64,000 nucleotides of DNA from Clostridia bacterium (GTDB lineage: Bacteria > Bacillota > Clostridia > UMGS1810). The translations under genes and the position numbers were made by a program. Shown here in pieces: positions 1-64,000 of the stretch. Under the pieces are notes generated by a model, which worked only from the letters and a program-made list of their open reading frames with translations, did not search any database and was not told where the DNA came from. The stretch spans positions 1 to 64,000 of the forward strand of contig JAFQHQ010000158.1 in the NCBI GenBank assembly GCA_017397885.1, given 5' to 3'. Numbering within the stretch: position 1 is the stretch's first letter; each line of letters begins with the position of its first letter.

Positions 1-62
1 ACCCGAAGCTGTACAAAGGTACTGCGAGTGGTGAGATTTGGCAAGAGCAAAAAGGCATATAA
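1..62 (+). CDS. possible 3' end of a truncated gene
   Basis: The third reading frame is open from the window edge and ends in TAA at 60-62, giving about 19 residues ending in EQKGI. A candidate terminator follows at once, which fits the end of a transcription unit. Frame 1 is also open, to a TGA at 64-66, so the frame is not certain. The fragment is too short to name. Confidence 0.25.
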   Translation, partial: PKLYKGTASGEIWQEQKGI

Positions 63-68
63 TTGAAG

Positions 69-94
69 AAAAACATCTTGAAACAGATGTTTTT
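69..94 (+). terminator. candidate intrinsic terminator
   Basis: Ten-base perfect inverted repeat (aaaaacatct / agatgttttt) with a six-base loop, the right arm ending in a T run. It is AT-rich and therefore weak. It lies directly after the possible truncated gene and before mltG. The rest of the interval to 245 shows no gene; the mltG ribosome binding site (aaaggag) is at about 231-240. Confidence 0.4.
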
Positions 95-245
95 CAACAT
101 TTGTAGTAAAATCATATGATTTATAGGCTAATTAATACTCTATATTGTTTATTATTTCTGCCTTTTTGCGGTCTGGAGTTTTTTTACATTCCCTTTTTTG
201 TAGTGTTGAATTTAAAATGTACAATGCGGATGAAAGGAGAATTTT

Positions 246-1286
246 ATGAGTAATAAAAAGAACAAAAGAAGAATAATATTATCCGTGATTAGCATTGCAC
301 TTATACTATTAATCATATTAATCTGGAAGGTTGTAGGAGTTTTTGTTGAATATTTCAGCGATGATCCTTATGACGGAAAAACAGTATATATTACGGTAGA
401 ACAGGGCGACACGATTGACGATGTTGCGAAAAAGCTCAAAAAAGTAGGAGTTATCGAAAGTGAAACAGGGTTTATTTATAAATACAAATTTAACCGTGAA
501 GATTATGGTCAGATTCAATATTTTGAAGAACCGTTCTACATCTATAAAGGGGACACAACCCATGACATTTTGAGAAAACTCACCAAAGCGGATCCTGTCG
601 ATCTCATAACCGTAACAGTTCCCGAGGGATTTTCTGTTGATATGATAGCTCTCAGAATGTCGAACAACGGTCTATGCACCGTTGATGAGTTTGTTGCTGC
701 AGTAAAAGACACCGGTTATTATGATTACGAATTAATAAAATATATCCCCGAAGGAAATTATAAATATAAACTTGAAGGATTTTTGTTCCCCAGCACCTAC
801 ACTTTTGAGGCCGGGGTCACAGCATATGAAATTGTCGACGAAATGCTTGGCAAGTTCTGCGAAGAATATGCGGCTGTTTACAATAGCTATGATAATGTTT
901 TCCAAATTATGACAATTGCTTCCATGGTCGAAAGAGAAGCCGCTCTCGATTCTGAAAGAGCAACGATTTCGGGCGTTATTGCCAACAGAATTGCAATTGA
1001 CATGAATTTGCAAATAGATGCTACGGCGGTGTATGCTGAAAGCAACGGACTTTATGATATTGAAAATGTTAATGCAGAAACCGTTAAAGTAGACTCACCG
1101 TATAACACTTATATCAACAAAGGTCTTCCTCCCGGTCCCATCTGTAATCCGGGCATAAAATCTATTGTTGCATCAGGCAATCCCGAAGCACACAACTACC
1201 TTTATTATCACACCGATACAGATAAAAATGATGGTAGTCATATATTTACACAGACCTATGAGGAACATGCTTCAACAATAAAGTAA
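246..1286 (+). CDS. mltG: endolytic murein transglycosylase MltG (YceG-like)
   Basis: A membrane-anchored lytic transglycosylase that cuts nascent peptidoglycan strands near the site of synthesis. The 346-residue protein has a short basic cytoplasmic N-terminus, one membrane helix (about residues 10-33), a LysM-like segment (about 48-115, with VEQGDTIDDVAKKL) and the YceG catalytic domain. Family landmarks are GFLFPSTYTF, IASMVEREA and the closing NKGLPPGPICNPG. The likely catalytic glutamate is Glu229 in MVEREA, by analogy with Glu218 of E. coli MltG. Length is normal for the family. The ATG follows a good aaaggag site. The chromate-type transporter genes begin 14 bases downstream, so they are probably co-transcribed. 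Confidence 0.94.
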   Translation: MSNKKNKRRIILSVISIALILLIILIWKVVGVFVEYFSDDPYDGKTVYITVEQGDTIDDVAKKLKKVGVIESETGFIYKYKFNREDYGQIQYFEEPFYIYKGDTTHDILRKLTKADPVDLITVTVPEGFSVDMIALRMSNNGLCTVDEFVAAVKDTGYYDYELIKYIPEGNYKYKLEGFLFPSTYTFEAGVTAYEIVDEMLGKFCEEYAAVYNSYDNVFQIMTIASMVEREAALDSERATISGVIANRIAIDMNLQIDATAVYAESNGLYDIENVNAETVKVDSPYNTYINKGLPPGPICNPGIKSIVASGNPEAHNYLYYHTDTDKNDGSHIFTQTYEEHASTIK

Positions 1287-1300
1287 ATAAAGAGGTATCT

Positions 1301-1855
1301 ATGAAACAATTATTTCAACTGTTTTTGGTTTTTGCCCGAATCGGTGGTTTTACTTTTGGTGGCGGATATGCGATGCTGCCAATGATTCAAAATGAAATCG
1401 TTGAGCGAAAAAAATGGGCAACAGAAGAAGAAATTATGAATTATTATGCGGTAGGGCAGTGTACACCCGGCGTTATTGCAGTCAATACGGCAACTTTTGT
1501 GGGCAGTAAGCTGAGAGGTATTCCCGGGGCAATATTTGCTACCCTTGGTGTTATCACACCATCTGTAATCATAATCACAATAATTGCCGCTCTTATTCGC
1601 AATTTTCTCGAATATGAAGCTGTTGGTCATGCACTTGCAGGCATAAATGTAGCTGTTGCAGCTCTTATTTTGAATGCAGTTATAACACTTTGGAAAAAAG
1701 GAATAAAGAACATTTTTGGCTTTCTTGTGTTCCTTGCTTCGCTTGCCTATTCTGTTCTTACGGATTGGTCGCCCATATTCGTGGTAATTGCGGCAATTGC
1801 TTTCGGCATTACCTACGGCAGTGTAAAGTCACGAAAAGGGGGCGGTAAAGAATGA
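1301..1855 (+). CDS. chromate transporter family protein, first half-subunit
   Basis: A 184-residue integral membrane protein of the CHR (ChrA) family in its short form, in which one six-helix-type domain makes up the whole chain. Landmarks are the N-terminal GGFTFGGGYAMLP and the TPGVIAVNTATFVG motif. Short-chain CHR proteins usually work as paired subunits encoded side by side, as here with the next gene. In characterised relatives the substrate is chromate exported in exchange with sulfate. The physiological substrate in anaerobes without chromate exposure is unknown, so the family name should not be read as a function. The stop overlaps the next start by four bases. Confidence 0.9.
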   Translation: MKQLFQLFLVFARIGGFTFGGGYAMLPMIQNEIVERKKWATEEEIMNYYAVGQCTPGVIAVNTATFVGSKLRGIPGAIFATLGVITPSVIIITIIAALIRNFLEYEAVGHALAGINVAVAALILNAVITLWKKGIKNIFGFLVFLASLAYSVLTDWSPIFVVIAAIAFGITYGSVKSRKGGGKE

Positions 1856-2445
1856 TAAACTATCTCTACCTTGTGGCAGAATTTTTTAAAACAGGTCTTT
1901 TTGCAGTTGGCGGAGGACTTGCCACAATACCTTTTTTCTATGACATTGCTTCAAGATATGATTGGCTCGATGTTTCAACCATATCCGATATGATTGCCGT
2001 TTCCGAATCAACCCCGGGACCCATCGGAGTAAACATGGCAACCTATTGCGGCTACAATATGGGTCATTCAATAGGCGGTGTTGCAGGGGGAATATTTGGT
2101 GGCATAATTGCCACTTTAGCACTTGTTCTTCCTTCGGTTATTATTGTGCTTATTGTTGCGCGATTTTTAGAAAAATTCAAAAACAGCACTCTCGTAAACA
2201 ATGCTTTTGAAGGTCTCAGACCTGCAGTATGCGGTCTCATTGCCGCGGCATGTTTTGATGTTTTCAAAAATGCATGCCTTAATCTTGAACTTTACAAATC
2301 AAGCAAAGACATTGCTGCTGTTTTTGACATCAAGGCATTGGTTTTGTTTGCAATACTGTTTGTGTTGATGAGATTATTTAAAAAGCTTCATCCCATATTC
2401 ATCATTATACCTGCTGCGGCGGTCGGAATTGTATTAAAAATGTAA
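1852..2445 (+). CDS. chromate transporter family protein, second half-subunit
   Basis: Paralogue of the preceding gene, 197 residues, starting in an ATGA overlap with its stop and so translationally coupled. It carries the matching CHR motifs GLFAVGGGLATIPFF and TPGPIGVNMATYCG and has several hydrophobic helices with a strongly hydrophobic C-terminus. The two half-size proteins most likely form a heteromeric transporter with antiparallel halves, as known for short-chain CHR pairs. Substrate not deducible. A strong terminator about 65 bases downstream closes the unit. Confidence 0.9.
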   Translation: MINYLYLVAEFFKTGLFAVGGGLATIPFFYDIASRYDWLDVSTISDMIAVSESTPGPIGVNMATYCGYNMGHSIGGVAGGIFGGIIATLALVLPSVIIVLIVARFLEKFKNSTLVNNAFEGLRPAVCGLIAAACFDVFKNACLNLELYKSSKDIAAVFDIKALVLFAILFVLMRLFKKLHPIFIIIPAAAVGIVLKM

Positions 2446-2509
2446 ATAGGGTGCGTAAAAAATTCATGCGGATTTTTTCGGTTCAGGTTTTTTATATATC
2501 CCGGAGTTT

Positions 2510-2553
2510 AAAGAGGATTTGAGCAGTATGTTTCTGCTTGATTCCTCTTTTTG
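2510..2553 (+). terminator. intrinsic terminator after the CHR pair
   Basis: Stem aaagagga / tcctcttt continues, after a small internal mismatch, with agcag / ctgct, and is followed by a T run. It ends the mltG-CHR unit. The 319-base gap 2446-2764 holds this terminator, the promoter below and the RBS of the next gene; I see nothing else in it. Confidence 0.8.
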
Positions 2554-2617
2554 TTTCTTGGTTACATTATTGTTACATCATAAACTTAACTGTTGCATAT
2601 ATTTTTAGATGGTGATA

Positions 2618-2626
2618 TGATATAAT
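2618..2626 (+). promoter_or_regulatory. extended -10 promoter element
   Basis: TGA followed by TATAAT is a perfect extended -10 (TGnTATAAT) with no convincing -35 at 17 bases. It is the best promoter candidate for the zinc-ribbon/RCC1 gene starting about 140 bases downstream. Confidence 0.5.
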
Positions 2627-2770
2627 AGTATAATAAAATAGTATTATTATGGATTGAAATACCTAAGCAACGCTTATGTAATGATATACATATCAGATTA
2701 TGCTCTGAATTTTGGCACATGACGTGCCTGTTTTACGGCATATATTATATGCGAGAGGAGAAAAGTGATT

Positions 2771-4591
2771 ATGTGGCTTTGTCCTGTTTGTAAAAAAGAA
2801 AATATCGAAAATGCCGCTACATGTCTGTATTGTGCAAAGGGAAAATTTTGTTCATCATGTCTTTTGCCATATACAGGTGACGTGTGTACACTTTGCGGCA
2901 AGTCTGTTTCTGATGGATTGTGGATGACGGAAGAAGAATATGCACAATACTATGAACGAAATAATGTAAAAGAGCCTGCAAATGATTCTTCAAAGTTTGT
3001 TGCGGCTGCTGATTTTGAAGATGAAAATTCTGTGGTAGAAAATAATGCTGATTCACATGAAAATGATAATGAATTTTTTGCTTCAGCATGTGATTTTGAC
3101 GGAGATGATATTTCTCGTGAAAACATTTCTGCAGAATCCGAGGTTATTGAACCCGAAGTAGTTGAACTTGAAGTGGTTGAACCTGAAGCGGTTGAACCCG
3201 AAGTTGTTGAACCCGAAGCGGTTGAACCCGAAGTTGTTGAACCCGAAGTGGTTGAACCCGAAGTTGTTGAACCCGAAGCGGTTGAGACCGAAGTGGTTGA
3301 ACATGAAGCTGTTGAACCTGAAATGGTTGAATCTGAAACGGCAGAATCCATTGAGGAGAATAATATTCAAAAGTCTGAATCGGAAGAAGAAAAAAAGATT
3401 AACGCACTTTGGATTATTCTGATTTCGTTGATATGTGTTATTGCAGTGTTTGCATTTACAATTTATAAAGTTAAACCATGGGAAGATGATAATAAAAAAT
3501 CATCATCAAAGCCTGCCGCAAAGAAAGCGGTTCAAGTTGTTGAATCCGATGATGATTCAGCATTGTCGGACGGAGAAGATTATGCTCTCAGTGCAGGTTC
3601 CGACGGTGGAATCAATGAAGATTGGTCCGACAGTGCCATTGCATCTGATACCGGGGTTGCATCTGATACTGCAGTTTCAACAGATAATCCACCATCTTCG
3701 GTGGATGTTACGGCATCTTCACAACCTGCATCACCTGTTGTATCGGCATCGGAACTTACAAATTCGGCAAGGAACATAGCACGTCATTTCAGTGCAGGCT
3801 ACAACCACATAATTGCCCTTGACAAAAACGGTAATATACTTGCCGCAGGAAATACAGATAGCGGTAAATCGAATATTTCATCAAAAAAAGGTGCAGTATC
3901 GGTTTCTGCAAGAGGTAGCCATTCGGTTGCACTTTTGGGTGACGGAACAGCATATGCAGTCGGAAGCAATGCAGATGGCAGATGTGATGTTTCTTCGTGG
4001 AATTCTCTTATTGAGGTTAAAGCCGGAAGCTATCACACACTTGGTCTCAAATCCGACGGAACAGTAGTCGCTGTTGGTAACAATAAATATAATCAATGTA
4101 ATGTATCCGGTTGGACAAATATTGTTGAAGTTTCCGGAGGTGCATTCCATAGTGTAGGTCTGAAAAGCGATGGTACAGTTGTAGCAATCGGCAATAATGA
4201 TGATAATCAATGTAATGTATCCGGTTGGACAGATATAGTTCAAATCAGTGCCGGAGATAAATATACAATCGGGCTCAAGTCCGACGGTACTGTTGTTGCA
4301 TGCGGGAAAACCGACACAGGACGGTGCAACGTCGGCTCGTGGAAGGACATTGTCTATGTGTCTGCCGGAATGACCCACACTCTCGGTCTTAAATCAGACG
4401 GAACAGTTGTTGCTGCCGGCAGGAAAAATGACGGTGAGTGCAATGTATCATCGTGGAAAGATATTGTGTGTGTGTTTGCCGGTGGAGAATATTTTTCTGC
4501 AGCTCTTCGCAGTGACGGAACAGTTCTTGTTATCGGAAACAACAAAAACGGCGTTTATGATGCGTCAACCTGGGCTCAGATAGCGATGTGA
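2771..4591 (+). CDS. membrane protein: two zinc ribbons, Glu-Pro-Val repeat, one TM helix, seven RCC1-type repeats
   Basis: A 606-residue protein of unknown role. Residues 1-44 hold two Cys4 zinc ribbons (Cys4/7/18/21 and Cys27/30/39/42). Next comes an acidic segment, a proline/glutamate/valine five-residue repeat (about 124-188), and one membrane helix near 211-233 ([14 protein letters not shown]). A Ser/Asp-rich linker follows, then from about 337 to the end seven tandem repeats of about 38 residues with the core [14 protein letters not shown], typical of RCC1/alpha-tubulin-suppressor beta-propellers. Seven repeats could close a seven-bladed propeller. Topology would put zinc ribbons in the cytoplasm and the propeller outside. 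ATG 2771 lies 10 bases after gaggag; an in-frame GTG at 2765 is the alternative. alr starts 7 bases downstream. Confidence 0.85.
3140..3335 (+). repeat. 15-bp tandem coding repeat (Glu-Pro-Glu-x-Val)
   Basis: About thirteen imperfect copies of a 15-base unit around gttgaacccgaag, encoding [10 protein letters not shown] in frame inside the zinc-ribbon/RCC1 gene. Copies differ mostly by single bases. The unit is a multiple of three, so copy changes would keep the frame. Encodes an acidic, probably extended, spacer on the cytoplasmic side. Confidence 0.9.
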
Positions 4592-4598
4592 GGATTAT

Positions 4599-5723
4599 AT
4601 GGAAACTAATCACAGAATATGTGCCGAGATTAACCTCGGAAATATATATCATAATATTTCACAAGTGAAAAAAAGTATCGGGAATAACACTATGATTATG
4701 CCCGTAATAAAGGCTGATGGCTACGGTCATGGTGCGGTGAAGGTTGCTCAAAAATTACTTCCTCTTGCAGATATGTATGCCGTTGCCGTGATAGAGGAAG
4801 CTGTTGAACTTCGAAAATCAAACATACAAATTCCCATAATGATTCTTGGCACTCTCACCATGGCAGATTACGCAATTGCTGTCAAAAATGACGTTACAAT
4901 TCCCGTATATACCGAGGAGATGGCAAAGCATCTTTCCGAATCTGCAAAATCCGTCGGCAAAGTGGGAAAAACCCATCTTGTGGTTGACACGGGGATGCAT
5001 CGAATCGGAATGAGTTGTGATGATAACGGAGTGAGTCTTGCTAAAAAGATTTGTGCCATGGATAACCTTGAGGTGGGAGGGGTTTTCACTCATTTTGCTA
5101 CCGCCGATATGAAAGATAAATCCTTTGCTCTCGTTCAGAGACAGAGATTTGTTGATTTTTGCAACACACTTGAAAATGAGGGGATATCTCTCGGCTGCCG
5201 CCACATTTGTAACAGTGCGGCAATTATAGACATGAATGATGTGTGTTTTGATATGGTACGTCCCGGAATTATTACATACGGTTTTATGCCTTCCGATGAG
5301 GTTAATGGTTCAAAATTTGATCTCAAACCTGCCATGGAGCTTAAATCTGTGGTTAGTTTTGTTAAAAATGTAAAAAAAGATGAAGGCATAAGCTACGGAT
5401 TAACCTATGTTGCAGATTCTGATAAAAAAATTGCAACGGTGCCCGTTGGCTATGCCGACGGATATCCAAGGCTTCTTTCAGGAAAGGGCAGGGTTATTAT
5501 TCGCGGTCAGTATGCCCCCATTGTCGGTCGAATATGCATGGATCAGTTTATGGTTGATGTTACTCACATTGACGGTGTATCTGTTGAAGACAGTGTAACC
5601 CTCATGGGAAAAGACGGAGACTGTTTTATAAGTGCCGAAGAAATTGCCGCTTTTGCACAAACCATTAACTACGAAATAATATGCGGAATCGGTAAAAGAG
5701 TTCCGAGAATTTATATTGATTAA
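4599..5723 (+). CDS. alr: alanine racemase
   Basis: PLP-dependent racemase that makes D-alanine for peptidoglycan. The 374 residues match the usual length of fold-type III alanine racemases. The PLP lysine is Lys38 in VIKADGYGHG. The second catalytic base is the tyrosine of SYGLTY near residue 266. C-terminal landmarks are VPVGYADGYPR and GRICMDQFMVDVT. It starts 7 bases after the RCC1-type gene, so the two are probably one transcript; the functional link, if any, is the cell envelope. Confidence 0.96.
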   Translation: METNHRICAEINLGNIYHNISQVKKSIGNNTMIMPVIKADGYGHGAVKVAQKLLPLADMYAVAVIEEAVELRKSNIQIPIMILGTLTMADYAIAVKNDVTIPVYTEEMAKHLSESAKSVGKVGKTHLVVDTGMHRIGMSCDDNGVSLAKKICAMDNLEVGGVFTHFATADMKDKSFALVQRQRFVDFCNTLENEGISLGCRHICNSAAIIDMNDVCFDMVRPGIITYGFMPSDEVNGSKFDLKPAMELKSVVSFVKNVKKDEGISYGLTYVADSDKKIATVPVGYADGYPRLLSGKGRVIIRGQYAPIVGRICMDQFMVDVTHIDGVSVEDSVTLMGKDGDCFISAEEIAAFAQTINYEIICGIGKRVPRIYID

Positions 5724-5744
5724 AAATTAGATTTGTGATATAAT
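5716..5744 (+). promoter_or_regulatory. sigma-A promoter for the DUF624-like gene
   Basis: TTGATT (5716-5721), 17-base spacer, TATAAT (5739-5744) preceded by TGA, which gives an extended -10. It overlaps the end of alr and would drive the DUF624-like gene independently. Confidence 0.65.
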
Positions 5745-5778
5745 TTTATTATTAACATACAGAAAGTTGGTCAATGCT

Positions 5779-6657
5779 ATGAAATTTATTACCAAAGAAT
5801 CAAAGCCGGGTCCCGGTATTCCCGAAAATGCCCCTGAAAAAAGAAGATTCTTTTTGTTTTTTGAAATTTTAGGTGTAAAGTTTACAAAATTAATGCAGCT
5901 TAATTTCATATATCTTTTGTGTCTTACACCGCTTGTTGTGGGGCTATATTTTTCATTCAGTTTAAATCCCGAGATACAAGAGTTTTCCGATTTGTCAAGA
6001 ACTGCACTTTTCACCTTTGCGCCCGACTACATCAGTCTGATTATTCTTGCTGTGTCAATGTTTATAACGGGACCTGCAACTGCGGGATTTGTGTTTGTAT
6101 TGCGTAACATGCAACGAAGAGAACACACCTGGGTTTTTTCTGATTTTTTTGATCAGTTTAAGAAAAACTATAAAAAAGGTGTGATTATGAGTATTTTTGA
6201 TACAATTATCTACCTTGTTTTGTATATTGCATTCAATTTTTATATGTTTTATATGCCGAATATATTCCCCGAAATGAGCATGATATCAGCTCTTGCAAGT
6301 GGTGTTGTAGCAATAATTTTCTTTGTTTACACATGGGCTCATTTCTACATCTACACAATGATGGTAACATTTGATCTCAAACTCAAGCATATTCTCAAAA
6401 ACTCCATTATTTTTGCCCTTGGTAAGTTGCCTCTTAATCTTCTTATTACAGTGATTGTTGCGGCTGTTATCATCGGAATGATTTATATGCTTGCATGGAG
6501 CATTTTGGCTTTTTCAGTGGTATTTGCACTTATTGCGGTTTCTCTAATTGGACTAATCATAGTCTTTTCAACCTACACAACCATTGACAGCCTTATGCTT
6601 AAACGTGTTCAGGAAAAGGAAAAAGGCGGCAGAGTTCTCAATACAAGAGATGAATAA
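5779..6657 (+). CDS. DUF624 (YesL-like) membrane protein
   Basis: About 292 residues with six or so predicted membrane helices. The region around LMQLNFIYLLCLTPLVVGLYF followed by GPATAGFVFVLRNMQRREH is characteristic of the DUF624/YesL family, whose members often sit near carbohydrate-uptake genes but have no established biochemical role. The chain is longer than the shortest family members. I chose ATG 5779 because it follows the promoter and a weak agaaag; an in-frame TTG at 5767 would add four residues. rnhA follows closely. Confidence 0.7.
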   Translation: MKFITKESKPGPGIPENAPEKRRFFLFFEILGVKFTKLMQLNFIYLLCLTPLVVGLYFSFSLNPEIQEFSDLSRTALFTFAPDYISLIILAVSMFITGPATAGFVFVLRNMQRREHTWVFSDFFDQFKKNYKKGVIMSIFDTIIYLVLYIAFNFYMFYMPNIFPEMSMISALASGVVAIIFFVYTWAHFYIYTMMVTFDLKLKHILKNSIIFALGKLPLNLLITVIVAAVIIGMIYMLAWSILAFSVVFALIAVSLIGLIIVFSTYTTIDSLMLKRVQEKEKGGRVLNTRDE

Positions 6658-6687
6658 TTGAAAGAGTTTGACCAAAGGAGCCATCAC

Positions 6688-7155
6688 ATGAAAGAAGTGA
6701 CAATTTTCACAGACGGAGCCTGCAGCGGTAACCCCGGAAAAGGCGGCTACGGTGTTATACTTTCATACAACGGAGCAAAAAAAGAGCTTTCACAAGGTTT
6801 TGAGTGTACCACCAACAACCGCATGGAGCTCCTTGCGGCGCTATCGGGTCTTGAAGCTCTGAAAGAACCTTGCAAAGTAAAACTTTGGAGTGATTCAAAA
6901 TATCTGATTGATTCGGTTAACAAAAACTGGATTGCATCATGGCAGAAAAACGGATGGAAAAATTCGAAAAAAGAACCGGTGAAAAACCGTGAGCTTTTTG
7001 AAAGGCTCATTGAGCTTATGAATGTTCATGAAGTTGAATTTTGTTGGGTCAAAGGTCATGACGGTCATCCCGAAAACGAACGATGTGATTTCTTGGCAAC
7101 AAGTGCGGCATCGGGAGATAACCTTGAAATTGACACGGGTTATGTTCAGAGTTGA
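6688..7155 (+). CDS. rnhA: ribonuclease HI
   Basis: Degrades the RNA strand of RNA-DNA hybrids. The 155-residue protein carries the complete acidic active site: Asp9 (FTDGACSGNPG), Glu47 (NNRMELLA), Asp69 (WSDSKYL) and Asp134 (NERCDFLA), plus the flexible-loop histidine in VKGHDGHPENE. Start chosen at ATG 6688, seven bases after aaaggag; an upstream in-frame TTG at 6658 has no site in front. It is followed by a clear terminator. Confidence 0.95.
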   Translation: MKEVTIFTDGACSGNPGKGGYGVILSYNGAKKELSQGFECTTNNRMELLAALSGLEALKEPCKVKLWSDSKYLIDSVNKNWIASWQKNGWKNSKKEPVKNRELFERLIELMNVHEVEFCWVKGHDGHPENERCDFLATSAASGDNLEIDTGYVQS

Positions 7156-7179
7156 TAGAATTAAATAGGTAGAATTATT

Positions 7180-7213
7180 AAACGAGGCTGAAAATTATTC
7201 GGCCTCGTTTTTG
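7180..7213 (+). terminator. intrinsic terminator after rnhA
   Basis: Inverted repeat aaacgaggctgaa / ttcggcctcgttt (one wobble pair) with a short loop and a T run. It ends the plus-strand block. The gap 7156-7474 otherwise holds only the repeat element listed next. Confidence 0.85.
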
Positions 7214-7237
7214 GTTTGTTTGTTTTTTATTGTATAA

Positions 7238-7477
7238 TAAATTTGAGTTTGCCGAGCAGTTTGAAGATGAGATAAACACCGGAGCGTTGCCTCCTTTGTG
7301 TAAAGGGAGGGGGACCGCGTAAGCGGTGGAGGGATTGTAACAAACTGCCTCAATTACAGTATTTGTGCTTGATTGAGAGTTTATCATTTAACAATCCCTC
7401 AGTCACTTCGTGACAGCTCCCTTTACACAAGGGAGCCTTTCGTCCTTGTGTTAAACAGAGCGATAACCCCCAATTTA
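7238..7477. repeat. palindromic MITE-like element, copy 1
   Basis: A 240-base non-coding element nearly identical to copy 2 at 12738-12977 and in the same orientation. Its two halves are imperfect inverted repeats: ctcctttgtgtaaagggagg near the left and the matching ctccctttacacaaggga near the right, each with a nested small hairpin (ccgcgtaagcgg; gtcacttcgtgac). The outer ends (taaatttgagttt / ccaattta) are degenerate compared with copy 2. No reading frame of its own. The last three bases supply the stop codon of the minus-strand gene to its right. Widespread palindromes of this kind are known from gut Clostridia (memory, unchecked). Confidence 0.85.
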
Positions 7478-8401
7478 ACTAAAATTTTTTATCCAAATAA
7501 AAACTTCTTCAACAGCAGGCAAAATGCCGAGCTTTTCGCCGCCGAACACATCAATGCCCGACGGATTTTCGATTGGTTCTCCCACAAGCTGGGGCTCGTG
7601 TCCGCCATAGGGGAAAGACCTGAGATATGCCACACCGCCGTTTTCTCTTATTGTATCAACAAATTTTTGGCTAACCCAAAAAGGAATGGTACCGTCGTCT
7701 TTGCAGTGCCAGAATTTCACCGGCACGGGGTAGCTTTCAATTTTTTTGTTTTTTGCAGGGTTGTAGCCTGCAATTTTGCTTTCATCATATATGTATTCGC
7801 CGTTCTCATCTTTTTCAAGACCGTAGATTATGCCAAGGGCAAACTTTGGAAGCCCGTCACTCCACGGATGAAGAAAAATCTGATTGTAGGTGTCAAGAAC
7901 AGGACACAAAGACGAATGTGCTATAACGGGAATCTGCCCCGAAAGCACAAGGTTTGTGCTGCTTATTCCGCCCATTGAACCTCCGTGAACAAACACATCG
8001 GGCAGGAGGTTAAAGTTTTCCATGCAGTAGTGATAGGCTTTAACATAGCTTCTTATAGCAATGGGGCTTCCGATGTTGTTGCGAATATCAATATTCATTT
8101 TTTCGGCATATTCATTTGGAAGTCCGTTTACATCCATAATTGCATAGCCGTTTGCCACAAGATACCCGGTGAGAATCTGATGCTCCACTTGTGAATCATC
8201 GGTTGTAACCGTTCCGCCTGCACCGTGACAGTTTATTACAAGCCGTGTGGCTTTGCCGTCTTGGGTGTAGCCTTCGGGCAAAATCAAAAAACCGTGGTCT
8301 TCATAAAGCTCTTCAAAATCCTGCTGTTTATCGGTTTCAAGTTCATCATTTGGCAGGTAACAATTGACAGGGATTGAAAATCTGTGTATCTGATAGTCCA
8401 T
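7475..8401 (-). CDS. alpha/beta hydrolase (esterase/peptidase-like), last gene of a CAZyme cassette
   Basis: A 308-residue cytoplasmic alpha/beta-hydrolase-fold protein without a signal peptide. Visible elements are the oxyanion motif HGAGG (59-63), the nucleophile elbow GGSMGG with Ser142, a likely acid Asp in CKDDGTIP near 238 and the histidine in GGHEP near 276. Related proteins are annotated as prolyl oligopeptidase-like hydrolases or carbohydrate esterases. With a GH28-like enzyme and an SGNH hydrolase upstream, deacylation of a plant-glycan fragment is a reasonable inference. Its TAA stop lies within the terminal bases of repeat copy 1. It starts 14 bases after the GH28-like gene. Confidence 0.8.
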   Translation of the reverse strand: MDYQIHRFSIPVNCYLPNDELETDKQQDFEELYEDHGFLILPEGYTQDGKATRLVINCHGAGGTVTTDDSQVEHQILTGYLVANGYAIMDVNGLPNEYAEKMNIDIRNNIGSPIAIRSYVKAYHYCMENFNLLPDVFVHGGSMGGISSTNLVLSGQIPVIAHSSLCPVLDTYNQIFLHPWSDGLPKFALGIIYGLEKDENGEYIYDESKIAGYNPAKNKKIESYPVPVKFWHCKDDGTIPFWVSQKFVDTIRENGGVAYLRSFPYGGHEPQLVGEPIENPSGIDVFGGEKLGILPAVEEVFIWIKNFS

Positions 8402-8415
8402 TATCTTTTCTCCTC

Positions 8416-9990
8416 TTATATAACTATAAATGCACCGTTTCCCACAAGATAGTTTTTTGTGGTGTCATCTTCTGTTTCAAAACGACATTTTGACTTGTCA
8501 ACATTTTTGCCGTTGATGGTGATTTCATTTGCAAATTCATTGACAATTATCGGTGAAATAAGGTTGTCTTCACATTCCAAAAGTCTGCCGTTTAAGGTGA
8601 TGTTTTCAAGGTGAATGTCTGAAATGTCATGTTCAACGCTTTGTCCGATAAAACGGCAAGGGCAGATAACAAGACCGTTGTAGGAAATGTTACGATAGGT
8701 AATGTTTTTAACAGACCCCAGCTCTTCGCCTTTTAGCCAGAGCATATTTCTTATAAAAATCTCAATGAGCCTCGGGTGGATGAGAGAATCTATGGGGTCG
8801 CCCACTCTGATGTTTTCAAACAGCACATCTGAAATCGGAGCATCACCGCATGCCTGAATGTCACAAGCCACAAAGGCAAAATGTACAATGTCGCAGTCAC
8901 GGATAATAACATCACACATTTTCTCGGCAGAGGTTTCTGCACCAAATTCAACCCCTCTGCCCCAATCGCCCCATATGGTGCATTTTTCAACAAGGATATG
9001 AGATGTGGGAGCATGATTGGTTAAATAAATTCCAAATGTGCGTTGCCCTTTTATAACTATTGAGTCGTCAAAGGCTCTTATAAAAGAGTTTCTTATTACC
9101 ACATAGCTTGTGTTGTGAATGTCGATGCCGTCAGAGTTTCTTCTCCATGAAAAAATCTTGACGTTGTCAATGTTTATGTTGCTTCCCCCAACCACTGAAA
9201 GATTGTATATTACAGAGTCAAGAATTGTTAATCCCTCAACGGTAACGTTGTTTGAGTTTGCAATCAGAATTGTATGGGTAAGTCCCGTTTTGTGATTCTG
9301 ACGGTCAAAGCGTTCTCCGCTTAAAATTCCTCTGCCGTATATGTGCACATTCTCACTGTCTTCGACCAAAATTGTTCCGTACACAATGGCACCGCTGTCA
9401 ATGTAGAGTGACTGATTGCTTTTAAGGCTTATGAGATAGGGCATATGAATTCCGGGGCCGAAATATATGGTGTCTTTACCTTCGGGAATTGTTTTTGCTC
9501 TGCCTGTAAAGTTACCGGAAAAATTGAGCTTTTCATCGGGTATAAAACTTTGCACATTCGAGACATCGGGATTCGGAGAGTCTTTTTCCATGGGGTTTGC
9601 CAGAATGTGCAGGGGCTTGTGAAGTCCGTTTATTTCAAGAACATACTGCCCCGACTCGGAGATTTCAAAACTCACCTCATCGCCTTTGTTTTTTTCGCCT
9701 CTCACGGGAACAATGCCCTTTGAAAGAGGCAAAACCCTTGCGTAGAAAATCTCCCACGCACAAACAATGCGAAGCTTTACGGTCCCCTCAAAATCAAATT
9801 TAACAACGGAAGCCTGCTCGGTTTCCGATACATCCCTTTGAGTTCCGCGATAAAGCTCGTTTGTTGGCTTTGATGAAACCGTAACGGGCAAAACATCTGC
9901 CGCATTGCCTTCAATTTCCACATAGTAATCCTTTGAAATCGGTGCAAAAACCGGAATTTTGTGTATTTTTAAGTCGGTGCATTTACTCAT
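8416..9990 (-). CDS. glycoside hydrolase family 28-like (polygalacturonase fold)
   Basis: A 524-residue right-handed beta-helix protein. The centre carries GH28-type signatures: NSDGIDIHN (about residue 287; usual form NTDG) and FDDSIVIKG (about 309; the paired catalytic aspartates), followed by WGRGVEFGAET in place of the usual GHG-containing strand. GH28 enzymes hydrolyse galacturonan or rhamnogalacturonan. The N-terminal 130 residues look like a separate beta-sandwich. No signal peptide, so it probably acts in the cytoplasm on imported oligomers. Its start overlaps the end of the upstream beta-helix gene by eight bases. Confidence 0.82.
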   Translation of the reverse strand: MSKCTDLKIHKIPVFAPISKDYYVEIEGNAADVLPVTVSSKPTNELYRGTQRDVSETEQASVVKFDFEGTVKLRIVCAWEIFYARVLPLSKGIVPVRGEKNKGDEVSFEISESGQYVLEINGLHKPLHILANPMEKDSPNPDVSNVQSFIPDEKLNFSGNFTGRAKTIPEGKDTIYFGPGIHMPYLISLKSNQSLYIDSGAIVYGTILVEDSENVHIYGRGILSGERFDRQNHKTGLTHTILIANSNNVTVEGLTILDSVIYNLSVVGGSNINIDNVKIFSWRRNSDGIDIHNTSYVVIRNSFIRAFDDSIVIKGQRTFGIYLTNHAPTSHILVEKCTIWGDWGRGVEFGAETSAEKMCDVIIRDCDIVHFAFVACDIQACGDAPISDVLFENIRVGDPIDSLIHPRLIEIFIRNMLWLKGEELGSVKNITYRNISYNGLVICPCRFIGQSVEHDISDIHLENITLNGRLLECEDNLISPIIVNEFANEITINGKNVDKSKCRFETEDDTTKNYLVGNGAFIVI

Positions 9991-12046
9991 TGTTTTTACC
10001 TTTCATTATACCCACGTCCGAAAAATCAATATCCTCAAAGCCTATGTCATAGGCGGGTGAATCGGGCTTCAGGCGAAAATCGTTGTTTTCATAATCTACA
10101 AACAGGGGGTCTGCCTCAATTGAATATTTTTCTTTGCCATACAAAGTCTGAATTTCATCAAGGCTCACTTTAACATCTTTTCCTATTGCCGATGCTTTTC
10201 CCTTTGTGTCAAAAATGAGGTTGTTGTATGATACAATCTGATTGGGAGCAGATTCGGCATCGTTATACATGGTTTTGTATATTGACTGTCCCTCGCTAAC
10301 GATGATGTTACGTTCAAATATTGCATAGTTGTTTATGTAATTTGCCGTTATGGCAACAGGACTGTTTGTCGATTTTACAAAAATGTTGTTTCTCACGGTG
10401 TTCATTCTGCCGTAGTGTTGATGGAAGGCGTTTTTGCCGAGATTGTAGCAAAGATTGTTTTCTATGATAACACAGCTTGTGCCTTCGTCGGGATATATTC
10501 CCCATGCACCGTAGTCAAAACAGGTTACATCGTGAATTATATTTCCTCTGATAACAGTTCCGGGTTGTTTTCCGAGGGTGTAGATTCCGCCCATATCGGA
10601 AAGCACTCCGCTTCCAAGATTGTAGATAAGATTTTTCTCAATGAGGTTGTCTCTTGTGACACTGTCACCATATCCCCATACCCAACCTACGGAAATTCCG
10701 GTGTAGTAGAGGTTGGATATTTCATTGTGTGCGATGTAGTTGTCAAAGGAATGTTTAACAAGGATTCCGCAACCCGCAAAATATCTTCTGCCGCATCGGT
10801 CAATGCGGTTGTTCTTTACGGTATTTTGGCTGTTCTGATTGAGGGAATCAAAGGTGTTGTTGCCGTTTTCATCTCTCACATATCCCTCACCGCCAATTTT
10901 TATGCCCCCTGCACCTATGTCATAAATATAATTGGAGTTTATTTTAGTTCCGGTGCATCCGTTGTTTACGGTAAGAGCGTGAACACCGAGAGAATGGAAA
11001 GTACAGTTTTCAATGTAGCAGTTTCGTGTGTGGAAAAGTTCAACCGAGCCGTGAGCGAGGTTTACCGACTGTTCATCGGATGCGTAAAACTTTTCTTCTC
11101 CGTTTTCAATCCATCTGCTTCGGTAGTCGCCCTTTGTGTAGGCAAATTCCAGGTTTTCAAGGTGAACATTTTCAAGCTTGAAATTTTTGTTGCCTTCGAG
11201 AATCAGGAGCTTGTCGGTAAGGGGAGCAACCGCGCATATGCCCTCAGGTGTCATCTCGTTGTTTCTTGGAATGTAATAAACCGTTGATGTTTCACGGTCA
11301 AGATACCATTCGTTGGGATTTTCAAAGCATTCTGCCACATTTTCGATTATGTAGTGAAGAGCACTTCGGGGATGCTTTGACGACAGGGAAAATCTTGACG
11401 GATATTCAAATTCAATTTTGCCCGTTTCAAGGTCATAGCTTTTTATGGGGGTGTGCTCGTCAATCCAGTAGTGGTTGTAGCTAATAAAACAGTCACCGAA
11501 ATTTTTAAAACCCGAAATTGTTTTGACATCTTCTTTTCTTGCCACAAACCAGGAGCTTGATTCATAAAGACCGGTTTTGTTGTTTTCAACATATTCGGGG
11601 TCAAGAGTACCTTCTTTTGGATACTTGGTAAACTGCGCCCTTTCGCCGTCAACATAAAGGTCTGTAAACCAAAGACCCTCCGATTCTATTTCCGGCACAT
11701 GGGCACTAAAGCATTTTTTGCCGTTGAACACATCTTCTTTAAAACCTTTTATTTTAAATCCGCCGCTGATGAGAGTTTCGCTCATGGGCTTTATGGTAAC
11801 GGAATGCATTTTGGGTTTCAGCACAATGGGTTTTGAAAGCTCATACAATTCGTCCATAAGGCATATAGTAATTGGCTGATTGTGACCGCCGTCACGAAGC
11901 TCTGCCACGCACGAAAGTGCTTTTTCAATTGAGGCAAGAGGTCCTTCACCAAGGAAAGTGCTCTCGGGGCTGTACCCAAAATTGCTTTTGTCGTTTCCGT
12001 ATTTTTTTGATACATACAGGGTGGAAACAGTGTCGGGTGTAAACAT
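9983..12046 (-). CDS. right-handed parallel beta-helix protein, probable glycoside hydrolase
   Basis: A 687-residue protein. The N-terminus (TLYVSKKYGND, then the PLASIEKALS segment) is the usual entry to pectate-lyase-like beta-helices, followed by a GDL-type insert with DLYVDGERAQFTKYP and a long repetitive helix with many NNxI and IENN turns (roughly 290-600). The DLYVxGxRAxxxxYP motif is one I associate with GH141-like and related alpha-galactosidase or fucosidase beta-helix proteins, but I cannot fix the family. No signal peptide. Translationally coupled to the GH28-like gene by an eight-base overlap and 14 bases from the SGNH gene. Confidence 0.72.
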   Translation of the reverse strand: MFTPDTVSTLYVSKKYGNDKSNFGYSPESTFLGEGPLASIEKALSCVAELRDGGHNQPITICLMDELYELSKPIVLKPKMHSVTIKPMSETLISGGFKIKGFKEDVFNGKKCFSAHVPEIESEGLWFTDLYVDGERAQFTKYPKEGTLDPEYVENNKTGLYESSSWFVARKEDVKTISGFKNFGDCFISYNHYWIDEHTPIKSYDLETGKIEFEYPSRFSLSSKHPRSALHYIIENVAECFENPNEWYLDRETSTVYYIPRNNEMTPEGICAVAPLTDKLLILEGNKNFKLENVHLENLEFAYTKGDYRSRWIENGEEKFYASDEQSVNLAHGSVELFHTRNCYIENCTFHSLGVHALTVNNGCTGTKINSNYIYDIGAGGIKIGGEGYVRDENGNNTFDSLNQNSQNTVKNNRIDRCGRRYFAGCGILVKHSFDNYIAHNEISNLYYTGISVGWVWGYGDSVTRDNLIEKNLIYNLGSGVLSDMGGIYTLGKQPGTVIRGNIIHDVTCFDYGAWGIYPDEGTSCVIIENNLCYNLGKNAFHQHYGRMNTVRNNIFVKSTNSPVAITANYINNYAIFERNIIVSEGQSIYKTMYNDAESAPNQIVSYNNLIFDTKGKASAIGKDVKVSLDEIQTLYGKEKYSIEADPLFVDYENNDFRLKPDSPAYDIGFEDIDFSDVGIMKGKNNE

Positions 12047-12060
12047 TTTAATTCCTCCGA

Positions 12061-12690
12061 TTATATATTCAAAACTTTTTTGAGATTTTTACATACTGCA
12101 TTTGCAAGAATTTCACATCCCTTTTCGTTGTAGTGGAATGGGTCGTGAGCTCTTATTCCTTCAATTCCGTCCACAAGGCTGTAGAGATTTTCATACATCA
12201 GTCCGTATTTTTCGGCAATTTCCTTTGCAACGGAGTCTCTTTCAATTGATTTTTCATTAAATGGCATATATTCATTGGGTTTATCTGTAACAACAACGGG
12301 TGTTGTGCCGGAGATAATGATTTTCGGAGAGTCTTCAAGGCTTAAAAGATACTTTATAACTTCTTCGTAGCATTTTTTAAAAAGCTCTTTGTCAAGAGCG
12401 CCGTGGAGACCGTTGTTAAAATGAATAACTTCATATTTGCCCTGAGTCAGTACATAGGTCAGCTCTTTCAGAAAGCTTGGGTTATCCAGTGCCCTCGATG
12501 TTACATATTTGTCTATGTAAATATCGGGAGGCATAATTTTTTTTAGGGCAGGGGAGTAACCGTTTGTGATTGAATCGCCCACAAGAAGCACACGTCTGCC
12601 TTCCATCTCGGGTTCATCCCACCACATATTTGACCATTCATATTTTTCAAGTTTAACTCTTCTTTCGGGTACGGTTGTGTTAACGTCCAT
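12061..12690 (-). CDS. SGNH/GDSL-family hydrolase (probable carbohydrate esterase)
   Basis: A 209-residue SGNH hydrolase. Block I is LLVGDSITNGY (Ser near residue 37), the HFNNGLHG segment supplies the block III Asn, and the C-terminal DPFHYNEKG gives the Asp-His pair near 183. No signal peptide. Small proteins of this type include rhamnogalacturonan acetylesterases, consistent with the GH28-like neighbour. It is the first gene of the minus-strand cassette: a gaaaggaat site precedes the ATG, and repeat copy 2 lies 47 bases upstream. Confidence 0.82.
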   Translation of the reverse strand: MDVNTTVPERRVKLEKYEWSNMWWDEPEMEGRRVLLVGDSITNGYSPALKKIMPPDIYIDKYVTSRALDNPSFLKELTYVLTQGKYEVIHFNNGLHGALDKELFKKCYEEVIKYLLSLEDSPKIIISGTTPVVVTDKPNEYMPFNEKSIERDSVAKEIAEKYGLMYENLYSLVDGIEGIRAHDPFHYNEKGCEILANAVCKNLKKVLNI

Positions 12691-12737
12691 TATAAAAAAT
12701 TCCTTTCATTTAAATTTTAGTTATATTTTAACCGGGA

Positions 12738-12977
12738 TAAATTGGAGTTTGTCCCTCTATTTGAAGATGAAATAAACACCGGAGCGTTGCCTCCTTTGTG
12801 TAAAGGGAGGGGGACCGCGTAAGCGGTGGAGGGATTGTAACAAACTGCCTCAACTGCAGTATTTGTGCTTGATTGAGAGTTTATCATTTAACAATCCCTC
12901 AGTCACTTCGTGACAGCTCCCTTTACACAAGGGAGCCTTTCGCACTTGTGTTAAACAGCTCGACAAACTCCAATTTA
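12738..12977. repeat. palindromic MITE-like element, copy 2
   Basis: Second copy of the element at 7238-7477, about 95% identical through the core and in the same orientation. This copy keeps perfect 16-base terminal inverted repeats (taaattggagtttgtc at 12738-12753 and its complement at 12962-12977), so it is probably the less degraded one. No clear target duplication beyond a possible TA. It fills most of the gap 12691-13033; the rest is AT-rich with no gene. Confidence 0.88.
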
Positions 12978-13033
12978 AATAAATAATATATACATTTTTA
13001 ATATATCACACATTCACGGTAATTACAACATTT

Positions 13034-13927
13034 TTACACATTTATAATAACCCCTGCCGTAATTGCCAAAGCAACACTGATCCAGTTTCTGAGTTTCATT
13101 TGTTCCTTAAAGAAAAGAGACATAAGGGCAGATACAATTATTCCCAAAGCGGATGTTAAAACTGTGTATAGAGACACATTCATCATCGAAAGAACCGATA
13201 CTGTGAGAACCGACGAAATATTGCTCATAGCTGTTCTCATTGCCACATTGCCAAGCTGTTTTGGGGTAAATGTTTTTATGACGGTTTTGGGAGCAATATG
13301 GTTTTTTAAAGCGACAAAAACTATAACCGAAAAGCTTGCCGCCACAAGAATCACATTTGTCCAAAAGAAAAACGAGACCGTGTCTGTAACATAGGGGTTT
13401 TCAGCATATAGCTTACTGACAATGTTTGCTGCACCTGCAAGGAAAAACGACAAAATGCAAATGATAAGTTTTGATTTTGCACTGCTTCTTTTTTGCGGAT
13501 CGGAGTTTGAAAACTTCAACGGAATTATGGCGGCAAAAAGCATCATAATTATTGCACAAACAAGTTTCACTGTCAGATGTTCTCCAAAATATATTATTCC
13601 AAACACCGATGATACAATTATGTTTCCCGACGAGCTGATGATTGATGATGTGGCAATCTGCACCCTTGAAAGTATGCATACACCTACCACAAGAGACAGA
13701 CAAACCACAACAGCAAACATAGCGGAAAAAATCAGTGTGGGAATATTGATATTTATATTAAATCTGCTTGCAACAAAAAAATATCCGCAGGCAAGAAATG
13801 CATTTGCAAAATTGTAGAATGCAAAATTCATGAGCGTTTCGGAGGTATTAAGCTGAAACTTTTTTTGCAAAAATGAGTTTCCTGCAGAAAGCATACATAT
13901 CGAAACCATAAGGATTACAGCGTTCAT
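13034..13927 (-). CDS. EamA/DMT-superfamily transporter
   Basis: A 297-residue protein with about ten hydrophobic helices in two similar halves, the pattern of drug/metabolite transporter (EamA) permeases. The second half ends with LSMMNVSLYTVLTSALGI and the FFKEQMKLRNWI loop, like typical EamA domains. Substrate unknown; amino acids and small metabolites are common for the family. It is divergent from the AraC gene at 14081, which may control it. Confidence 0.8.
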   Translation of the reverse strand: MNAVILMVSICMLSAGNSFLQKKFQLNTSETLMNFAFYNFANAFLACGYFFVASRFNININIPTLIFSAMFAVVVCLSLVVGVCILSRVQIATSSIISSSGNIIVSSVFGIIYFGEHLTVKLVCAIIMMLFAAIIPLKFSNSDPQKRSSAKSKLIICILSFFLAGAANIVSKLYAENPYVTDTVSFFFWTNVILVAASFSVIVFVALKNHIAPKTVIKTFTPKQLGNVAMRTAMSNISSVLTVSVLSMMNVSLYTVLTSALGIIVSALMSLFFKEQMKLRNWISVALAITAGVIINV

Positions 13928-14080
13928 AAGAGCACCTCACATTTTGTTTTGATTTTACAATTTTTTAAGACGAAAAGCAAGACAAAATGAGCAATATATT
14001 AGACAAAATCAAAACTCTATTGCAATTTAAACATTAATGTAGTATTCTTACTATAATATAACAAAAAAGAGGGCTTGGAT

Positions 14081-14809
14081 ATGATGAATGACAGCCACTT
14101 AATGCTCAGATGCGGAAACCTTAATTGCCCTTATCATATTAATCCTCAGCTTGAGGTTTTGTATGTCAAAGAAGGGAGAATTGTTGTAAGCTATGAAAAC
14201 AGACGAATTACGGTTTCTTCCGGCGAAGCAACCGTTGTTTTGCCCTACAGCATCCATAGCTTTGAGGTGGATTCCGGTTGTGATGCAAGGGTTTTTATGT
14301 TTTCAAATGCAATTGCAGACGGAATAGCCGCAAATATCAGTTTTGAAAATAAATTCAGTATTTCAGCTGAAACCGATGCTTTTATTGAGCATATCCTTAA
14401 AAAACAAACTCCCAATTCCATAGATGTTAAGGCTTTGTTTTATGCTTTTGTGTGTGAATCTCCACACATAAATTCCGAGGCGCAAACAAAAAATGAACAC
14501 CTCAGAAGCATTGTGGAGTGGATTTACAAAAACATCGGAGAAAAAATCACTCTTGATGACGCATCGAAGGAGTTTGGCATAAGCAAGCGAAGCCTGACAT
14601 CACTTTTTAAAAACCGACTAACCATCACGTTTAACGATTTCTTAAGCGGCATTCGTGTGGAAAAAGCAAAGAATATGCTTCTTAAGAACGAACTCACAAT
14701 TACTCAAATCGCTTATGAATGCGGATTTGGAAGCGTGAGAAATTTTAATCGTGTTTTTCTTCGCTTTGCAAAATGCAATCCCGGTGAATATAAAAAATTA
14801 ATGAAATAA
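14081..14809 (+). CDS. AraC-family transcriptional regulator
   Basis: About 242 residues: an N-terminal cupin-like sensing domain (NPQLEVLYVKEGRIVVSYE) and a C-terminal double helix-turn-helix from about residue 150 (ITLDDASKEFGISKRSLTSLF and ITQIAYECGFGSVRNFNRVF). ATG 14081 lies eight bases after aaaagaggg; the upstream in-frame TTG at 14075 is too close to that site. A TATAAT at 14052-14057 is a possible -10. The AEC transporter starts 18 bases downstream and is probably co-transcribed; the DMT transporter is divergent. Either could be its target. Confidence 0.88.
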   Translation: MMNDSHLMLRCGNLNCPYHINPQLEVLYVKEGRIVVSYENRRITVSSGEATVVLPYSIHSFEVDSGCDARVFMFSNAIADGIAANISFENKFSISAETDAFIEHILKKQTPNSIDVKALFYAFVCESPHINSEAQTKNEHLRSIVEWIYKNIGEKITLDDASKEFGISKRSLTSLFKNRLTITFNDFLSGIRVEKAKNMLLKNELTITQIAYECGFGSVRNFNRVFLRFAKCNPGEYKKLMK

Positions 14810-14827
14810 TAAGGAGAACTATAAACC

Positions 14828-15757
14828 ATGTCACTTTTTTCATCGACACTAAACAACATAGCTTTTCTTTTCGGCTTCATAGCAATCGGCTTTGTAATTT
14901 CAAAGCTGAAGTTGCTTCCCGAAAAATCAGCGGCAGTGCTTTCAAAGCTTGAAAATATGCTTTTTATTCCTGCATCGGTTCTTGGGACTTTTTCAACCAA
15001 TTTCACGCAGGATAAGCTCGGTTCATACAGCGAGCTTCTTATGATTAGTGCAATCATTGAAATTGTCGTGATTCCCCTTGCCATTATCATTCCAAAGCTC
15101 ATCACAAAAGACCGCTATGTTCAAAAGATATACACTTACGGTCTTTCATTTTCAAATTTCGGATTCATGGGTTATGCTGTAGTTCTCAGCCTTTTCCCCG
15201 AAATTTATGATTCATATCTCATATTCACGCTTCCTCTTTGGATTGCAATTTATCTGTGGGGTGTGCCGAGACTTCTCATTGCAAACTCGGGACAGCATCA
15301 GAGCTTTAAAGAAAGTCTCAAATCCTTTGTAAACCCCATGTTTGTATGCATGATAATCGGCATGATAATAGGTATATCGGGAATCAAATTGCCCAACTGG
15401 ACATCAAAGCTTATTTCCGATTCTGCAAGCTGTATGTCACCTGTGGCAATGCTTCTCACCGGTATTGTGGTGTCATCCATATCGCTCAAGAAAACATTTA
15501 CAACGATTCGTACATATGTTGTGTCGATAATTCGTTTGGTAATTTTCCCGCTTGCATTTCTCGCAATTGCACACTTTGTTAAGCTTCCCGAAGTTGCGTT
15601 TTTGTGTGCTCTTTGTTCCCTTGCAATGCCCCTTGGACTAAATACAATTGTAATTCCCTCGGCATTTGGCAAGCCCACCGATGATGCCGCAGGCATGGCA
15701 GTCATATCACACCTTCTTTCGGCAATAACCATACCGCTGATATTTATGCTTGTGTAA
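14828..15757 (+). CDS. AEC-family (auxin efflux carrier-like) transporter
   Basis: A 309-residue membrane protein with about ten helices in two halves. The AEC fold is suggested by the N-terminal FGFIAIGFVISKLKLLPEKSA segment, the central FSNFGFMGYAVVLSLF and the C-terminal ALCSLAMPLGLNTIV with KPTDDAAGMAVISH. Bacterial members move small carboxylates such as malate or malonate. Co-directional with the AraC gene and closed by a strong terminator. Confidence 0.85.
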   Translation: MSLFSSTLNNIAFLFGFIAIGFVISKLKLLPEKSAAVLSKLENMLFIPASVLGTFSTNFTQDKLGSYSELLMISAIIEIVVIPLAIIIPKLITKDRYVQKIYTYGLSFSNFGFMGYAVVLSLFPEIYDSYLIFTLPLWIAIYLWGVPRLLIANSGQHQSFKESLKSFVNPMFVCMIIGMIIGISGIKLPNWTSKLISDSASCMSPVAMLLTGIVVSSISLKKTFTTIRTYVVSIIRLVIFPLAFLAIAHFVKLPEVAFLCALCSLAMPLGLNTIVIPSAFGKPTDDAAGMAVISHLLSAITIPLIFMLV

Positions 15758-15761
15758 ATAT

Positions 15762-15814
15762 AAAAACCCGCAATTTTTAGAATGATATATTCTAAGGATT
15801 GCGGGTTTTATTTT
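15762..15814 (+). terminator. intrinsic terminator, probably bidirectional
   Basis: Long stem aaaacccgcaat...attgcgggtttt with an additional inner pairing (tagaat / attcta) and a T run on both strands. It sits between the convergent AEC transporter and XRE genes and can serve both. Confidence 0.85.
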
Positions 15815-15885
15815 GTAAAGAGCGTATTATGTTTATAAGAAACTTTGTATTGGAGCAAGCTTGATGTACATTGCAATCTTCGATT

Positions 15886-16224
15886 CTATAATTTGTCTAT
15901 ATTTTCAGCTAAAATTTTGACTACAGAATAAAACTTATTATATTTATCTTCATTTATATTGTCTATTGAATTCAATATCTTTGTAATATTTTTATCCGGT
16001 GAATTTGAAATATCCAAGAGTAAATAGTCTGTGCTTATTTTTAATACTTCAGAAATGGTGATAAGTGACTCGATTGAAAGAGCTCTTGTTCCCCGCTCAA
16101 TATGGCCAATGTGAGCGGTTGACAGGTCACAGGCTTCTGCCAATTGTTCCTGTGTCATCCCCTTTGACTTTCTTGCTTTTCGTATTCTTTCACCCAAAGA
16201 AACATAATCAAATTGAGTTTTCAT
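15886..16224 (-). CDS. XRE-family helix-turn-helix regulator
   Basis: A 112-residue protein. Residues 9-65 form a Cro/CI-type HTH (LGERIRKARKSKGMTQEQLAE, then STAHIGHIERGTRALS). The C-terminal 45 residues are helical and could dimerise. An aggcggtga site precedes the ATG. It is divergent from the 16354 operon with a 129-base intergenic region that holds that operon's promoter, so regulation of the operon is likely. Confidence 0.88.
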   Translation of the reverse strand: MKTQFDYVSLGERIRKARKSKGMTQEQLAEACDLSTAHIGHIERGTRALSIESLITISEVLKISTDYLLLDISNSPDKNITKILNSIDNINEDKYNKFYSVVKILAENIDKL

Positions 16225-16294
16225 TTTATCACCGCCTCAGTATTGATTATATACTATCAGTCAAGATTTTATAATGCATTACGAGAATTAAATA

Positions 16295-16323
16295 TTGACT
16301 AAAAGCATTATTCGTGATATACT
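16295..16323 (+). promoter_or_regulatory. sigma-A promoter of the unknown-membrane-protein/CHAP operon
   Basis: TTGACT (16295-16300), 17-base spacer, TATACT (16318-16323). The same hexamer occurs in inverted orientation (agtcaa, 16259-16264) toward the XRE gene, making a possible operator pair. Confidence 0.75.
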
Positions 16324-16353
16324 GATGTAGAATTATCAGAGATTGGGGGTTCG

Positions 16354-17910
16354 ATGATGAAAAGAAAAGATAAAGTATCAAAGACAGTTTTTAATATTAT
16401 TATATGTGTTTCTGCTGTTGCTTTATTTATCATGATTTTAGCTTCGTTTCTGTTTTGGTTTGGAGAGATTAAACTGATTGATTTCGAAAAAACAATTGAA
16501 AGTACTTTGTTGTCAACGGGTCTTGCGGTAATCAGCATCGCCCTTGCTGTTTGGGCAGGGTTGAATATTATCAATGCTGTGTCAAGGAAGGATATTGAAA
16601 AAGAACAGGAAAAGGTATACTATCTCCGTAAGGATTTAAATAAATTAAAAAGAGAAAGTAAATTTGTATTTGTTGATAATAAATATGTTAATTTTATTGA
16701 ATTATTAAGATTGTTACCTGACAAAGAATATCCAAGTAAATATTTTCTTACTCATTTTTTCGAACATAGGCCAAACATTGAATTTATTGATGAGTTTGAA
16801 AAAATAGAGCGTTATTTTTACAATGTATATAACATGCACGAAAGATTTGATAATGGAGGTATAACGGTTTCTAAATCGGCAGATTCGGCAATAAAAATAA
16901 TTTCTGATGTCCTATCTTCAAAAAGTCGTTTGTTGAATGGTAAGGAAGAATTATATTTAAATTTTAGATTAGCAGAGTTTTATTTTTATAAAGGATATGT
17001 CTGCAATACTTTTGGCAGCGCTTTTTATTCTTTTAGGAAAGCACTTGAATTATATTTTTGCACTGCACCCGGATTTGACATAGATATTCCGCATTATAAT
17101 TGCGATATGGAACTTTCACCCTGTAAAGGCAATAACATTGATTTGGCAATTTACTATGTAAATTCTATTGGAGAAGCATATAGCAAGATTGTCGATAAAT
17201 ATATTAGTAACAATGGAATATACGAAGATAAAATTGATGTACATGATTATGCCGGGAAATCTATTTTTTATTGTCATTGCTCGGTTGCATGGAGTAATGA
17301 AGCAAAGTGTGCACTTAATTATGAGCCGAGTGAAGTATATTATAGAAATGCAGGAGTTGCGCTTGAACGCTATGATAAATTAACTGGAAACTTTGGCGAA
17401 AACTCAGAAACAATTATGAAATATTATTTATCTTCATTTGAGCTTGTCAGATATATGGAACCGGGTACCAGGGTGCAAAAATCATATCATGTAGTTCTAT
17501 CGTATATGAAAAAATACTTTGATAAAAAGCTTTCATTGAATCTACTTGATAATTCGGATAATAATGGTTTGGCTGTATTTTTCAAACGGGAATTTATGTT
17601 ATCCGATAAAGATATATTTTATCTAGATAGGTTTTGCAGAATTTCGGAATTTGGCAAAGTCCATGTTTGTAAATTTAATTTGCCTCATGTGATGAATGGG
17701 TTTGCATATGTTGATGTTCTTGTTTTGAAGGTCATTGGGAATGAGTCCGTAAATAAGCAATATGCAAATTCAAATGAGTTTTATTTGCAGAAGATTTATG
17801 ATAACATTTGTACTTTTGAACTTTTGGGTGTGAATGATGATTATACAAAAGTATTAAAGAGAAGGTATGAAGCTTTAATTGAATTAATGCGAGAGGAGAA
17901 ACAAGAATGA
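16354..17910 (+). CDS. membrane protein of unknown function, helical C-terminal domain
   Basis: A 518-residue protein I do not recognise. It has two N-terminal membrane helices (about residues 10-32 and 46-72) followed by a coiled-coil stretch (about 80-110) and a long soluble, mostly helical part. Segments such as EELYLNFRLAEFYFYKG and YSFRKALELYF resemble TPR-type helices. The soluble part is probably cytoplasmic, given the positive residues before helix 1. It overlaps the CHAP surface-protein gene by four bases (ATGA), so the two are translationally coupled and presumably act together, perhaps in export or sensing. The coding sequence is visibly richer in A+T than the genes on either side. 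Confidence 0.6.
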   Translation: MMKRKDKVSKTVFNIIICVSAVALFIMILASFLFWFGEIKLIDFEKTIESTLLSTGLAVISIALAVWAGLNIINAVSRKDIEKEQEKVYYLRKDLNKLKRESKFVFVDNKYVNFIELLRLLPDKEYPSKYFLTHFFEHRPNIEFIDEFEKIERYFYNVYNMHERFDNGGITVSKSADSAIKIISDVLSSKSRLLNGKEELYLNFRLAEFYFYKGYVCNTFGSAFYSFRKALELYFCTAPGFDIDIPHYNCDMELSPCKGNNIDLAIYYVNSIGEAYSKIVDKYISNNGIYEDKIDVHDYAGKSIFYCHCSVAWSNEAKCALNYEPSEVYYRNAGVALERYDKLTGNFGENSETIMKYYLSSFELVRYMEPGTRVQKSYHVVLSYMKKYFDKKLSLNLLDNSDNNGLAVFFKREFMLSDKDIFYLDRFCRISEFGKVHVCKFNLPHVMNGFAYVDVLVLKVIGNESVNKQYANSNEFYLQKIYDNICTFELLGVNDDYTKVLKRRYEALIELMREEKQE

Positions 17911-20900
17911 AAAGGATAATGTGTTTAATGGTAGTCATTTTATTAGTTTTTGCTTATGTTGATAATTCATCAATAGTATTTGCAAAAACTACAAAGACAG
18001 CTGAAGAAGCGTTAAGTTGGGTTCAGAGTAAGGAAGGAGAATGCGTTGGAGATGGTGAGTGTGTCGCTCTCATTTGGCAATATTATAAAGAATTGGGTTA
18101 TACATCACCGGGAGGGTATGGTAACCAATATGCTACAAATAAAATACCTGAAGGGTTTGGATGGCGTAAAAAAGGTGGTATACCGAATCCGGGTGATATA
18201 TTAATCTATCAAAATGGTCAATATGGTCATGTTGCAATTTATGAATCAAGTAATGTTACATGGCATCAAAGGTATCCTTCAGATTACTATAAGGTTAAAA
18301 GAGTTGAGGGTAATTACAATACAATCGTTTCTGATTATTGGGGCTGTATTCATGTAAACTTTTCAGATTCTTCAAGTATCCACACCCACTCATGGAAAAC
18401 CTCAGCCAACACTGCACATCCTCACCTTGAATACAAATATTGTACATCGTGTAATGACGAGCAATATACCGGAAACCGCTCAACGGTAAAATCATGTGCT
18501 GAGTGTTATCCTGTGGGAAATGTAAATCTGACCCGTTCATTCAACCGTACATCCGGAGAAACAGTGTTCTATCGTAATTCTGTAACCAATGCAACATCAT
18601 ATTCTCTAAAAATATACCGTTCGACATCGGATATATCCGGGACATACAGTCTCTATAGCACACAGAATATGAGTTCTTCAAGTTTGGCAATATCTTTGGG
18701 ACAGGGATATTATTATTATGCTACTTTGGATGCAATAAACTCCAATACAGGCAAAACAAGAAGTACAACCTGCGACAGTTTTCGTATATACAACAGCTAC
18801 ACAGTAAGTTACAATGCTAATGGCGGAACAAATGCTCCGGCTTCGCAGATTAAAATTCAGGATGAAAACCTCATGCTTTCATCGGTAGTTCCTACTCGCA
18901 GTCATTATATTTTTAAGGGGTGGGCTACAAGTAGGAATTCCTTGGATGTACAATATACTGCGGGCAGTGCCTATACCAAAAATGCAAAAGCAACTCTTTA
19001 TGCAGTTTGGGAACCCGAAACTTATGATATTACATTTGATTTAAATGGCGGTAAAGGAACTGTAAACAGCACAACCATAGTATATGGTGATTCGCTGAGA
19101 ATGCCAAATTCGATAATAAGGGAGGGCTATTATCTTCGCGGTTGGTCAACAGGCAAATCATCGGCTGAACCTGAGTTTAAGCTTGGTAAAGACTATGAAT
19201 TGACATCTAACATGACTTTGTATGCAATTTGGGGAGCAAGCAACTGGGGCGGAAGTGTAGCAACAGGCTTTTCCGGCGGTGACGGAAGTGAAGCTGACCC
19301 TTACCGAATTTCAAACGCTTCCGAACTTGCATATCTTGCAAGCATTGTTAACAGTCAGACATCTGCACCTGAATATAAGTATTACATTCTTACCGATAAC
19401 ATTAATCTGAATTATGAGGAATGGCTTCCGATTGGATTAAATGAACTTGAGCATCAATATTTTTGCGGGTCCTTTGACGGAAACGGATATACAATATCAG
19501 ATCTTAGTATAACCTCTGCAAATCATGGTTATATAGGGCTTTTTGGATATGCTAAAAACAGTGAAATAAAAAATCTTACTGTGGCAGGTGAAATATATGG
19601 TCTGTCAACAAGTGACGTACTTTGTGCAGGTAGCTTTGTTGGTTTTTCATATAATACCTCATTTGAAAAATGTCGTGCTTTTTATGTAAATATGTCTGAC
19701 CTCAGTGCAGGTAATTCGACTTTATCTTCTATTGGTTGTATTGTAGGTTATGCAGATGGCGGCAAAATAAATGAATGCTGTGCTGAAAATTCATACATAT
19801 TTCTAAAACAGGGTAGTTTCAACGCCGGTTTAATTGCAGGAAGTGTTAACTGTGGAATTGTAAATTGTTCGGTTGAGTCGGAAGCAGATGAACTTTTTGG
19901 AACAGCAGCAACTGCAGGGAATATTAATATGGGCGGTATCGTTGGTGAATCCTACAGTATAATAGAAATGTGCAGTGTTGATGCGGCATATTTTTCAAAC
20001 ACAGTTAAATCGTCAAATTACAATGTTGGTGGAATTGTTGGTCATGGTGCAGGAATAATAAAATTATGTTCTGTATCTTTTGATAATGGATTAACAAAAA
20101 ATATAGGTAATATATCATATTTAAGCAGTATTGGTGTTTCAGGTGAGAGTGGCACGGTTGGAGGAATAGTAGGTTGTTCTGATGCTAATTCTCAGATTTT
20201 TGATTGCAAGTATGACGGGCAGTCAATTTCTGCGACATCTTCCCTTGGAACTGTATCTGTTGGTGGTCTTGCCGGGAATGTTATTTCCGGCGATAAAATA
20301 ATTGTTCCAAGCGGTCAAACGCTTTCGAGGTTGTATTTGCCTAAAATGAGAGGATATACAGCAACGTGGTATACAGATTCAAAGTTTACTCATAAATATG
20401 ATTTTTCTCAACCAGTTACAGATAATATTTCATTATATGCCAAATGGGAATCCGGTCATGATGAATTACTATCGATATGGGATAATACATCTTCTCAACC
20501 TTATTATGATGAAAGTACAAAAACATATTTAATAACAAAACCATCGGAACTGGCGTGGATTTCAGATGTTACAAATGGTGTAATAACAAGCGGTTCCGTT
20601 TATCCTGAAAAAAGCTCCTTTGAAGGATATTGTATTAAGCTCAGTAATGATATCTATTTAAATGATACCGATGATTGGAAAAACTGGAATATAAAATCAC
20701 CCTCAAATCTTTGGAGAATTATCGGAGCGAATGAAGAAAATGCATTTGCCGGCACATTTGACGGACAAGGATATTCAATAATCGGAATGTACATCAATAA
20801 TGAAAACAGTTCTGCATTGGGACTGTTCGGTTATTCAAACGGAACAATAAAGAATTTGTCAATTCGTGAAAGCTATGGCTACGGTGATACAATTGGTATG

Positions 20901-23354
20901 TTTGTCGGATGCAATAATGGTTTAGTGGCTAACTGCTATAACTATGGTAATTTAATTGCAATAACCGGAGCGGGTGGTATTATTGCAATTAATTATGGAA
21001 GAGTGGAGTTGAGCTTCAACTATGGTGATATTATATCCGATGGTGGCGGCGAGATTGTATCATCCGGAGCTGGCGGTATAGCTTATATATCTGAGTATAT
21101 TGATGATGAAAATGATGGTACAATATATAACTGCGCCAATTATGGGAATATAAAAAGTAATTCTAAGTCTGCGGGTGGCATTGTAAATACTAACAGAGGC
21201 TCTCTTGTTTGCTATTGCGCAAATGAAGGAAGTGTAAATGCACAATATATAGCAGGAGGTATAACTGCATTTAATGATGGTGAAATATATGGTTCATTCA
21301 ATACAGGTAGGGTGAGTGGTGTTACTCATAATGACGAATACCATTACGAAGGAAGCGGTGGTATTGCCGGTGTCAATGCAAACTGTATTGTAAACAGTTA
21401 TAATACCGGTGAAATTATTGGATGTTACAGAGCAGGGGGAATATCCGGCTTAATCACAACAGATGGAGAATACAGTAAGGATTTTCGAATGTTACAATGT
21501 TACAACATCGGTAAAATTTCCGCTACTGCATCGAATGTAACTGAGAGATATTATGGTGGTGTATTCGGAGAAATTAATCACTATAACAAAGATGTGCCTT
21601 TGACAATAAGTTGTTGTTATACTAATGAATATCCAAGATATGGGGAAATATTTTCATACGAAGAATACTATACTATTGGTGCAATGGAAGTAATTGTAAA
21701 TATGAAGGATCCTACGCAGATGCCCGTGATTCATGATAATCCCAATTGGGATACAGATGAAAATATAAATGACGGATATCCTTATTTGTTGTTTGTCGAG
21801 AATGTATATGATTATAACAGGTACAATGTTAATGTGTATGACGGGGCTTTGAATAATAGTATTATTGGCAGAAGCTTTTCTAATGTGGAAGGCATAATCT
21901 ATGGAGAGAGTTCGGACTATAATGCTTTTGTAGGCGGTATCGCAGGATTTAGTAGCGAAAATGAAAACAGCATCGATTTCGGGAAGAATCTTATTGTAAT
22001 TGCTGACAGGATAAGCTCCAAGTCAAAATTGTACGCTTATAGCGGAGATACGATAGGGTTATACAGCGATAACCATGTTTTTGATAATGTTTTTGCGTAT
22101 TCAAGCATTGATTTGACAGCAAATAACCCGCTTATATCGGGAAATGTTAAAACGAATAATCTTGCATCTGCCAGAACTCTTTCGCAGCTAAAGCGTGAAT
22201 CGTTTCTAAAAACGGTTTACGGTCCGAATGTATATCAGTCTCTTAATTATCTTAATGAGGATGAAACTGCAGTATGGGTGGTGGAAGAAGGCAAACTTCC
22301 TGAACTATACTACAATTTATTAAATGACATTAGTATATCTTCGGATGTTGTAAACGGTAGTGTTACAGTGGATAAAACACAGGCTGTTGACGGAGAGCTT
22401 GTTACTGTTACGGCTGTTGCCAATGATGGTTATGTAACAGATAAAATCTATGTTAACGGAGAAGAAATTACCGGTAATACCTTTGAGATGTCAGGAGAAA
22501 GTGTTGTTTACGCAACATTTGCTCCAAAGAAAGCCGAATATGAAGTAAAAGTGACTCAAAGTGACAACGCCTCTGCTTCTTTACTTAATGCCGACAGTGA
22601 AATATCACTTATGTCCGTCGACGAATCAACACTCACTGCGTGTGATGGTGAAGAAATACATGTTAATGTTTCTGCAAACGAAAAATACACGGTTGACGCC
22701 ATATATGTTAATGATGAAATTATTGCAGGTGACAGTTTTATTGTGGATAACAACTCAACCGTATCCCTTTCAGTGTCAAGTATTGACACTGAGGTTTATG
22801 CAGTTACAAATGATGTTGATGTGGTTGGTTCCTTCTATGTAGAGGTCTCCGGTAGTTTGTCAAATGCCGGAGATGATGCAGTGAGATATATTGAATATTG
22901 GGAGAATGATAATTCGGATGAAAAATTTACCACAGAAATTTTGAACGGAGAGGGTGAGTACAGATGTGTACTTTATCCGTTGAAATCAAGCACTGCATAC
23001 AGCTATCGTATGTTGGATTCGGGTGAGATTAAAACATTTACCACATCTGAATATGTTGAGGAAGAACCGGCAGTTTCCCAACCGGTTACAACAACAACCT
23101 TCAAAACCCTTACATCAACATACAAGTTTTATGTTGAAAGCGCCGAGGCACTTTCGCAAGGTCACATAATTGTTGCGGGATATGCTGAAAACGGAAGAAT
23201 GATAAGTTTAGATTACACAGCTTGTGACGGCGATACGTCCTATACAGTAAGTCTGCCGCTTGATCCGGATTTGTATTTCGTCAAAATATATATTTGGGAC
23301 AGCATTAACGGATTAAAACCGTTTTATGTTCCGGAGACATTAATGATGAAATAG
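17907..23354 (+). CDS. giant secreted CHAP/InlB-repeat/GLUG surface protein
   Basis: An 1815-residue protein with a signal peptide (1-26). Domain order: CHAP amidase/endopeptidase domain (about 28-155; nucleophile Cys in GDGECVALIW near 52, His in YGHVAIYE near 107); a Cys-pair segment (TSCNDEQY, SCAECYP); a fibronectin-like domain; two InlB B-repeats (about 298-441; YNANGG, FDLNGG); a GLUG-type beta-helix (FDGNGYTI, GLFGYA; about 451-784); a third InlB-like repeat; a second GLUG block (850-1465); two divergent InlB/Big-type domains (1475-1622); and a C-terminal module ending VKIYIWDSINGLKPF. CHAP domains cleave peptidoglycan cross-links or stems; the rest looks adhesive. No LPXTG or SLH anchor is visible. 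The gene overlaps the upstream membrane-protein gene by four bases. Confidence 0.85.
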   Translation: MKRIMCLMVVILLVFAYVDNSSIVFAKTTKTAEEALSWVQSKEGECVGDGECVALIWQYYKELGYTSPGGYGNQYATNKIPEGFGWRKKGGIPNPGDILIYQNGQYGHVAIYESSNVTWHQRYPSDYYKVKRVEGNYNTIVSDYWGCIHVNFSDSSSIHTHSWKTSANTAHPHLEYKYCTSCNDEQYTGNRSTVKSCAECYPVGNVNLTRSFNRTSGETVFYRNSVTNATSYSLKIYRSTSDISGTYSLYSTQNMSSSSLAISLGQGYYYYATLDAINSNTGKTRSTTCDSFRIYNSYTVSYNANGGTNAPASQIKIQDENLMLSSVVPTRSHYIFKGWATSRNSLDVQYTAGSAYTKNAKATLYAVWEPETYDITFDLNGGKGTVNSTTIVYGDSLRMPNSIIREGYYLRGWSTGKSSAEPEFKLGKDYELTSNMTLYAIWGASNWGGSVATGFSGGDGSEADPYRISNASELAYLASIVNSQTSAPEYKYYILTDNINLNYEEWLPIGLNELEHQYFCGSFDGNGYTISDLSITSANHGYIGLFGYAKNSEIKNLTVAGEIYGLSTSDVLCAGSFVGFSYNTSFEKCRAFYVNMSDLSAGNSTLSSIGCIVGYADGGKINECCAENSYIFLKQGSFNAGLIAGSVNCGIVNCSVESEADELFGTAATAGNINMGGIVGESYSIIEMCSVDAAYFSNTVKSSNYNVGGIVGHGAGIIKLCSVSFDNGLTKNIGNISYLSSIGVSGESGTVGGIVGCSDANSQIFDCKYDGQSISATSSLGTVSVGGLAGNVISGDKIIVPSGQTLSRLYLPKMRGYTATWYTDSKFTHKYDFSQPVTDNISLYAKWESGHDELLSIWDNTSSQPYYDESTKTYLITKPSELAWISDVTNGVITSGSVYPEKSSFEGYCIKLSNDIYLNDTDDWKNWNIKSPSNLWRIIGANEENAFAGTFDGQGYSIIGMYINNENSSALGLFGYSNGTIKNLSIRESYGYGDTIGMFVGCNNGLVANCYNYGNLIAITGAGGIIAINYGRVELSFNYGDIISDGGGEIVSSGAGGIAYISEYIDDENDGTIYNCANYGNIKSNSKSAGGIVNTNRGSLVCYCANEGSVNAQYIAGGITAFNDGEIYGSFNTGRVSGVTHNDEYHYEGSGGIAGVNANCIVNSYNTGEIIGCYRAGGISGLITTDGEYSKDFRMLQCYNIGKISATASNVTERYYGGVFGEINHYNKDVPLTISCCYTNEYPRYGEIFSYEEYYTIGAMEVIVNMKDPTQMPVIHDNPNWDTDENINDGYPYLLFVENVYDYNRYNVNVYDGALNNSIIGRSFSNVEGIIYGESSDYNAFVGGIAGFSSENENSIDFGKNLIVIADRISSKSKLYAYSGDTIGLYSDNHVFDNVFAYSSIDLTANNPLISGNVKTNNLASARTLSQLKRESFLKTVYGPNVYQSLNYLNEDETAVWVVEEGKLPELYYNLLNDISISSDVVNGSVTVDKTQAVDGELVTVTAVANDGYVTDKIYVNGEEITGNTFEMSGESVVYATFAPKKAEYEVKVTQSDNASASLLNADSEISLMSVDESTLTACDGEEIHVNVSANEKYTVDAIYVNDEIIAGDSFIVDNNSTVSLSVSSIDTEVYAVTNDVDVVGSFYVEVSGSLSNAGDDAVRYIEYWENDNSDEKFTTEILNGEGEYRCVLYPLKSSTAYSYRMLDSGEIKTFTTSEYVEEEPAVSQPVTTTTFKTLTSTYKFYVESAEALSQGHIIVAGYAENGRMISLDYTACDGDTSYTVSLPLDPDLYFVKIYIWDSINGLKPFYVPETLMMK

Positions 23355-23422
23355 TACATTTGAGCTGTTGACAGATGAGGACAGTTTGGGTAACTACTTA
23401 TATTATGCCGGTATAAACAGTA

Positions 23423-23466
23423 AAACGTATCTTAAATGATGTTATGTCGTTTGAGATGCGTTTTTT
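23423..23466 (+). terminator. intrinsic terminator after the CHAP gene
   Basis: Fourteen-base stem aaacgtatcttaaa / tttgagatgcgttt with two wobble pairs, then a T run. Closes the 16354-23354 operon. Confidence 0.8.
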
Positions 23467-23505
23467 CTTTGGTATAATTTGCAGTTCAGCCAATTATTCA
23501 CATAC

Positions 23506-23534
23506 TTGACAAAAGTGCACAAATAGTGTATTAT
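23506..23534 (+). promoter_or_regulatory. sigma-A promoter of the topoisomerase pair
   Basis: TTGACA (23506-23511), 17-base spacer, TATTAT (23529-23534), 40 bases before the ATPase-subunit start. Confidence 0.8.
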
Positions 23535-23573
23535 ATATAATTAAGATACTATATATTGGGGTGAATTGAGAAT

Positions 23574-25559
23574 ATGGCAGGAAAGAAAAAAGAATATTCA
23601 AACGAAAGCATATCCCAGCTTAAAGGTGCAGACAGAGTCAGACTGCGCCCTGCTGTTATATTTGGATCCGACGGCATAGAAGGCTGTCAGCATGCTATGT
23701 TTGAGATACTTTCCAACTCTCTTGACGAAGCAAGAGAAGGTCATGGAGATACCATAGAAATAACAAGATTTCTTGACAATTCCATCGAAATAACCGATTA
23801 CGGCAGAGGCGTGCCCGTAGACTATAACCCCGTTGAAGACAGATTTAACTGGGAGCTTGTATACTGCGAGCTCTATGCCGGCGGAAAATATGACAACAAC
23901 TCGGGCTCTAACTATGAATTCAGCCTTGGTCTCAACGGTCTGGGTGCTTGTGCAACCCAGTATTCGTCGGAATATATGGATGTTACGGTCTACCGTGACG
24001 GATTTAAATACGGACTTCACTTTGAAAAAGGTGAAAATGTGGGCGGACTTTCAAAAGAACCTTTTCGCCACAGACACACAATGACAAAAACCAGATGGAA
24101 ACCCGACCTTGATGTTTTCACCGACATTAACATCAGTGCCGAGTTCTATCATGATGTCTTAAAAAAGCAGGCAATTGTAAATAAGGGTATTCTTTTGAGA
24201 TTTAAAAACGAAATTTCAAAAGGTCAGTTTGAAACCACCGACTATAAATATGAAGACGGTATCATCGATTATGTAAAAGAGATTGCAAATGATGATGCCA
24301 TGACCGATGTTAAGTTTGTGGAATGTGAAAGAACAGGTCGTGACCGTGAGGATAAGCCCGACTACAAGGTTAAGCTTTCGGTGGCATTTTGTTTTTCAAA
24401 CAAGGTTAACGCCCTTGAATATTACCACAACTCCAGCTTTCTTGAACACGGCGGTTCTCCCGACAAAGCCGTAACCAATGCTTTTGTATATCAGATTGAT
24501 AAATACATAAAACAAATAGGCAAGTACAACAAGAACGAATCCAAAATTAACTTTAATGATGTTAAAGACTGCCTCATTCTGGTTTCAAATTCGCTCTCTA
24601 CCATGACCAGCTACGAAAACCAGACCAAAAAGGCAATTAACAACAAGTTTATTCAGGAAGCCATGACCGACTTTTTGCGTCATGAGCTTGAAATATATTT
24701 TATTGAAAATAAGGTTGAAGCCGACAAGATTGCCGCTCAGGTTCTTGTTAACAAACGAAGCCGTGAACATGCCGAAAAGGCAAGGGTTAACATTGCAAAA
24801 AAGCTCACCGGCAGCATTGACATCAACAACCGTGTTCAAAAATTTGTGGACTGCCGTACCAAGGATGTTTCCAAGCGTGAGGTCTACATCGTGGAAGGTG
24901 ACTCGGCTCTCGGCTCATGTAAGCAGGGCAGAGACGCCGAATTTCAGGCAATCATGCCGATCAGAGGAAAAATCCTCAACTGTCTTAAAGCAGAGTATGA
25001 CAAGATTTTCAAATCCGATGTCATTGTTGACCTTATGAGGGTTCTCGGTTGCGGTGTTGAAATCAGCTCCAAGCACAACAAGAATCTTTCACTGTTTGAC
25101 ATGGATAACCTCAGATGGGATAAAATCATTATCTGTACCGATGCCGACGTTGACGGATTCCAGATAAGAACTCTTCTTCTTGCAATGATATATCGCCTTG
25201 TTCCCACGCTCATTGATGCAGGAAAGGTGTTCATTGCCGAATCACCGCTTTTTGAAATAAACTGCAAAGGAAAGACATATTTTGCCTACACCGACAAGGA
25301 AAAAGCGGACATCCTAAAAAAATTGGACAACTCAAAATGCACTGTTCAGCGTTCAAAAGGTCTTGGTGAAAACGAACCCGAAATGATGTGGCAGACCACC
25401 ATGAACCCAGAAACAAGACGTCTCATAAAGGTGAGTGCCGAAGATGTTGAACGAACTGCCGAAATGTTTGACCTGCTTTTGGGGGATAACCTTTCAGGCA
25501 GAAAAGACTACATTGCCGAAAACGGTCATCTCTATTTAGAGATGCTTGATCTTAGTTAA
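23574..25559 (+). CDS. parE: type IIA topoisomerase ATPase subunit (ParE/GyrB-like, divergent)
   Basis: A 661-residue subunit with a GHKL ATPase domain (EILSNSLDEA; TDYGRGVPVD; GLNGLGACATQ), transducer, and Toprim domain (YIVEGDSALGSCKQGRDAEF; TDADVDGFQIRTLLL; QRSKGLGENEPEMMW). The usual sequences at these places are E..DN..DEA, DNGRG, GLHGVG, EGDSAGGSA and QRYKGLGE, so several normally fixed positions differ (Ser for Asp before the Asn, Tyr for Asn in DxGRG, Asn for His in GLHG). The catalytic and metal residues themselves are kept. It works with the next gene (14 bases away) to relax or decatenate DNA. Whether it is the organism's main Topo IV or an extra enzyme cannot be told from this window. 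Confidence 0.88.
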   Translation: MAGKKKEYSNESISQLKGADRVRLRPAVIFGSDGIEGCQHAMFEILSNSLDEAREGHGDTIEITRFLDNSIEITDYGRGVPVDYNPVEDRFNWELVYCELYAGGKYDNNSGSNYEFSLGLNGLGACATQYSSEYMDVTVYRDGFKYGLHFEKGENVGGLSKEPFRHRHTMTKTRWKPDLDVFTDINISAEFYHDVLKKQAIVNKGILLRFKNEISKGQFETTDYKYEDGIIDYVKEIANDDAMTDVKFVECERTGRDREDKPDYKVKLSVAFCFSNKVNALEYYHNSSFLEHGGSPDKAVTNAFVYQIDKYIKQIGKYNKNESKINFNDVKDCLILVSNSLSTMTSYENQTKKAINNKFIQEAMTDFLRHELEIYFIENKVEADKIAAQVLVNKRSREHAEKARVNIAKKLTGSIDINNRVQKFVDCRTKDVSKREVYIVEGDSALGSCKQGRDAEFQAIMPIRGKILNCLKAEYDKIFKSDVIVDLMRVLGCGVEISSKHNKNLSLFDMDNLRWDKIIICTDADVDGFQIRTLLLAMIYRLVPTLIDAGKVFIAESPLFEINCKGKTYFAYTDKEKADILKKLDNSKCTVQRSKGLGENEPEMMWQTTMNPETRRLIKVSAEDVERTAEMFDLLLGDNLSGRKDYIAENGHLYLEMLDLS

Positions 25560-25573
25560 GGAGGGAAACGATA

Positions 25574-27745
25574 ATGAATCATACGGACATGAAAATAACC
25601 GATACGCTTCGAGAAAACTATATGCCCTATGCAATGAGCGTTATTATTTCCCGTGCGCTTCCGGAAATTGACGGATTTAAGCCGTCTCACAGAAAGCTTC
25701 TCTACACCATGTACAAAATGAATCTCATCAAGGGTCAGAAAACAAAATCTGCCAATGTGGTTGGTCAGACAATGAAGCTCAACCCCCACGGTGACGGTGC
25801 TATTTATGAAACAATGGTTCGTCTCACAAGAGGTAACGAGTCCCTTCTTCATCCCTTTGTGGATTCAAAGGGTAACTTTGCAAAGCACTATTCCCGTGAC
25901 ATGGCATATGCGGCATCCCGTTACACCGAGGTTAAGCTTGACGAAATCTGTAGTGAAGTTTTTAAAGACATAGACAAAAACACCATAGATTTTATGGATA
26001 ACTATGACGGCACAATGAAAGAGCCGACTCTTTTGCCTGTCACTTTCCCCAACATTTTGGTTAACCCCAATCAGGGTATTGCCGTTGGTATGGCAAACAA
26101 CATTTGTTCCTTTAATCTTTCCGAGGTTTGCAAAACCACAATTGCCTATCTCAAAAATCCAAAATGTGACATTTCAAAAACGCTTCTTGCTCCCGATTTT
26201 TCAACCGGTGCACAAATACTCTATGACAAGGATGCCATCGATCAGATATACAAAACCGGCAGAGGAAGTGTCAAGCTTCGCTCCAAATACCGTCACGACA
26301 AGAAAAACAGCGTAATCGAAATTTTTGAAATACCTTACACAACCACAGCTGAGGCAATAATCGACAAGATTATTGACCTTATCAAAGCGGGAAAAGTCAA
26401 AGAAATAACAGACATTCGTGACGAGTCCGACAAGAGCGGTCTCAAAATTACCCTTGACATCAAAAAGAGCACCGATGTGCCAAAGCTCATGAGCAAGCTC
26501 TTTAAAATGACTTCGCTTGAAGACAGCTTCAGCTGTAACTTCAACATTCTCATCGGCACCGCTCCAAAGGTAATGGGTATTGCAGAAATCCTTGGCCACT
26601 GGACAGATTTCCGCATGGGTTGTATAACAAGAAAAATCAAATATGACATCAACAAGCTCACTCATCGTCTTCACCTTATGGAAGGTCTCAAAAAGATTCT
26701 TTTGGACATCGACAAGGCAATAAAAATCATCCGTGACACCGAAAAAGACGAGGACGTTGTTCCAAATCTTATGAAAGGCTTTGACATTGACGAAATTCAG
26801 GCAGATTTCATCGCCGATATCAAACTTCGTAACCTCAACAAAGAATACATATTAAAACGTATTCAGGATGTTGACGACCTCAATGCAGAGCTTGACCGAC
26901 TTGATGCAATTCTGAAAGATGACGGCGAAATAAAGAAGATTATCATAGACGAACTCAAAGAAATTTCAAAAAAATACGGTCAGGACAGAAAGACCGAGAT
27001 AATTTATGAAGATGAAGTTGAAGTCTTTGACGAAATCGAAAACATTGAAGACTACAACCTGAGAGTGTTTGTGACAGCAGGCGGATATTTAAAGAAAATC
27101 AGCCATGTGTCCCTTCGCTCCAGCGGTGCTCATAAGCTCAAAGAAGAAGACTATATGCTTTGTGAGTGGGATGCCACAAACAAATCGGACCTTATTCTTT
27201 TCAGCGATAAGCAAAATGCCTACAAACTCCGTATGCATGAGATAGCCGATTGTAAAGCGAGCGAATTAGGTCATTATATGCCCAATATTGCCGAAATGGA
27301 ACCCGACGAAAAAATTGTTTTCGCACTTCCGACTCTCGATTATTCGGGTGATCTTCTTTTTGTGTTCGAAAACGGTAAGGGTGCAAGGGTTTCCCTCAAA
27401 TGCTACGAAACAAAAACAAACCGTAAAAAGCTTGTTAATGCATATTACGGCAGGTCAAAGCTTGTGGGTGTTAAATTCCTCCCTCAGGAAGAAGACATTG
27501 TAATTTATTCGTCACTTGACAAAATTGTTATCTTTAATTCATCGCTCATGCAGACCAAAACCACCCGTGACACAATGGGGGTTGCTCTCATGAACATGAA
27601 GAAAAAGAGCACACTTGCAAGAGTGGAATTTTTAAAAGATGTTCAGTTTGCAGACCCCGGCTACTACACCGCCAAAAATATTCCTGCAACGGGCTATTAT
27701 CTTAAAGATGAAGACGGAGAAGATAACCAGCTTAGTTTGTTTTGA
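25574..27745 (+). CDS. parC: type IIA topoisomerase cleavage subunit (ParC/GyrA-like)
   Basis: A 723-residue subunit. The N-terminus has YMPYAMSVIISRALPEIDGFKPSHRKLLY, normal for ParC/GyrA, and the active-site tyrosine lies in MAYAASRYTEVKL (about residue 118), which forms the covalent link to DNA. The breakage-reunion domain extends to about 470, and the C-terminal part (RVFVTAGGYLKKIS, FVFENGKGARVSL) resembles a reduced beta-pinwheel. No GyrA box is visible, so supercoiling activity is unlikely and a Topo IV-like role is favoured. The chain is shorter than most GyrA/ParC. Starts behind aaggaggg and is co-transcribed with the ATPase subunit. Confidence 0.88.
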   Translation: MNHTDMKITDTLRENYMPYAMSVIISRALPEIDGFKPSHRKLLYTMYKMNLIKGQKTKSANVVGQTMKLNPHGDGAIYETMVRLTRGNESLLHPFVDSKGNFAKHYSRDMAYAASRYTEVKLDEICSEVFKDIDKNTIDFMDNYDGTMKEPTLLPVTFPNILVNPNQGIAVGMANNICSFNLSEVCKTTIAYLKNPKCDISKTLLAPDFSTGAQILYDKDAIDQIYKTGRGSVKLRSKYRHDKKNSVIEIFEIPYTTTAEAIIDKIIDLIKAGKVKEITDIRDESDKSGLKITLDIKKSTDVPKLMSKLFKMTSLEDSFSCNFNILIGTAPKVMGIAEILGHWTDFRMGCITRKIKYDINKLTHRLHLMEGLKKILLDIDKAIKIIRDTEKDEDVVPNLMKGFDIDEIQADFIADIKLRNLNKEYILKRIQDVDDLNAELDRLDAILKDDGEIKKIIIDELKEISKKYGQDRKTEIIYEDEVEVFDEIENIEDYNLRVFVTAGGYLKKISHVSLRSSGAHKLKEEDYMLCEWDATNKSDLILFSDKQNAYKLRMHEIADCKASELGHYMPNIAEMEPDEKIVFALPTLDYSGDLLFVFENGKGARVSLKCYETKTNRKKLVNAYYGRSKLVGVKFLPQEEDIVIYSSLDKIVIFNSSLMQTKTTRDTMGVALMNMKKKSTLARVEFLKDVQFADPGYYTAKNIPATGYYLKDEDGEDNQLSLF

Positions 27746-27765
27746 CGCGAAATACATTTATGAAG

Positions 27766-27804
27766 AAATTATCCGGATGTAAATGATTTTACTTGGATAA
27801 TTTT
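27766..27804 (+). terminator. candidate terminator after the topoisomerase pair
   Basis: Stem aaattatcc / ggataattt with an inner gtaaa / tttac pairing and a short T run. AT-rich and weaker than the others in the window. Confidence 0.5.
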
Positions 27805-27822
27805 AGGATGGGTTGATGAATT

Positions 27823-28107
27823 GTGGATAAAAGTATGTTTATAATAGCATTTATCGCGGTAATAAATCTTGTTACGTTTTTCACTTTTGCCCTCGACAAA
27901 CGCGCTGCTCAAAAAGGCAAATGGCGCATAAAGGAAGCAACGCTTTTTTCTCTTGCTGTTCTCGGTGGGGGTCTTGGGGCTTTGCTTGGCATGAAAACAT
28001 TTCATCACAAAACCAAAAAGTTTTGGTTCAAAATTGGTATTCCGCTTATAACAGTTGTGAATATATGGGCTTTTGCATATATTATAATTAAATACAACTT
28101 GCTTTGA
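27823..28107 (+). CDS. DUF1294 small membrane protein
   Basis: A 94-residue protein with two or three membrane helices and the DUF1294 landmarks FALDKRAAQKGKWRIKE and GGGLGALLGMKTFHHKTKK. Function of the family is unknown. It begins at GTG 27823 or ATG 27835; the ribosome binding site is poor, so the start is uncertain. Its stop overlaps the region just before the flavodoxin ribosome binding site. Confidence 0.85.
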   Translation: MDKSMFIIAFIAVINLVTFFTFALDKRAAQKGKWRIKEATLFSLAVLGGGLGALLGMKTFHHKTKKFWFKIGIPLITVVNIWAFAYIIIKYNLL

Positions 28108-28118
28108 AAGGTGATAAC

Positions 28119-28646
28119 ATGAAAACAATTGTACTCTACAGATCAAAATACGGCTCAACAAAATCTTATGCCGAATGGATTGGCGAAGCTCTCGGATGTG
28201 AGGTTCGTGATGCAAAAGGCGTTAAGGCGGATGAACTTCTTTGCTATGACAAAATTGTCTATGGCGGAGGCTTGTATGCCGAAATCATTGCCGGTGTAAC
28301 GCTTATTACCAAAAATATTGAAAAACTCAAAGATAAAAAAATTGCAGTGTTCACAACAGGCATAACCCCTCTCGATTGCCGTGCCTACTATGACGGTGAA
28401 GTTTTGGAAAAGAATTTTAAAAACGGTGTGCCCGAAAATGTGAAGATATTCAATTTGATGGGCAAAATGATTCTTGCGGAGCTTTCGCTTCCGCATCGTC
28501 TTGCCATAAAAGCTCTCAAAAAAATCATGAGCGGAAAAGAAAACCCCACCGACATGGAAAAACTCCTCATTGAGCTATGCGATGCCGATGGTGATTTTAC
28601 AGATAAAGCTCAGATTGCCGACCTGGTGGAATACATTAAAGGATAA
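28119..28646 (+). CDS. flavodoxin-domain protein
   Basis: A 175-residue single-domain protein. The FMN phosphate loop is YRSKYGSTKSYAEWI, and the YGGGLYAEIIAG loop precedes the isoalloxazine site, as in HemG/flavodoxin-type proteins. A role in low-potential electron transfer or a flavin-dependent oxidase activity is possible. ATG 28119 lies five bases after aaaggtg; a TTG at 28104 is an unlikely alternative. It ends four bases before dus. Confidence 0.8.
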   Translation: MKTIVLYRSKYGSTKSYAEWIGEALGCEVRDAKGVKADELLCYDKIVYGGGLYAEIIAGVTLITKNIEKLKDKKIAVFTTGITPLDCRAYYDGEVLEKNFKNGVPENVKIFNLMGKMILAELSLPHRLAIKALKKIMSGKENPTDMEKLLIELCDADGDFTDKAQIADLVEYIKG

Positions 28647-28650
28647 AAAA

Positions 28651-29574
28651 ATGAAACTCTATTTTGCACCCCTTGAGGGTATCACAAAATATGCCTACCG
28701 CAACACTCACAAAGAGATGTTTGAGGGTTGCGATGCATATTATGCCCCTTTCATAAACCCCAGCGACCAGGAAAAGGTCAGCAAAAAGGGAATAAAAGAC
28801 ATTTTGCCCGAAAACAACAAAGACATCAGCATAAAAGTGCAGGTTCTCACAAACCGTGCCGATTCGTTTTTGAAATTTGAAGATAAAGTCCGCCCTATGG
28901 GCTATGACGAAATAAACGTCAATCTCGGTTGCCCGGTGACAATGGTCACCAAAAAGGGGAGAGGTTCAGGATTTTTGTGTGACCCCGTCGGCATGGATGC
29001 CTTTTTTGATGAAGTATTTTCAAATACCAAGGTCAAAATTTCGGCAAAAACACGCATTGGCTTTTCTTCGCCCGATGAAATGGAAAATCTCATGAAGGTG
29101 TATAACAAATATCCGCTTTCGCTACTCATAATTCATCCTCGAACCCGTGAAGAGTTCTACAAAGGAAATGTTCACACCGATGTTTTTAAAAAATGCTTTG
29201 AAAATTCAAAAATTCCGTTGTGCTTCAACGGCAATGTGAACTCCAAAGAGGATTTTGAAAAAATTGAAAAAGCCTTCCCCGGGCTCGATTCTGTTATGTT
29301 TGGCAGAGGTGCAATTCAAAATCCTGCAATTTTCAGAGAGATAAAAGGCGGCGCACCCCTTTCCACGGGTGAACTTGTGGAGTTTTCAAAAAGACTTTGC
29401 AAAAACTATATGACCGTGCTTGAGTCCGAAACTTTTACGCTTCATAAGCTCAAAGAAATCTGGGTATATATGATGCTGAACTTTCCAAACGAAAAAAAGA
29501 TTGGCAAAGCCATAAACAAGTCAAAAACCATTGACGAATTTGTTTCGGCAATCGAAGCATTGCCGGAAATATAA
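28651..29574 (+). CDS. dus: tRNA-dihydrouridine synthase
   Basis: Flavin-dependent reduction of uridine to dihydrouridine in the tRNA D-loop. The 307-residue TIM-barrel protein has the N-terminal YFAPLEGITKYAYRN, the active-site motif INVNLGCPVT with the catalytic cysteine, and the phosphate-binding VMFGRGAIQNP. Start placed at ATG 28651, five bases after the flavodoxin stop; the frame stays open upstream to 28570, but that part lies inside the flavodoxin gene. The dus subfamily cannot be fixed. Confidence 0.9.
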   Translation: MKLYFAPLEGITKYAYRNTHKEMFEGCDAYYAPFINPSDQEKVSKKGIKDILPENNKDISIKVQVLTNRADSFLKFEDKVRPMGYDEINVNLGCPVTMVTKKGRGSGFLCDPVGMDAFFDEVFSNTKVKISAKTRIGFSSPDEMENLMKVYNKYPLSLLIIHPRTREEFYKGNVHTDVFKKCFENSKIPLCFNGNVNSKEDFEKIEKAFPGLDSVMFGRGAIQNPAIFREIKGGAPLSTGELVEFSKRLCKNYMTVLESETFTLHKLKEIWVYMMLNFPNEKKIGKAINKSKTIDEFVSAIEALPEI

Positions 29575-29598
29575 TACACATGAAATTATAAGCATAAT

Positions 29599-29650
29599 AA
29601 CAAACCCCTGAATTTTGCAATTTTTATTGCAGAAATCAGGGGTAATTTGT
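29599..29650. terminator. bidirectional intrinsic terminator
   Basis: Stem acaaacccctga / tcaggggtaatttgt with an inner ttgcaa / ttgca pairing, flanked by T-rich sequence on both strands. It separates the convergent dus and MBL genes and serves both. Confidence 0.8.
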
Positions 29651-29652
29651 TA

Positions 29653-30486
29653 TTAAAAATCAACTTCCATTCCGTCATATGAGGAAAGAAATCCCTCACT
29701 TGCGGCAATGTCTTTCAGTTCATTGTGATTCACATGCTTGCCGTTGTGTGAAAAATGGTTAATCACAAAGATTGTTTTTTCATCGGCAATGCCTTTTTCA
29801 AGAAATATTTTTTTATATTCCACGCACTCTGCAAAATTCAGGTGTGAAGAAAATATGTTGTCATTGCAAACCGAAGTGCAGTCAAAAGAGACAAGAGATA
29901 GCGGTCTTTCAAGGTTTTCAAGATAATTCATTGTCTCGTCGTTGTATTTTCCCGTGTCATGAGAATAAAAGAGTGTTTTTCCGTCTTTTTCAATTAAATA
30001 TAGCACGGGTGATGTCTTAGGAGCGTGAGAAGCTCTGAGGGGAGTTATTTTGTAGCCTTCGGCTTCAAAGCTTTCATATGGGGTAATCAATACCGCATCT
30101 GCATCCTTTTTGGACATAGTGTCGGTTTTGTCTTTAATTTTTTCATAGCCTGCTCTGTCTGCATAAAAGGTGAGTGGGTGCTCGGTGTCGGTCACATGGG
30201 CAAAGTTACCGTTTGCTCTCATTCTTATGTCATCCACATAGAGATGATCCTGATGAGAATGTGTTATAATGCAACTTTTGATTGCATAAAGCGCAATGTC
30301 ATGAGCAATAAAATGCATATATGTATCTGCCGGAAAATCAATCAAAAGGGTGTTATCCACAATTGCCTGACTTCTTGACCTGATGTTTTTGCCGCCGAGC
30401 TTTCTTGCCTTTTTGCAGTTGTCACATTCGCAAAAAAGAGCAGGAACTCCTTCTGCAGCGGCTGTACCGAGGTATTGTATTTTCAT
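29653..30486 (-). CDS. PhnP-like metallo-beta-lactamase-fold hydrolase
   Basis: A 277-residue MBL-fold protein. The metal motif is HSHQDH, with later histidines in YSHDTG and INHFSHNGKH. An N-terminal CECDNCKKARKLGG cluster matches the structural zinc site of PhnP-type phosphodiesterases. Such enzymes cleave cyclic phosphodiesters, but family members vary and no phosphonate genes are nearby. Start set at ATG 30484-30486 behind aaggagcg; the longer open frame upstream lacks a site. Confidence 0.82.
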   Translation of the reverse strand: MKIQYLGTAAAEGVPALFCECDNCKKARKLGGKNIRSRSQAIVDNTLLIDFPADTYMHFIAHDIALYAIKSCIITHSHQDHLYVDDIRMRANGNFAHVTDTEHPLTFYADRAGYEKIKDKTDTMSKKDADAVLITPYESFEAEGYKITPLRASHAPKTSPVLYLIEKDGKTLFYSHDTGKYNDETMNYLENLERPLSLVSFDCTSVCNDNIFSSHLNFAECVEYKKIFLEKGIADEKTIFVINHFSHNGKHVNHNELKDIAASEGFLSSYDGMEVDF

Positions 30487-30562
30487 ATGAATCGCTCCTT
30501 GTGTTTGCTGTTTTAAGTATGATAGCATATTTTGCATTTAAAATCAATAACATTATGAATTA

Positions 30563-30591
30563 TTGACAAAAAATTAATGATTGTGTATACT
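30563..30591 (+). promoter_or_regulatory. consensus sigma-A promoter of the tandem AraC genes
   Basis: TTGACA (30563-30568), 17-base spacer, TATACT (30586-30591). Strong match; the first AraC start is 81 bases downstream. Confidence 0.85.
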
Positions 30592-30671
30592 GATTTCAAA
30601 TGAAAATCAAAATATTTGCGATTGTGATGGTACATAATCATTTTTGTATTTGCGAACCGGAGGTTGAAAAT

Positions 30672-31568
30672 ATGAATGAACCCATTAATTTTCTCAACAA
30701 AATAGATACAACCGCCAACGGTACCGTAATTTCCTGTTACAACACCGAAGGCAAGTGTTTCTGGATAAGATATTATGCATTAGGTCAGAGTGTTGCAGGC
30801 GAATTTCCTGATTTGCACACTCATCTTCACGGCGAACTTCTTGTTCATTTAAATGGAAGTGTTTTGTATAATGTCGATGGGAACGAGTTTTCGCCAAGTG
30901 AGGGTGATGTGATTGTAGCAAGGGCAGGGGAGGCACATAATCCTGTTGTGATTAATGATGAAATGTATGAATATCTGCAAATTGACTTTCCTTACGATGC
31001 ATTCAGCGTCTCGGAGATATCGGATTGTATTATGGGACTGTTTAAAAACAAACAGGTTTGTGACGGGAATTTTCTTGTGCCCGACCCGGAAAATCGTGAC
31101 AAGATTTTAAAATCCACTCGCAAAATCATTGCTGCATTAAGCAATAATTCCTTAAATAAAATGCTCATATATTCCTATGTGATTCAGCTTATGGATGCAG
31201 TGAACACCACGTTTCACAATCAGGCTGTTTTGGGTTCCTCTGAGCGGACAGAATCTGTTGCAGACAGTGCAGTTGACTACATATACTCCCATCTTGTCGA
31301 TATAGATTCGGTCAAAGAGGTTGCAGATTTCATCAATATGAGTACATCTCAGCTTACACGGATTTTTAAAAAACATTTCGGTTGCACTCCTTATGAATTT
31401 ATTGTAGATAAACGTATTGAGAATGCAAAACTTCTTATGTGCTATAATGGAGAAAGTGTTTCAGAGGCATGTCGCAAATCCGGCTTTAAAAATTATTCAA
31501 ATTTTATTGCTCTTTTCAAAAAGAGAACAGGTATGACTCCCCTTGTATATAAGAAAAAGAACCAATAG
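30672..31568 (+). CDS. AraC-family regulator, first of a tandem pair
   Basis: A 298-residue protein with an N-terminal cupin domain (DLHTHLHGELLVHLNGS, EGDVIVARAGEAHNP) and a C-terminal AraC double HTH (SVKEVADFINMSTSQLTRIFKKHFG and SVSEACRKSGFKNYSNFIALF). Start at ATG 30672, eight bases after ggagg; earlier in-frame starts would lie too close to the promoter. It is followed 16 bases later by a paralogue and then by the secreted lyase/esterase genes, so it is a candidate sugar-responsive activator of that cluster. Confidence 0.88.
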   Translation: MNEPINFLNKIDTTANGTVISCYNTEGKCFWIRYYALGQSVAGEFPDLHTHLHGELLVHLNGSVLYNVDGNEFSPSEGDVIVARAGEAHNPVVINDEMYEYLQIDFPYDAFSVSEISDCIMGLFKNKQVCDGNFLVPDPENRDKILKSTRKIIAALSNNSLNKMLIYSYVIQLMDAVNTTFHNQAVLGSSERTESVADSAVDYIYSHLVDIDSVKEVADFINMSTSQLTRIFKKHFGCTPYEFIVDKRIENAKLLMCYNGESVSEACRKSGFKNYSNFIALFKKRTGMTPLVYKKKNQ

Positions 31569-31584
31569 ACGAGGATATGATAAA

Positions 31585-32448
31585 ATGACATCAGATGTAA
31601 AATCAATTAGTGTTAAAATAGACTGTCACTCAGATAACGGGAAAGAATTTTATGTTCATTATTGTGTTAATTCCCATGATGCACAAACTTGCCCGGATTC
31701 ACCCCTTTGCAACCGGATAATTGTTTTTTTGGACGATAAAATTCAAACACGAAATTTTGAAAATATCACAAGCTGCAGTGCGGGCGACTGTCTCATATCC
31801 ACTGCAGGTGAAACCGTTACTGCGGACAACTTTTTTAAAAACGGTTTTGAATGTTTAAAGATTGATTTCCCCATTGATGCATTTGATGGGATAGAGGGTT
31901 CGGGAATTTTTGTTGATGTATTCAACAATTCCGAAATTATTGAAGGCAATCTTTTAAGAACCGATAGCGAGAGTAAGGGCAGAATCATAAAAACTGCACG
32001 GAGAATTATCGGAGCACTTGGCGAAAAGACAAGAGATAAGCTTATGGCTTATTCATATATTATTCAGCTTATGCACCTTATTGACAATGCATTTAAAGAG
32101 AGAAAATTTATCTGCATCAGTGATAAGATGCCAAATGTTGTATTTGAAGCTATTCAGTATATTTACACCAATATCTCAAAAATTGAGAGTATAAAAGAAA
32201 TTGCTGAAAATGTAAATGTCAGTATGTCATATTTAGCCCGTCTTTTTAAACAGCATCTTGGTTGTTCTCCCTATGATTATCTTGTGAACAGGCGAATTGA
32301 AAATGCTAAAATTCTCATGTGCTATCTTGATTATAGCGTAGCCGAGGCTTGCTATGAGGTGGGATTCAATGATTATTCCTCATTTATTACTGTTTTCAAA
32401 AAGAAAACCGGCATGACACCCCATGTTTACAAAAAATCTCATTCTTGA
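31585..32448 (+). CDS. AraC-family regulator, second of a tandem pair
   Basis: A 287-residue paralogue of the preceding gene. The HTH half is closely similar (LARLFKQHLGCSPYDYLVNRRIENAKILMCY versus the matching stretch upstream), while the cupin half is diverged and lacks the histidine-rich HTHLHGE segment. The sensory domain may therefore bind a different ligand or none. Start at ATG 31585, eight bases after gaggat. Confidence 0.85.
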   Translation: MTSDVKSISVKIDCHSDNGKEFYVHYCVNSHDAQTCPDSPLCNRIIVFLDDKIQTRNFENITSCSAGDCLISTAGETVTADNFFKNGFECLKIDFPIDAFDGIEGSGIFVDVFNNSEIIEGNLLRTDSESKGRIIKTARRIIGALGEKTRDKLMAYSYIIQLMHLIDNAFKERKFICISDKMPNVVFEAIQYIYTNISKIESIKEIAENVNVSMSYLARLFKQHLGCSPYDYLVNRRIENAKILMCYLDYSVAEACYEVGFNDYSSFITVFKKKTGMTPHVYKKSHS

Positions 32449-32492
32449 TATGCAGATGCGTTAAATTCGATGTTTTTGTATATAAATAGATG

Positions 32493-32521
32493 TTGAATGT
32501 GAATTAAATGTGTGGTAAAAT
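32493..32521 (+). promoter_or_regulatory. promoter of the secreted lyase/esterase gene group
   Basis: TTGAAT (32493-32498), 17-base spacer, TAAAAT (32516-32521). Precedes the SGNH-SLH gene, which starts behind gaaaggag at 32568. Confidence 0.6.
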
Positions 32522-32567
32522 ACAAATATAAAAATAATTAATATACAATATGAAAGGAGTTTTTTAA

Positions 32568-33857
32568 ATGAAAAAATTAGTTTGTTTATTAATGGCGCTG
32601 ATGCTCATGTGTACGGCATTTGTGTCTGTGTCAGCAGCTGACGAAAAAGTGAAAGTTGCCTTTGTAGGCGACAGCATTACATACGGTGCAACTCTCACCG
32701 ATGCATCAACAGAGAGCTTTGCCGCTATCATCAAAGAAAAAGTCGGAGCAGATTATGAAGTTATGAACTTTGGAAAAAGTTCAAAATGTGCTCTTTCAAC
32801 CTCCTTACAGCCCTATACGGCTACTGAAGAGTATTCGGCATCCATTGAATTTGAACCCGACATTCTTTTTATAATGCTCGGTACAAATGACATTAAAAAC
32901 GAAAACTGGGATGAAGGCAAAGACAACTTTGTTGCCGATTACCTTGCCCTTATTGATTCATACAGAAAAGCAAAACCCGACCTCAAGGTGTATGTTGGTA
33001 TTCCACCAAGAATTTTTAAGGAAAATGTCTACGGAACACGTTCACCCGAGATTCTTGAAAAAGAAGGTATTCCTGCTATCTATGAAGTTGCCGAACAAGC
33101 CGAAGCGATGGTTATAGATTTCTTTGAACCCATCAAGGAAAAAGGCGAACTTTTCCCTGATTTTCTTCACCCCAATGCAGAAGGTCACAAGGTTTTTGCA
33201 GACATTGCCTACAATGCGATGTTTGTTGATGAATTTGAGCCTTATGTATCAGAGCCCGAACTTCCCAAACCAGAACTTCCGGTGATTGACGATTCGCAGA
33301 TAACAGATAACGAATCCGATGAAGAAGAATTTAATCCCGAAGGTGCAAGTGACTGGGCAAAAGAAGAAATAAAGCTTGCATATGAAGCAAACCTTCTTCC
33401 CGAATCGGTGATGGGCAGCTATAAACAGAATATAACAAGAAAAGAATTCTGCGAAATGGTTGTTAAAATGCTTCCCGAAAATCTTGAAGCACAAAGAGAA
33501 GCAGCCTTTACCGATTGTGACAATGAAGCAGTGGATTATGCATATTCCGTAGGCGTTGTAAACGGTATGTCTGATTCCGAGTTTGCTCCCGATGCAGAGG
33601 CAACCCGACAGGAAATGGCAACAATGCTTTTCAGAGCATACAAACTTATTGTACCAAGCGCCGCACCATCAATTGACGGAGATTATCCCGACAAAGCACA
33701 AATTGCTTCTTGGGCTCTTGACTCCGTAAACTTTATGAATGAAAAGGGAATAATGAAAGGCGATGCCGAGAAAAACATTATGCCTCTTAAAAACACAACA
33801 AGAGAAGAAGCAATACTCCTTGTGTACAGAGCATATAGCTCTGCTAACAATCAATAA
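32568..33857 (+). CDS. secreted SGNH esterase with three SLH repeats
   Basis: A 429-residue surface protein: signal peptide (1-24), SGNH hydrolase domain (about 27-222; block I AFVGDSITYGA, block III MLGTNDIKN, and the catalytic pair in FLHPNAEGH), a short linker, then three S-layer-homology repeats (about 262-429). SLH repeats hold proteins to pyruvylated secondary cell-wall polymer. A cell-surface carbohydrate deacetylase or deacylase fits the neighbouring lyase. First gene after the tandem AraC regulators, and the start of a run of four secreted proteins on the same strand. Confidence 0.88.
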   Translation: MKKLVCLLMALMLMCTAFVSVSAADEKVKVAFVGDSITYGATLTDASTESFAAIIKEKVGADYEVMNFGKSSKCALSTSLQPYTATEEYSASIEFEPDILFIMLGTNDIKNENWDEGKDNFVADYLALIDSYRKAKPDLKVYVGIPPRIFKENVYGTRSPEILEKEGIPAIYEVAEQAEAMVIDFFEPIKEKGELFPDFLHPNAEGHKVFADIAYNAMFVDEFEPYVSEPELPKPELPVIDDSQITDNESDEEEFNPEGASDWAKEEIKLAYEANLLPESVMGSYKQNITRKEFCEMVVKMLPENLEAQREAAFTDCDNEAVDYAYSVGVVNGMSDSEFAPDAEATRQEMATMLFRAYKLIVPSAAPSIDGDYPDKAQIASWALDSVNFMNEKGIMKGDAEKNIMPLKNTTREEAILLVYRAYSSANNQ

Positions 33858-33894
33858 ATTTAGTTTTTGAATATTGATGAAAGGATAATGTGTA

Positions 33895-35541
33895 ATGAAA
33901 AAATCATTAAGTATAATTCTTGTTTTACTTCTTATGTTTGTATCATTGAACACCGTATCATATGCAGATGATTCTGCTTCTTTGGACATTACGACAACCT
34001 CATACCGCTATTATGTGTCCAATGATGAAGAGAAAATTGATAACCTTGCAGATCTCACCGGAATCAAAGGTGCATCTCTTGACAAACAGCTGTCATTTAT
34101 TATCATAAAGTCACACCTTCCCGGAAGAAGCGAAATTCCTGAAGACAAAATGTTTGAAAGCTACAAACTTCGAATCACTGTTTCTTCTCTCGAAGGTGGT
34201 TCCTACAATCCGGACGGAGAAACATGTGAGCTTATTCACAAGGTAAGCAATGAAACAATGGCTTCCGTAACGGGATACTATTCCGGTAGTGAACAAATTT
34301 TCGGATACACCAAGGAAGACGGAGAGGAAAAAAGAACTCTCAAAACTAACCTCGATACAGTTATTTCCGCCTCAAAGGTTTCTGTGGAAGAATTTACTGC
34401 AGTTGATGAACCAAACACAAGGGTATTATGGGTAGAACTCAAAGACTATGCAAATGAACTTCTTACCGGTCCTTCATATGATCCGGAAAACGGAATAGAT
34501 ATGAACATTGCTTTTGCAGTATACGGATACACATCCAATGTAAGAGTAACAGGAAGCAGTGTGGCCAGCAGACCTGTAGTGAGAGCTTCACTCACTGCTC
34601 GTGATGTTTTAAGTGCCGCTCCCGTTAAAATAATTGCACCAAAAGGTGACGCTATAACCGACACAAGCATTAACAATGCAAATGCATATACACTTACATT
34701 GGCCGATTCCATAACCACAAAAGCCAAGCTTAAAGATAATGTTCAGGTTACTTCCAAGAGAGCGCGTTTGGGTTATTTTGAAGTTCCCATACCTGCAGGT
34801 ATGACAAACAAAGAAAACACTCTTGACAGTTGCAAGGTTACTTTCGTAACAAATTACGATATAAAGAGCTTTTTATATTTTTATGTAAAACAAGCCGGTG
34901 ACAATGTCGACCTTGCTGATTACAATTCGGCAAAGGTTCCTGTGTTGGCACAAGAATTTTCCAATCTTTCCATTCCGTATACACAGGAAGCAATTACCAT
35001 TTCCGATGTAGCACATTACCTTGTAACACTGGATCTGACAACAGATGCAAAAGCTTTCATAGAATCAGCGGATTATGACAATGAAAACGGTTCTGTTATG
35101 TATGCTCTATACATGACCAAAGATACATCGTCATCAAGAATACGTACAGGCTCTGACCTTGACGGCAATGACTGCACACCTAAATATGAATTGACAGTGA
35201 CAACGGATGCGGTTATTGATTATTCAACCGAAACCTCACTTACAAAGCTTTCGGCAGGAAGTAATATAATAGCAATTACTACCGCTTCCAATACATATGA
35301 AAATGATAACGGTGCTCTTTTGTTTATTGCTCAGTACAAAAAAGACGGAAATGCATTGAGGCTTATTTCGGTAAGCACTTTAGATGCCAAACCTGTTGTT
35401 CCCGGTGCTACCGATGAACTTATTCAGACTGAAACGGTGCAGGTAAATGCTGATGCAGATGTTGTCAAAGCTTTTGTATGGGGACAAAGTCAAAACACTC
35501 CTTATGCAGAATGTGCAGAGGCAATGGTAATTTCCGATTAA
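33895..35541 (+). CDS. secreted protein with two tandem beta-rich domains, probable carbohydrate binding
   Basis: A 548-residue protein with a signal peptide (1-22). Residues about 25-225 and 235-440 look like two copies of a beta-sandwich module of the DNRLRE/CBM96-like type found with polysaccharide lyases (inferred from pattern and context, not a firm match). The C-terminal module (about 445-548) ends VKAFVWGQSQNTPYAECAEAM, like the C-termini or internal modules of the 17907 and 35609 proteins. No SLH anchor is visible. Lies 37 bases after the SGNH-SLH gene. Confidence 0.65.
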   Translation: MKKSLSIILVLLLMFVSLNTVSYADDSASLDITTTSYRYYVSNDEEKIDNLADLTGIKGASLDKQLSFIIIKSHLPGRSEIPEDKMFESYKLRITVSSLEGGSYNPDGETCELIHKVSNETMASVTGYYSGSEQIFGYTKEDGEEKRTLKTNLDTVISASKVSVEEFTAVDEPNTRVLWVELKDYANELLTGPSYDPENGIDMNIAFAVYGYTSNVRVTGSSVASRPVVRASLTARDVLSAAPVKIIAPKGDAITDTSINNANAYTLTLADSITTKAKLKDNVQVTSKRARLGYFEVPIPAGMTNKENTLDSCKVTFVTNYDIKSFLYFYVKQAGDNVDLADYNSAKVPVLAQEFSNLSIPYTQEAITISDVAHYLVTLDLTTDAKAFIESADYDNENGSVMYALYMTKDTSSSRIRTGSDLDGNDCTPKYELTVTTDAVIDYSTETSLTKLSAGSNIIAITTASNTYENDNGALLFIAQYKKDGNALRLISVSTLDAKPVVPGATDELIQTETVQVNADADVVKAFVWGQSQNTPYAECAEAMVISD

Positions 35542-35551
35542 TACTTTTTCT

Positions 35552-35579
35552 TGTAGCGACAAATTTTTTTGTCGCTACA
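35552..35579 (+). terminator. hairpin between secreted-protein genes (terminator or attenuator)
   Basis: Twelve-base perfect stem tgtagcgacaaa / tttgtcgctaca with a T-only loop, 10 bases after the preceding stop. There is only a short T/A tail, so it may stop part of the transcription before the giant lyase gene. Confidence 0.55.
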
Positions 35580-35608
35580 TTATTCTACATAGAAAGCAGG
35601 CTGATACA

Positions 35609-38600
35609 ATGAAAAAAATAATTTCCGTCTTTCTTGCCTTGACGTTGATTTTGGCATACATGCCGGCGGATATATTCACCATGAATGCCAAAGCAGAAAG
35701 CGAAACCTATGTCATAAAACCTACAGATGACACATGGGCGGGTTATTCCACCGAATTTCGTAATGTCATCCAGGGTGTTAAAATAGACGGTGAAGACTCC
35801 AACATATATAACCGTCTCTATTCTATCGGTGCAAGTGCCGACGGTGACCTTAGCACGAAAGTATATAACTCGTCACCGGTATATATGAAATATGACCTTT
35901 CAGATATTTCAAATGTGAAAATTAAATCTGCAAAGCTTAAACTTTACGGAAAATGTCTGAACAATGTTTCCGTGAACAATATTAAAATGTTTTTCTTTAA
36001 AATCGACAACAAATGGTCCGAAAACACTCTTATTCACGGAGACACACCTTTCTGGCCTTTAAAGGGCGGCGTTCCAAGTGCCGATTTCACACAGTCCTCT
36101 GATCCATCTAAGATTCAGCCCGACCTTGTGAGTCCTGTGTTTAGTATGAGTGCATCAAGCGAAGAATTTGAGCTTAAAGAATTTGATGTTACCACTCTTT
36201 TGTCAAAATACAATCTGATGGAAGATTCAACGGTGTCTTTTGCATATATGGTTTATCCCACATCCTACGTGTTCAATGTTGTTTCCAAAGATGCCGATGA
36301 AACCGATATGCATCCGGTTCTCGAAATTGAAACAGAGCCTATTCCCGATTTTGAAGCAGTATCCGGTCCTGAGGGTGAAATAGAATTTGACAGTCCCGTT
36401 TCGGTAAGCTTTACCAATAACGTTGATAAGAATTCTGTTGATGCTTCGAAAATACATTTGTATGAAGACGGCGAAGAAATAGAAATCAGCGATGACGATA
36501 TAGACGTTTGTGATAATGTTATCACTGTTTCGACTCCGCTTGCCGGCTATTGTGATTACAGCCTGGTTATTTCCGACGGTATTTTTGACATATACCAAAA
36601 TCAGCTTATTTCCGAGGCAGAGTATACCTTCTCAACAGTGGGTGTTCATACTGAAACAGTATACACCCACACCGAAGCCGATTCGTCAGTGCCTCAGGGG
36701 ATTCTTAACGGAGCATTCCTTAAAAGTGGTGCATCAAACCTCAATAATACTCGTGTTACCGACACCGGCAGAGTGCAGATAATGGCAGGGGGTAGTGCTT
36801 ACTACATATACTGCGTTGAAGCAGACCTTACAACACTTGATACCTCTGTTCCTTTTGCTTCCTTTATTTATTCTGTAAAATTCCATACCGGAGCAGGACA
36901 AAAAATAAGTGTTATTGAACTTGATGATTTTGATCCTGAAACTGTTACCTATGGTAGTGTAAGCGAAAATGTAGACTCCGGAGAAATCATCATTTCAAAT
37001 CAGGCTCTCGGAGACTGTACCGGAGGCAAATATGTTGATTTTGATTTGACGGAATTTGTTAACAAAAAGATTGCCGAGGGCGAAACAGTAATTCGCTTTG
37101 CAATGAAACCCACAGTAAAACACACAACCAATTTCTATTCAAACTTTGCAGGTTCTGCTCACCGCCCGAAAGCAAAGGTTATCTTCAATGACGATAGCTT
37201 TACCGGAGTTAAGGAATCTGTTCCTTGCCACGCGCAAAACGGCGTTGATGTGTCTGCTCCCTTAAGTGTGACCTTCTCGGTTCCCATGGAGAGTGTAACC
37301 TATGAAAACTTTGCACTTACAAATCTTAATGACTCAACTCAAATCACCTTTGGTGCAGATGATGTTGTGTATGATGATGTGACATTAATTGCAACCGTCA
37401 CACCACCTGAATCCCTTGATGAATTAACTCCCTATGAACTCGCCATTTTTGGTGCAAGCTCCTTAAAGGGAGAAGTGATGAAAAACAAAAAAATCAAGTT
37501 CATAACAGGCTCATCTCTTGAAATTGGCGAAATCGTCTTAGATGATGACGATTTGATTGATGAAGGAGAGCAAATCATGGCAAGTGTCGATGTTTCAAAT
37601 AACACCGATTCTTCACTAAAAAGCCCAACTCTCATCATCGCTCTCTACAAAGGTGCAGTTATGGTTGACTATGCTTTGGGCACATCTGATGAACTTACCG
37701 CCCAATCATCTGCAACCCTTGAAGCAGCTCTCGCCGTAAAACCCGATTCAGACCTCTATGATCAATACTATGTAAAAGCCTTTTTGTGGGATTCCTTGGA
37801 TGGTCAGCGCATTATGGCTGAATCTGTAACAGGTGAGAGTGCATCCGAAGACTATGAAAACGGCAAATTCTTTGGGGTTGTGACCGCAGACGGAGGATTT
37901 GCAAATTCATCCGAAAAACAAGTTACTATTGTTGCAAAAAATGAAGCCGGTGAAATTTGCTACATCAATCAGGTGACAGCAGACGAAAAAGGAAAATTCA
38001 GTGCCGAACTCGGTTTTGAACAAAGCGGAAATTACAGTGTGTATGCAATGTCTGAAGCCGCCTTTGCTAAAGCTCCTGCAATAGAAATTGATAGCTATAC
38101 ATCCTATGATGACTATCTCGATGTGTGGGAAGCCATAAATTCCGAAAACAAAACCAAAATTGCCTCTGTGCTCACCAAGGCTGTTGAAATATTTGATTTT
38201 GATGAAATCAATTACAGCATTGAGCACATTACAGACCTCATTTCGGCAGATATTAAAGAATATGGTGATTTTGGTTCATATTCCGAAGATAATATTTCCG
38301 AATTTTATGATTTTCTCAAAGAATCATCAATGCGTCATTTCAAAGTGTCAGAGCTTCTCTCGGATATTGCCGATGCAGAAAACTACACACTTCTTACCGA
38401 TATTCTCGGCAATGAAGAAAACGCAACCTATCTTCAGATAGACAAACACCTTTCGAAATATCGTGACAACAAAAAGAAAATCAACAAAGCTCTTGTTGGT
38501 AGAAAATTTGATTCTCTTGAAGACTTTGTGGAAGCATTTGAAGACGCTCTTGATGATGCTCTTGACAAAGATGATAAAGACTCCGGCGGAGGCGTAAGCG

Positions 38601-41600
38601 TCAGCAAAGGTAATTCGGGTTCTTCAACGGTGTATACCGGCACAACGGTAACCACACCGCCACAGTCCGAACCTATGCAAACTCCCTCTGATTCTGCCGC
38701 GTCGGATAATCTGATTTTACAGGAAGAAAACTATTTTACCGATTCATCAACAGTACCCTGGGCACAAAAGGAAATTGAATTCCTTTACCGCATGGGTGTT
38801 ATAAGCGGAAGAGGCGAAAGGACCTATGCTCCCAATGACAATGTTTTGCGTGAAGAATTTGTAAAGCTTATTGTTGAAACAGTGGAAGCAGACACAAAAA
38901 ATGCAAAATCCGATTTTGAGGATGTCAGCAAAGATTTCTGGTGCTATCCGTATGTTTCTGCCGCATATTCCAACAAAATTGTTAACGGAATATCTGACAA
39001 AAAGTTTGGTGTAGGCACCGACATAACCCGTCAGGATATTTGTGTTATGATTGCAAGAACTCTCGAGCTTATGGGATTTACTGCAAAGAGTGAAAAAGAA
39101 GCAAGCTTTGGTGATATGGCATTGGTGAGTGATTATGCCAAAAATGCCGTTGCATACCTTGGCGAAATCGGCATCATAACAGGCACACCCGACGGGAAAT
39201 TCAATCCCAAAGCCAATGCTACAAGAGCGGAAACCGCACTCATTATTTTCCGCACGATGGATTATATCAAAACCAATGGTGCTACTCTCTATAAACCCGA
39301 CAGCTCCAATGAACCTCAAACGGAAACTGACGGAGAATACAAATATACCACTCCAACCACCGAGCAGGTTAAGGCAGATATTGAAAATGTATTGATGAAA
39401 AAATCTCATCCCTACATTCATGCAACAAGGGAAACCCTTGATAATATCAAAAAATCCCTTGAGGCGGGGGATGATGAATACATTGCCAAAGAGTATGCAC
39501 AGACAAAGGAAATGGCAGATGAATATCTTACCACCAAAGTTGCAGTACGTACCAAAGTCGGTCAGGGCTTTAGCTATGTTCAGCCTCTGATTCTCTCGTG
39601 TATGACCGTCTATTATGTGGAGGGTGACGAAAGATATCTTAACCGTTGTCTTGCAGAGTTTGAAAACTTTAAAAATATTACCGAGTGGTATTCAGGCTCA
39701 CAGCTTAACACCACCATGACCATGGTGTCAATTGCAATATGCTACGACTGGCTCTATGATTATCTCACAGATGAACAAAAGCAGTGGGCGCTCAATGCAA
39801 TTGTTGAATATGGTCTTACAATGTCGTACAAGGTTTATGAAAACCCAAAGGCTCTTAATCAGATTAAAAAGGAATATAACGGCATAAATGTGTATTGCGG
39901 TTACTATTCATACAATCACGCAGTGTTCAATAACTCACATAACATCATTGCAGCTCTTGCCATTGCTCAGGAAATGCCGGATTTCAGTGCATTCATAATT
40001 GCAAATGCGCTCTATAGTCTTGAATGTTATCTTGATTTGGTTAAAGACGGCGGCTTTGAAGAACCCTCAACTTATTATGATTATTGTACAGGTAAATATG
40101 TATATGCGGTAAGTGCGCTCAAATCATCTCTCGACACACTCTACGGCTACGAAAAGAGTCCCGGCTTTAAAAACACCGCATGGTACGGACTTTACATTTT
40201 CGGACCAATGGTATTTGGTGATTGTGTTCCTGACAAAACTACCTACAACACAGATAAACTCTATATTCTTGCAAAAGAGTCCGGAAATGAAGCTATGATG
40301 AAGAGAATTGTGGACCTTGACCAGAAACAAGGTGTATGGACACTTTTGTGGTATGAAAAAGGAGCGCACGATAATCTCACCGATGATCTTGCAGTGCCTC
40401 TTGACCGAATGTTCAAGGTACCCGATCAGCAGGTTGCACTTTTCAGAAATCAGCTTAATGAAGGTAACAACATCTTTGCCGGCATATATACCGGTGGTGT
40501 TGCAACCTCTCATTCCGACCCCGTTGCAGGTCTGTTTTCAATCGATGCCTACGGTGAACGTTTTGCCACGGCTCTCGGCTATGGTGACTATGACCTTGAA
40601 GGTTATTGGGATAATGTTCAAAACGGCAAAAGATGGAATTATTATGAGCGCCGTACGGAAGCCGGCAACTGTCTGATTATAAATCCAAGCCTTGATGTTG
40701 GTCAGGATGTCACAAAATCTGCATATTTTGAGAAATATGAAATCAGTAACGGTGCGGCATTTGCAATCACCGATCTTGAACCGGTTTATCACAGAGAGGT
40801 AAAAAGCTATAAGAGAGGGCTTAAAATCCACAACAACCGCAGTCAGATTGTTGTTCAGGATGAAGCTGTGATGAAAAAACCTTCCGAAATATTCTGGTCC
40901 TTCAACACACCGGCGGAAATTGAAATCATAGATCAGTCCACTGCAGTTTTAAGCCACGGTGACAAACGTGTTGCAGTAAAGATATATGCAAATGTTCCCT
41001 ATGAACTTTATGAAATGCCTGCCGAAAAGCTTCCCACATCTCCCAAGGTAGACACCCAGAGAGAATGGAAGGAATTTCGCAAGCTTGCCATAAAAGCCAA
41101 AGGTGTTGAACAGCTTAAACTTATGGTTGAATTTACACCCTTTGTTTCCGATCTTCAGATGCCCGAAACAATATCCGAATGGGTTGATCTTGATTCATGG
41201 GTTGCAATTGAAAAAGGTGAGGATGTCCCCAAGCTTCAGAGTCTTAAAGTTAACGAAGTTTCGGTTGAAAACTTTGATCCCGAAACCTACTACTATGAAG
41301 TTGAACTCAAAGATTCCCACAATATGCCTTCAATAACTGCCGAAGTTCCTGAAGGTTACAACTTCGAGGTAATATATCCCGAAAAGCTTCCCGGAGCAAT
41401 AGACATTGCTGTTGGTGAAGAGGAAAGCGAAAATGTTAATTATTATCGCATAAGAGTTATAAGCGGTGCAGGTAAGGTTGATGTGTCAAATCTCACAAAG
41501 CTCGAAGCAAAGAGCGTATTCACTCCCCAACACGACGGCAACGTTGCCGAAAATGTTCTGGACGGACTTCTCACTACACGCTGGTCAGCAAGCAGTGAAA

Positions 41601-41887
41601 AAGGCGAAACATATCTTGACATCGATCTTGGCGCTGAACATTCACTTAAAGCCATAGGAATTGCATTTTATTCGGGTGCAAACAGAGTTTCGTATTTCGA
41701 CATTTTAACATCTACCGACGGAAAGAACTGGAAAAAAGCAATAGAATACGGACGTTCTTCCGGTGACAGTGAAGAAATTGAGAATTTTGAAATCAATGTT
41801 GAAAAGGCACGCTATGTTCGTTATCTTGGCAAAGATAACAGTGCAAACAAGTGGAATAGTATTTCCGAAATTGTTATATACGAGTAA
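35609..41887 (+). CDS. giant secreted polysaccharide lyase (heparinase II/III or alginate-lyase-like) with internal SLH repeats and CBM32
   Basis: A 2092-residue protein. In order: signal peptide; a DNRLRE/CBM96-like domain (30-244); a Big_5-type Ig domain (about 247-344); a second DNRLRE-like domain (350-525); a second Ig domain; a module with YVKAFLWDSLDGQ (about 637-737); a further beta domain and an acidic helical stretch (to 990); three SLH repeats (1044-1217); an alpha/alpha-barrel plus beta-sandwich lyase region (about 1264-1860; HPYIHATRETLDNIKKSL, AICYDWLYDYLTDEQ, NNSHNI, and a DxxR/HSDP segment); and a C-terminal F5/8 type C (CBM32-like) domain (about 1960-2092). It should cut uronic-acid glycans by beta-elimination at the cell surface. 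The exact PL family is not certain. The next gene starts 12 bases downstream. Confidence 0.82.
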   Translation: MKKIISVFLALTLILAYMPADIFTMNAKAESETYVIKPTDDTWAGYSTEFRNVIQGVKIDGEDSNIYNRLYSIGASADGDLSTKVYNSSPVYMKYDLSDISNVKIKSAKLKLYGKCLNNVSVNNIKMFFFKIDNKWSENTLIHGDTPFWPLKGGVPSADFTQSSDPSKIQPDLVSPVFSMSASSEEFELKEFDVTTLLSKYNLMEDSTVSFAYMVYPTSYVFNVVSKDADETDMHPVLEIETEPIPDFEAVSGPEGEIEFDSPVSVSFTNNVDKNSVDASKIHLYEDGEEIEISDDDIDVCDNVITVSTPLAGYCDYSLVISDGIFDIYQNQLISEAEYTFSTVGVHTETVYTHTEADSSVPQGILNGAFLKSGASNLNNTRVTDTGRVQIMAGGSAYYIYCVEADLTTLDTSVPFASFIYSVKFHTGAGQKISVIELDDFDPETVTYGSVSENVDSGEIIISNQALGDCTGGKYVDFDLTEFVNKKIAEGETVIRFAMKPTVKHTTNFYSNFAGSAHRPKAKVIFNDDSFTGVKESVPCHAQNGVDVSAPLSVTFSVPMESVTYENFALTNLNDSTQITFGADDVVYDDVTLIATVTPPESLDELTPYELAIFGASSLKGEVMKNKKIKFITGSSLEIGEIVLDDDDLIDEGEQIMASVDVSNNTDSSLKSPTLIIALYKGAVMVDYALGTSDELTAQSSATLEAALAVKPDSDLYDQYYVKAFLWDSLDGQRIMAESVTGESASEDYENGKFFGVVTADGGFANSSEKQVTIVAKNEAGEICYINQVTADEKGKFSAELGFEQSGNYSVYAMSEAAFAKAPAIEIDSYTSYDDYLDVWEAINSENKTKIASVLTKAVEIFDFDEINYSIEHITDLISADIKEYGDFGSYSEDNISEFYDFLKESSMRHFKVSELLSDIADAENYTLLTDILGNEENATYLQIDKHLSKYRDNKKKINKALVGRKFDSLEDFVEAFEDALDDALDKDDKDSGGGVSVSKGNSGSSTVYTGTTVTTPPQSEPMQTPSDSAASDNLILQEENYFTDSSTVPWAQKEIEFLYRMGVISGRGERTYAPNDNVLREEFVKLIVETVEADTKNAKSDFEDVSKDFWCYPYVSAAYSNKIVNGISDKKFGVGTDITRQDICVMIARTLELMGFTAKSEKEASFGDMALVSDYAKNAVAYLGEIGIITGTPDGKFNPKANATRAETALIIFRTMDYIKTNGATLYKPDSSNEPQTETDGEYKYTTPTTEQVKADIENVLMKKSHPYIHATRETLDNIKKSLEAGDDEYIAKEYAQTKEMADEYLTTKVAVRTKVGQGFSYVQPLILSCMTVYYVEGDERYLNRCLAEFENFKNITEWYSGSQLNTTMTMVSIAICYDWLYDYLTDEQKQWALNAIVEYGLTMSYKVYENPKALNQIKKEYNGINVYCGYYSYNHAVFNNSHNIIAALAIAQEMPDFSAFIIANALYSLECYLDLVKDGGFEEPSTYYDYCTGKYVYAVSALKSSLDTLYGYEKSPGFKNTAWYGLYIFGPMVFGDCVPDKTTYNTDKLYILAKESGNEAMMKRIVDLDQKQGVWTLLWYEKGAHDNLTDDLAVPLDRMFKVPDQQVALFRNQLNEGNNIFAGIYTGGVATSHSDPVAGLFSIDAYGERFATALGYGDYDLEGYWDNVQNGKRWNYYERRTEAGNCLIINPSLDVGQDVTKSAYFEKYEISNGAAFAITDLEPVYHREVKSYKRGLKIHNNRSQIVVQDEAVMKKPSEIFWSFNTPAEIEIIDQSTAVLSHGDKRVAVKIYANVPYELYEMPAEKLPTSPKVDTQREWKEFRKLAIKAKGVEQLKLMVEFTPFVSDLQMPETISEWVDLDSWVAIEKGEDVPKLQSLKVNEVSVENFDPETYYYEVELKDSHNMPSITAEVPEGYNFEVIYPEKLPGAIDIAVGEEESENVNYYRIRVISGAGKVDVSNLTKLEAKSVFTPQHDGNVAENVLDGLLTTRWSASSEKGETYLDIDLGAEHSLKAIGIAFYSGANRVSYFDILTSTDGKNWKKAIEYGRSSGDSEEIENFEINVEKARYVRYLGKDNSANKWNSISEIVIYE

Positions 41888-41899
41888 GGAGGCGACGTA

Positions 41900-44482
41900 A
41901 TGAAAAAAATAATTTCAATAATTTTATCTCTGTCTATGCTTTTGACAGTGTTGCCCTCTTTTGCATCGCAGGCGGTAGCATCGGAAAATGATTATGAATA
42001 TTTTCTTGAAGCCCGGGAGCTTCTCGTGGGGCTTGGATGCAAAGATGTTACCGATAAAAAGGATACAGTTATAACAAGAGATGCATGGATTAGTCTTGCA
42101 ACGGAATTTTCTCACTATCAAAGCATCAGCAGAATTAATCTTGCAAATGCCGGAATTCATTCGGACACAAACTACTATTTTCTGCCCGAAAATCCCATAA
42201 AGGTTAAAGATGCTTTGATAATGCTTGTAAAACTTCTCGGATATCAGCCGGGAGTTGAGTATGCAGACAGTGTTTACATTAATTTTGCGACAAAGCTTGA
42301 TTTGGCAGACGGCATAAACAGCTCAATGGATTCCGACCTCACATATGAGGGTGCATACATTCTTTTGTATAACTATCTCAGAGCCAACACTGCCGAAATA
42401 AATCTGACCGATGCAGATGTGAATATAAGAACCGGTGATACAAGTATTTTGTATGAAAAATATAATATTGTTGAGGTTTACGGTCAGATTACCGAATCTC
42501 CGGGATATTCGCTGAAAGATGCTTATGGCATAGATTTCGGTTATGTTACAATCGGCGATGAGCTTTGCCGTAATCCCCGCTACAACGGAGACGAATATTT
42601 CGGGAAATATGTTACTGCCTATGTTAAGGATTATGATTCCGCCTCCGCAGAGATTGTTGCAATGTTTGCAGATGATAAAACAGAATCTCTCACTATATAT
42701 AGTGACGATTGCATATCATATGACAAAAGAATTCTTGTATACGCAGATGAAAACGGCAAGAATAAAAGCAAAAAAATTTCAATCAATGCCGATGTTTTCT
42801 GTAATGGTGAACGGTTTGATTATAAAACGGATTTTATTCCCGAAACAGGAAAAATCACAGTTTTAGATAACGGTATACATTCTGACGGAGCAGATATTGT
42901 CATAATAGAAAAAACCGAAGATATTAAACTTACTTCTGTTCTTCCAAATTCAAAAACAGTATACTCATCCGACAAAAAAGGTGCTGCCCTTGTAATTGAC
43001 GAAGAGGTAAGCCTCACTGCTCCCGACGGAGAGGTTTTTGACTTTGAAAATCTCACATCGGGCGATGTGCTCACAACCTGGTTCAAAAGTGACGGCACAA
43101 TCTGGAAGGCTATAGTAAACAATTATTCTATGACCGAAGTCATTTCGGAAGTTTCCCAAAACGGAGTGGTTATTCTCGGAAAAGAATACGGTTTTTCAAA
43201 ATCTCGTTATGAACAGTTTAAGGACGTCATAAAGCCGGCTGTTACGGTAAATGCATTAATAAATATTTACGGTGAAATCTGTGATATGACTTCCGCTGTT
43301 TCGGTTGACGGGTTACCCGGTGTTATGCTTGCCATCGGAAATGTAAAAAAAGGTCTTTCTCAAAACCTTAGCATAAAAATGTATAATCCCTCTGACGGAA
43401 TTGTTGTTTATCCCGTGAGTGAAAATGCTTCAATTAACGGAAAAAGATTTAAAACAATAGACGAAATGGATGCACAGTTTGAAAAGTTTGAAGGAACTTC
43501 AAACGAGGTTCAGAAGTTTATTATATATAAACTCAATGAGGAAAAAACAATCGTGACGTCAATTGATTTTGCAACAGAAATTCCAATGACGGCAAATGGT
43601 GACTCAAAGGTTTATCTCACAAAAGCAGTTGACAACACCGACACCGTTACCGGGAAATACAGACGTTGGTCCAAAATGTTTGGTCACGATATCATTGTTG
43701 AACCTTCATCAACAACAATGTTCAGATTACCCAAACAGTCCGAAACCGGTGAAATAAACGACAACCCGGATTATTTCTCAAACACTAAATTTTCGGGAAT
43801 AACAAGCGGAACCACCTATTCGGAGTGCAAGGTGAGGGCATACACTCTTAATCCAAAAAGCAAAATTGCTCAGTTCCTTACAATAGAATATGATGCATCA
43901 GACTCATCATCCGAAACTCCGAAATCAGGTACAAGAGCATCAATGGTTGGAAGCATCAGCACAAAAATGTATAATGACGAACCAAACGAAAGTGTTGTAA
44001 TATACAATTACAACTATCCCACAGGCATAACCGTATACGGAAAAAATGCCACATATTTTTCTGACCTTGGCATAGAAAGCGGAGACATTATTCATCTTGA
44101 ATATAACTCCACAACCAAAGTGGCAAAGGCTGTCAAACTATTGTGGAAAAAAGATGCAAAAAATCTTGCCAATAACACGCTCTCCTATGGAAGTGAAGGC
44201 GGAATAACAGACATCAGATATTGTAAGGTCTACAAGATGTGGGAAGGCATTGCCGATATGTTCTTTGATGATGAAGATCTCTCTGTGCAAAATACTGACA
44301 ATGCAATGGTTTTCAGAACAGATATGTTCCAGATTTTCAAATATAATGAACGTTTGAAAACGGTTGAAACTGTTTCGGCAGATGAATTTGTGGCGTATGA
44401 TGCAGTCGGCGACGATTTGTGTTCGCGTGTTATTGTTGAATTAAGATACCGTGAATCTGTGTCAATGTTTCTTATAGACTGA
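41900..44482 (+). CDS. secreted protein with degenerate SLH-like N-terminus
   Basis: An 860-residue protein with a signal peptide (1-26) very like that of the preceding gene. Residues about 30-165 resemble two degenerate SLH repeats (ITRDAWISLATEFSHY and LTYEGAYILLYNYLRA). The remaining 700 residues form many short beta domains I do not recognise. No catalytic motif seen. It is co-directional with the giant lyase (12-base gap) and is probably an accessory surface protein of the same system. Confidence 0.6.
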   Translation: MKKIISIILSLSMLLTVLPSFASQAVASENDYEYFLEARELLVGLGCKDVTDKKDTVITRDAWISLATEFSHYQSISRINLANAGIHSDTNYYFLPENPIKVKDALIMLVKLLGYQPGVEYADSVYINFATKLDLADGINSSMDSDLTYEGAYILLYNYLRANTAEINLTDADVNIRTGDTSILYEKYNIVEVYGQITESPGYSLKDAYGIDFGYVTIGDELCRNPRYNGDEYFGKYVTAYVKDYDSASAEIVAMFADDKTESLTIYSDDCISYDKRILVYADENGKNKSKKISINADVFCNGERFDYKTDFIPETGKITVLDNGIHSDGADIVIIEKTEDIKLTSVLPNSKTVYSSDKKGAALVIDEEVSLTAPDGEVFDFENLTSGDVLTTWFKSDGTIWKAIVNNYSMTEVISEVSQNGVVILGKEYGFSKSRYEQFKDVIKPAVTVNALINIYGEICDMTSAVSVDGLPGVMLAIGNVKKGLSQNLSIKMYNPSDGIVVYPVSENASINGKRFKTIDEMDAQFEKFEGTSNEVQKFIIYKLNEEKTIVTSIDFATEIPMTANGDSKVYLTKAVDNTDTVTGKYRRWSKMFGHDIIVEPSSTTMFRLPKQSETGEINDNPDYFSNTKFSGITSGTTYSECKVRAYTLNPKSKIAQFLTIEYDASDSSSETPKSGTRASMVGSISTKMYNDEPNESVVIYNYNYPTGITVYGKNATYFSDLGIESGDIIHLEYNSTTKVAKAVKLLWKKDAKNLANNTLSYGSEGGITDIRYCKVYKMWEGIADMFFDDEDLSVQNTDNAMVFRTDMFQIFKYNERLKTVETVSADEFVAYDAVGDDLCSRVIVELRYRESVSMFLID

Positions 44483-44508
44483 AAAAGGTAAATAATAATT
44501 TGAAAATT

Positions 44509-44552
44509 ACGTGCCTCAATCGGGTGAAAGGATGTCACCTGTTGAGGCACGT
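44509..44552 (+). other. stable hairpin after the secreted-protein run
   Basis: Perfect 11-base stem acgtgcctcaa / ttgaggcacgt enclosing a second small pairing (ggtga / tcacc). It lies 27 bases after the stop, where a terminator is expected, but has no T run (tail is tatttgag). It may act as a 3' stabiliser or a Rho-type end. Confidence 0.5.
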
Positions 44553-44606
44553 TATTTGAGGTTACAAAGGATATATTGAATCGGATAAACAATAATTTAA
44601 CAATCC

Positions 44607-44635
44607 TTGACTTTTTTTAATTGGTTTAGTATAAT
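44607..44635 (+). promoter_or_regulatory. consensus sigma-A promoter of kduI-kduD
   Basis: TTGACT (44607-44612), 17-base spacer, TATAAT (44630-44635). Near-perfect; drives the fused kduI gene and probably kduD. Confidence 0.88.
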
Positions 44636-44684
44636 ATATAGTGTATGGATAAAATTACATTTTATGTAAGAAGATTATTCAGAC

Positions 44685-44700
44685 GGAGGTGTTTAAAATT
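44685..44700 (+). promoter_or_regulatory. ribosome binding site pointing to an ATT start codon
   Basis: ggagg at 44685-44689, then an eight-base spacer to ATT at 44698-44700. The frame has no ATG, TTG or GTG at a usable distance: GTG at 44689 shares its G with the site. ATT initiation is rare but known (for example infC). Confidence 0.5.
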
Positions 44701-46326
44701 ATCTACTTAAAAGTTATTGACAAAAAAGGTCAGCTCAAGTTCAAAGAGCAGGGCAAAAAGCTTTCTGTTACATATAACGGTGAATTTGTCGAAGGCGACA
44801 AAATACGTGTGGACATTTCGGAGGGCGAATTTGTTGCCGTGAAGCTTGACCCGACCATGCCCGAAAGCATTGTGCACATTCCAAACAAATCTTTCATCTA
44901 TGAAGTACCCACCGGCAGACTAATGGCAGGTTATGCACCCGGCGCATTTTCCGGTGAGGAGCATGTTCTTGAAGCCAGAGAAGTGGAAGATGACGAAATC
45001 TACGGCTACAGAAACATAGCCCTGAACTCTCACGATATGCACGATGAAACACGTTTCTTCCCCCATGCAAGTGCAAACTTTGTAACAAGAGGCGAACCTT
45101 GCTTCTATGAAAGAAACGCCATCGACGGCAACACACAAAATGTCGGTCACGGCGCATATCCTTTCAACTCATGGGCAGGCGGTGCAAGAGATGACCTTGA
45201 ATACCGCATTGACTTTGGTCAGAAAGTTGAAATCGAAAAGTTTGTAATCTATTTAAGAGCCGATTTCCCTCACGATACCTTCTGGAAAGCAATTGATTTT
45301 GAGTTTTCCGACGGTACAAGCGTGACAGGCAACTTCGAAGGAATTGCCGACGGTCAGGAAGTTGTTTTGCCTGAAAAGAAAGAAACCGAGTATGTTATTC
45401 TCAAAAAACTCACTCAGGTATCATATCCCCTTTCATGGGCGGCACTTTCACAGATAGAAGTTTACGGTAAATATATTAAAAAGGAGTGGAAAACCTTGGA
45501 AATCAGAAATGCAGCTAACGCAAAAGATGTTAAATATTACACAACCGAAAGACTCAGAGAAGAGTTCCACATAAACAATCTCTTCACAAAAGACAATGTA
45601 AGAATGGTATATTCTCACATTGACAGAATTATCACAGGCGGTTTCATGCCTGTTGTTGCAGCACTTAAGCTTTCCGCAGGCAAAGAGCTTGCCGCTGACT
45701 ATTTCCTTCAGAGAAGGGAAATGGGATGTATCAACATCGGCGGTAAAGGTATTATCACCGTTGACGGTGTTGAATATGAAATGAATCCCCGTGACGGTAT
45801 CTATATCGGCAGAGGTAACAAGGATGTCGTATTCAAATCCTGCGATCCCGGAGATCCCGCAAAATTCCACATCAGCTCATGTCCCGCACACAAAGAATAC
45901 CCCATTGTTAAAATCGACATCACAAAAGCAAGAAAAGTTCCCTGCGGAAGTGTTGAAGATTGCAACAAGAGAGTTATCAATCAATACATCCATCCCGATG
46001 TAATTCAGAGCTGTCAGCTTGCTATGGGCCTCACCGAGCTTGAACCCGGTTCAAACTGGAACACAATGCCTTGCCACACTCACGACAGAAGAATGGAAGT
46101 TTATCTCTATCTCGACATGGGTGAAAACGATGCAGTGTTCCACATGATGGGCGAACCCGGCGAAACACGTCACATCATCATGCACAATGAAGAAGCTGTC
46201 ATCAGCCCCAGCTGGTCAATTCACTCCGGTGTCGGCACAAAAGCATATTCCTTCATCTGGGCAATGTGCGGTGAAAACCAGGAATTTGACGATATGGACT
46301 TCATCGAAACAAAAGATTTAAGATAA
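44698..46326 (+). CDS. kduI: sugar-binding-like domain fused to 5-keto-4-deoxyuronate isomerase
   Basis: A single frame of 543 residues. The C-terminal 277 residues are a complete KduI, from LEIRNAANAKDVKYYTTERL to the end, with the zinc ligands in CHTHDRRME (His, His, Glu) and IHSGVG. KduI isomerises 5-keto-4-deoxyuronate, the product of unsaturated uronates. The N-terminal part (about 100-265) resembles an F5/8 type C-like domain ending SQIEVYGKY. Start: ggagg (44685-44689) lies eight bases before ATT 44698, giving (M)IYLKVIDKKG; the only upstream alternative, GTG 44689, overlaps the ribosome binding site. An internal aaggag plus TTG at the KduI boundary suggests KduI may also be made alone. 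kduD follows after 108 bases. Confidence 0.88.
   Translation: MIYLKVIDKKGQLKFKEQGKKLSVTYNGEFVEGDKIRVDISEGEFVAVKLDPTMPESIVHIPNKSFIYEVPTGRLMAGYAPGAFSGEEHVLEAREVEDDEIYGYRNIALNSHDMHDETRFFPHASANFVTRGEPCFYERNAIDGNTQNVGHGAYPFNSWAGGARDDLEYRIDFGQKVEIEKFVIYLRADFPHDTFWKAIDFEFSDGTSVTGNFEGIADGQEVVLPEKKETEYVILKKLTQVSYPLSWAALSQIEVYGKYIKKEWKTLEIRNAANAKDVKYYTTERLREEFHINNLFTKDNVRMVYSHIDRIITGGFMPVVAALKLSAGKELAADYFLQRREMGCINIGGKGIITVDGVEYEMNPRDGIYIGRGNKDVVFKSCDPGDPAKFHISSCPAHKEYPIVKIDITKARKVPCGSVEDCNKRVINQYIHPDVIQSCQLAMGLTELEPGSNWNTMPCHTHDRRMEVYLYLDMGENDAVFHMMGEPGETRHIIMHNEEAVISPSWSIHSGVGTKAYSFIWAMCGENQEFDDMDFIETKDLR
45481..45498 (+). promoter_or_regulatory. internal ribosome binding site and TTG at the KduI domain boundary
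   Basis: aaggag at 45481-45486, nine bases, then TTG at 45496-45498, in frame and exactly where free-standing KduI proteins begin (MEIRxAxNPKD in relatives, from memory). It looks like the translation start of a formerly separate kduI gene whose upstream neighbour lost its stop codon. Confidence 0.6.
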
Positions 46327-46346
46327 CAGGCTGTGCCTGTGCCCCG

Positions 46347-46382
46347 TCGCGTGCACAAAATGCTTTTCATCTGTTCACGCGA
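46347..46382 (+). other. GC-rich hairpin between kduI and kduD
   Basis: Seven-base stem tcgcgtg / cacgcga with a 22-base loop in the 108-base intergenic region. No T run follows. It could be a processing or stabilising element that sets relative kduI and kduD mRNA levels. Confidence 0.35.
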
Positions 46383-46434
46383 AGCAATTTTAAAAATACT
46401 TAAAATGTAAATAATTTTTCAGGAGGAAAATATA

Positions 46435-47238
46435 ATGTATGATATGAACAAATTCCGTCTTGACGGAAAAGTAGCACTTGTTACAGGTGCATCTTACGGT
46501 ATCGGTTTTGCAATTGCATCAGGTCTTGCTGCTGCAGGTGCAAAAATCGTTTTCAACGACATCAAACAGGAACTCGTTGACAAAGGTCTCGCAGCTTATG
46601 CCGAAGCAGGCATCAAAGCTAAAGGTTATGTTTGTGACGTAACAAACGAAGATGCGGTTGCAGAACTTGTTGCAACAATTGAAAAAGAAGTTGGCGTTAT
46701 CGACATTCTCGTTAACAATGCCGGCATCATCAAAAGAATTCCCATGTGCGAAATGACTGCTGCAGAATTCAGACAGGTTATTGACGTTGACCTCAACGCT
46801 CCCTTCATCATGTCAAAGGCAGTTATTCCCGGCATGATCAAAAAAGGTCACGGCAAAATCATCAACATCTGCTCAATGATGAGTGAACTCGGAAGAGAAA
46901 CCGTTTCTGCTTATGCTGCTGCAAAGGGCGGTCTCAAAATGCTCACAAGAAACATCTGCTCCGAATACGGTGCCTACAACATTCAGTGTAACGGCATAGG
47001 ACCCGGCTACATTGCAACTCCTCAGACTGCACCTCTTCGTGAAGTACAGCCCGATGGTTCAAAACATCCCTTCGATTCCTTCATCCTTGCAAAAACACCT
47101 GCTGAAAGATGGGGAGATCCCGAAGACCTTATCGGACCTGCAGTATTCCTTGCATCCGATGCTTCCGATTTTGTTAACGGCCACGTTCTCTATGTAGACG
47201 GCGGTATTCTTGCATACATCGGCAAACAGCCTAAATAA
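46435..47238 (+). CDS. kduD: SDR-family oxidoreductase, KduD/gluconate 5-dehydrogenase-like
   Basis: A 267-residue short-chain dehydrogenase. Cofactor motif TGASYGIGFAIA, structural NNAG (LVNNAGIIKR), catalytic Ser in ICSMMSELG, and YAAAK for the Tyr-Lys pair. The adjacent kduI makes KduD activity (reduction of the KduI product to 2-keto-3-deoxygluconate) the best assignment; gluconate 5-dehydrogenases are very similar in sequence. Strong aggagg site before the ATG. Codon use is strongly biased (many AAC, ATC, GGC), suggesting high expression. Closed by a perfect terminator. Confidence 0.88.
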   Translation: MYDMNKFRLDGKVALVTGASYGIGFAIASGLAAAGAKIVFNDIKQELVDKGLAAYAEAGIKAKGYVCDVTNEDAVAELVATIEKEVGVIDILVNNAGIIKRIPMCEMTAAEFRQVIDVDLNAPFIMSKAVIPGMIKKGHGKIINICSMMSELGRETVSAYAAAKGGLKMLTRNICSEYGAYNIQCNGIGPGYIATPQTAPLREVQPDGSKHPFDSFILAKTPAERWGDPEDLIGPAVFLASDASDFVNGHVLYVDGGILAYIGKQPK

Positions 47239-47255
47239 TTTAGTTTTTACATCAA

Positions 47256-47280
47256 AACCCCCTGGAAATTCCAGGGGGTT
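47256..47280. terminator. terminator between convergent kduD and the esterase gene
   Basis: Perfect ten-base stem aaccccctgg / ccagggggtt with a five-base loop. On the minus strand it is followed by TTTTG, on the plus strand by gctttat, so it can act in both directions. Confidence 0.8.
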
Positions 47281-47291
47281 GCTTTATAATG

Positions 47292-48101
47292 TTAAATTTG
47301 TTTCATCCATTCAATTGAAAGGTCAATCCAACCTTCAATGGACTTATTCACATAGCTGTCTTTTCCAAGAGAGGTTATGTCGTTTCCCAGTGCAACACCA
47401 TGGGGTGCGCTTGGGTAGATGTGAAGCTCAAATTTCATTCCCTTGAGAGCATAGCTTTGAGCCAGCGCAAGGGAGTTATGAACAGGAACAATTTGATCGT
47501 CGGAGGTGTGCACAATAAATGCAGGTGATGAATTTTTATCAACCTTGGTGTTTAGTGCAACACTTTCCAGGTCAGAAACGGAAGGATTTTCAGAATGGAA
47601 AAGATTGCAGAATGAACCAACGTGGGCATTTGGAGTAAAGGGCGTGATAACCGGATACACCGGGATAATGCCCGCAGGCTTGTTGTAGCCAAATTCCATG
47701 TCGACGGCTTCCTGAACCTCGGGCAAATGCCAAAGTGTGCCGAGACTTGTGCAAAGATGTCCTCCGGCCGAAAATCCCGTTACAAAAACCCTTTTGGGGT
47801 CAATGTTATATTTTTCGGCATTGTCTTTAATGTGCTTCATTGCCATTGATGCTTCAATGAGCACCTTGGGGAAAGCTGCCGATTTTCCGGTGCTGTAGGT
47901 TAAAACAAAAGCGTTCACACCTTTGCCGAGGTAGGAGAGGGCAATGGGTTCGCCTTCACGGTCGGCACAAACACCTCCATATCCGCCGCCCGGAATAACC
48001 AGAATTGCATCTCTTTTTTTATCCCAAATTTTGTCGGCACAATAGGTTTCAAGAAAAACCTCATCGTTTCCTTCAAAAAGATATATTTTTTCATTTAACA
48101 T
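47292..48101 (-). CDS. alpha/beta hydrolase, acetylxylan-esterase/BD-FAE-like
   Basis: A 269-residue cytoplasmic alpha/beta-hydrolase. Oxyanion segment IPGGGYGG near residue 35, nucleophile elbow GFSAGGH, acid in TSDDQIVP and histidine in APHGVAL. Compact enzymes with this layout include carbohydrate acetyl or feruloyl esterases. No signal peptide, so it would deacylate imported oligosaccharides. It is convergent with kduD and lies downstream of the NagB-ROK fusion on the same strand, separated by a terminator. Confidence 0.82.
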   Translation of the reverse strand: MLNEKIYLFEGNDEVFLETYCADKIWDKKRDAILVIPGGGYGGVCADREGEPIALSYLGKGVNAFVLTYSTGKSAAFPKVLIEASMAMKHIKDNAEKYNIDPKRVFVTGFSAGGHLCTSLGTLWHLPEVQEAVDMEFGYNKPAGIIPVYPVITPFTPNAHVGSFCNLFHSENPSVSDLESVALNTKVDKNSSPAFIVHTSDDQIVPVHNSLALAQSYALKGMKFELHIYPSAPHGVALGNDITSLGKDSYVNKSIEGWIDLSIEWMKQI

Positions 48102-48120
48102 TAAATATCACCTCAAAAAC

Positions 48121-48154
48121 AAAATCTGCCTGTATTATATCATACAAGCAGATT
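48121..48154 (-). terminator. terminator of the NagB-ROK gene
   Basis: Read on the minus strand: stem aaaatctgcttgtat / atacaggcagatttt (one bulge or wobble) followed by gttttt. It separates the fusion gene from the esterase gene, which therefore needs its own promoter. Confidence 0.7.
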
Positions 48155-48177
48155 TTTTTCAATATTCTTATTCAAAA

Positions 48178-49785
48178 TCAGTGAAGAAGTGAAGCACCAA
48201 TTAAGCCTGCATTGTTTTTGTGCTCGGCAATAACAATCGGCACATCAAATTTTATCTTTTCTTTAAGGGGAGACAAAAGTGCATCGCCTGCTCCCGATAT
48301 ACCGCCCGAAATAATAACCTTTTCGGGGTCAAAAATGTATATAAGTCCGTTTATTCCTGCCGAAAGGTAATCGGTATATTCATCAAGTGTCGTATTTGCC
48401 ACGGGGCAGTTTTCTCTCACTGCTTCAAAAAACAGGAGACCGTTTAGCTTGTTTTGGTTTTCGGCATATTTTTGTGCTAAAAGTGAATCGGGATTTTTTA
48501 TTGCCGCATCTGTTGCCATTTCCATGAGAGCTGTGGTTGATGCGTATTTTTCAAAGCATCCTTCAAGTCCGCAACCGCATTTTTTTCCGCCATATACAAT
48601 GGGAAAATGACCGAGCTCTCCGCCGCTTCCTTTTCCTTCATAAATTTTTCCGTCAAAAATAATTCCGCCGCCCACGCCTGTTCCGAGAGTGAGAACAACC
48701 GAGTTTTTAACATCTCTGCCTGCACCTGCCGCAGCCTCTGCAAGAGCGGCACAGTTGGCATCGTTGGCGATGTAGGTTGTGACACCGGTTTTTTCTTTGA
48801 CCGCACCTGCGAGGTCATAGTTGTCAAAATTAAGGTTAACGGCAGACACTTTGGAATTTCTTATAAGCCCGGGAGTACCAATGCCGATTGAGCCAACATT
48901 GTAGTCATTCATAAGTTCAAGACATTTTTCGGCAATTTGTGTTGCAACTGCGTCTGCATCTGCACCTTGCGGGGTGGGAGCTGTAACTTTTTTGAGAATC
49001 TGGAAGTTGTCGTCCACAACGCCGATTTTCATTTCGGTTCCGCCAAGGTCAACGCCAATTCTAACACCTTCATATGCGGCTCTGTCACAAACCAGAGTAA
49101 CATCGGGATGAATGTGAAGAATTGTTGCCGGCACATCGGTACGTATGTTTCTTTTCAAAATTCTTCTCACAATACGGTGCTTTAAAGCTCCGCTTGCCAT
49201 AATAACAATTTTTTTGGAACGCATGATGGTTCCGAGCCCCATTGTAAGTGCGTGGGTGGGGGCATCTTCCGGATTTTCAAAATGGGCGTAGTGAACATCT
49301 AAGGCTTTTTGAGTGAGCTTTGTGAGGTGGGTGTCACCCTCAAGGGAAACATCAGGATTGTTAAAGCCTATGTGACCGTTTTGACCAAATCCCAAGAACT
49401 GCAGGTCAATACCTCCACATTCGGATATTTTCTTTTCATAATTATCACATTCAACCTTGGGGTTTTTACATTTTCCGTCAAGCATATGTATGTTTTCGGG
49501 GCGGATGTTCACCTTTGAAAAAAGATGTTTATTCATAAAGCTGTGATAGCTGTGTTCATCATCTGCCGCCATGGGATAATATTCGTCAAGATTAAAGGTT
49601 TTAACTTCAGACATATTGAGCTTGCCGTTTTCATACATTTTTGCAAGCTCTTTGTAAACACCTGCCGGAGTTGTTCCCGTTGCCATGCCAAGAACAGAGT
49701 CGGGTTTTTCGTTAATTTGGTCTGAAACCATTTTCGCTACTTCTTTGGCAATTTGTTCGTAGTTGTCACAAATAATTACTTTCAT
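48178..49785 (-). CDS. glucosamine-6-phosphate deaminase fused to a ROK-family sugar kinase
   Basis: One 535-residue chain. Residues 1-241 are NagB-like: Asp67 in FNLDEYYPM and His138 in GQNGHIGFNNP; the usual FNEP reads FNNP here, so the normal third active-site residue (Glu, position 143) is Asn. Residues 245-535 are a full ROK kinase: ATP loop IGVDLGGTEMKIG, catalytic Asp in IANDANCAA, LGTGVGGG, and the zinc motif CGCGLEGCFE. The domains join without a linker (DRAAYEGVRIG). A kinase making an amino-sugar or hexose 6-phosphate next to a deaminase suggests two successive steps in amino-sugar use. There is no in-frame start at the ROK boundary. Divergent from an AraC gene. Confidence 0.87.
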   Translation of the reverse strand: MKVIICDNYEQIAKEVAKMVSDQINEKPDSVLGMATGTTPAGVYKELAKMYENGKLNMSEVKTFNLDEYYPMAADDEHSYHSFMNKHLFSKVNIRPENIHMLDGKCKNPKVECDNYEKKISECGGIDLQFLGFGQNGHIGFNNPDVSLEGDTHLTKLTQKALDVHYAHFENPEDAPTHALTMGLGTIMRSKKIVIMASGALKHRIVRRILKRNIRTDVPATILHIHPDVTLVCDRAAYEGVRIGVDLGGTEMKIGVVDDNFQILKKVTAPTPQGADADAVATQIAEKCLELMNDYNVGSIGIGTPGLIRNSKVSAVNLNFDNYDLAGAVKEKTGVTTYIANDANCAALAEAAAGAGRDVKNSVVLTLGTGVGGGIIFDGKIYEGKGSGGELGHFPIVYGGKKCGCGLEGCFEKYASTTALMEMATDAAIKNPDSLLAQKYAENQNKLNGLLFFEAVRENCPVANTTLDEYTDYLSAGINGLIYIFDPEKVIISGGISGAGDALLSPLKEKIKFDVPIVIAEHKNNAGLIGASLLH

Positions 49786-49889
49786 AAATATTCTCCTCCG
49801 CCTGTTTAATATGATTATATTTTATATTAAACACGGAGAAATATATTTGCACAATATTTCATTTTTTTTGCAATATATTTTGAATGTGG

Positions 49890-49918
49890 TTGCAATGAGA
49901 AGCAATAGATGTTATACT
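49890..49918 (+). promoter_or_regulatory. sigma-A promoter of the AraC gene at 49936
   Basis: TTGCAA (49890-49895), 17-base spacer, TATACT (49913-49918). Transcription would start near 49925, which excludes the ATG at 49909 and sets the start at 49930 or 49936 with a very short leader. Confidence 0.65.
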
Positions 49919-49935
49919 CTAACTTGGTGATGAGT

Positions 49936-50814
49936 ATGAAAAAATACTACGGTGCTCATTTAAAGGAATGCATACGCATTAATGAGCTTTTTACCGTTCA
50001 TTATTTTGAATTTTCAAAAAACTACAAATTTCATGGTGAATCTCACGATTTTTGGGAGTTTGTCTATGTGGACAAGGGCGAAATCATTGTAACTGTCGAT
50101 GACGAAAGCTTTGCTCTTTCCGGCGGGCAGATTTTCTTCCACAAACCAAATCAATGGCACAGGCACGAATCCAACGGAGAAATTGCACCCAACATTGTGA
50201 TAGTTTCCTTTGCGTGTTCTTCACCTGCCATGAGCTTTTTTGAAAACAAGCTTTTAAGCGTGGGTCAGACGCAAAAATCGCTGATTTCAAAAATAATCAG
50301 CGAATTCACCAATTCTTTTCTGACTCCCGTAAATGCTCACACCACCACAACTCTGGAGAGAAATGCCGAAGCTCTTGTTGGCAGTGAACAGCTCATCAAA
50401 ATGTATCTTTCGGAGCTTCTCATTTTGTTCATGCGTGACAACGATGTTGGTCAATATTCCATGTCAAAAAGCAATAGGCTCAATTCAAATCTTGAGTTCA
50501 TTTTGTCACACATGAATGCAAATGTTTCTCGCATGATGACCCTTGCCGACATCTGTTCCTATTCCGGCATGAGCAAATCTGCGGTCTCGGCACTTTTTTC
50601 AACATCGCTCGGCATGGGACCCATTGACTATTTCATAAAAATGAAAATTGACCTTGCAAAAAAATATATTCGTGAAGACAACTACAACATAACCCAGATT
50701 GCCGAAATGCTGGGCTATTCATCAATTCACTATTTTTCCCGTCAGTTCAAAAAAACGACGGGCATGAGCCCGTCGCAATATTCCAATTCCATAAAGGCAC
50801 TGGATAAAAATTGA
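49936..50814 (+). CDS. AraC-family transcriptional regulator
   Basis: About 292 residues: cupin domain (FHGESHDFWEFVYVDKGEI, GGQIFFHKPNQWHRHES) and C-terminal double HTH (MTLADICSYSGMSKSAVSALFS and ITQIAEMLGYSSIHYFSRQF, then KTTGMSPSQY). The start is deduced from the promoter and a ggtgatgag site just upstream of ATG 49936. It is divergent from the NagB-ROK gene and probably controls it. Confidence 0.88.
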   Translation: MKKYYGAHLKECIRINELFTVHYFEFSKNYKFHGESHDFWEFVYVDKGEIIVTVDDESFALSGGQIFFHKPNQWHRHESNGEIAPNIVIVSFACSSPAMSFFENKLLSVGQTQKSLISKIISEFTNSFLTPVNAHTTTTLERNAEALVGSEQLIKMYLSELLILFMRDNDVGQYSMSKSNRLNSNLEFILSHMNANVSRMMTLADICSYSGMSKSAVSALFSTSLGMGPIDYFIKMKIDLAKKYIREDNYNITQIAEMLGYSSIHYFSRQFKKTTGMSPSQYSNSIKALDKN

Positions 50815-50870
50815 TTTTTAAATGTCAGACTTAATGACCGACACTTCAGTGTTGGTTGTTGAGACCAATG

Positions 50871-51506
50871 CTATCGTTTTAAAAGTGAGGCAAGTTTTTT
50901 TCGTCCGCTTTGCCAAATTTCATAACTTTTGAATTTAAGCTCCACTTCGGAGCTTTTTTCTTTGTTTACAAATTCGCTTATATCTTTATTGCTGCTTTTT
51001 TCAATCATCTTAAAGGCCTCGGAGTCGGTTTTGACACAAGTTTCATCCACAAAGCAAAGGGGCGGAAAAAGCACACACCACCAGTTTTTTCCGTCTGCTT
51101 CTCCTATTTCAACTTTCAAAGCCTCATATGATCCTGCAGGAAGAACAAGATTCCCGTATTCTTTTGTGGGGAAATCGCTTTTGCCAAAGTTTACACTTAC
51201 ATCATATTCAAATCCGTTTCTTTTAATTTCATCTTCTGCTATTTTTTTAATATAGTCAAGATTTTCCGTCGTTATGGTTTTAACCTTGGCAATATCGTTT
51301 TCCGCCTCAAACATGTCTTTTGTTTCGCTGATAATTCTGTCTCTGACTTTTAGTTTCAAATTCTGATCGGCATCGGAGTCTGAATTTGCAATAACATGAA
51401 GTCTCAGCACCGAATTTGCCAAAGCTGTTTCGGTGGTTTTAAAATTAGAATGAAGCATCAAGGTACAAAAAAAGCCAATACACAGTGCCGTAATACATTT
51501 TTTCAT
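50871..51506 (-). CDS. spoIIR: stage II sporulation protein R
   Basis: A 211-residue secreted signalling protein made in the forespore that triggers processing of pro-sigma-E in the mother cell. Signal peptide or anchor at 4-22, then the family core LRLHVIANSDSDADQNLKLKVRD and the WWCVLFPPLCFVD block. Normal length for clostridial SpoIIR. The aaaaggagag site precedes the ATG. This gene marks the organism as having an endospore programme. I could not recognise a sigma-F promoter. Confidence 0.94.
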   Translation of the reverse strand: MKKCITALCIGFFCTLMLHSNFKTTETALANSVLRLHVIANSDSDADQNLKLKVRDRIISETKDMFEAENDIAKVKTITTENLDYIKKIAEDEIKRNGFEYDVSVNFGKSDFPTKEYGNLVLPAGSYEALKVEIGEADGKNWWCVLFPPLCFVDETCVKTDSEAFKMIEKSSNKDISEFVNKEKSSEVELKFKSYEIWQSGRKKLASLLKR

Positions 51507-51629
51507 ATGCTGACTCTCCTTTTGAGTTCAATGTCAAGCCAAATGCTTTTTTGGCATATGAGCTGACTGTCAAAAAATATTATTCACCGTAAGTATTGAC
51601 TTAATATTTATTTTTATACAATTAAGATA

Positions 51630-52121
51630 TTATTTTTTGCACAAAACAATATTTTCCACATCGTCTTTTGATAGATCCATAAACATTGAAAGCTGTTCAT
51701 ATATAATGCGATGTGCATCTTTGTATATGATTTCGTCGTGTTTGTGCAACTTTTTACCGGTTAATTCAATTTCTTCTTTATGGCGGACTATGCACTTGTA
51801 AACAGAGACAATACTTTGCATTTCACCGCTTGACAAAACAGAGCGAAACGATTCTTTGCGTAGAGATTCGTTTTCAATCCATGCATCATCTTGAGTGGAG
51901 TTTTCAATAATTTGCATAATTTTGTCAAGGGTTAAAAGATGGTGCATTTTGGAAGTGAGTTTTTCATTTTGGGTTGGAACAAAAAATGTTGAACTGCTTC
52001 GAAAAACCGGAGATAGAATGTAATATTCAATATCATCGTTTCCGAATTTTTTTGTTGTGATTTCTGTGATTTTACACACACCTTCCGAACCGTACAAAAC
52101 TGTATCGCCTGATTTAAACAT
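51630..52121 (-). CDS. CarD-family transcriptional regulator
   Basis: A 163-residue protein. The N-terminal 60 residues form the CarD/TRCF RNA-polymerase-interaction domain (FKSGDTVLYGSEGVCKITEI, YYILSPVFRSSSTFFVPTQN), followed by a helical domain. Such proteins bind the RNA polymerase beta subunit and modulate initiation. Start at ATG 52119-52121 behind agaggatt; an in-frame extension to 52163 has no site. Confidence 0.9.
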   Translation of the reverse strand: MFKSGDTVLYGSEGVCKITEITTKKFGNDDIEYYILSPVFRSSSTFFVPTQNEKLTSKMHHLLTLDKIMQIIENSTQDDAWIENESLRKESFRSVLSSGEMQSIVSVYKCIVRHKEEIELTGKKLHKHDEIIYKDAHRIIYEQLSMFMDLSKDDVENIVLCKK

Positions 52122-52217
52122 GATAATCCTCTTTTCTGATGTCTGTCCCAAGACCCCCTGCAACCGTTGCCAAAGGTGATAGGAGAAGTTGTAATGTCCG
52201 TTATTTCGGCTAATTTA

Positions 52218-52246
52218 ATTCTATCATGTTTTACAAAATATTACAA
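52218..52246 (-). promoter_or_regulatory. promoter of the CarD-family gene
   Basis: On the minus strand TTGTAA (52246-52241), 17-base spacer, TAGAAT (52223-52218), about 95 bases before the CarD start. The 218-base gap between the permease and CarD genes holds nothing else I can name. Confidence 0.5.
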
Positions 52247-52339
52247 TGGAGTTTTTGAACAAAAAAACGCATGCAAAAATATGTCAAAATGACCATAGTC
52301 GCAACGAGCAAAGCTTCATTGTTGGATTTTATGATTATA

Positions 52340-53461
52340 TCAAATGTAATCAGCGAATTCTCCAAATGCAAAAAATGCAAGCAGTACAATCAGAAGAGCA
52401 AAATTTATTGCCGAAAAAAATGCAAGGTATCGGGATGATTTTACACCTTCTGTTTTGCTTATGAATCTATATGAAATCAGGCTTGCCATTGATGCAATCA
52501 CAGTCCCGAGCCCGCCAATGTTGGTTCCTGTTATAAGAGCTTTTGCATTGTCGGTAAAAGCACTGAGCATCGCCGCGGCGGGAACATTGCTGATTACCTG
52601 GCTTATGAGCGCTGAAAATACTGTTTCTTTTCCGTTAATAATGCTTCCGATTGCATATGACACTGCATCAATACGAGCTATGTTCCCTACAAGAACAAAG
52701 AAACAAACAAATGTTAAAAGCAAAATATAGTCTGCTTTTAAAAACAGTTTTTTTTCGTGAAAGAAAACAACAATGCAAACACATATAAGCGAAATATACC
52801 ACGGTATTATGCCAAGGACCGACAAAACAGACATTGCAAAAAGTAATGAGTATACTATGAGTGCTGTCTTTTTTACAGTGTAAGCATTACCTCCCGAAGA
52901 GGCACTGAGTGAACTGTTTTTTCGTACCATTCCGACAATGCACACAAGAATCAGACACACAAGACCAAGCGGAAGTGTAACAGCAAAAAAATCGTTAATA
53001 CTCATTGAATAGTGAGAATACAAATAGAGATTTTGCGGGTTTCCGATAGGTGTCAGAAGACTTCCGAGGTTTGCGGCAATGGTTTCAAGAGTAACCGTAA
53101 AAATCAGTGTTTTACTGCCCTGATTTTTGAGAAGAGCAATGGAGAACGGTACAAATGTAATCAGTGCAACATCATTTGTGATGAGAGCCGATGAGAAAAA
53201 ACATACCAGCGAAAGAAGCAAAATAAGTGTTTTTTCGGTCTTTATTTTTGACGATATTTTTGCAGTAAGAAGGTCAAAGAGACCACAGTGTGTGAAGCCT
53301 GCCACAACAAGCATCAGACATAAAAGAATCCCAAGAACTTCAAAGTTGCAATAAGACAAATATTCTTTGTCCGGTGTCACAAAAAAGCACGATGCAATTG
53401 CTGCAAGGGCAGCTATTGTGAGCACCGGTTCCGATTTTAAAAATTTGAACACACTTTTCAT
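52340..53461 (-). CDS. ArsB/NhaD/SLC13-type anion permease
   Basis: A 373-residue protein with about eleven hydrophobic segments. The ion-transporter-superfamily look is clear: TNDVALITFVPFSIALL in the first half, TPIGNPQNLYLYSHY in the loop, and NVPAAAMLSAF plus GTNIGGLGTVIASMASLIS in the second half. Family members move arsenite, citrate, other carboxylates or sodium. Shorter than typical 420-residue ArsB. ATG follows gggagg at nine bases. It starts 50 bases after sbcC on the same strand and may be transcribed with it. Confidence 0.83.
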   Translation of the reverse strand: MKSVFKFLKSEPVLTIAALAAIASCFFVTPDKEYLSYCNFEVLGILLCLMLVVAGFTHCGLFDLLTAKISSKIKTEKTLILLLSLVCFFSSALITNDVALITFVPFSIALLKNQGSKTLIFTVTLETIAANLGSLLTPIGNPQNLYLYSHYSMSINDFFAVTLPLGLVCLILVCIVGMVRKNSSLSASSGGNAYTVKKTALIVYSLLFAMSVLSVLGIIPWYISLICVCIVVFFHEKKLFLKADYILLLTFVCFFVLVGNIARIDAVSYAIGSIINGKETVFSALISQVISNVPAAAMLSAFTDNAKALITGTNIGGLGTVIASMASLISYRFISKTEGVKSSRYLAFFSAINFALLIVLLAFFAFGEFADYI

Positions 53462-53511
53462 TTGTAAAATCCTCCCGTGGCAGTCTTAACATTCAAAATC
53501 GTACACTGCCC

Positions 53512-56274
53512 TTAGTTTTGTTGCATTAATTCCGTTACTATTTTAATGTTGCTTTTTCCGGTTTTATCTTTTGTTACCACAATCTGTTTGTCAATTTTTT
53601 CCTTTAGTTCAGCCACATGAGAAATAATGCCCACGAGACGGTTTGAATCTGCAAGGGATGAAAGTGCTTTCATGGCGTGTGACAATGATTCTTCATCAAG
53701 AGATCCAAAACCTTCATCAACAAACATGGTGTCGAGCTTAACTCCGCCGCCGGATGTCTGTATTTCATCTGAAAGACCAAGAGCAAGTGACAGGGATGCT
53801 TTAAAAGACTCTCCGCCCGAAAGTGTTTTTACACTTCTCAGACTCGCGTTGTAATAGTCAAAAACATCAAGTTCAAGTCCGCTCTGACTGCGATTGTTAT
53901 CCGATTCTGTGCGTCTTCGGAGCTCATACTGACCTTCTGACATAATCATTAGTCTTGTATTTGCTTTTTCTATTATTTTGTCAAAATAGGTCATTTGTAT
54001 ATATGTTTCGAGCATAACTTTTTCTTTGCCCGAAAGATTTCCGTTAGCAGTATTTGATAGTGATTTTACCATGTTCCATTTTTCTTCAACGCTTTTAATT
54101 TCATCTGATTTGGACTGTATGTTCGAAAGAGACAAGCTGTTTGCACTGATGCGGGCATGTATATCTTTAAGAAGAAGACTAATATGAGACTTTTCGTCTT
54201 TTAATTTTTCCTGTTTCGAAATTTCATCTTCAAAATTGATTTCCCCGGAATTTGAGATAAGCTTTGAGTTTTCCTCCAGACGAGCAATAATTGTTGCAAG
54301 ATTTTTTTCGTTATTTTCAAAATCATTTCTTGCTTTTTTGAGTGATTCTTCATAAGTATGGATGGTTGTTTCCATTTCTTTTTTTGCAGTCATCGCCTCA
54401 ATTTTGCTTTTATACCTAAGCTTTGAGCCGATTTCATAAATGCTTTTTGACAATGACTCCGAATAGGTTGTATTGCGTGCATTGCATTCACTCAACTGAT
54501 TTATTCGGTTTTTGATTTTTTCCAGTTTTGTTTTTTCATTTGGAATAATGTCGGAAAGCTCATTTTTTCTTGCAAGCAGCTTTTTTGCTTTCGACAGTTC
54601 TTCTTCAATTTTTAAAAGCGTGCTTTGGGTTTCTTCTTCTTTTTCTTTAAGTGAATTATCGCCAAGCGTTTGAACCGTGAGTTTTTTCACAAATGATTGC
54701 TTTTGAGAAACTTCACCGTTTATTTGACCTGCCGCAACACTTGCGCTTGTTTCTTCATTTTGAGCATTTTGAGTTGATTCCCTGAGGATTTCAAGTTCCT
54801 CTTTCGATGGTGCAAAAATGCTTTCCGATGCCGGATGGGGGTGAGATGTCGAACCGCATACAGGGCATGGTTTTCCATCTCGCAGTGTAGTTGCAAGAAT
54901 GCCTGCCTGAGCATCAAGATATGCTTTGTTCATAATCTCGTACTTGTTTTTGATTTCTTTTGCAATGCTTGATTTTTGTTTGTATAACTCCTGAGCATCA
55001 AATAATTTTTTTTCAAGCTTCGAAAGATCGCTCATTTCGTTTTTGAGATTTTCAAGAGCAGCTTTTTGGCGCAAAAGTTCTTCTTTTGAAGATTCAATAT
55101 GAGCTATAAGAGCTTCCGCTTTTTCGGTTGTTTCAAGTTCGGCTTCAAATTGTGTCAGATTTTTCTCTGTTTCTTTTTGCATTATAACGGCAGATTCCGT
55201 TGCCAAATTGCACTCTTCAATTGTTTTCTTAACTTTTGTAAGTTCATTTTGTCTTATTTCAAGCTCGTCATAATTCGGAATTTCGGCATCAATAGCTGCT
55301 GTTTTCTTTACAAGAGAGTCAATCTCGACTTTTTTGTTTTCTTCTTCGTTCAGTTTTTGTGTCAGAATCTCTTTGAGTTCATTTGCTTTTTCAAGCTTGA
55401 TTTTGGAATCCGACACGGCTTTTTTTGCATTTTCAATTGTTTGCACCACAGAAAGGTTTTTGGTTATCTCCTCAAGCTTTGCATCTGTTTCACGCGCTTT
55501 AATGTCATAATTATTTTGAAGCAAAATATCATTTTCAATAAGTTGTTTAAGAAGTGTTATAATATCATCTGTGAGCATTTCGCCGTTTTTAGCTTTTGAA
55601 ATTTGCACAAAAAGAGCATCGTCTTCGTTACATATGATACCGTTTACATATTGTTCAATTCCGGCTCTTAAAGTATCATATTCACGGCTCAATTTCCCGG
55701 ATTCGCTTTTGAGCTTTTCTTGGAGAACGTAATAATTTTGTGTTTTAAATATTTTTTGGAAAATTTTCTTCCTTTCATCTGTTGGAGCAAGCAGAAGTTT
55801 TAAAAAATCCCCCTGTGCAATCATTGCAACCTGAGTGAATTGATTACGGTCAATTCCCATAATTTTTTCAATTGCGCTGTTTACTTCTTTTAACTTTGTA
55901 ATGGGGGGAGCATCCGGAATATGGAGTTCGGCGTTTGCAGATTCTGCAGTCATTCCCTCGCCACGGCTTTTTGGACGCTGATACGAAGGATTTCTTTTCA
56001 CATAATAATCTTTACCACCATATGAAAAAAACAGTTCCACAAAGGTAGGCGTTTCGCTGTCGGCATATTTTGAACGAAGCATTGATGATTCTCTGTTTTC
56101 ACCGCTTGCCTCACCGTAGAGTGCAAAAGTGATGGCATCAAATATCGTTGTTTTTCCGGCTCCCGTATCCCCGGTAATTAGATACAGTCCGCTTTGACCA
56201 AGGGTATCGAGGTTAATTTCAACTTTTTCAGCATATGGGCCGAAAGCTGACATTATAAGTTTTTTGGGTCTCAT
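53512..56274 (-). CDS. sbcC: exonuclease subunit SbcC (Rad50-like)
   Basis: About 920 residues: Walker A GDTGAGKTTIFDAI near residue 35, two long coiled-coil arms, a zinc hook CPVCGS near 470, the ABC signature LSGGESF near 820, and Walker B DTMFVDEGFGSLDEE near 851. With SbcD it forms the SbcCD (Mre11-Rad50) nuclease that opens DNA hairpins and protein-blocked ends. Start set at ATG 56272-56274, which overlaps the sbcD stop (ATGA); the in-frame GTG at 56289 lies inside the ribosome binding site. Confidence 0.95.
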   Translation of the reverse strand: MRPKKLIMSAFGPYAEKVEINLDTLGQSGLYLITGDTGAGKTTIFDAITFALYGEASGENRESSMLRSKYADSETPTFVELFFSYGGKDYYVKRNPSYQRPKSRGEGMTAESANAELHIPDAPPITKLKEVNSAIEKIMGIDRNQFTQVAMIAQGDFLKLLLAPTDERKKIFQKIFKTQNYYVLQEKLKSESGKLSREYDTLRAGIEQYVNGIICNEDDALFVQISKAKNGEMLTDDIITLLKQLIENDILLQNNYDIKARETDAKLEEITKNLSVVQTIENAKKAVSDSKIKLEKANELKEILTQKLNEEENKKVEIDSLVKKTAAIDAEIPNYDELEIRQNELTKVKKTIEECNLATESAVIMQKETEKNLTQFEAELETTEKAEALIAHIESSKEELLRQKAALENLKNEMSDLSKLEKKLFDAQELYKQKSSIAKEIKNKYEIMNKAYLDAQAGILATTLRDGKPCPVCGSTSHPHPASESIFAPSKEELEILRESTQNAQNEETSASVAAGQINGEVSQKQSFVKKLTVQTLGDNSLKEKEEETQSTLLKIEEELSKAKKLLARKNELSDIIPNEKTKLEKIKNRINQLSECNARNTTYSESLSKSIYEIGSKLRYKSKIEAMTAKKEMETTIHTYEESLKKARNDFENNEKNLATIIARLEENSKLISNSGEINFEDEISKQEKLKDEKSHISLLLKDIHARISANSLSLSNIQSKSDEIKSVEEKWNMVKSLSNTANGNLSGKEKVMLETYIQMTYFDKIIEKANTRLMIMSEGQYELRRRTESDNNRSQSGLELDVFDYYNASLRSVKTLSGGESFKASLSLALGLSDEIQTSGGGVKLDTMFVDEGFGSLDEESLSHAMKALSSLADSNRLVGIISHVAELKEKIDKQIVVTKDKTGKSNIKIVTELMQQN

Positions 56275-57410
56275 AGTTCTTCCTCCCACACTTGTTCAAT
56301 AAGATTTAACATAAAATCTTTCTGTTTATCGGTCATGGGCATGTTGTTCTGAAGTTCAAAAAATTGAGAAAATTGCTCAAAGGGTGTTTTTTGCTCGGAA
56401 GCTTCATTGTTTTCAATGCGATTGGAGCTTCTGGTGCGTGTGTTGTCATAATCAAGCTTCATAATATTTTTATATACAGTGCGCAACTTGCCGATAACAT
56501 CTGTGATTTCTTCTTCGTTTGTCAGTGTAATGTGCATGTAGTCGTGGTTGTAGGTAGTATCTTTGTAAAAATCATGAAGCATTATATCTTCATATTTTCC
56601 TTTTATTTCCACCATATCATGCAGTGGTATCAGTTCGGTTTCTTTTACGCTTATTTGTCCTTTTTCTCGAAGTTCAACAACAGTAACACTCTTTTTATCC
56701 TTAGATTCTGAAAAAGAATATTTAAGTGGTGTTCCCGAATATCTCACTTTTTCGGATGAGCAGTTCTGGGCTCTATGGATGTGACCGAGTGCAGTGTAGT
56801 CAAAATCATCAAACACATCAACTGCCACTGCGTCGCTTCCGCCCACAGAAATTTCTTCCGATTCTGTGCGCTCCGCTCCGCACACAAACTGATGGGTAAT
56901 GAGAATGTTTCTTTCGTTTGTATCAATTTTGAAATTTCTAATAGCTGTTTGCACAGCATCGGTATATGATTCAATAACTGCATTTTCGTTAAAATGTCTC
57001 ACATGAGAAGGCTTTATAAACGGCAGCATCCACACATTCAAATTCCCAAAATCATCCTCAAGAACAATGGGCTCAATGTTACCGTCATATACAGGAGATA
57101 TATAAATTCCGCCATCTTTCATAAATTTTCTGCCAAAGGCAAGACGCTCCGGTGAATCGTGATTTCCGCTTATAATAAAAACTTTGAGATGACGTTTTGA
57201 AAGCATAACAAGAAAATCGTCAAAAAGCTGCATTGCCTCTGCCGAAGGAACGGTTTTGTCATACACATCCCCTGCAATGATAACTCCGTCGGGCTTTTCT
57301 TCATCTGCTATTTTTATGATTTTTTCAAGTATATACTGCTGATCTTCCAGCATTGAGTATTCATTTACCCGTTTTCCTATGTGTAAATCTGATAAATGTA
57401 TAAATTTCAT
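56271..57410 (-). CDS. sbcD: exonuclease subunit SbcD (Mre11-like)
   Basis: A 379-residue metallophosphoesterase. Metal motifs are HLSDLHIGK (N-terminus), IAGDVYDK, SGNHDSPE and ALGHIHRAQ, in the order expected for SbcD. It is the nuclease partner of SbcC, is coupled to it by a four-base overlap, and has its own consensus promoter. Normal length. Confidence 0.95.
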   Translation of the reverse strand: MKFIHLSDLHIGKRVNEYSMLEDQQYILEKIIKIADEEKPDGVIIAGDVYDKTVPSAEAMQLFDDFLVMLSKRHLKVFIISGNHDSPERLAFGRKFMKDGGIYISPVYDGNIEPIVLEDDFGNLNVWMLPFIKPSHVRHFNENAVIESYTDAVQTAIRNFKIDTNERNILITHQFVCGAERTESEEISVGGSDAVAVDVFDDFDYTALGHIHRAQNCSSEKVRYSGTPLKYSFSESKDKKSVTVVELREKGQISVKETELIPLHDMVEIKGKYEDIMLHDFYKDTTYNHDYMHITLTNEEEITDVIGKLRTVYKNIMKLDYDNTRTRSSNRIENNEASEQKTPFEQFSQFFELQNNMPMTDKQKDFMLNLIEQVWEEEL

Positions 57411-57451
57411 TTTCGTCCGTCCTTTTATAATGCAAAATACACGCTATATAT

Positions 57452-57480
57452 ATCATAGGATATTTTTTATTAAGTGTCAA
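57452..57480 (-). promoter_or_regulatory. sigma-A promoter of sbcD-sbcC
   Basis: On the minus strand TTGACA (57480-57475), 17-base spacer, TATGAT (57457-57452). For the plus-strand gene on the other side, an extended -10 (TGG then TATTAT, 57574-57579) is the best candidate. Confidence 0.75.
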
Positions 57481-57645
57481 GAAATAAAGCTAAAATAAAC
57501 AAAAATCAAACATCAAAAATGTGCACATGCACTAAAATGTCATTAAAATGCAACCTTTTTTTTGATTTAATGGTATTATATGTAAAAGGAACAATTACTT
57601 TTTAAATTTTCTGTATTTTGAAAGATGATTTTCGGGAGGATAACA

Positions 57646-60600
57646 ATGTCTACAAATGAATTTTCAAATTCGCAAAATCCCATGAATCCGGTCGATTATA
57701 AACCGGTCAAAAAAAGGCGTGTCAAGAAGGGCAGAAAAAAAGTATGGATTATTTCGAGTCTTGTGATTGTGCTTATTCTTGCCATCGCTGCAACGATATA
57801 TTATTTTGTTGCTTCATCCGCAGAGGAAGATAAAGCTCTTGATAATACTTTTACAGAACTCGCAAAAATAAATGAAAATGTATCATACGATGATGAAACA
57901 GGTCTTGCTTACATTAACAATGAAATAATTGTTATGGCAAGTGAAGAGGCCGGTACAGATGAAATAAAAAAGATTGCAGATAAATATGATGCAGAAATTT
58001 CGGATGCAATGGAGGATATCGGTTTTTACTGTTTTACATTTAATGAGCGAATGACAGTTGAGGATATTGACCGTATTGTTAAGAAACTCAGTAAAAACGA
58101 AATGATAGATTCAGCTTATCTAAATCCGGTAGTGGCTGTAGAAGATGACACTCTCGAGTCGGATGAGGAACCGCAAAAGAGTTCCGATGTAAAAGCTTCT
58201 TCGGACAGTGATTCGGAGGAAGCGGTTACAATTGCACAAGGGACAGCTTTTTACCCGGATGATGACTGGAACGGAGCAACATGGAATGTTAACATTCCGC
58301 GAGACGAAAACTGGGGAGTTGAAGCCATTAATGCTCCATTTGCATGGGCACATATGGACAAGCTTGAAGAGGTGAACATAGGTCTTATAGACACTATGCC
58401 CGATTTGAGTCATTCGGAGCTTGAAGACACTACAGCCTTCCTGACCATGACCGATCCCGAAACCAACAAATATTCCACTATTGAAGTAGATAATACACAA
58501 ATTAGTAAAAGCGATCATGGTACACATGTGGCAGGGATAATGGGGGCGAAATGGAACGGTGGAGGAATTTCGGGCGTAACCGGAAATAATGGAAATATAT
58601 ACTATAGCTGTGCGTATGATCTTGATTTGTCCGGTAGGCTTACGGGCGAGTATTATTCGGCATATAATTATGTCAAAGCTATAAAAGTGCTTATTAACAA
58701 TGATGTAAGTGTAATCAACATCAGTCTGAACACATCGCGAGAAGCGTGCTACGGAGCATCAAAAGGCAATGAGAATGCTATAAACTATATTGATCGTCAA
58801 GCGAAAATTGCATCCTCAATGCTTGGAAGAATAATAGATGACATTCAAAAAAACAATGCACAGGATTTTGTAATCTGTGTAGCTGCCGGAAACACAAACG
58901 GATATGATTATTATCCAACCGAAGCTGCAAGGTTTGGCTATATTAAAGCTGACAAAAACACTCCTCCGTGGGTAAAGACTGAAAGAGGTGGTGCGCTTGC
59001 AGAGTATAACAATTTTCTTTCGTTCATTTCCGACGAAAAAGTGAAAGGTCGAATAATAACAGTTGGTTCAATCGGTATAGATCACGCAGATTCTACCGGG
59101 GAAATGACCGATTATAAATATTCATATTTTTCATGTGTTGGTGACAGGATAGATGTTGTTGCCCCCGGAGAGGATATATATTCTTGTATTCCCGACTCAT
59201 ATGCATCAATGGATGGAACATCCATGGCAACGCCACATGTTTCAGGTGTGGCAGGTCTTGCATTTGCGGCAAACCCGTCTTTGTCGGGTCCTGATGTTAA
59301 AGCACTTGTTACGGAGTTAACTTCCGAGGAGTTTTACTATGCCGGCGGAAACAGCGGCCTTGTGGATGCCGACCTTGTCATAAGAGCTGCTTTGCAATCA
59401 AAAGAAGCCAATATCAATAAGATAGTTAAAGGAACCGGCAGTGGAATTGATCTTTGCTTTGTAGTGGATACAACCGGCTCTATGAGTGATGATATTGGCA
59501 ATGCAAAGGAAAACATGGTTTCAATTCTTAGTGAACTTGAGGCAAAAAGTGCAGACTATCGTGTAGCACTTGTTGATTACCGTGATTTTGAATCAAGGTC
59601 CGGCTCGGGAGACTATCCTGCAAAAATCCAGTTGGAATTCAGTAGTAACAATGATGAAATTATTGCTGCCATAAATTCTCTTGACTTGGGATATGGTGGA
59701 GATGATCCCAAAACCGTTTATTCGGGTATAAACGAGACCCTTAAACTTGACTGGAGAGCAAGAGCACAAAAAATTATTATTATTCTCGGTGATGCTCCGC
59801 CACATGATCCCGAACCGGATACCGATTATACATATGAAGATGTTTTGACTTCCCTGTACAATGCAGATATCGGAATTGATCTCGGGAATTCGGATGAAAG
59901 AGTTCTTGGTGCACCCGAAGACAGCAAAATGGCAGTATATTCAATCGGTATAGGTGGCGGGTTGGATTTCTTTGAAGAAATTGCCGAAGCAACAGGTGGA
60001 AAATATACCGAAATTGCCGATGCCGATCAAGTTTCGGATGCAATCATAGATTCCATTCGTGACATTAAAGTAGATTCTGTAACTTATGCATTGGATTTTG
60101 GAAAAAGCTTTAGCGACGAAACGGTTAAGTTTTATAAAGATGATGAATATGTGTTTGAACTACCGCTCGATAATAAAGGTCAATATCAGATAAATGATGT
60201 GACAGCCGGAGAATACAGATGGACGATAGACAGACTTCAACGAAGCGGAACCATTAGTTTTGATGAAGATGAGGATAATGCACAAATCAAAAAAGACAGC
60301 ACCAAGTGGTATAACTTTGCCATTGTGCTTTGGAAGCGTCACCGTACCGAGACAATCCTGTGGACTGCTTTGGTACTTGTACTGTTGGTTGTAATTATAA
60401 TTGCAATATCTAAACTCAAAAAATATCTGAAAAAAGCCAAGGCTCGACGTGTCCTTCGAATGGAGCATTGTCCTGCATGCAATAATCCTCTCTCTCACGG
60501 AAAATGTAAGGTTTGCGGTTATGGTTCAAATCCGCTTACAGCAGAAATTTCTCGGGTTGAGACGGTTTTTGGTAAGGAAGAAAGATGCAATGTATGCAAT

Positions 60601-60960
60601 GCATTACTTGAATCCGATAGTGCGTTTTGTATAAACTGCGGCGCCAAAATAGCGGGTGTTTGCGTGGATGAGGATAAGCCTGCTCCACAGCCGGAGATTG
60701 ATAATAACATTGAAAAAGCAGAGGATATGACTGCCGCTGCAGATCAAGCGGAACAAAGAGGTGTATTTTGTAACGAATGCGGAACACCGCTGAATCCGGA
60801 AAGTGACTTTTGCCCAAACTGTGGTGTGAAAAAATGCGAACCACCAAAAGAAATGAAGCCTGATTTGGATTTGCCTCGCGGCAGATTTTGCAATGAGTGC
60901 GGAACAATGATTAAAGAGGATAATATATTTTGTCCAAATTGCGGCAGAATTCTTAAGTAA
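57646..60960 (+). CDS. membrane subtilase fused to VWA domain and four cytoplasmic zinc ribbons
   Basis: An 1104-residue protein I have not seen described. Order: basic cytoplasmic N-terminus; membrane helix (33-55); a propeptide-like region (about 70-165); subtilisin-family S8 domain (about 241-585) with Asp in GLIDTMPDLS, His in SDHGTHVAGI, Asn in AAGNTNG and Ser in MDGTSMATPHVSG, so the triad is complete; a VWA domain (about 598-808) with MIDAS-type DTTGSMSDD; a beta domain; second membrane helix (905-928); and four Cys4 zinc ribbons (940-1104), for example CPACNNPL, CNVCNALL and two of the form CNECG..CPNCG. Protease and VWA face outside and the ribbons inside. ATG 57646 follows gggagg. 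Confidence 0.88.
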   Translation: MSTNEFSNSQNPMNPVDYKPVKKRRVKKGRKKVWIISSLVIVLILAIAATIYYFVASSAEEDKALDNTFTELAKINENVSYDDETGLAYINNEIIVMASEEAGTDEIKKIADKYDAEISDAMEDIGFYCFTFNERMTVEDIDRIVKKLSKNEMIDSAYLNPVVAVEDDTLESDEEPQKSSDVKASSDSDSEEAVTIAQGTAFYPDDDWNGATWNVNIPRDENWGVEAINAPFAWAHMDKLEEVNIGLIDTMPDLSHSELEDTTAFLTMTDPETNKYSTIEVDNTQISKSDHGTHVAGIMGAKWNGGGISGVTGNNGNIYYSCAYDLDLSGRLTGEYYSAYNYVKAIKVLINNDVSVINISLNTSREACYGASKGNENAINYIDRQAKIASSMLGRIIDDIQKNNAQDFVICVAAGNTNGYDYYPTEAARFGYIKADKNTPPWVKTERGGALAEYNNFLSFISDEKVKGRIITVGSIGIDHADSTGEMTDYKYSYFSCVGDRIDVVAPGEDIYSCIPDSYASMDGTSMATPHVSGVAGLAFAANPSLSGPDVKALVTELTSEEFYYAGGNSGLVDADLVIRAALQSKEANINKIVKGTGSGIDLCFVVDTTGSMSDDIGNAKENMVSILSELEAKSADYRVALVDYRDFESRSGSGDYPAKIQLEFSSNNDEIIAAINSLDLGYGGDDPKTVYSGINETLKLDWRARAQKIIIILGDAPPHDPEPDTDYTYEDVLTSLYNADIGIDLGNSDERVLGAPEDSKMAVYSIGIGGGLDFFEEIAEATGGKYTEIADADQVSDAIIDSIRDIKVDSVTYALDFGKSFSDETVKFYKDDEYVFELPLDNKGQYQINDVTAGEYRWTIDRLQRSGTISFDEDEDNAQIKKDSTKWYNFAIVLWKRHRTETILWTALVLVLLVVIIIAISKLKKYLKKAKARRVLRMEHCPACNNPLSHGKCKVCGYGSNPLTAEISRVETVFGKEERCNVCNALLESDSAFCINCGAKIAGVCVDEDKPAPQPEIDNNIEKAEDMTAAADQAEQRGVFCNECGTPLNPESDFCPNCGVKKCEPPKEMKPDLDLPRGRFCNECGTMIKEDNIFCPNCGRILK

Positions 60961-60972
60961 ATACTAAAAATT

Positions 60973-61015
60973 AAAACCTCAGCAACATATTTTCATCATG
61001 GTTGCTGAGGTTTTT
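60973..61015 (+). terminator. intrinsic terminator after the subtilase-VWA gene
   Basis: Perfect 14-base stem aaaacctcagcaac / gttgctgaggtttt with a T run. The gap 60961-61286 also holds the tRNA, its terminator and the inverted tRNA fragment. Confidence 0.88.
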
Positions 61016-61034
61016 ACATTCTCATCTTTCCTAA

Positions 61035-61055
61035 GTTCGAGTCCCTGAAGGTCCA
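61035..61055 (+). repeat. inverted duplicate of the tRNA 3' end
   Basis: Twenty-one bases (gttcgagtccct... to ...ggtcca) that are the exact inverted copy of 61094-61114, the T-arm/acceptor 3' strand of the tRNA. They flank the tRNA terminator so that the whole 61035-61114 segment is a nested palindrome. Confidence 0.9.
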
Positions 61056-61087
61056 AAAAAATAACCACCCTTTTTAGGGTGGTTATT
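61055..61087 (-). terminator. terminator of the tRNA gene
   Basis: On the minus strand, stem aataaccaccc / gggtggttatt with a six-base loop, then six T. It begins seven bases after the tRNA. Confidence 0.85.
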
Positions 61088-61093
61088 CTTTTA

Positions 61094-61167
61094 TGGACCT
61101 TCAGGGACTCGAACCCCGGACCAACCGGTTATGAGCCGGTTGCTCTAACCAACTGAGCTAAAGGTCC
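61094..61167 (-). tRNA. tRNA with CAT anticodon, probably tRNA-Ile2 (lysidine type)
   Basis: A 74-base cloverleaf on the minus strand: acceptor GGACCTT/AAGGTCC, D-arm with AGCTCAGTTGGTTAGAGC, anticodon stem ACCGG/CCGGT with loop CTCATAA, and T-arm with GGTTCGAGTCC. CCA is not encoded (ATA follows). The anticodon CAT fits Met or Ile2. The GGACCTTTAGCTC acceptor/D region and CTCATAA loop are like B. subtilis tRNA-Ile2, whose C34 is changed to lysidine by TilS to read AUA, rather than elongator Met (GGCGG... in relatives). trmO, which acts on t6A37-containing tRNAs, is the neighbouring gene on the same strand. Confidence 0.9.
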
Positions 61168-61286
61168 AAATATTAAGCTCACTTGCAAGCACTTAAGTAT
61201 TATATCATAAAGATTTTTAAATTTCAAGTGTTTTTTTACAAATTTTTAAATAAAATACATCGCCTGATGTAAATAGTTTTTATTTA

Positions 61287-61973
61287 TTATTTGCAAATTA
61301 TATCCGTAACTGTAATATTATTCCCTTTAACACGAAATTTTATTTCATATTCACCAAACTCGAAACCGTATTCTCTTTCATCATCCGAATGATATGACGG
61401 TCTGGGGTCATTTTTTAAAATTGCAATAACAGCCTTTCTCTTTTCAGGGGCTATTTTTTCTAAAAGTTCATCGGGAACGTCCGGTGTCAGTTCATATTCT
61501 TTAACAGCATCAGAAAAACCGCAAACCGCTTCGGGGTGACAGTCCGAAAGAGTGAGATAGGGTTTAATGTCAAAAATGGGTGTGCCGTTTTTTAAATCGG
61601 CACCGCTCACAATCAAAACACTGCCTTTTCCCGGAATTTTTTTTACTTCTTCAAGTTTAACACAAGAAAGCCCTAAAGAATTCGGACGAAATGGCGAACG
61701 GGTTGCAAAAACTCCCACACGCTTGTTCCCGCCGAGTCTCGGAGGACGAACGGTTGGGCGGAATTCATGAGTAACCGATTCCGAAAACTGCCATATGAGC
61801 CAGAGATGGGAATATTCGTCAATTCCTCTGAGCGCTTCGTCGCATCGGAATTCTTTTTCAAAAACAATTTCCGAAAAAACATCGCACAGTCCGCTTTGAC
61901 GGGGGATTCCGAATTTTGTTGAAAAATCATTATATATGTATGCAATTGGTTTGATTTCAACTTCATTTGCCAT
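61287..61973 (-). CDS. trmO: tRNA (t6A37) methyltransferase TrmO
   Basis: A 228-residue protein of the TrmO/YaeB (TsaA-like) family. Landmarks are IAYIYNDFSTKFGIPRQ, HLWLIWQFSE, VGVFATRSPFRPNSLGLSCV and FDIKPYL; these form the SAM-binding beta-barrel, which adds a methyl group to t6A at position 37 of certain ANN-decoding tRNAs. Normal length. Gaggttt precedes the ATG. Confidence 0.92.
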   Translation of the reverse strand: MANEVEIKPIAYIYNDFSTKFGIPRQSGLCDVFSEIVFEKEFRCDEALRGIDEYSHLWLIWQFSESVTHEFRPTVRPPRLGGNKRVGVFATRSPFRPNSLGLSCVKLEEVKKIPGKGSVLIVSGADLKNGTPIFDIKPYLTLSDCHPEAVCGFSDAVKEYELTPDVPDELLEKIAPEKRKAVIAILKNDPRPSYHSDDEREYGFEFGEYEIKFRVKGNNITVTDIICK

Positions 61974-62055
61974 TTTTAAACCTCATTTCTTCTAAAGAAC
62001 AGTATATATTATTTTTCTCGGGCGGTCAATATATTTTGAAATATTTCCGTGTGTG

Positions 62056-62083
62056 TTGACACGGTTTTTTTTAATGTTATAAT
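62056..62083 (+). promoter_or_regulatory. sigma-A promoter of the GH116-like gene
   Basis: TTGACA (62056-62061), 16-base spacer, TATAAT (62078-62083); start codon 45 bases downstream. Confidence 0.8.
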
Positions 62084-62127
62084 AAAATTAACGGTATGAA
62101 TACAGCAAAACATTTTTGGAGGTTTTT

Positions 62128-64000
62128 ATGAAATATACAGGCAAGAAATTAAACGAAATCATTTTCCCTCTTGGCGGCATAGGAACGGGAAGCATAGGCA
62201 TTGCAGGAAACGGTAAGCTTGTTGACTGGGAAATTTTTAACCGCCCATCCAAGGGAAGCATAAACGGTTATTCTCATTTTGCCGTGAGAGCTATAGACGG
62301 TGACAAAATAATTCCGGCAGTGCTTCGGGGTGACGAAACAAAAGACTTAATGGGTCAACACGGTTTACCTCCATTCAGCGGTTATGGCTTCGGACCCGTC
62401 AACAGTACCATGGCAGGTTTTCCGCATTTTGAAAATTCGTCCTTTGAAGGTGAATTCCCCATAGCCAAGCTTAATTTCAGTGATTCTCATTTCCCCGGTG
62501 AAATTAAAATGACGGTTTTTAATCCTTTCATTCCCAATGATTCTTACAATTCAAGTCTGCCGGGGGCATTTTTTGAATTTGAAATTAACAATACCTCTGA
62601 TAAGGATTTGAAATATCAGGTGGCATTTACGGTTGCAAATCCTTATGAGTGTTCCGTTAACAAATCCGAAAATTCAAACATCATCACACTTTACAATGCA
62701 GGTGCAGAAAAAGACAGCACGGAATACGGTGACCTTACAATGATAACCGATGCAAAGGATTCCTTTGCTCAAAGCTATTGGTACAGAGGAAAATGGCTCA
62801 ATGACATTGTGACCTATTGGAATGAGTTTTCCGGTGAAAAAGAGTTTCTCAACAGAGAATATGACACACCGGGTCAAAAAGACATTGCAACTCTGATAGC
62901 AGACGTAAATATCAAAGCCGGAGAAAGCAAAAAAGTGCGTTTTGTGCTTTCATGGAATTCTCCCAACAACTATAATTACTGGTCATCGTCAAAAGATGAA
63001 AATGTTAGAAAACCGTGGAAAAATTACTATGCCACAGTTTTTGAAAGCTCAAAGGAAAGCGCAAAATATTGCATTGAAAATTATGACAGCCTTTTTGAAC
63101 GCACATTAAAATTCAAAGATGCACTTTTTGGTTCATCACTGCCCGAATCTGTTATTGATGCTGCCGCATCGAACCTTTCTGTTTTAAAATCGCCGACGGT
63201 TCTTCGTCTTGAAGACGGCTCCTTCTACGGTTGGGAGGGCGTTAATGAAAAAATGGGAAGCTGTGAAGGAACCTGTCAGCACGTGTGGAACTATGCCTAT
63301 GCAATGTGCTATCTGTTCCCCGACCTTGAACGCTCTATAAGGGATAATGAATTTAAGTTTTCCACTGCCGATGACGGAAAGATGGCATTTCGAATGACCC
63401 TACCCGTGGGAAGTCCAATGGCTGAATTCAGAGCTTGTCTCGACGGACAGATGGGTTCGGTTATAAAATGTTACAGAGAATGGAAAATGTCGGGCGACAG
63501 TGAATGGCTAAAGTCTAACTGGCAAAACATCAAAAAGGTTTTAGAATATGCATGGAGCGACAAAAACCCCGACAGGTGGGATCTTGACAAAGACGGAATC
63601 TTAGAGGGCAGACAGCATCACACTCTTGACAAAGAGCTTTTCGGTCCCTCATCGTGGCTTGAAGGCTTTTATCTTGCGGCGTTAAAATGTGCAAGCGAAA
63701 TGGCAGACTATCTTGGTGATGACGAAAAGAAAAATGAATACATTGATATTTATGAAAAGGGTAAACAGTGGACAAAGGATAATCTTTTTAACGGTTCTCA
63801 CTTCGTTCAAAAGGTTGATGTTTGTGACAAATCTATCGTAGATAGCTTTGATGCTGCCGAAGAATATTGGAACGAAGAAACAAAACAGATTAAGTATCAG
63901 ATTGCAGAGGGTTCAATAATCGACCAGGTTCTTGCCCAGTGGCATGCCGACATTTTGGGGATTGGGGATATATATGACCCCGGACAGCTTGATATTGCCC
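62128..64000 (+). CDS. GH116-family glycosidase (beta-glucosidase/xylosidase-like), cut by window edge
   Basis: At least 624 residues, open to the last base. The start follows tggagg at 62117-62122. The N-terminal LNEIIFPLGGIGTGSIGIAGNG and WEIFNRP are typical of the GH116 (GBA2-type) N-terminal domain. The alpha/alpha-barrel carries CEGTCQHVWNYAYAM near residue 379, which holds the likely nucleophile Glu, and DLDKDGILEGRQHHTLD (about 487-503), which should hold the acid/base Asp. Family enzymes cleave beta-glucosides and some beta-xylosides or N-acetylglucosaminides. No signal peptide. The C-terminal end lies outside the window. Confidence 0.87.
   Translation, partial: MKYTGKKLNEIIFPLGGIGTGSIGIAGNGKLVDWEIFNRPSKGSINGYSHFAVRAIDGDKIIPAVLRGDETKDLMGQHGLPPFSGYGFGPVNSTMAGFPHFENSSFEGEFPIAKLNFSDSHFPGEIKMTVFNPFIPNDSYNSSLPGAFFEFEINNTSDKDLKYQVAFTVANPYECSVNKSENSNIITLYNAGAEKDSTEYGDLTMITDAKDSFAQSYWYRGKWLNDIVTYWNEFSGEKEFLNREYDTPGQKDIATLIADVNIKAGESKKVRFVLSWNSPNNYNYWSSSKDENVRKPWKNYYATVFESSKESAKYCIENYDSLFERTLKFKDALFGSSLPESVIDAAASNLSVLKSPTVLRLEDGSFYGWEGVNEKMGSCEGTCQHVWNYAYAMCYLFPDLERSIRDNEFKFSTADDGKMAFRMTLPVGSPMAEFRACLDGQMGSVIKCYREWKMSGDSEWLKSNWQNIKKVLEYAWSDKNPDRWDLDKDGILEGRQHHTLDKELFGPSSWLEGFYLAALKCASEMADYLGDDEKKNEYIDIYEKGKQWTKDNLFNGSHFVQKVDVCDKSIVDSFDAAEEYWNEETKQIKYQIAEGSIIDQVLAQWHADILGIGDIYDPGQLDIA

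What the first reader, a model, noticed from the sequence alone, without database searches (positions are those of the whole stretch)
57646..60960. Transmembrane subtilase-VWA protein with four cytoplasmic zinc ribbons
A complete S8 triad and a MIDAS-bearing VWA domain are placed outside and joined through a membrane helix to four Cys4 ribbons inside. Such a layout could let a ligand or cleavage event outside be passed to a zinc-ribbon scaffold inside. I know of no named family with this order.
Basis: partly seen in the sequence, partly recalled or inferred. Interest (0 to 1): 0.65.

Follow-up and report, generated by a model that had tools for sequence, protein, structure and literature searches.

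The report
Membrane-tethered subtilase with VWA, zinc-ribbon tail
An uncultured Clostridia-like bacterium makes a protease that sits on the outside of its cell membrane, with a sticky metal-binding domain beside it and four small zinc-binding knobs on the inside; the parts are all known, the combination is rare and has arisen more than once, and nobody has tested what the inner knobs do.

Summary
The ORF 57646-60960 (+) encodes 1104 aa: N-terminal TM, fervidolysin-type prodomain, intact S8 domain (D249/H291/N416/S526), VWA_4 domain with MIDAS residues, small beta domain, second TM, four Cys4 ribbons. Charge bias puts both ends inside, S8 and VWA outside. No Pfam/NCBIfam equivalog or paper found covers the whole order. 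It is not unique: a 980-aa protein in another genome of the class reads ribbon-TM-prodomain-S8-VWA-TM-ribbon, and two further genomes carry tandem ribbon-TM-prodomain-S8 genes. All lie in one S8 clade (100/99), but ribbon-bearing members fall in three places and their single origin is rejected (p-AU 0.003); the two VWA domains are of different Pfam types. So similar layouts were assembled repeatedly. Ribbon-TM-ectodomain is a stock design here: the same genome has ten other single-TM ribbon proteins, and S. aureus TcaA has that layout. Most likely it is a surface-anchored, self-maturing subtilase whose VWA docks substrate or partner and whose ribbons are a cytosolic anchor/adaptor. Transmembrane signalling is possible but unsupported. 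Verdict: real, new architectural variant of known parts; moderate interest.

The parts
57634..57639 (+). Shine-Dalgarno GGGAGG, 6 nt before the ATG at 57646
   Evidence: sequence
57646..60960 (+). whole coding sequence, 1104 aa plus stop; single-gene unit between divergent sbcD and convergent trmO
57742..57801 (+). TM1 (aa 33-52), preceded by KPVKKRRVKKGRKK
   Evidence: hydropathy 2.8 and charge bias
57883..58119 (+). fervidolysin-type prodomain (aa 80-158)
   Evidence: PF22148 E=4.1e-5; model pLDDT about 90 and top fold match unprocessed pro-subtilisin E 3whi
58138..58254 (+). acidic, Ser-rich low-confidence linker between prodomain and catalytic domain (aa 165-203), absent from relatives; likely self-cleavage region (inferred)
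58369..59313 (+). Peptidase S8 domain (aa 242-556), triad D249/H291/S526, oxyanion N416
   Evidence: PF00082 E=1.8e-29
59449..59958 (+). VWA domain (aa 602-771), VWA_4 type, MIDAS-type D608 T610 S612 D686 D716
   Evidence: fold matches to integrin beta I-like, ITIH1 and CMG2 VWA domains
60067..60255 (+). small juxtamembrane beta domain (about aa 808-870)
   Evidence: homologous to stand-alone TM-beta-TM-ribbon proteins, E=2e-22, profile search
60346..60411 (+). TM2 (aa 901-922)
   Evidence: hydropathy 3.14
60412..60453 (+). basic stop-transfer stretch KLKKYLKKAKARRV
60469..60516 (+). Cys4 ribbon 1 (C942-C957)
60586..60639 (+). Cys4 ribbon 2 (C981-C998)
60769..60822 (+). Cys4 ribbon 3 (C1042-C1059)
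60889..60942 (+). Cys4 ribbon 4 (C1082-C1099)
61060..61087 (+). intrinsic-terminator-like hairpin, 12 pairs then T-rich tail
   Evidence: pattern match only; the region as a whole holds no more terminator-like sites than shuffles

Best explanation
It is a membrane-anchored extracellular subtilase. It is inserted N-in by TM1 (inferred from charge). The prodomain folds the S8 domain and is then cleaved in cis in the long acidic linker (inferred), which frees the enzyme from TM1, but the mature S8-VWA part stays held to the cell by the beta domain and TM2. The MIDAS-bearing VWA next to the protease docks a metal-dependent ligand: a substrate protein, a wall component or another cell (inferred). 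The four cytosolic ribbons form a zinc-stabilised tail that fixes topology and serves as anchor or adaptor/oligomerisation platform, as the recurring ribbon-TM module seems to do in many surface proteins of this genome (inferred). It processes or digests proteins at the cell surface. Shown: domain order, intact catalytic and MIDAS residues, charge-consistent topology, relatives with ribbons on the same side. Not shown: activity, self-cleavage, metal binding, ligand, role of the ribbons.
For: Intact triad and oxyanion Asn; prodomain and fold match to unprocessed pro-subtilisin; MIDAS residues kept; two TMs with positive-inside bias. Members of the same S8 clade are surface-located by alternative means: SLH repeats (L012, L107), single TM (L015), predicted secretion (L016), so surface location, not the ribbon, is the common feature. 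Ten other single-TM proteins with N-terminal ribbons in the same genome, with assorted ectodomains. The beta-TM-ribbon tail exists as stand-alone 240-252 aa proteins in two other genomes. Single-gene context.
Against: Four ribbons and a long tail are more than anchoring needs. SLH-tethered relatives show ribbons are not needed for surface holding, so their repeated acquisition suggests some specific cytosolic role. No experimental data of any kind.
Confidence: 0.55

Rival explanations
1. Transmembrane receptor: ligand binding by the VWA or cleavage by the S8 domain alters TM2 and the ribbon scaffold inside, which recruits DNA, RNA or a signalling enzyme.
For: Precedent for a protease-like ectodomain joined through one TM to a cytosolic regulator: RsgI9 of C. 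thermocellum, whose periplasmic part autocleaves (PMC12203970). The two arrangements with VWA plus C-terminal ribbons appear to have arisen separately. The same genome has a VWA_4 + PP2C + kinase set beside ribbon proteins, like the TerY-P triad (PMC11090510).
Against: No regulator, sigma factor or kinase is linked to the gene. Ribbon-TM modules in this genome carry unrelated ectodomains. Several relatives keep the protease but not the ribbons.
Confidence: 0.17
2. Sheddase: the protein cuts neighbouring ribbon-TM surface proteins, the shared cytosolic ribbons bringing protease and substrates together.
For: At least ten ribbon-TM ectodomain proteins in the same genome; ribbons as association points would explain repeated recruitment to subtilases in three lineages.
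Against: Purely inferred; no interaction data; no co-occurrence test made.
Confidence: 0.13
3. Adhesion or colonisation protein in which VWA binding is the main role and the protease only self-processes to expose it.
For: VWA_4 relatives in the class sit in SLH and other surface proteins; fold matches to integrin and CMG2 VWA domains.
Against: Full prodomain plus intact triad, and in the S8 clade members without VWA outnumber those with it.
Confidence: 0.1
4. Assembly chimera or pseudogene.
For: The genome is a fragmented assembly: 221 contigs, 77% complete, 4.4% contamination estimate.
Against: One uninterrupted ORF in a long contig with SD and terminator; gene GC 0.41 against window 0.39; independent relatives of the same order and of the tail module.
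Confidence: 0.03

Closest known systems
G202 980-aa ORF (L013:5901-8840, -), uncharacterised
   Same: Order TM-prodomain-S8-VWA-TM-ribbon, 32% identical over prodomain+S8
   Different: Extra N-terminal ribbon, one C-terminal ribbon, classical VWA (PF00092 E=1.5e-21), no four-ribbon tail; joining it with the window protein as a clade is rejected, p-AU 0.017
G364/G790 tandem ribbon-TM-prodomain-S8-CarboxypepD_reg proteins (L105, L132), uncharacterised
   Same: Cytosolic ribbon, TM, prodomain, S8 of the same clade
   Different: Ribbon N-terminal only, no VWA, no second TM; 2 and 3 copies in a row
Stand-alone TM-beta-TM-ribbon proteins (L183, L199), uncharacterised
   Same: The window protein's tail, aa about 800-1000, E=2e-22
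   Different: No S8, no VWA; 240-252 aa
TcaA of Staphylococcus aureus
   Same: Predicted intracellular zinc finger, single TM, extracellular bulk (PMC10328498)
   Different: One TM only, no protease, no VWA
RsgI9 anti-sigma factor of Clostridium thermocellum
   Same: Protease-like ectodomain, one TM, cytosolic regulatory part; autocleaving periplasmic domain (PMC12203970)
   Different: S1C-like, not S8; cytosolic anti-sigma domain, not ribbons; no VWA
Mycosin (TIGR03921)
   Same: Membrane-anchored subtilase
   Different: 60.3 bits against a cut-off of 278.75; no VWA or ribbons
TerY-P triad (VWA, PP2C, kinase fused to zinc ribbon)
   Same: VWA and zinc ribbon used together; the VWA_4 model also hits a triad-like VWA in this genome
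   Different: Cytosolic, three genes, kinase and phosphatase; no subtilase or TM in the VWA protein

Membership tests
Peptidase S8 (subtilase) | S8 fold with Asp-His-Ser triad and oxyanion Asn | tested here: met
   PF00082 E=1.8e-29; D249/H291/N416/S526 in conserved columns; fold match 3whi E=1.5e-18
Peptidase S8 (subtilase) | proteolytic activity and prodomain removal | not testable with these tools
   needs expression and assay
VWA domain with MIDAS | VWA fold and metal-site residues | tested here: met
   PF25106 E=6.2e-12; DxTxS, D686, D716; Foldseek VWA matches on a model of modest confidence, pLDDT 58.5
Double zinc ribbon / Zn_Ribbon_1 | two CxxC knuckles per ribbon, above curated score | tested here: met
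   DZR 49.8 bits (cut-off 27.3), Zn_Ribbon_1 46.2 (25)
T7SS mycosin TIGR03921 | score over equivalog cut-off | tested here: not met
   60.3 against 278.75 bits
TcaA-type ribbon-TM-ectodomain layout | cytosolic zinc ribbon, one TM, extracellular domain | tested here: inconclusive
   ribbons inside and ectodomain outside by charge bias, but ribbons C-terminal and two TMs; no TcaA-family match listed by Pfam
RsgI anti-sigma factors | N-terminal anti-sigma domain and linked sigI | tested here: not met
   N-terminus is a 30-residue basic tail; no sigma gene beside it
TerY-P triad | linked PP2C and kinase genes | tested here: not met
   neighbours are sbcCD and trmO; the triad-like set is on another contig, C137

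The most novel reading that the evidence does not exclude
One clade of Clostridia-type surface subtilases has independently acquired cytosolic zinc-ribbon tails at least three times because the ribbons form a shared intracellular hub, so that this protein is a protease-receptor coupling outside proteolysis or VWA ligand binding to a ribbon-based cytosolic network, possibly the VWA/PP2C/kinase set of the same cell.
Probability: 0.1. Interest if true: 0.7.

Novelty: new variant of a known kind. Interest (0 to 1): 0.37.

Why it matters
Cytosolic ribbon-TM-ectodomain proteins are numerous in this genome and occur in related ones, and I know of none with a tested ribbon function. A lineage where the same kind of module was attached repeatedly to one enzyme type, at either end but always on the same membrane face, is a good place to find out what the ribbon does, since the ectodomain activity (subtilase) is easy to assay.

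Tried and rejected
Mobile-element origin: no near full-length match in plasmids or phages, only partial S8 or VWA matches under 60% identity. Orthologues in its own order: none in the 16 genomes held, so co-occurrence could not be used. First genome-contig scan with the single protein: nothing. Viral scan with the C-terminal half: nothing. PDB sequence search with the VWA: nothing at E<=0.01. Defence-system reading: only a generic subtilase profile in PADLOC and no linked defence genes. Misassembly and pseudogene: rejected, see rivals. Sporulation role: spoIIR lies at 50871-51506 but about six kb away on the other strand with unrelated genes between; not pursued. An earlier count said eleven single-TM ribbon ORFs; the correct count is ten.

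Full report
Observation. The ORF in the window is real and intact. Pfam finds Peptidase_S8 (E=1.8e-29), VWA_4 (6.2e-12), VWA (5.2e-9), double zinc ribbon (4e-13), Zn_Ribbon_1 (3.3e-12) and a fervidolysin-like prodomain (4.1e-5). The triad D249/H291/S526 and N416 sit in conserved columns of a 48-sequence S8 alignment. The MIDAS-type residues are kept. The four Cys4 sets are exact.

Topology. There are only two strong hydrophobic segments, 33-52 (mean hydropathy 2.8) and 901-922 (3.14). The N-terminal tail has 8 K/R against 2 D/E, the stretch after TM2 9 K/R against 1 D/E. This predicts N-in, ectodomain out, C-in. Relatives agree: ribbons occur N-terminally before TM1 (G364, G790), at both ends (G202), or C-terminally (window), always on the predicted inner side.

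Structure. AlphaFold2 on the full protein with 48 rows gave a confident prodomain and S8 core (pLDDT about 90 in many blocks) and low confidence for the rest. Foldseek's best match is unprocessed pro-subtilisin E 3whi, E=1.5e-18, then SUB1 and fervidolysin. A second model of the VWA-to-ribbon half, with only four rows and mean pLDDT 58.5, still finds VWA domains (integrin beta, ITIH1, CMG2, TFIIH chains) at E of 1e-9 to 1e-7; this is supporting only, and the large rmsd of the longest TFIIH matches means that any ribbon overlap there should not be read as homology.

Relatives. In the window's order (16 genomes) nobody else has it. In 391 genomes of the class the prodomain-S8 profile found seven genomes at E<=1e-30, the window's own among them. 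Architectures seen: SLH-Flg_new-S8 (L012), TM-S8 (L015), SLH-S8 (L107), ribbon-TM-prodomain-S8-CarboxypepD_reg in tandem (L105; three copies in a row in G790, L132), and ribbon-TM-prodomain-S8-VWA-TM-ribbon in G202 (L013). A predicted secreted member is in an Oscillospiraceae MAG, SIG575 (L016). By contrast none of the 80 best S8 loci from the 84,980-species collection (L016-L095) showed a ribbon or VWA motif in the S8 ORF by the same pattern test; that test is a simple regular expression.

Origins. A maximum-likelihood tree puts these S8 domains in one clade (100/99). The window protein groups with SLH-bearing G342 (92/93), G202 with secreted L016 (99/99), and the G364/G790 genes form a third group. 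A tree with window and G202 as one clade is rejected (p-AU 0.017), and so is one with all ribbon-bearing members together (p-AU 0.003); at least three changes of state are needed. The groups were named after seeing the first tree and end branches are long, so the p-values are indicative, and the count cannot tell gain from loss. That the two VWA domains belong to different types (VWA_4 here; PF00092/VWA_2 in G202) independently points to separate assembly.

The tail is a module. Residues about 800-1000 of the window protein match a 252-aa TM-beta-TM-ribbon protein in G230 (BLASTP E=2e-22) and a 240-aa one in G125, with no S8 or VWA in them. In the window's own genome Zn_Ribbon_1 has 21 matches; ten other ORFs read N-terminal ribbon(s), linker, one TM, assorted ectodomain, and five more have several TMs. 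So the ribbon-TM unit is a stock membrane module. A studied protein of that layout is TcaA, predicted to present a zinc finger inside and its bulk outside (PMC10328498); the function of that finger is not known to me.

Mechanism. The safest reading is a surface protease. The prodomain is followed by a ~40-residue acidic, Ser-rich linker absent from relatives, a natural place for self-cleavage; after it, TM1 would be lost but TM2 would still hold S8-VWA. In G364/G790, which have no second TM, the same cut would release the enzyme. The VWA beside the protease would dock a substrate or ligand through a metal ion. The ribbons would anchor the tail and bind a cytosolic partner. All of these steps are inferred. 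Signalling to the inside is possible: RsgI9 of C. thermocellum joins a protease-like, autocleaving ectodomain to a cytosolic anti-sigma domain (PMC12203970). But nothing in the neighbourhood (sbcCD upstream, trmO downstream, terminator at 61060) or in the relatives supports it.

Novelty. No curated family covers the order, and full-text searches found no description (the library lacks most subscription journals). All domains are known and the layout principle is known. I rate it a new variant of a known kind. Its interest lies in the repeated recruitment of the inner ribbons to one subtilase clade.

Noticed in passing
L155 (G000:C137:18000-28707), 4586-10558 +: In the window's own genome a run of genes: ribbon-TM ectodomain, ribbon-multiTM, soluble two-ribbon protein, VWA_4 (231 aa), PP2C-like, Ser/Thr kinase; resembles a TerY-P triad but with ribbons on separate proteins instead of fused to the kinase.
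   Followed up: partly
L132 (G790:C184), 2869-13024 -, and L105 (G364:C86), 4639-11234 -: Tandem arrays of three and two ribbon-TM-prodomain-S8 genes, each with a ribbon, a Pro/Gln-rich linker and one TM.
   Followed up: partly
L183:1078-1833 + and L199:7395-8114 +: Stand-alone TM-beta-TM-ribbon proteins of 240-252 aa homologous to the window protein's tail; in G125 (L199) the first ribbon has lost its cysteines.
   Followed up: partly
window 17907-23354 +: 1815-aa protein with CHAP domain and Flg_new (Listeria-Bacteroides) repeats.
   Followed up: no
window 35609-41887 +: 2092-aa SLH protein with F5/8 type C, CBM96/DNRLRE and weak heparinase II/III-like matches.
   Followed up: no
window 48178-49785 -: 535-aa fusion of a glucosamine-6-phosphate isomerase domain and a ROK kinase domain in one ORF.
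   Followed up: no
window 50871-51506 -: spoIIR homologue (Spore_II_R E=4.5e-52), so the lineage probably sporulates or did.
   Followed up: no
L012 (G342) S8 domain: The catalytic Asp position reads Glu (GLIEVG) in the SLH-tethered closest relative, so that one may be impaired.
   Followed up: no
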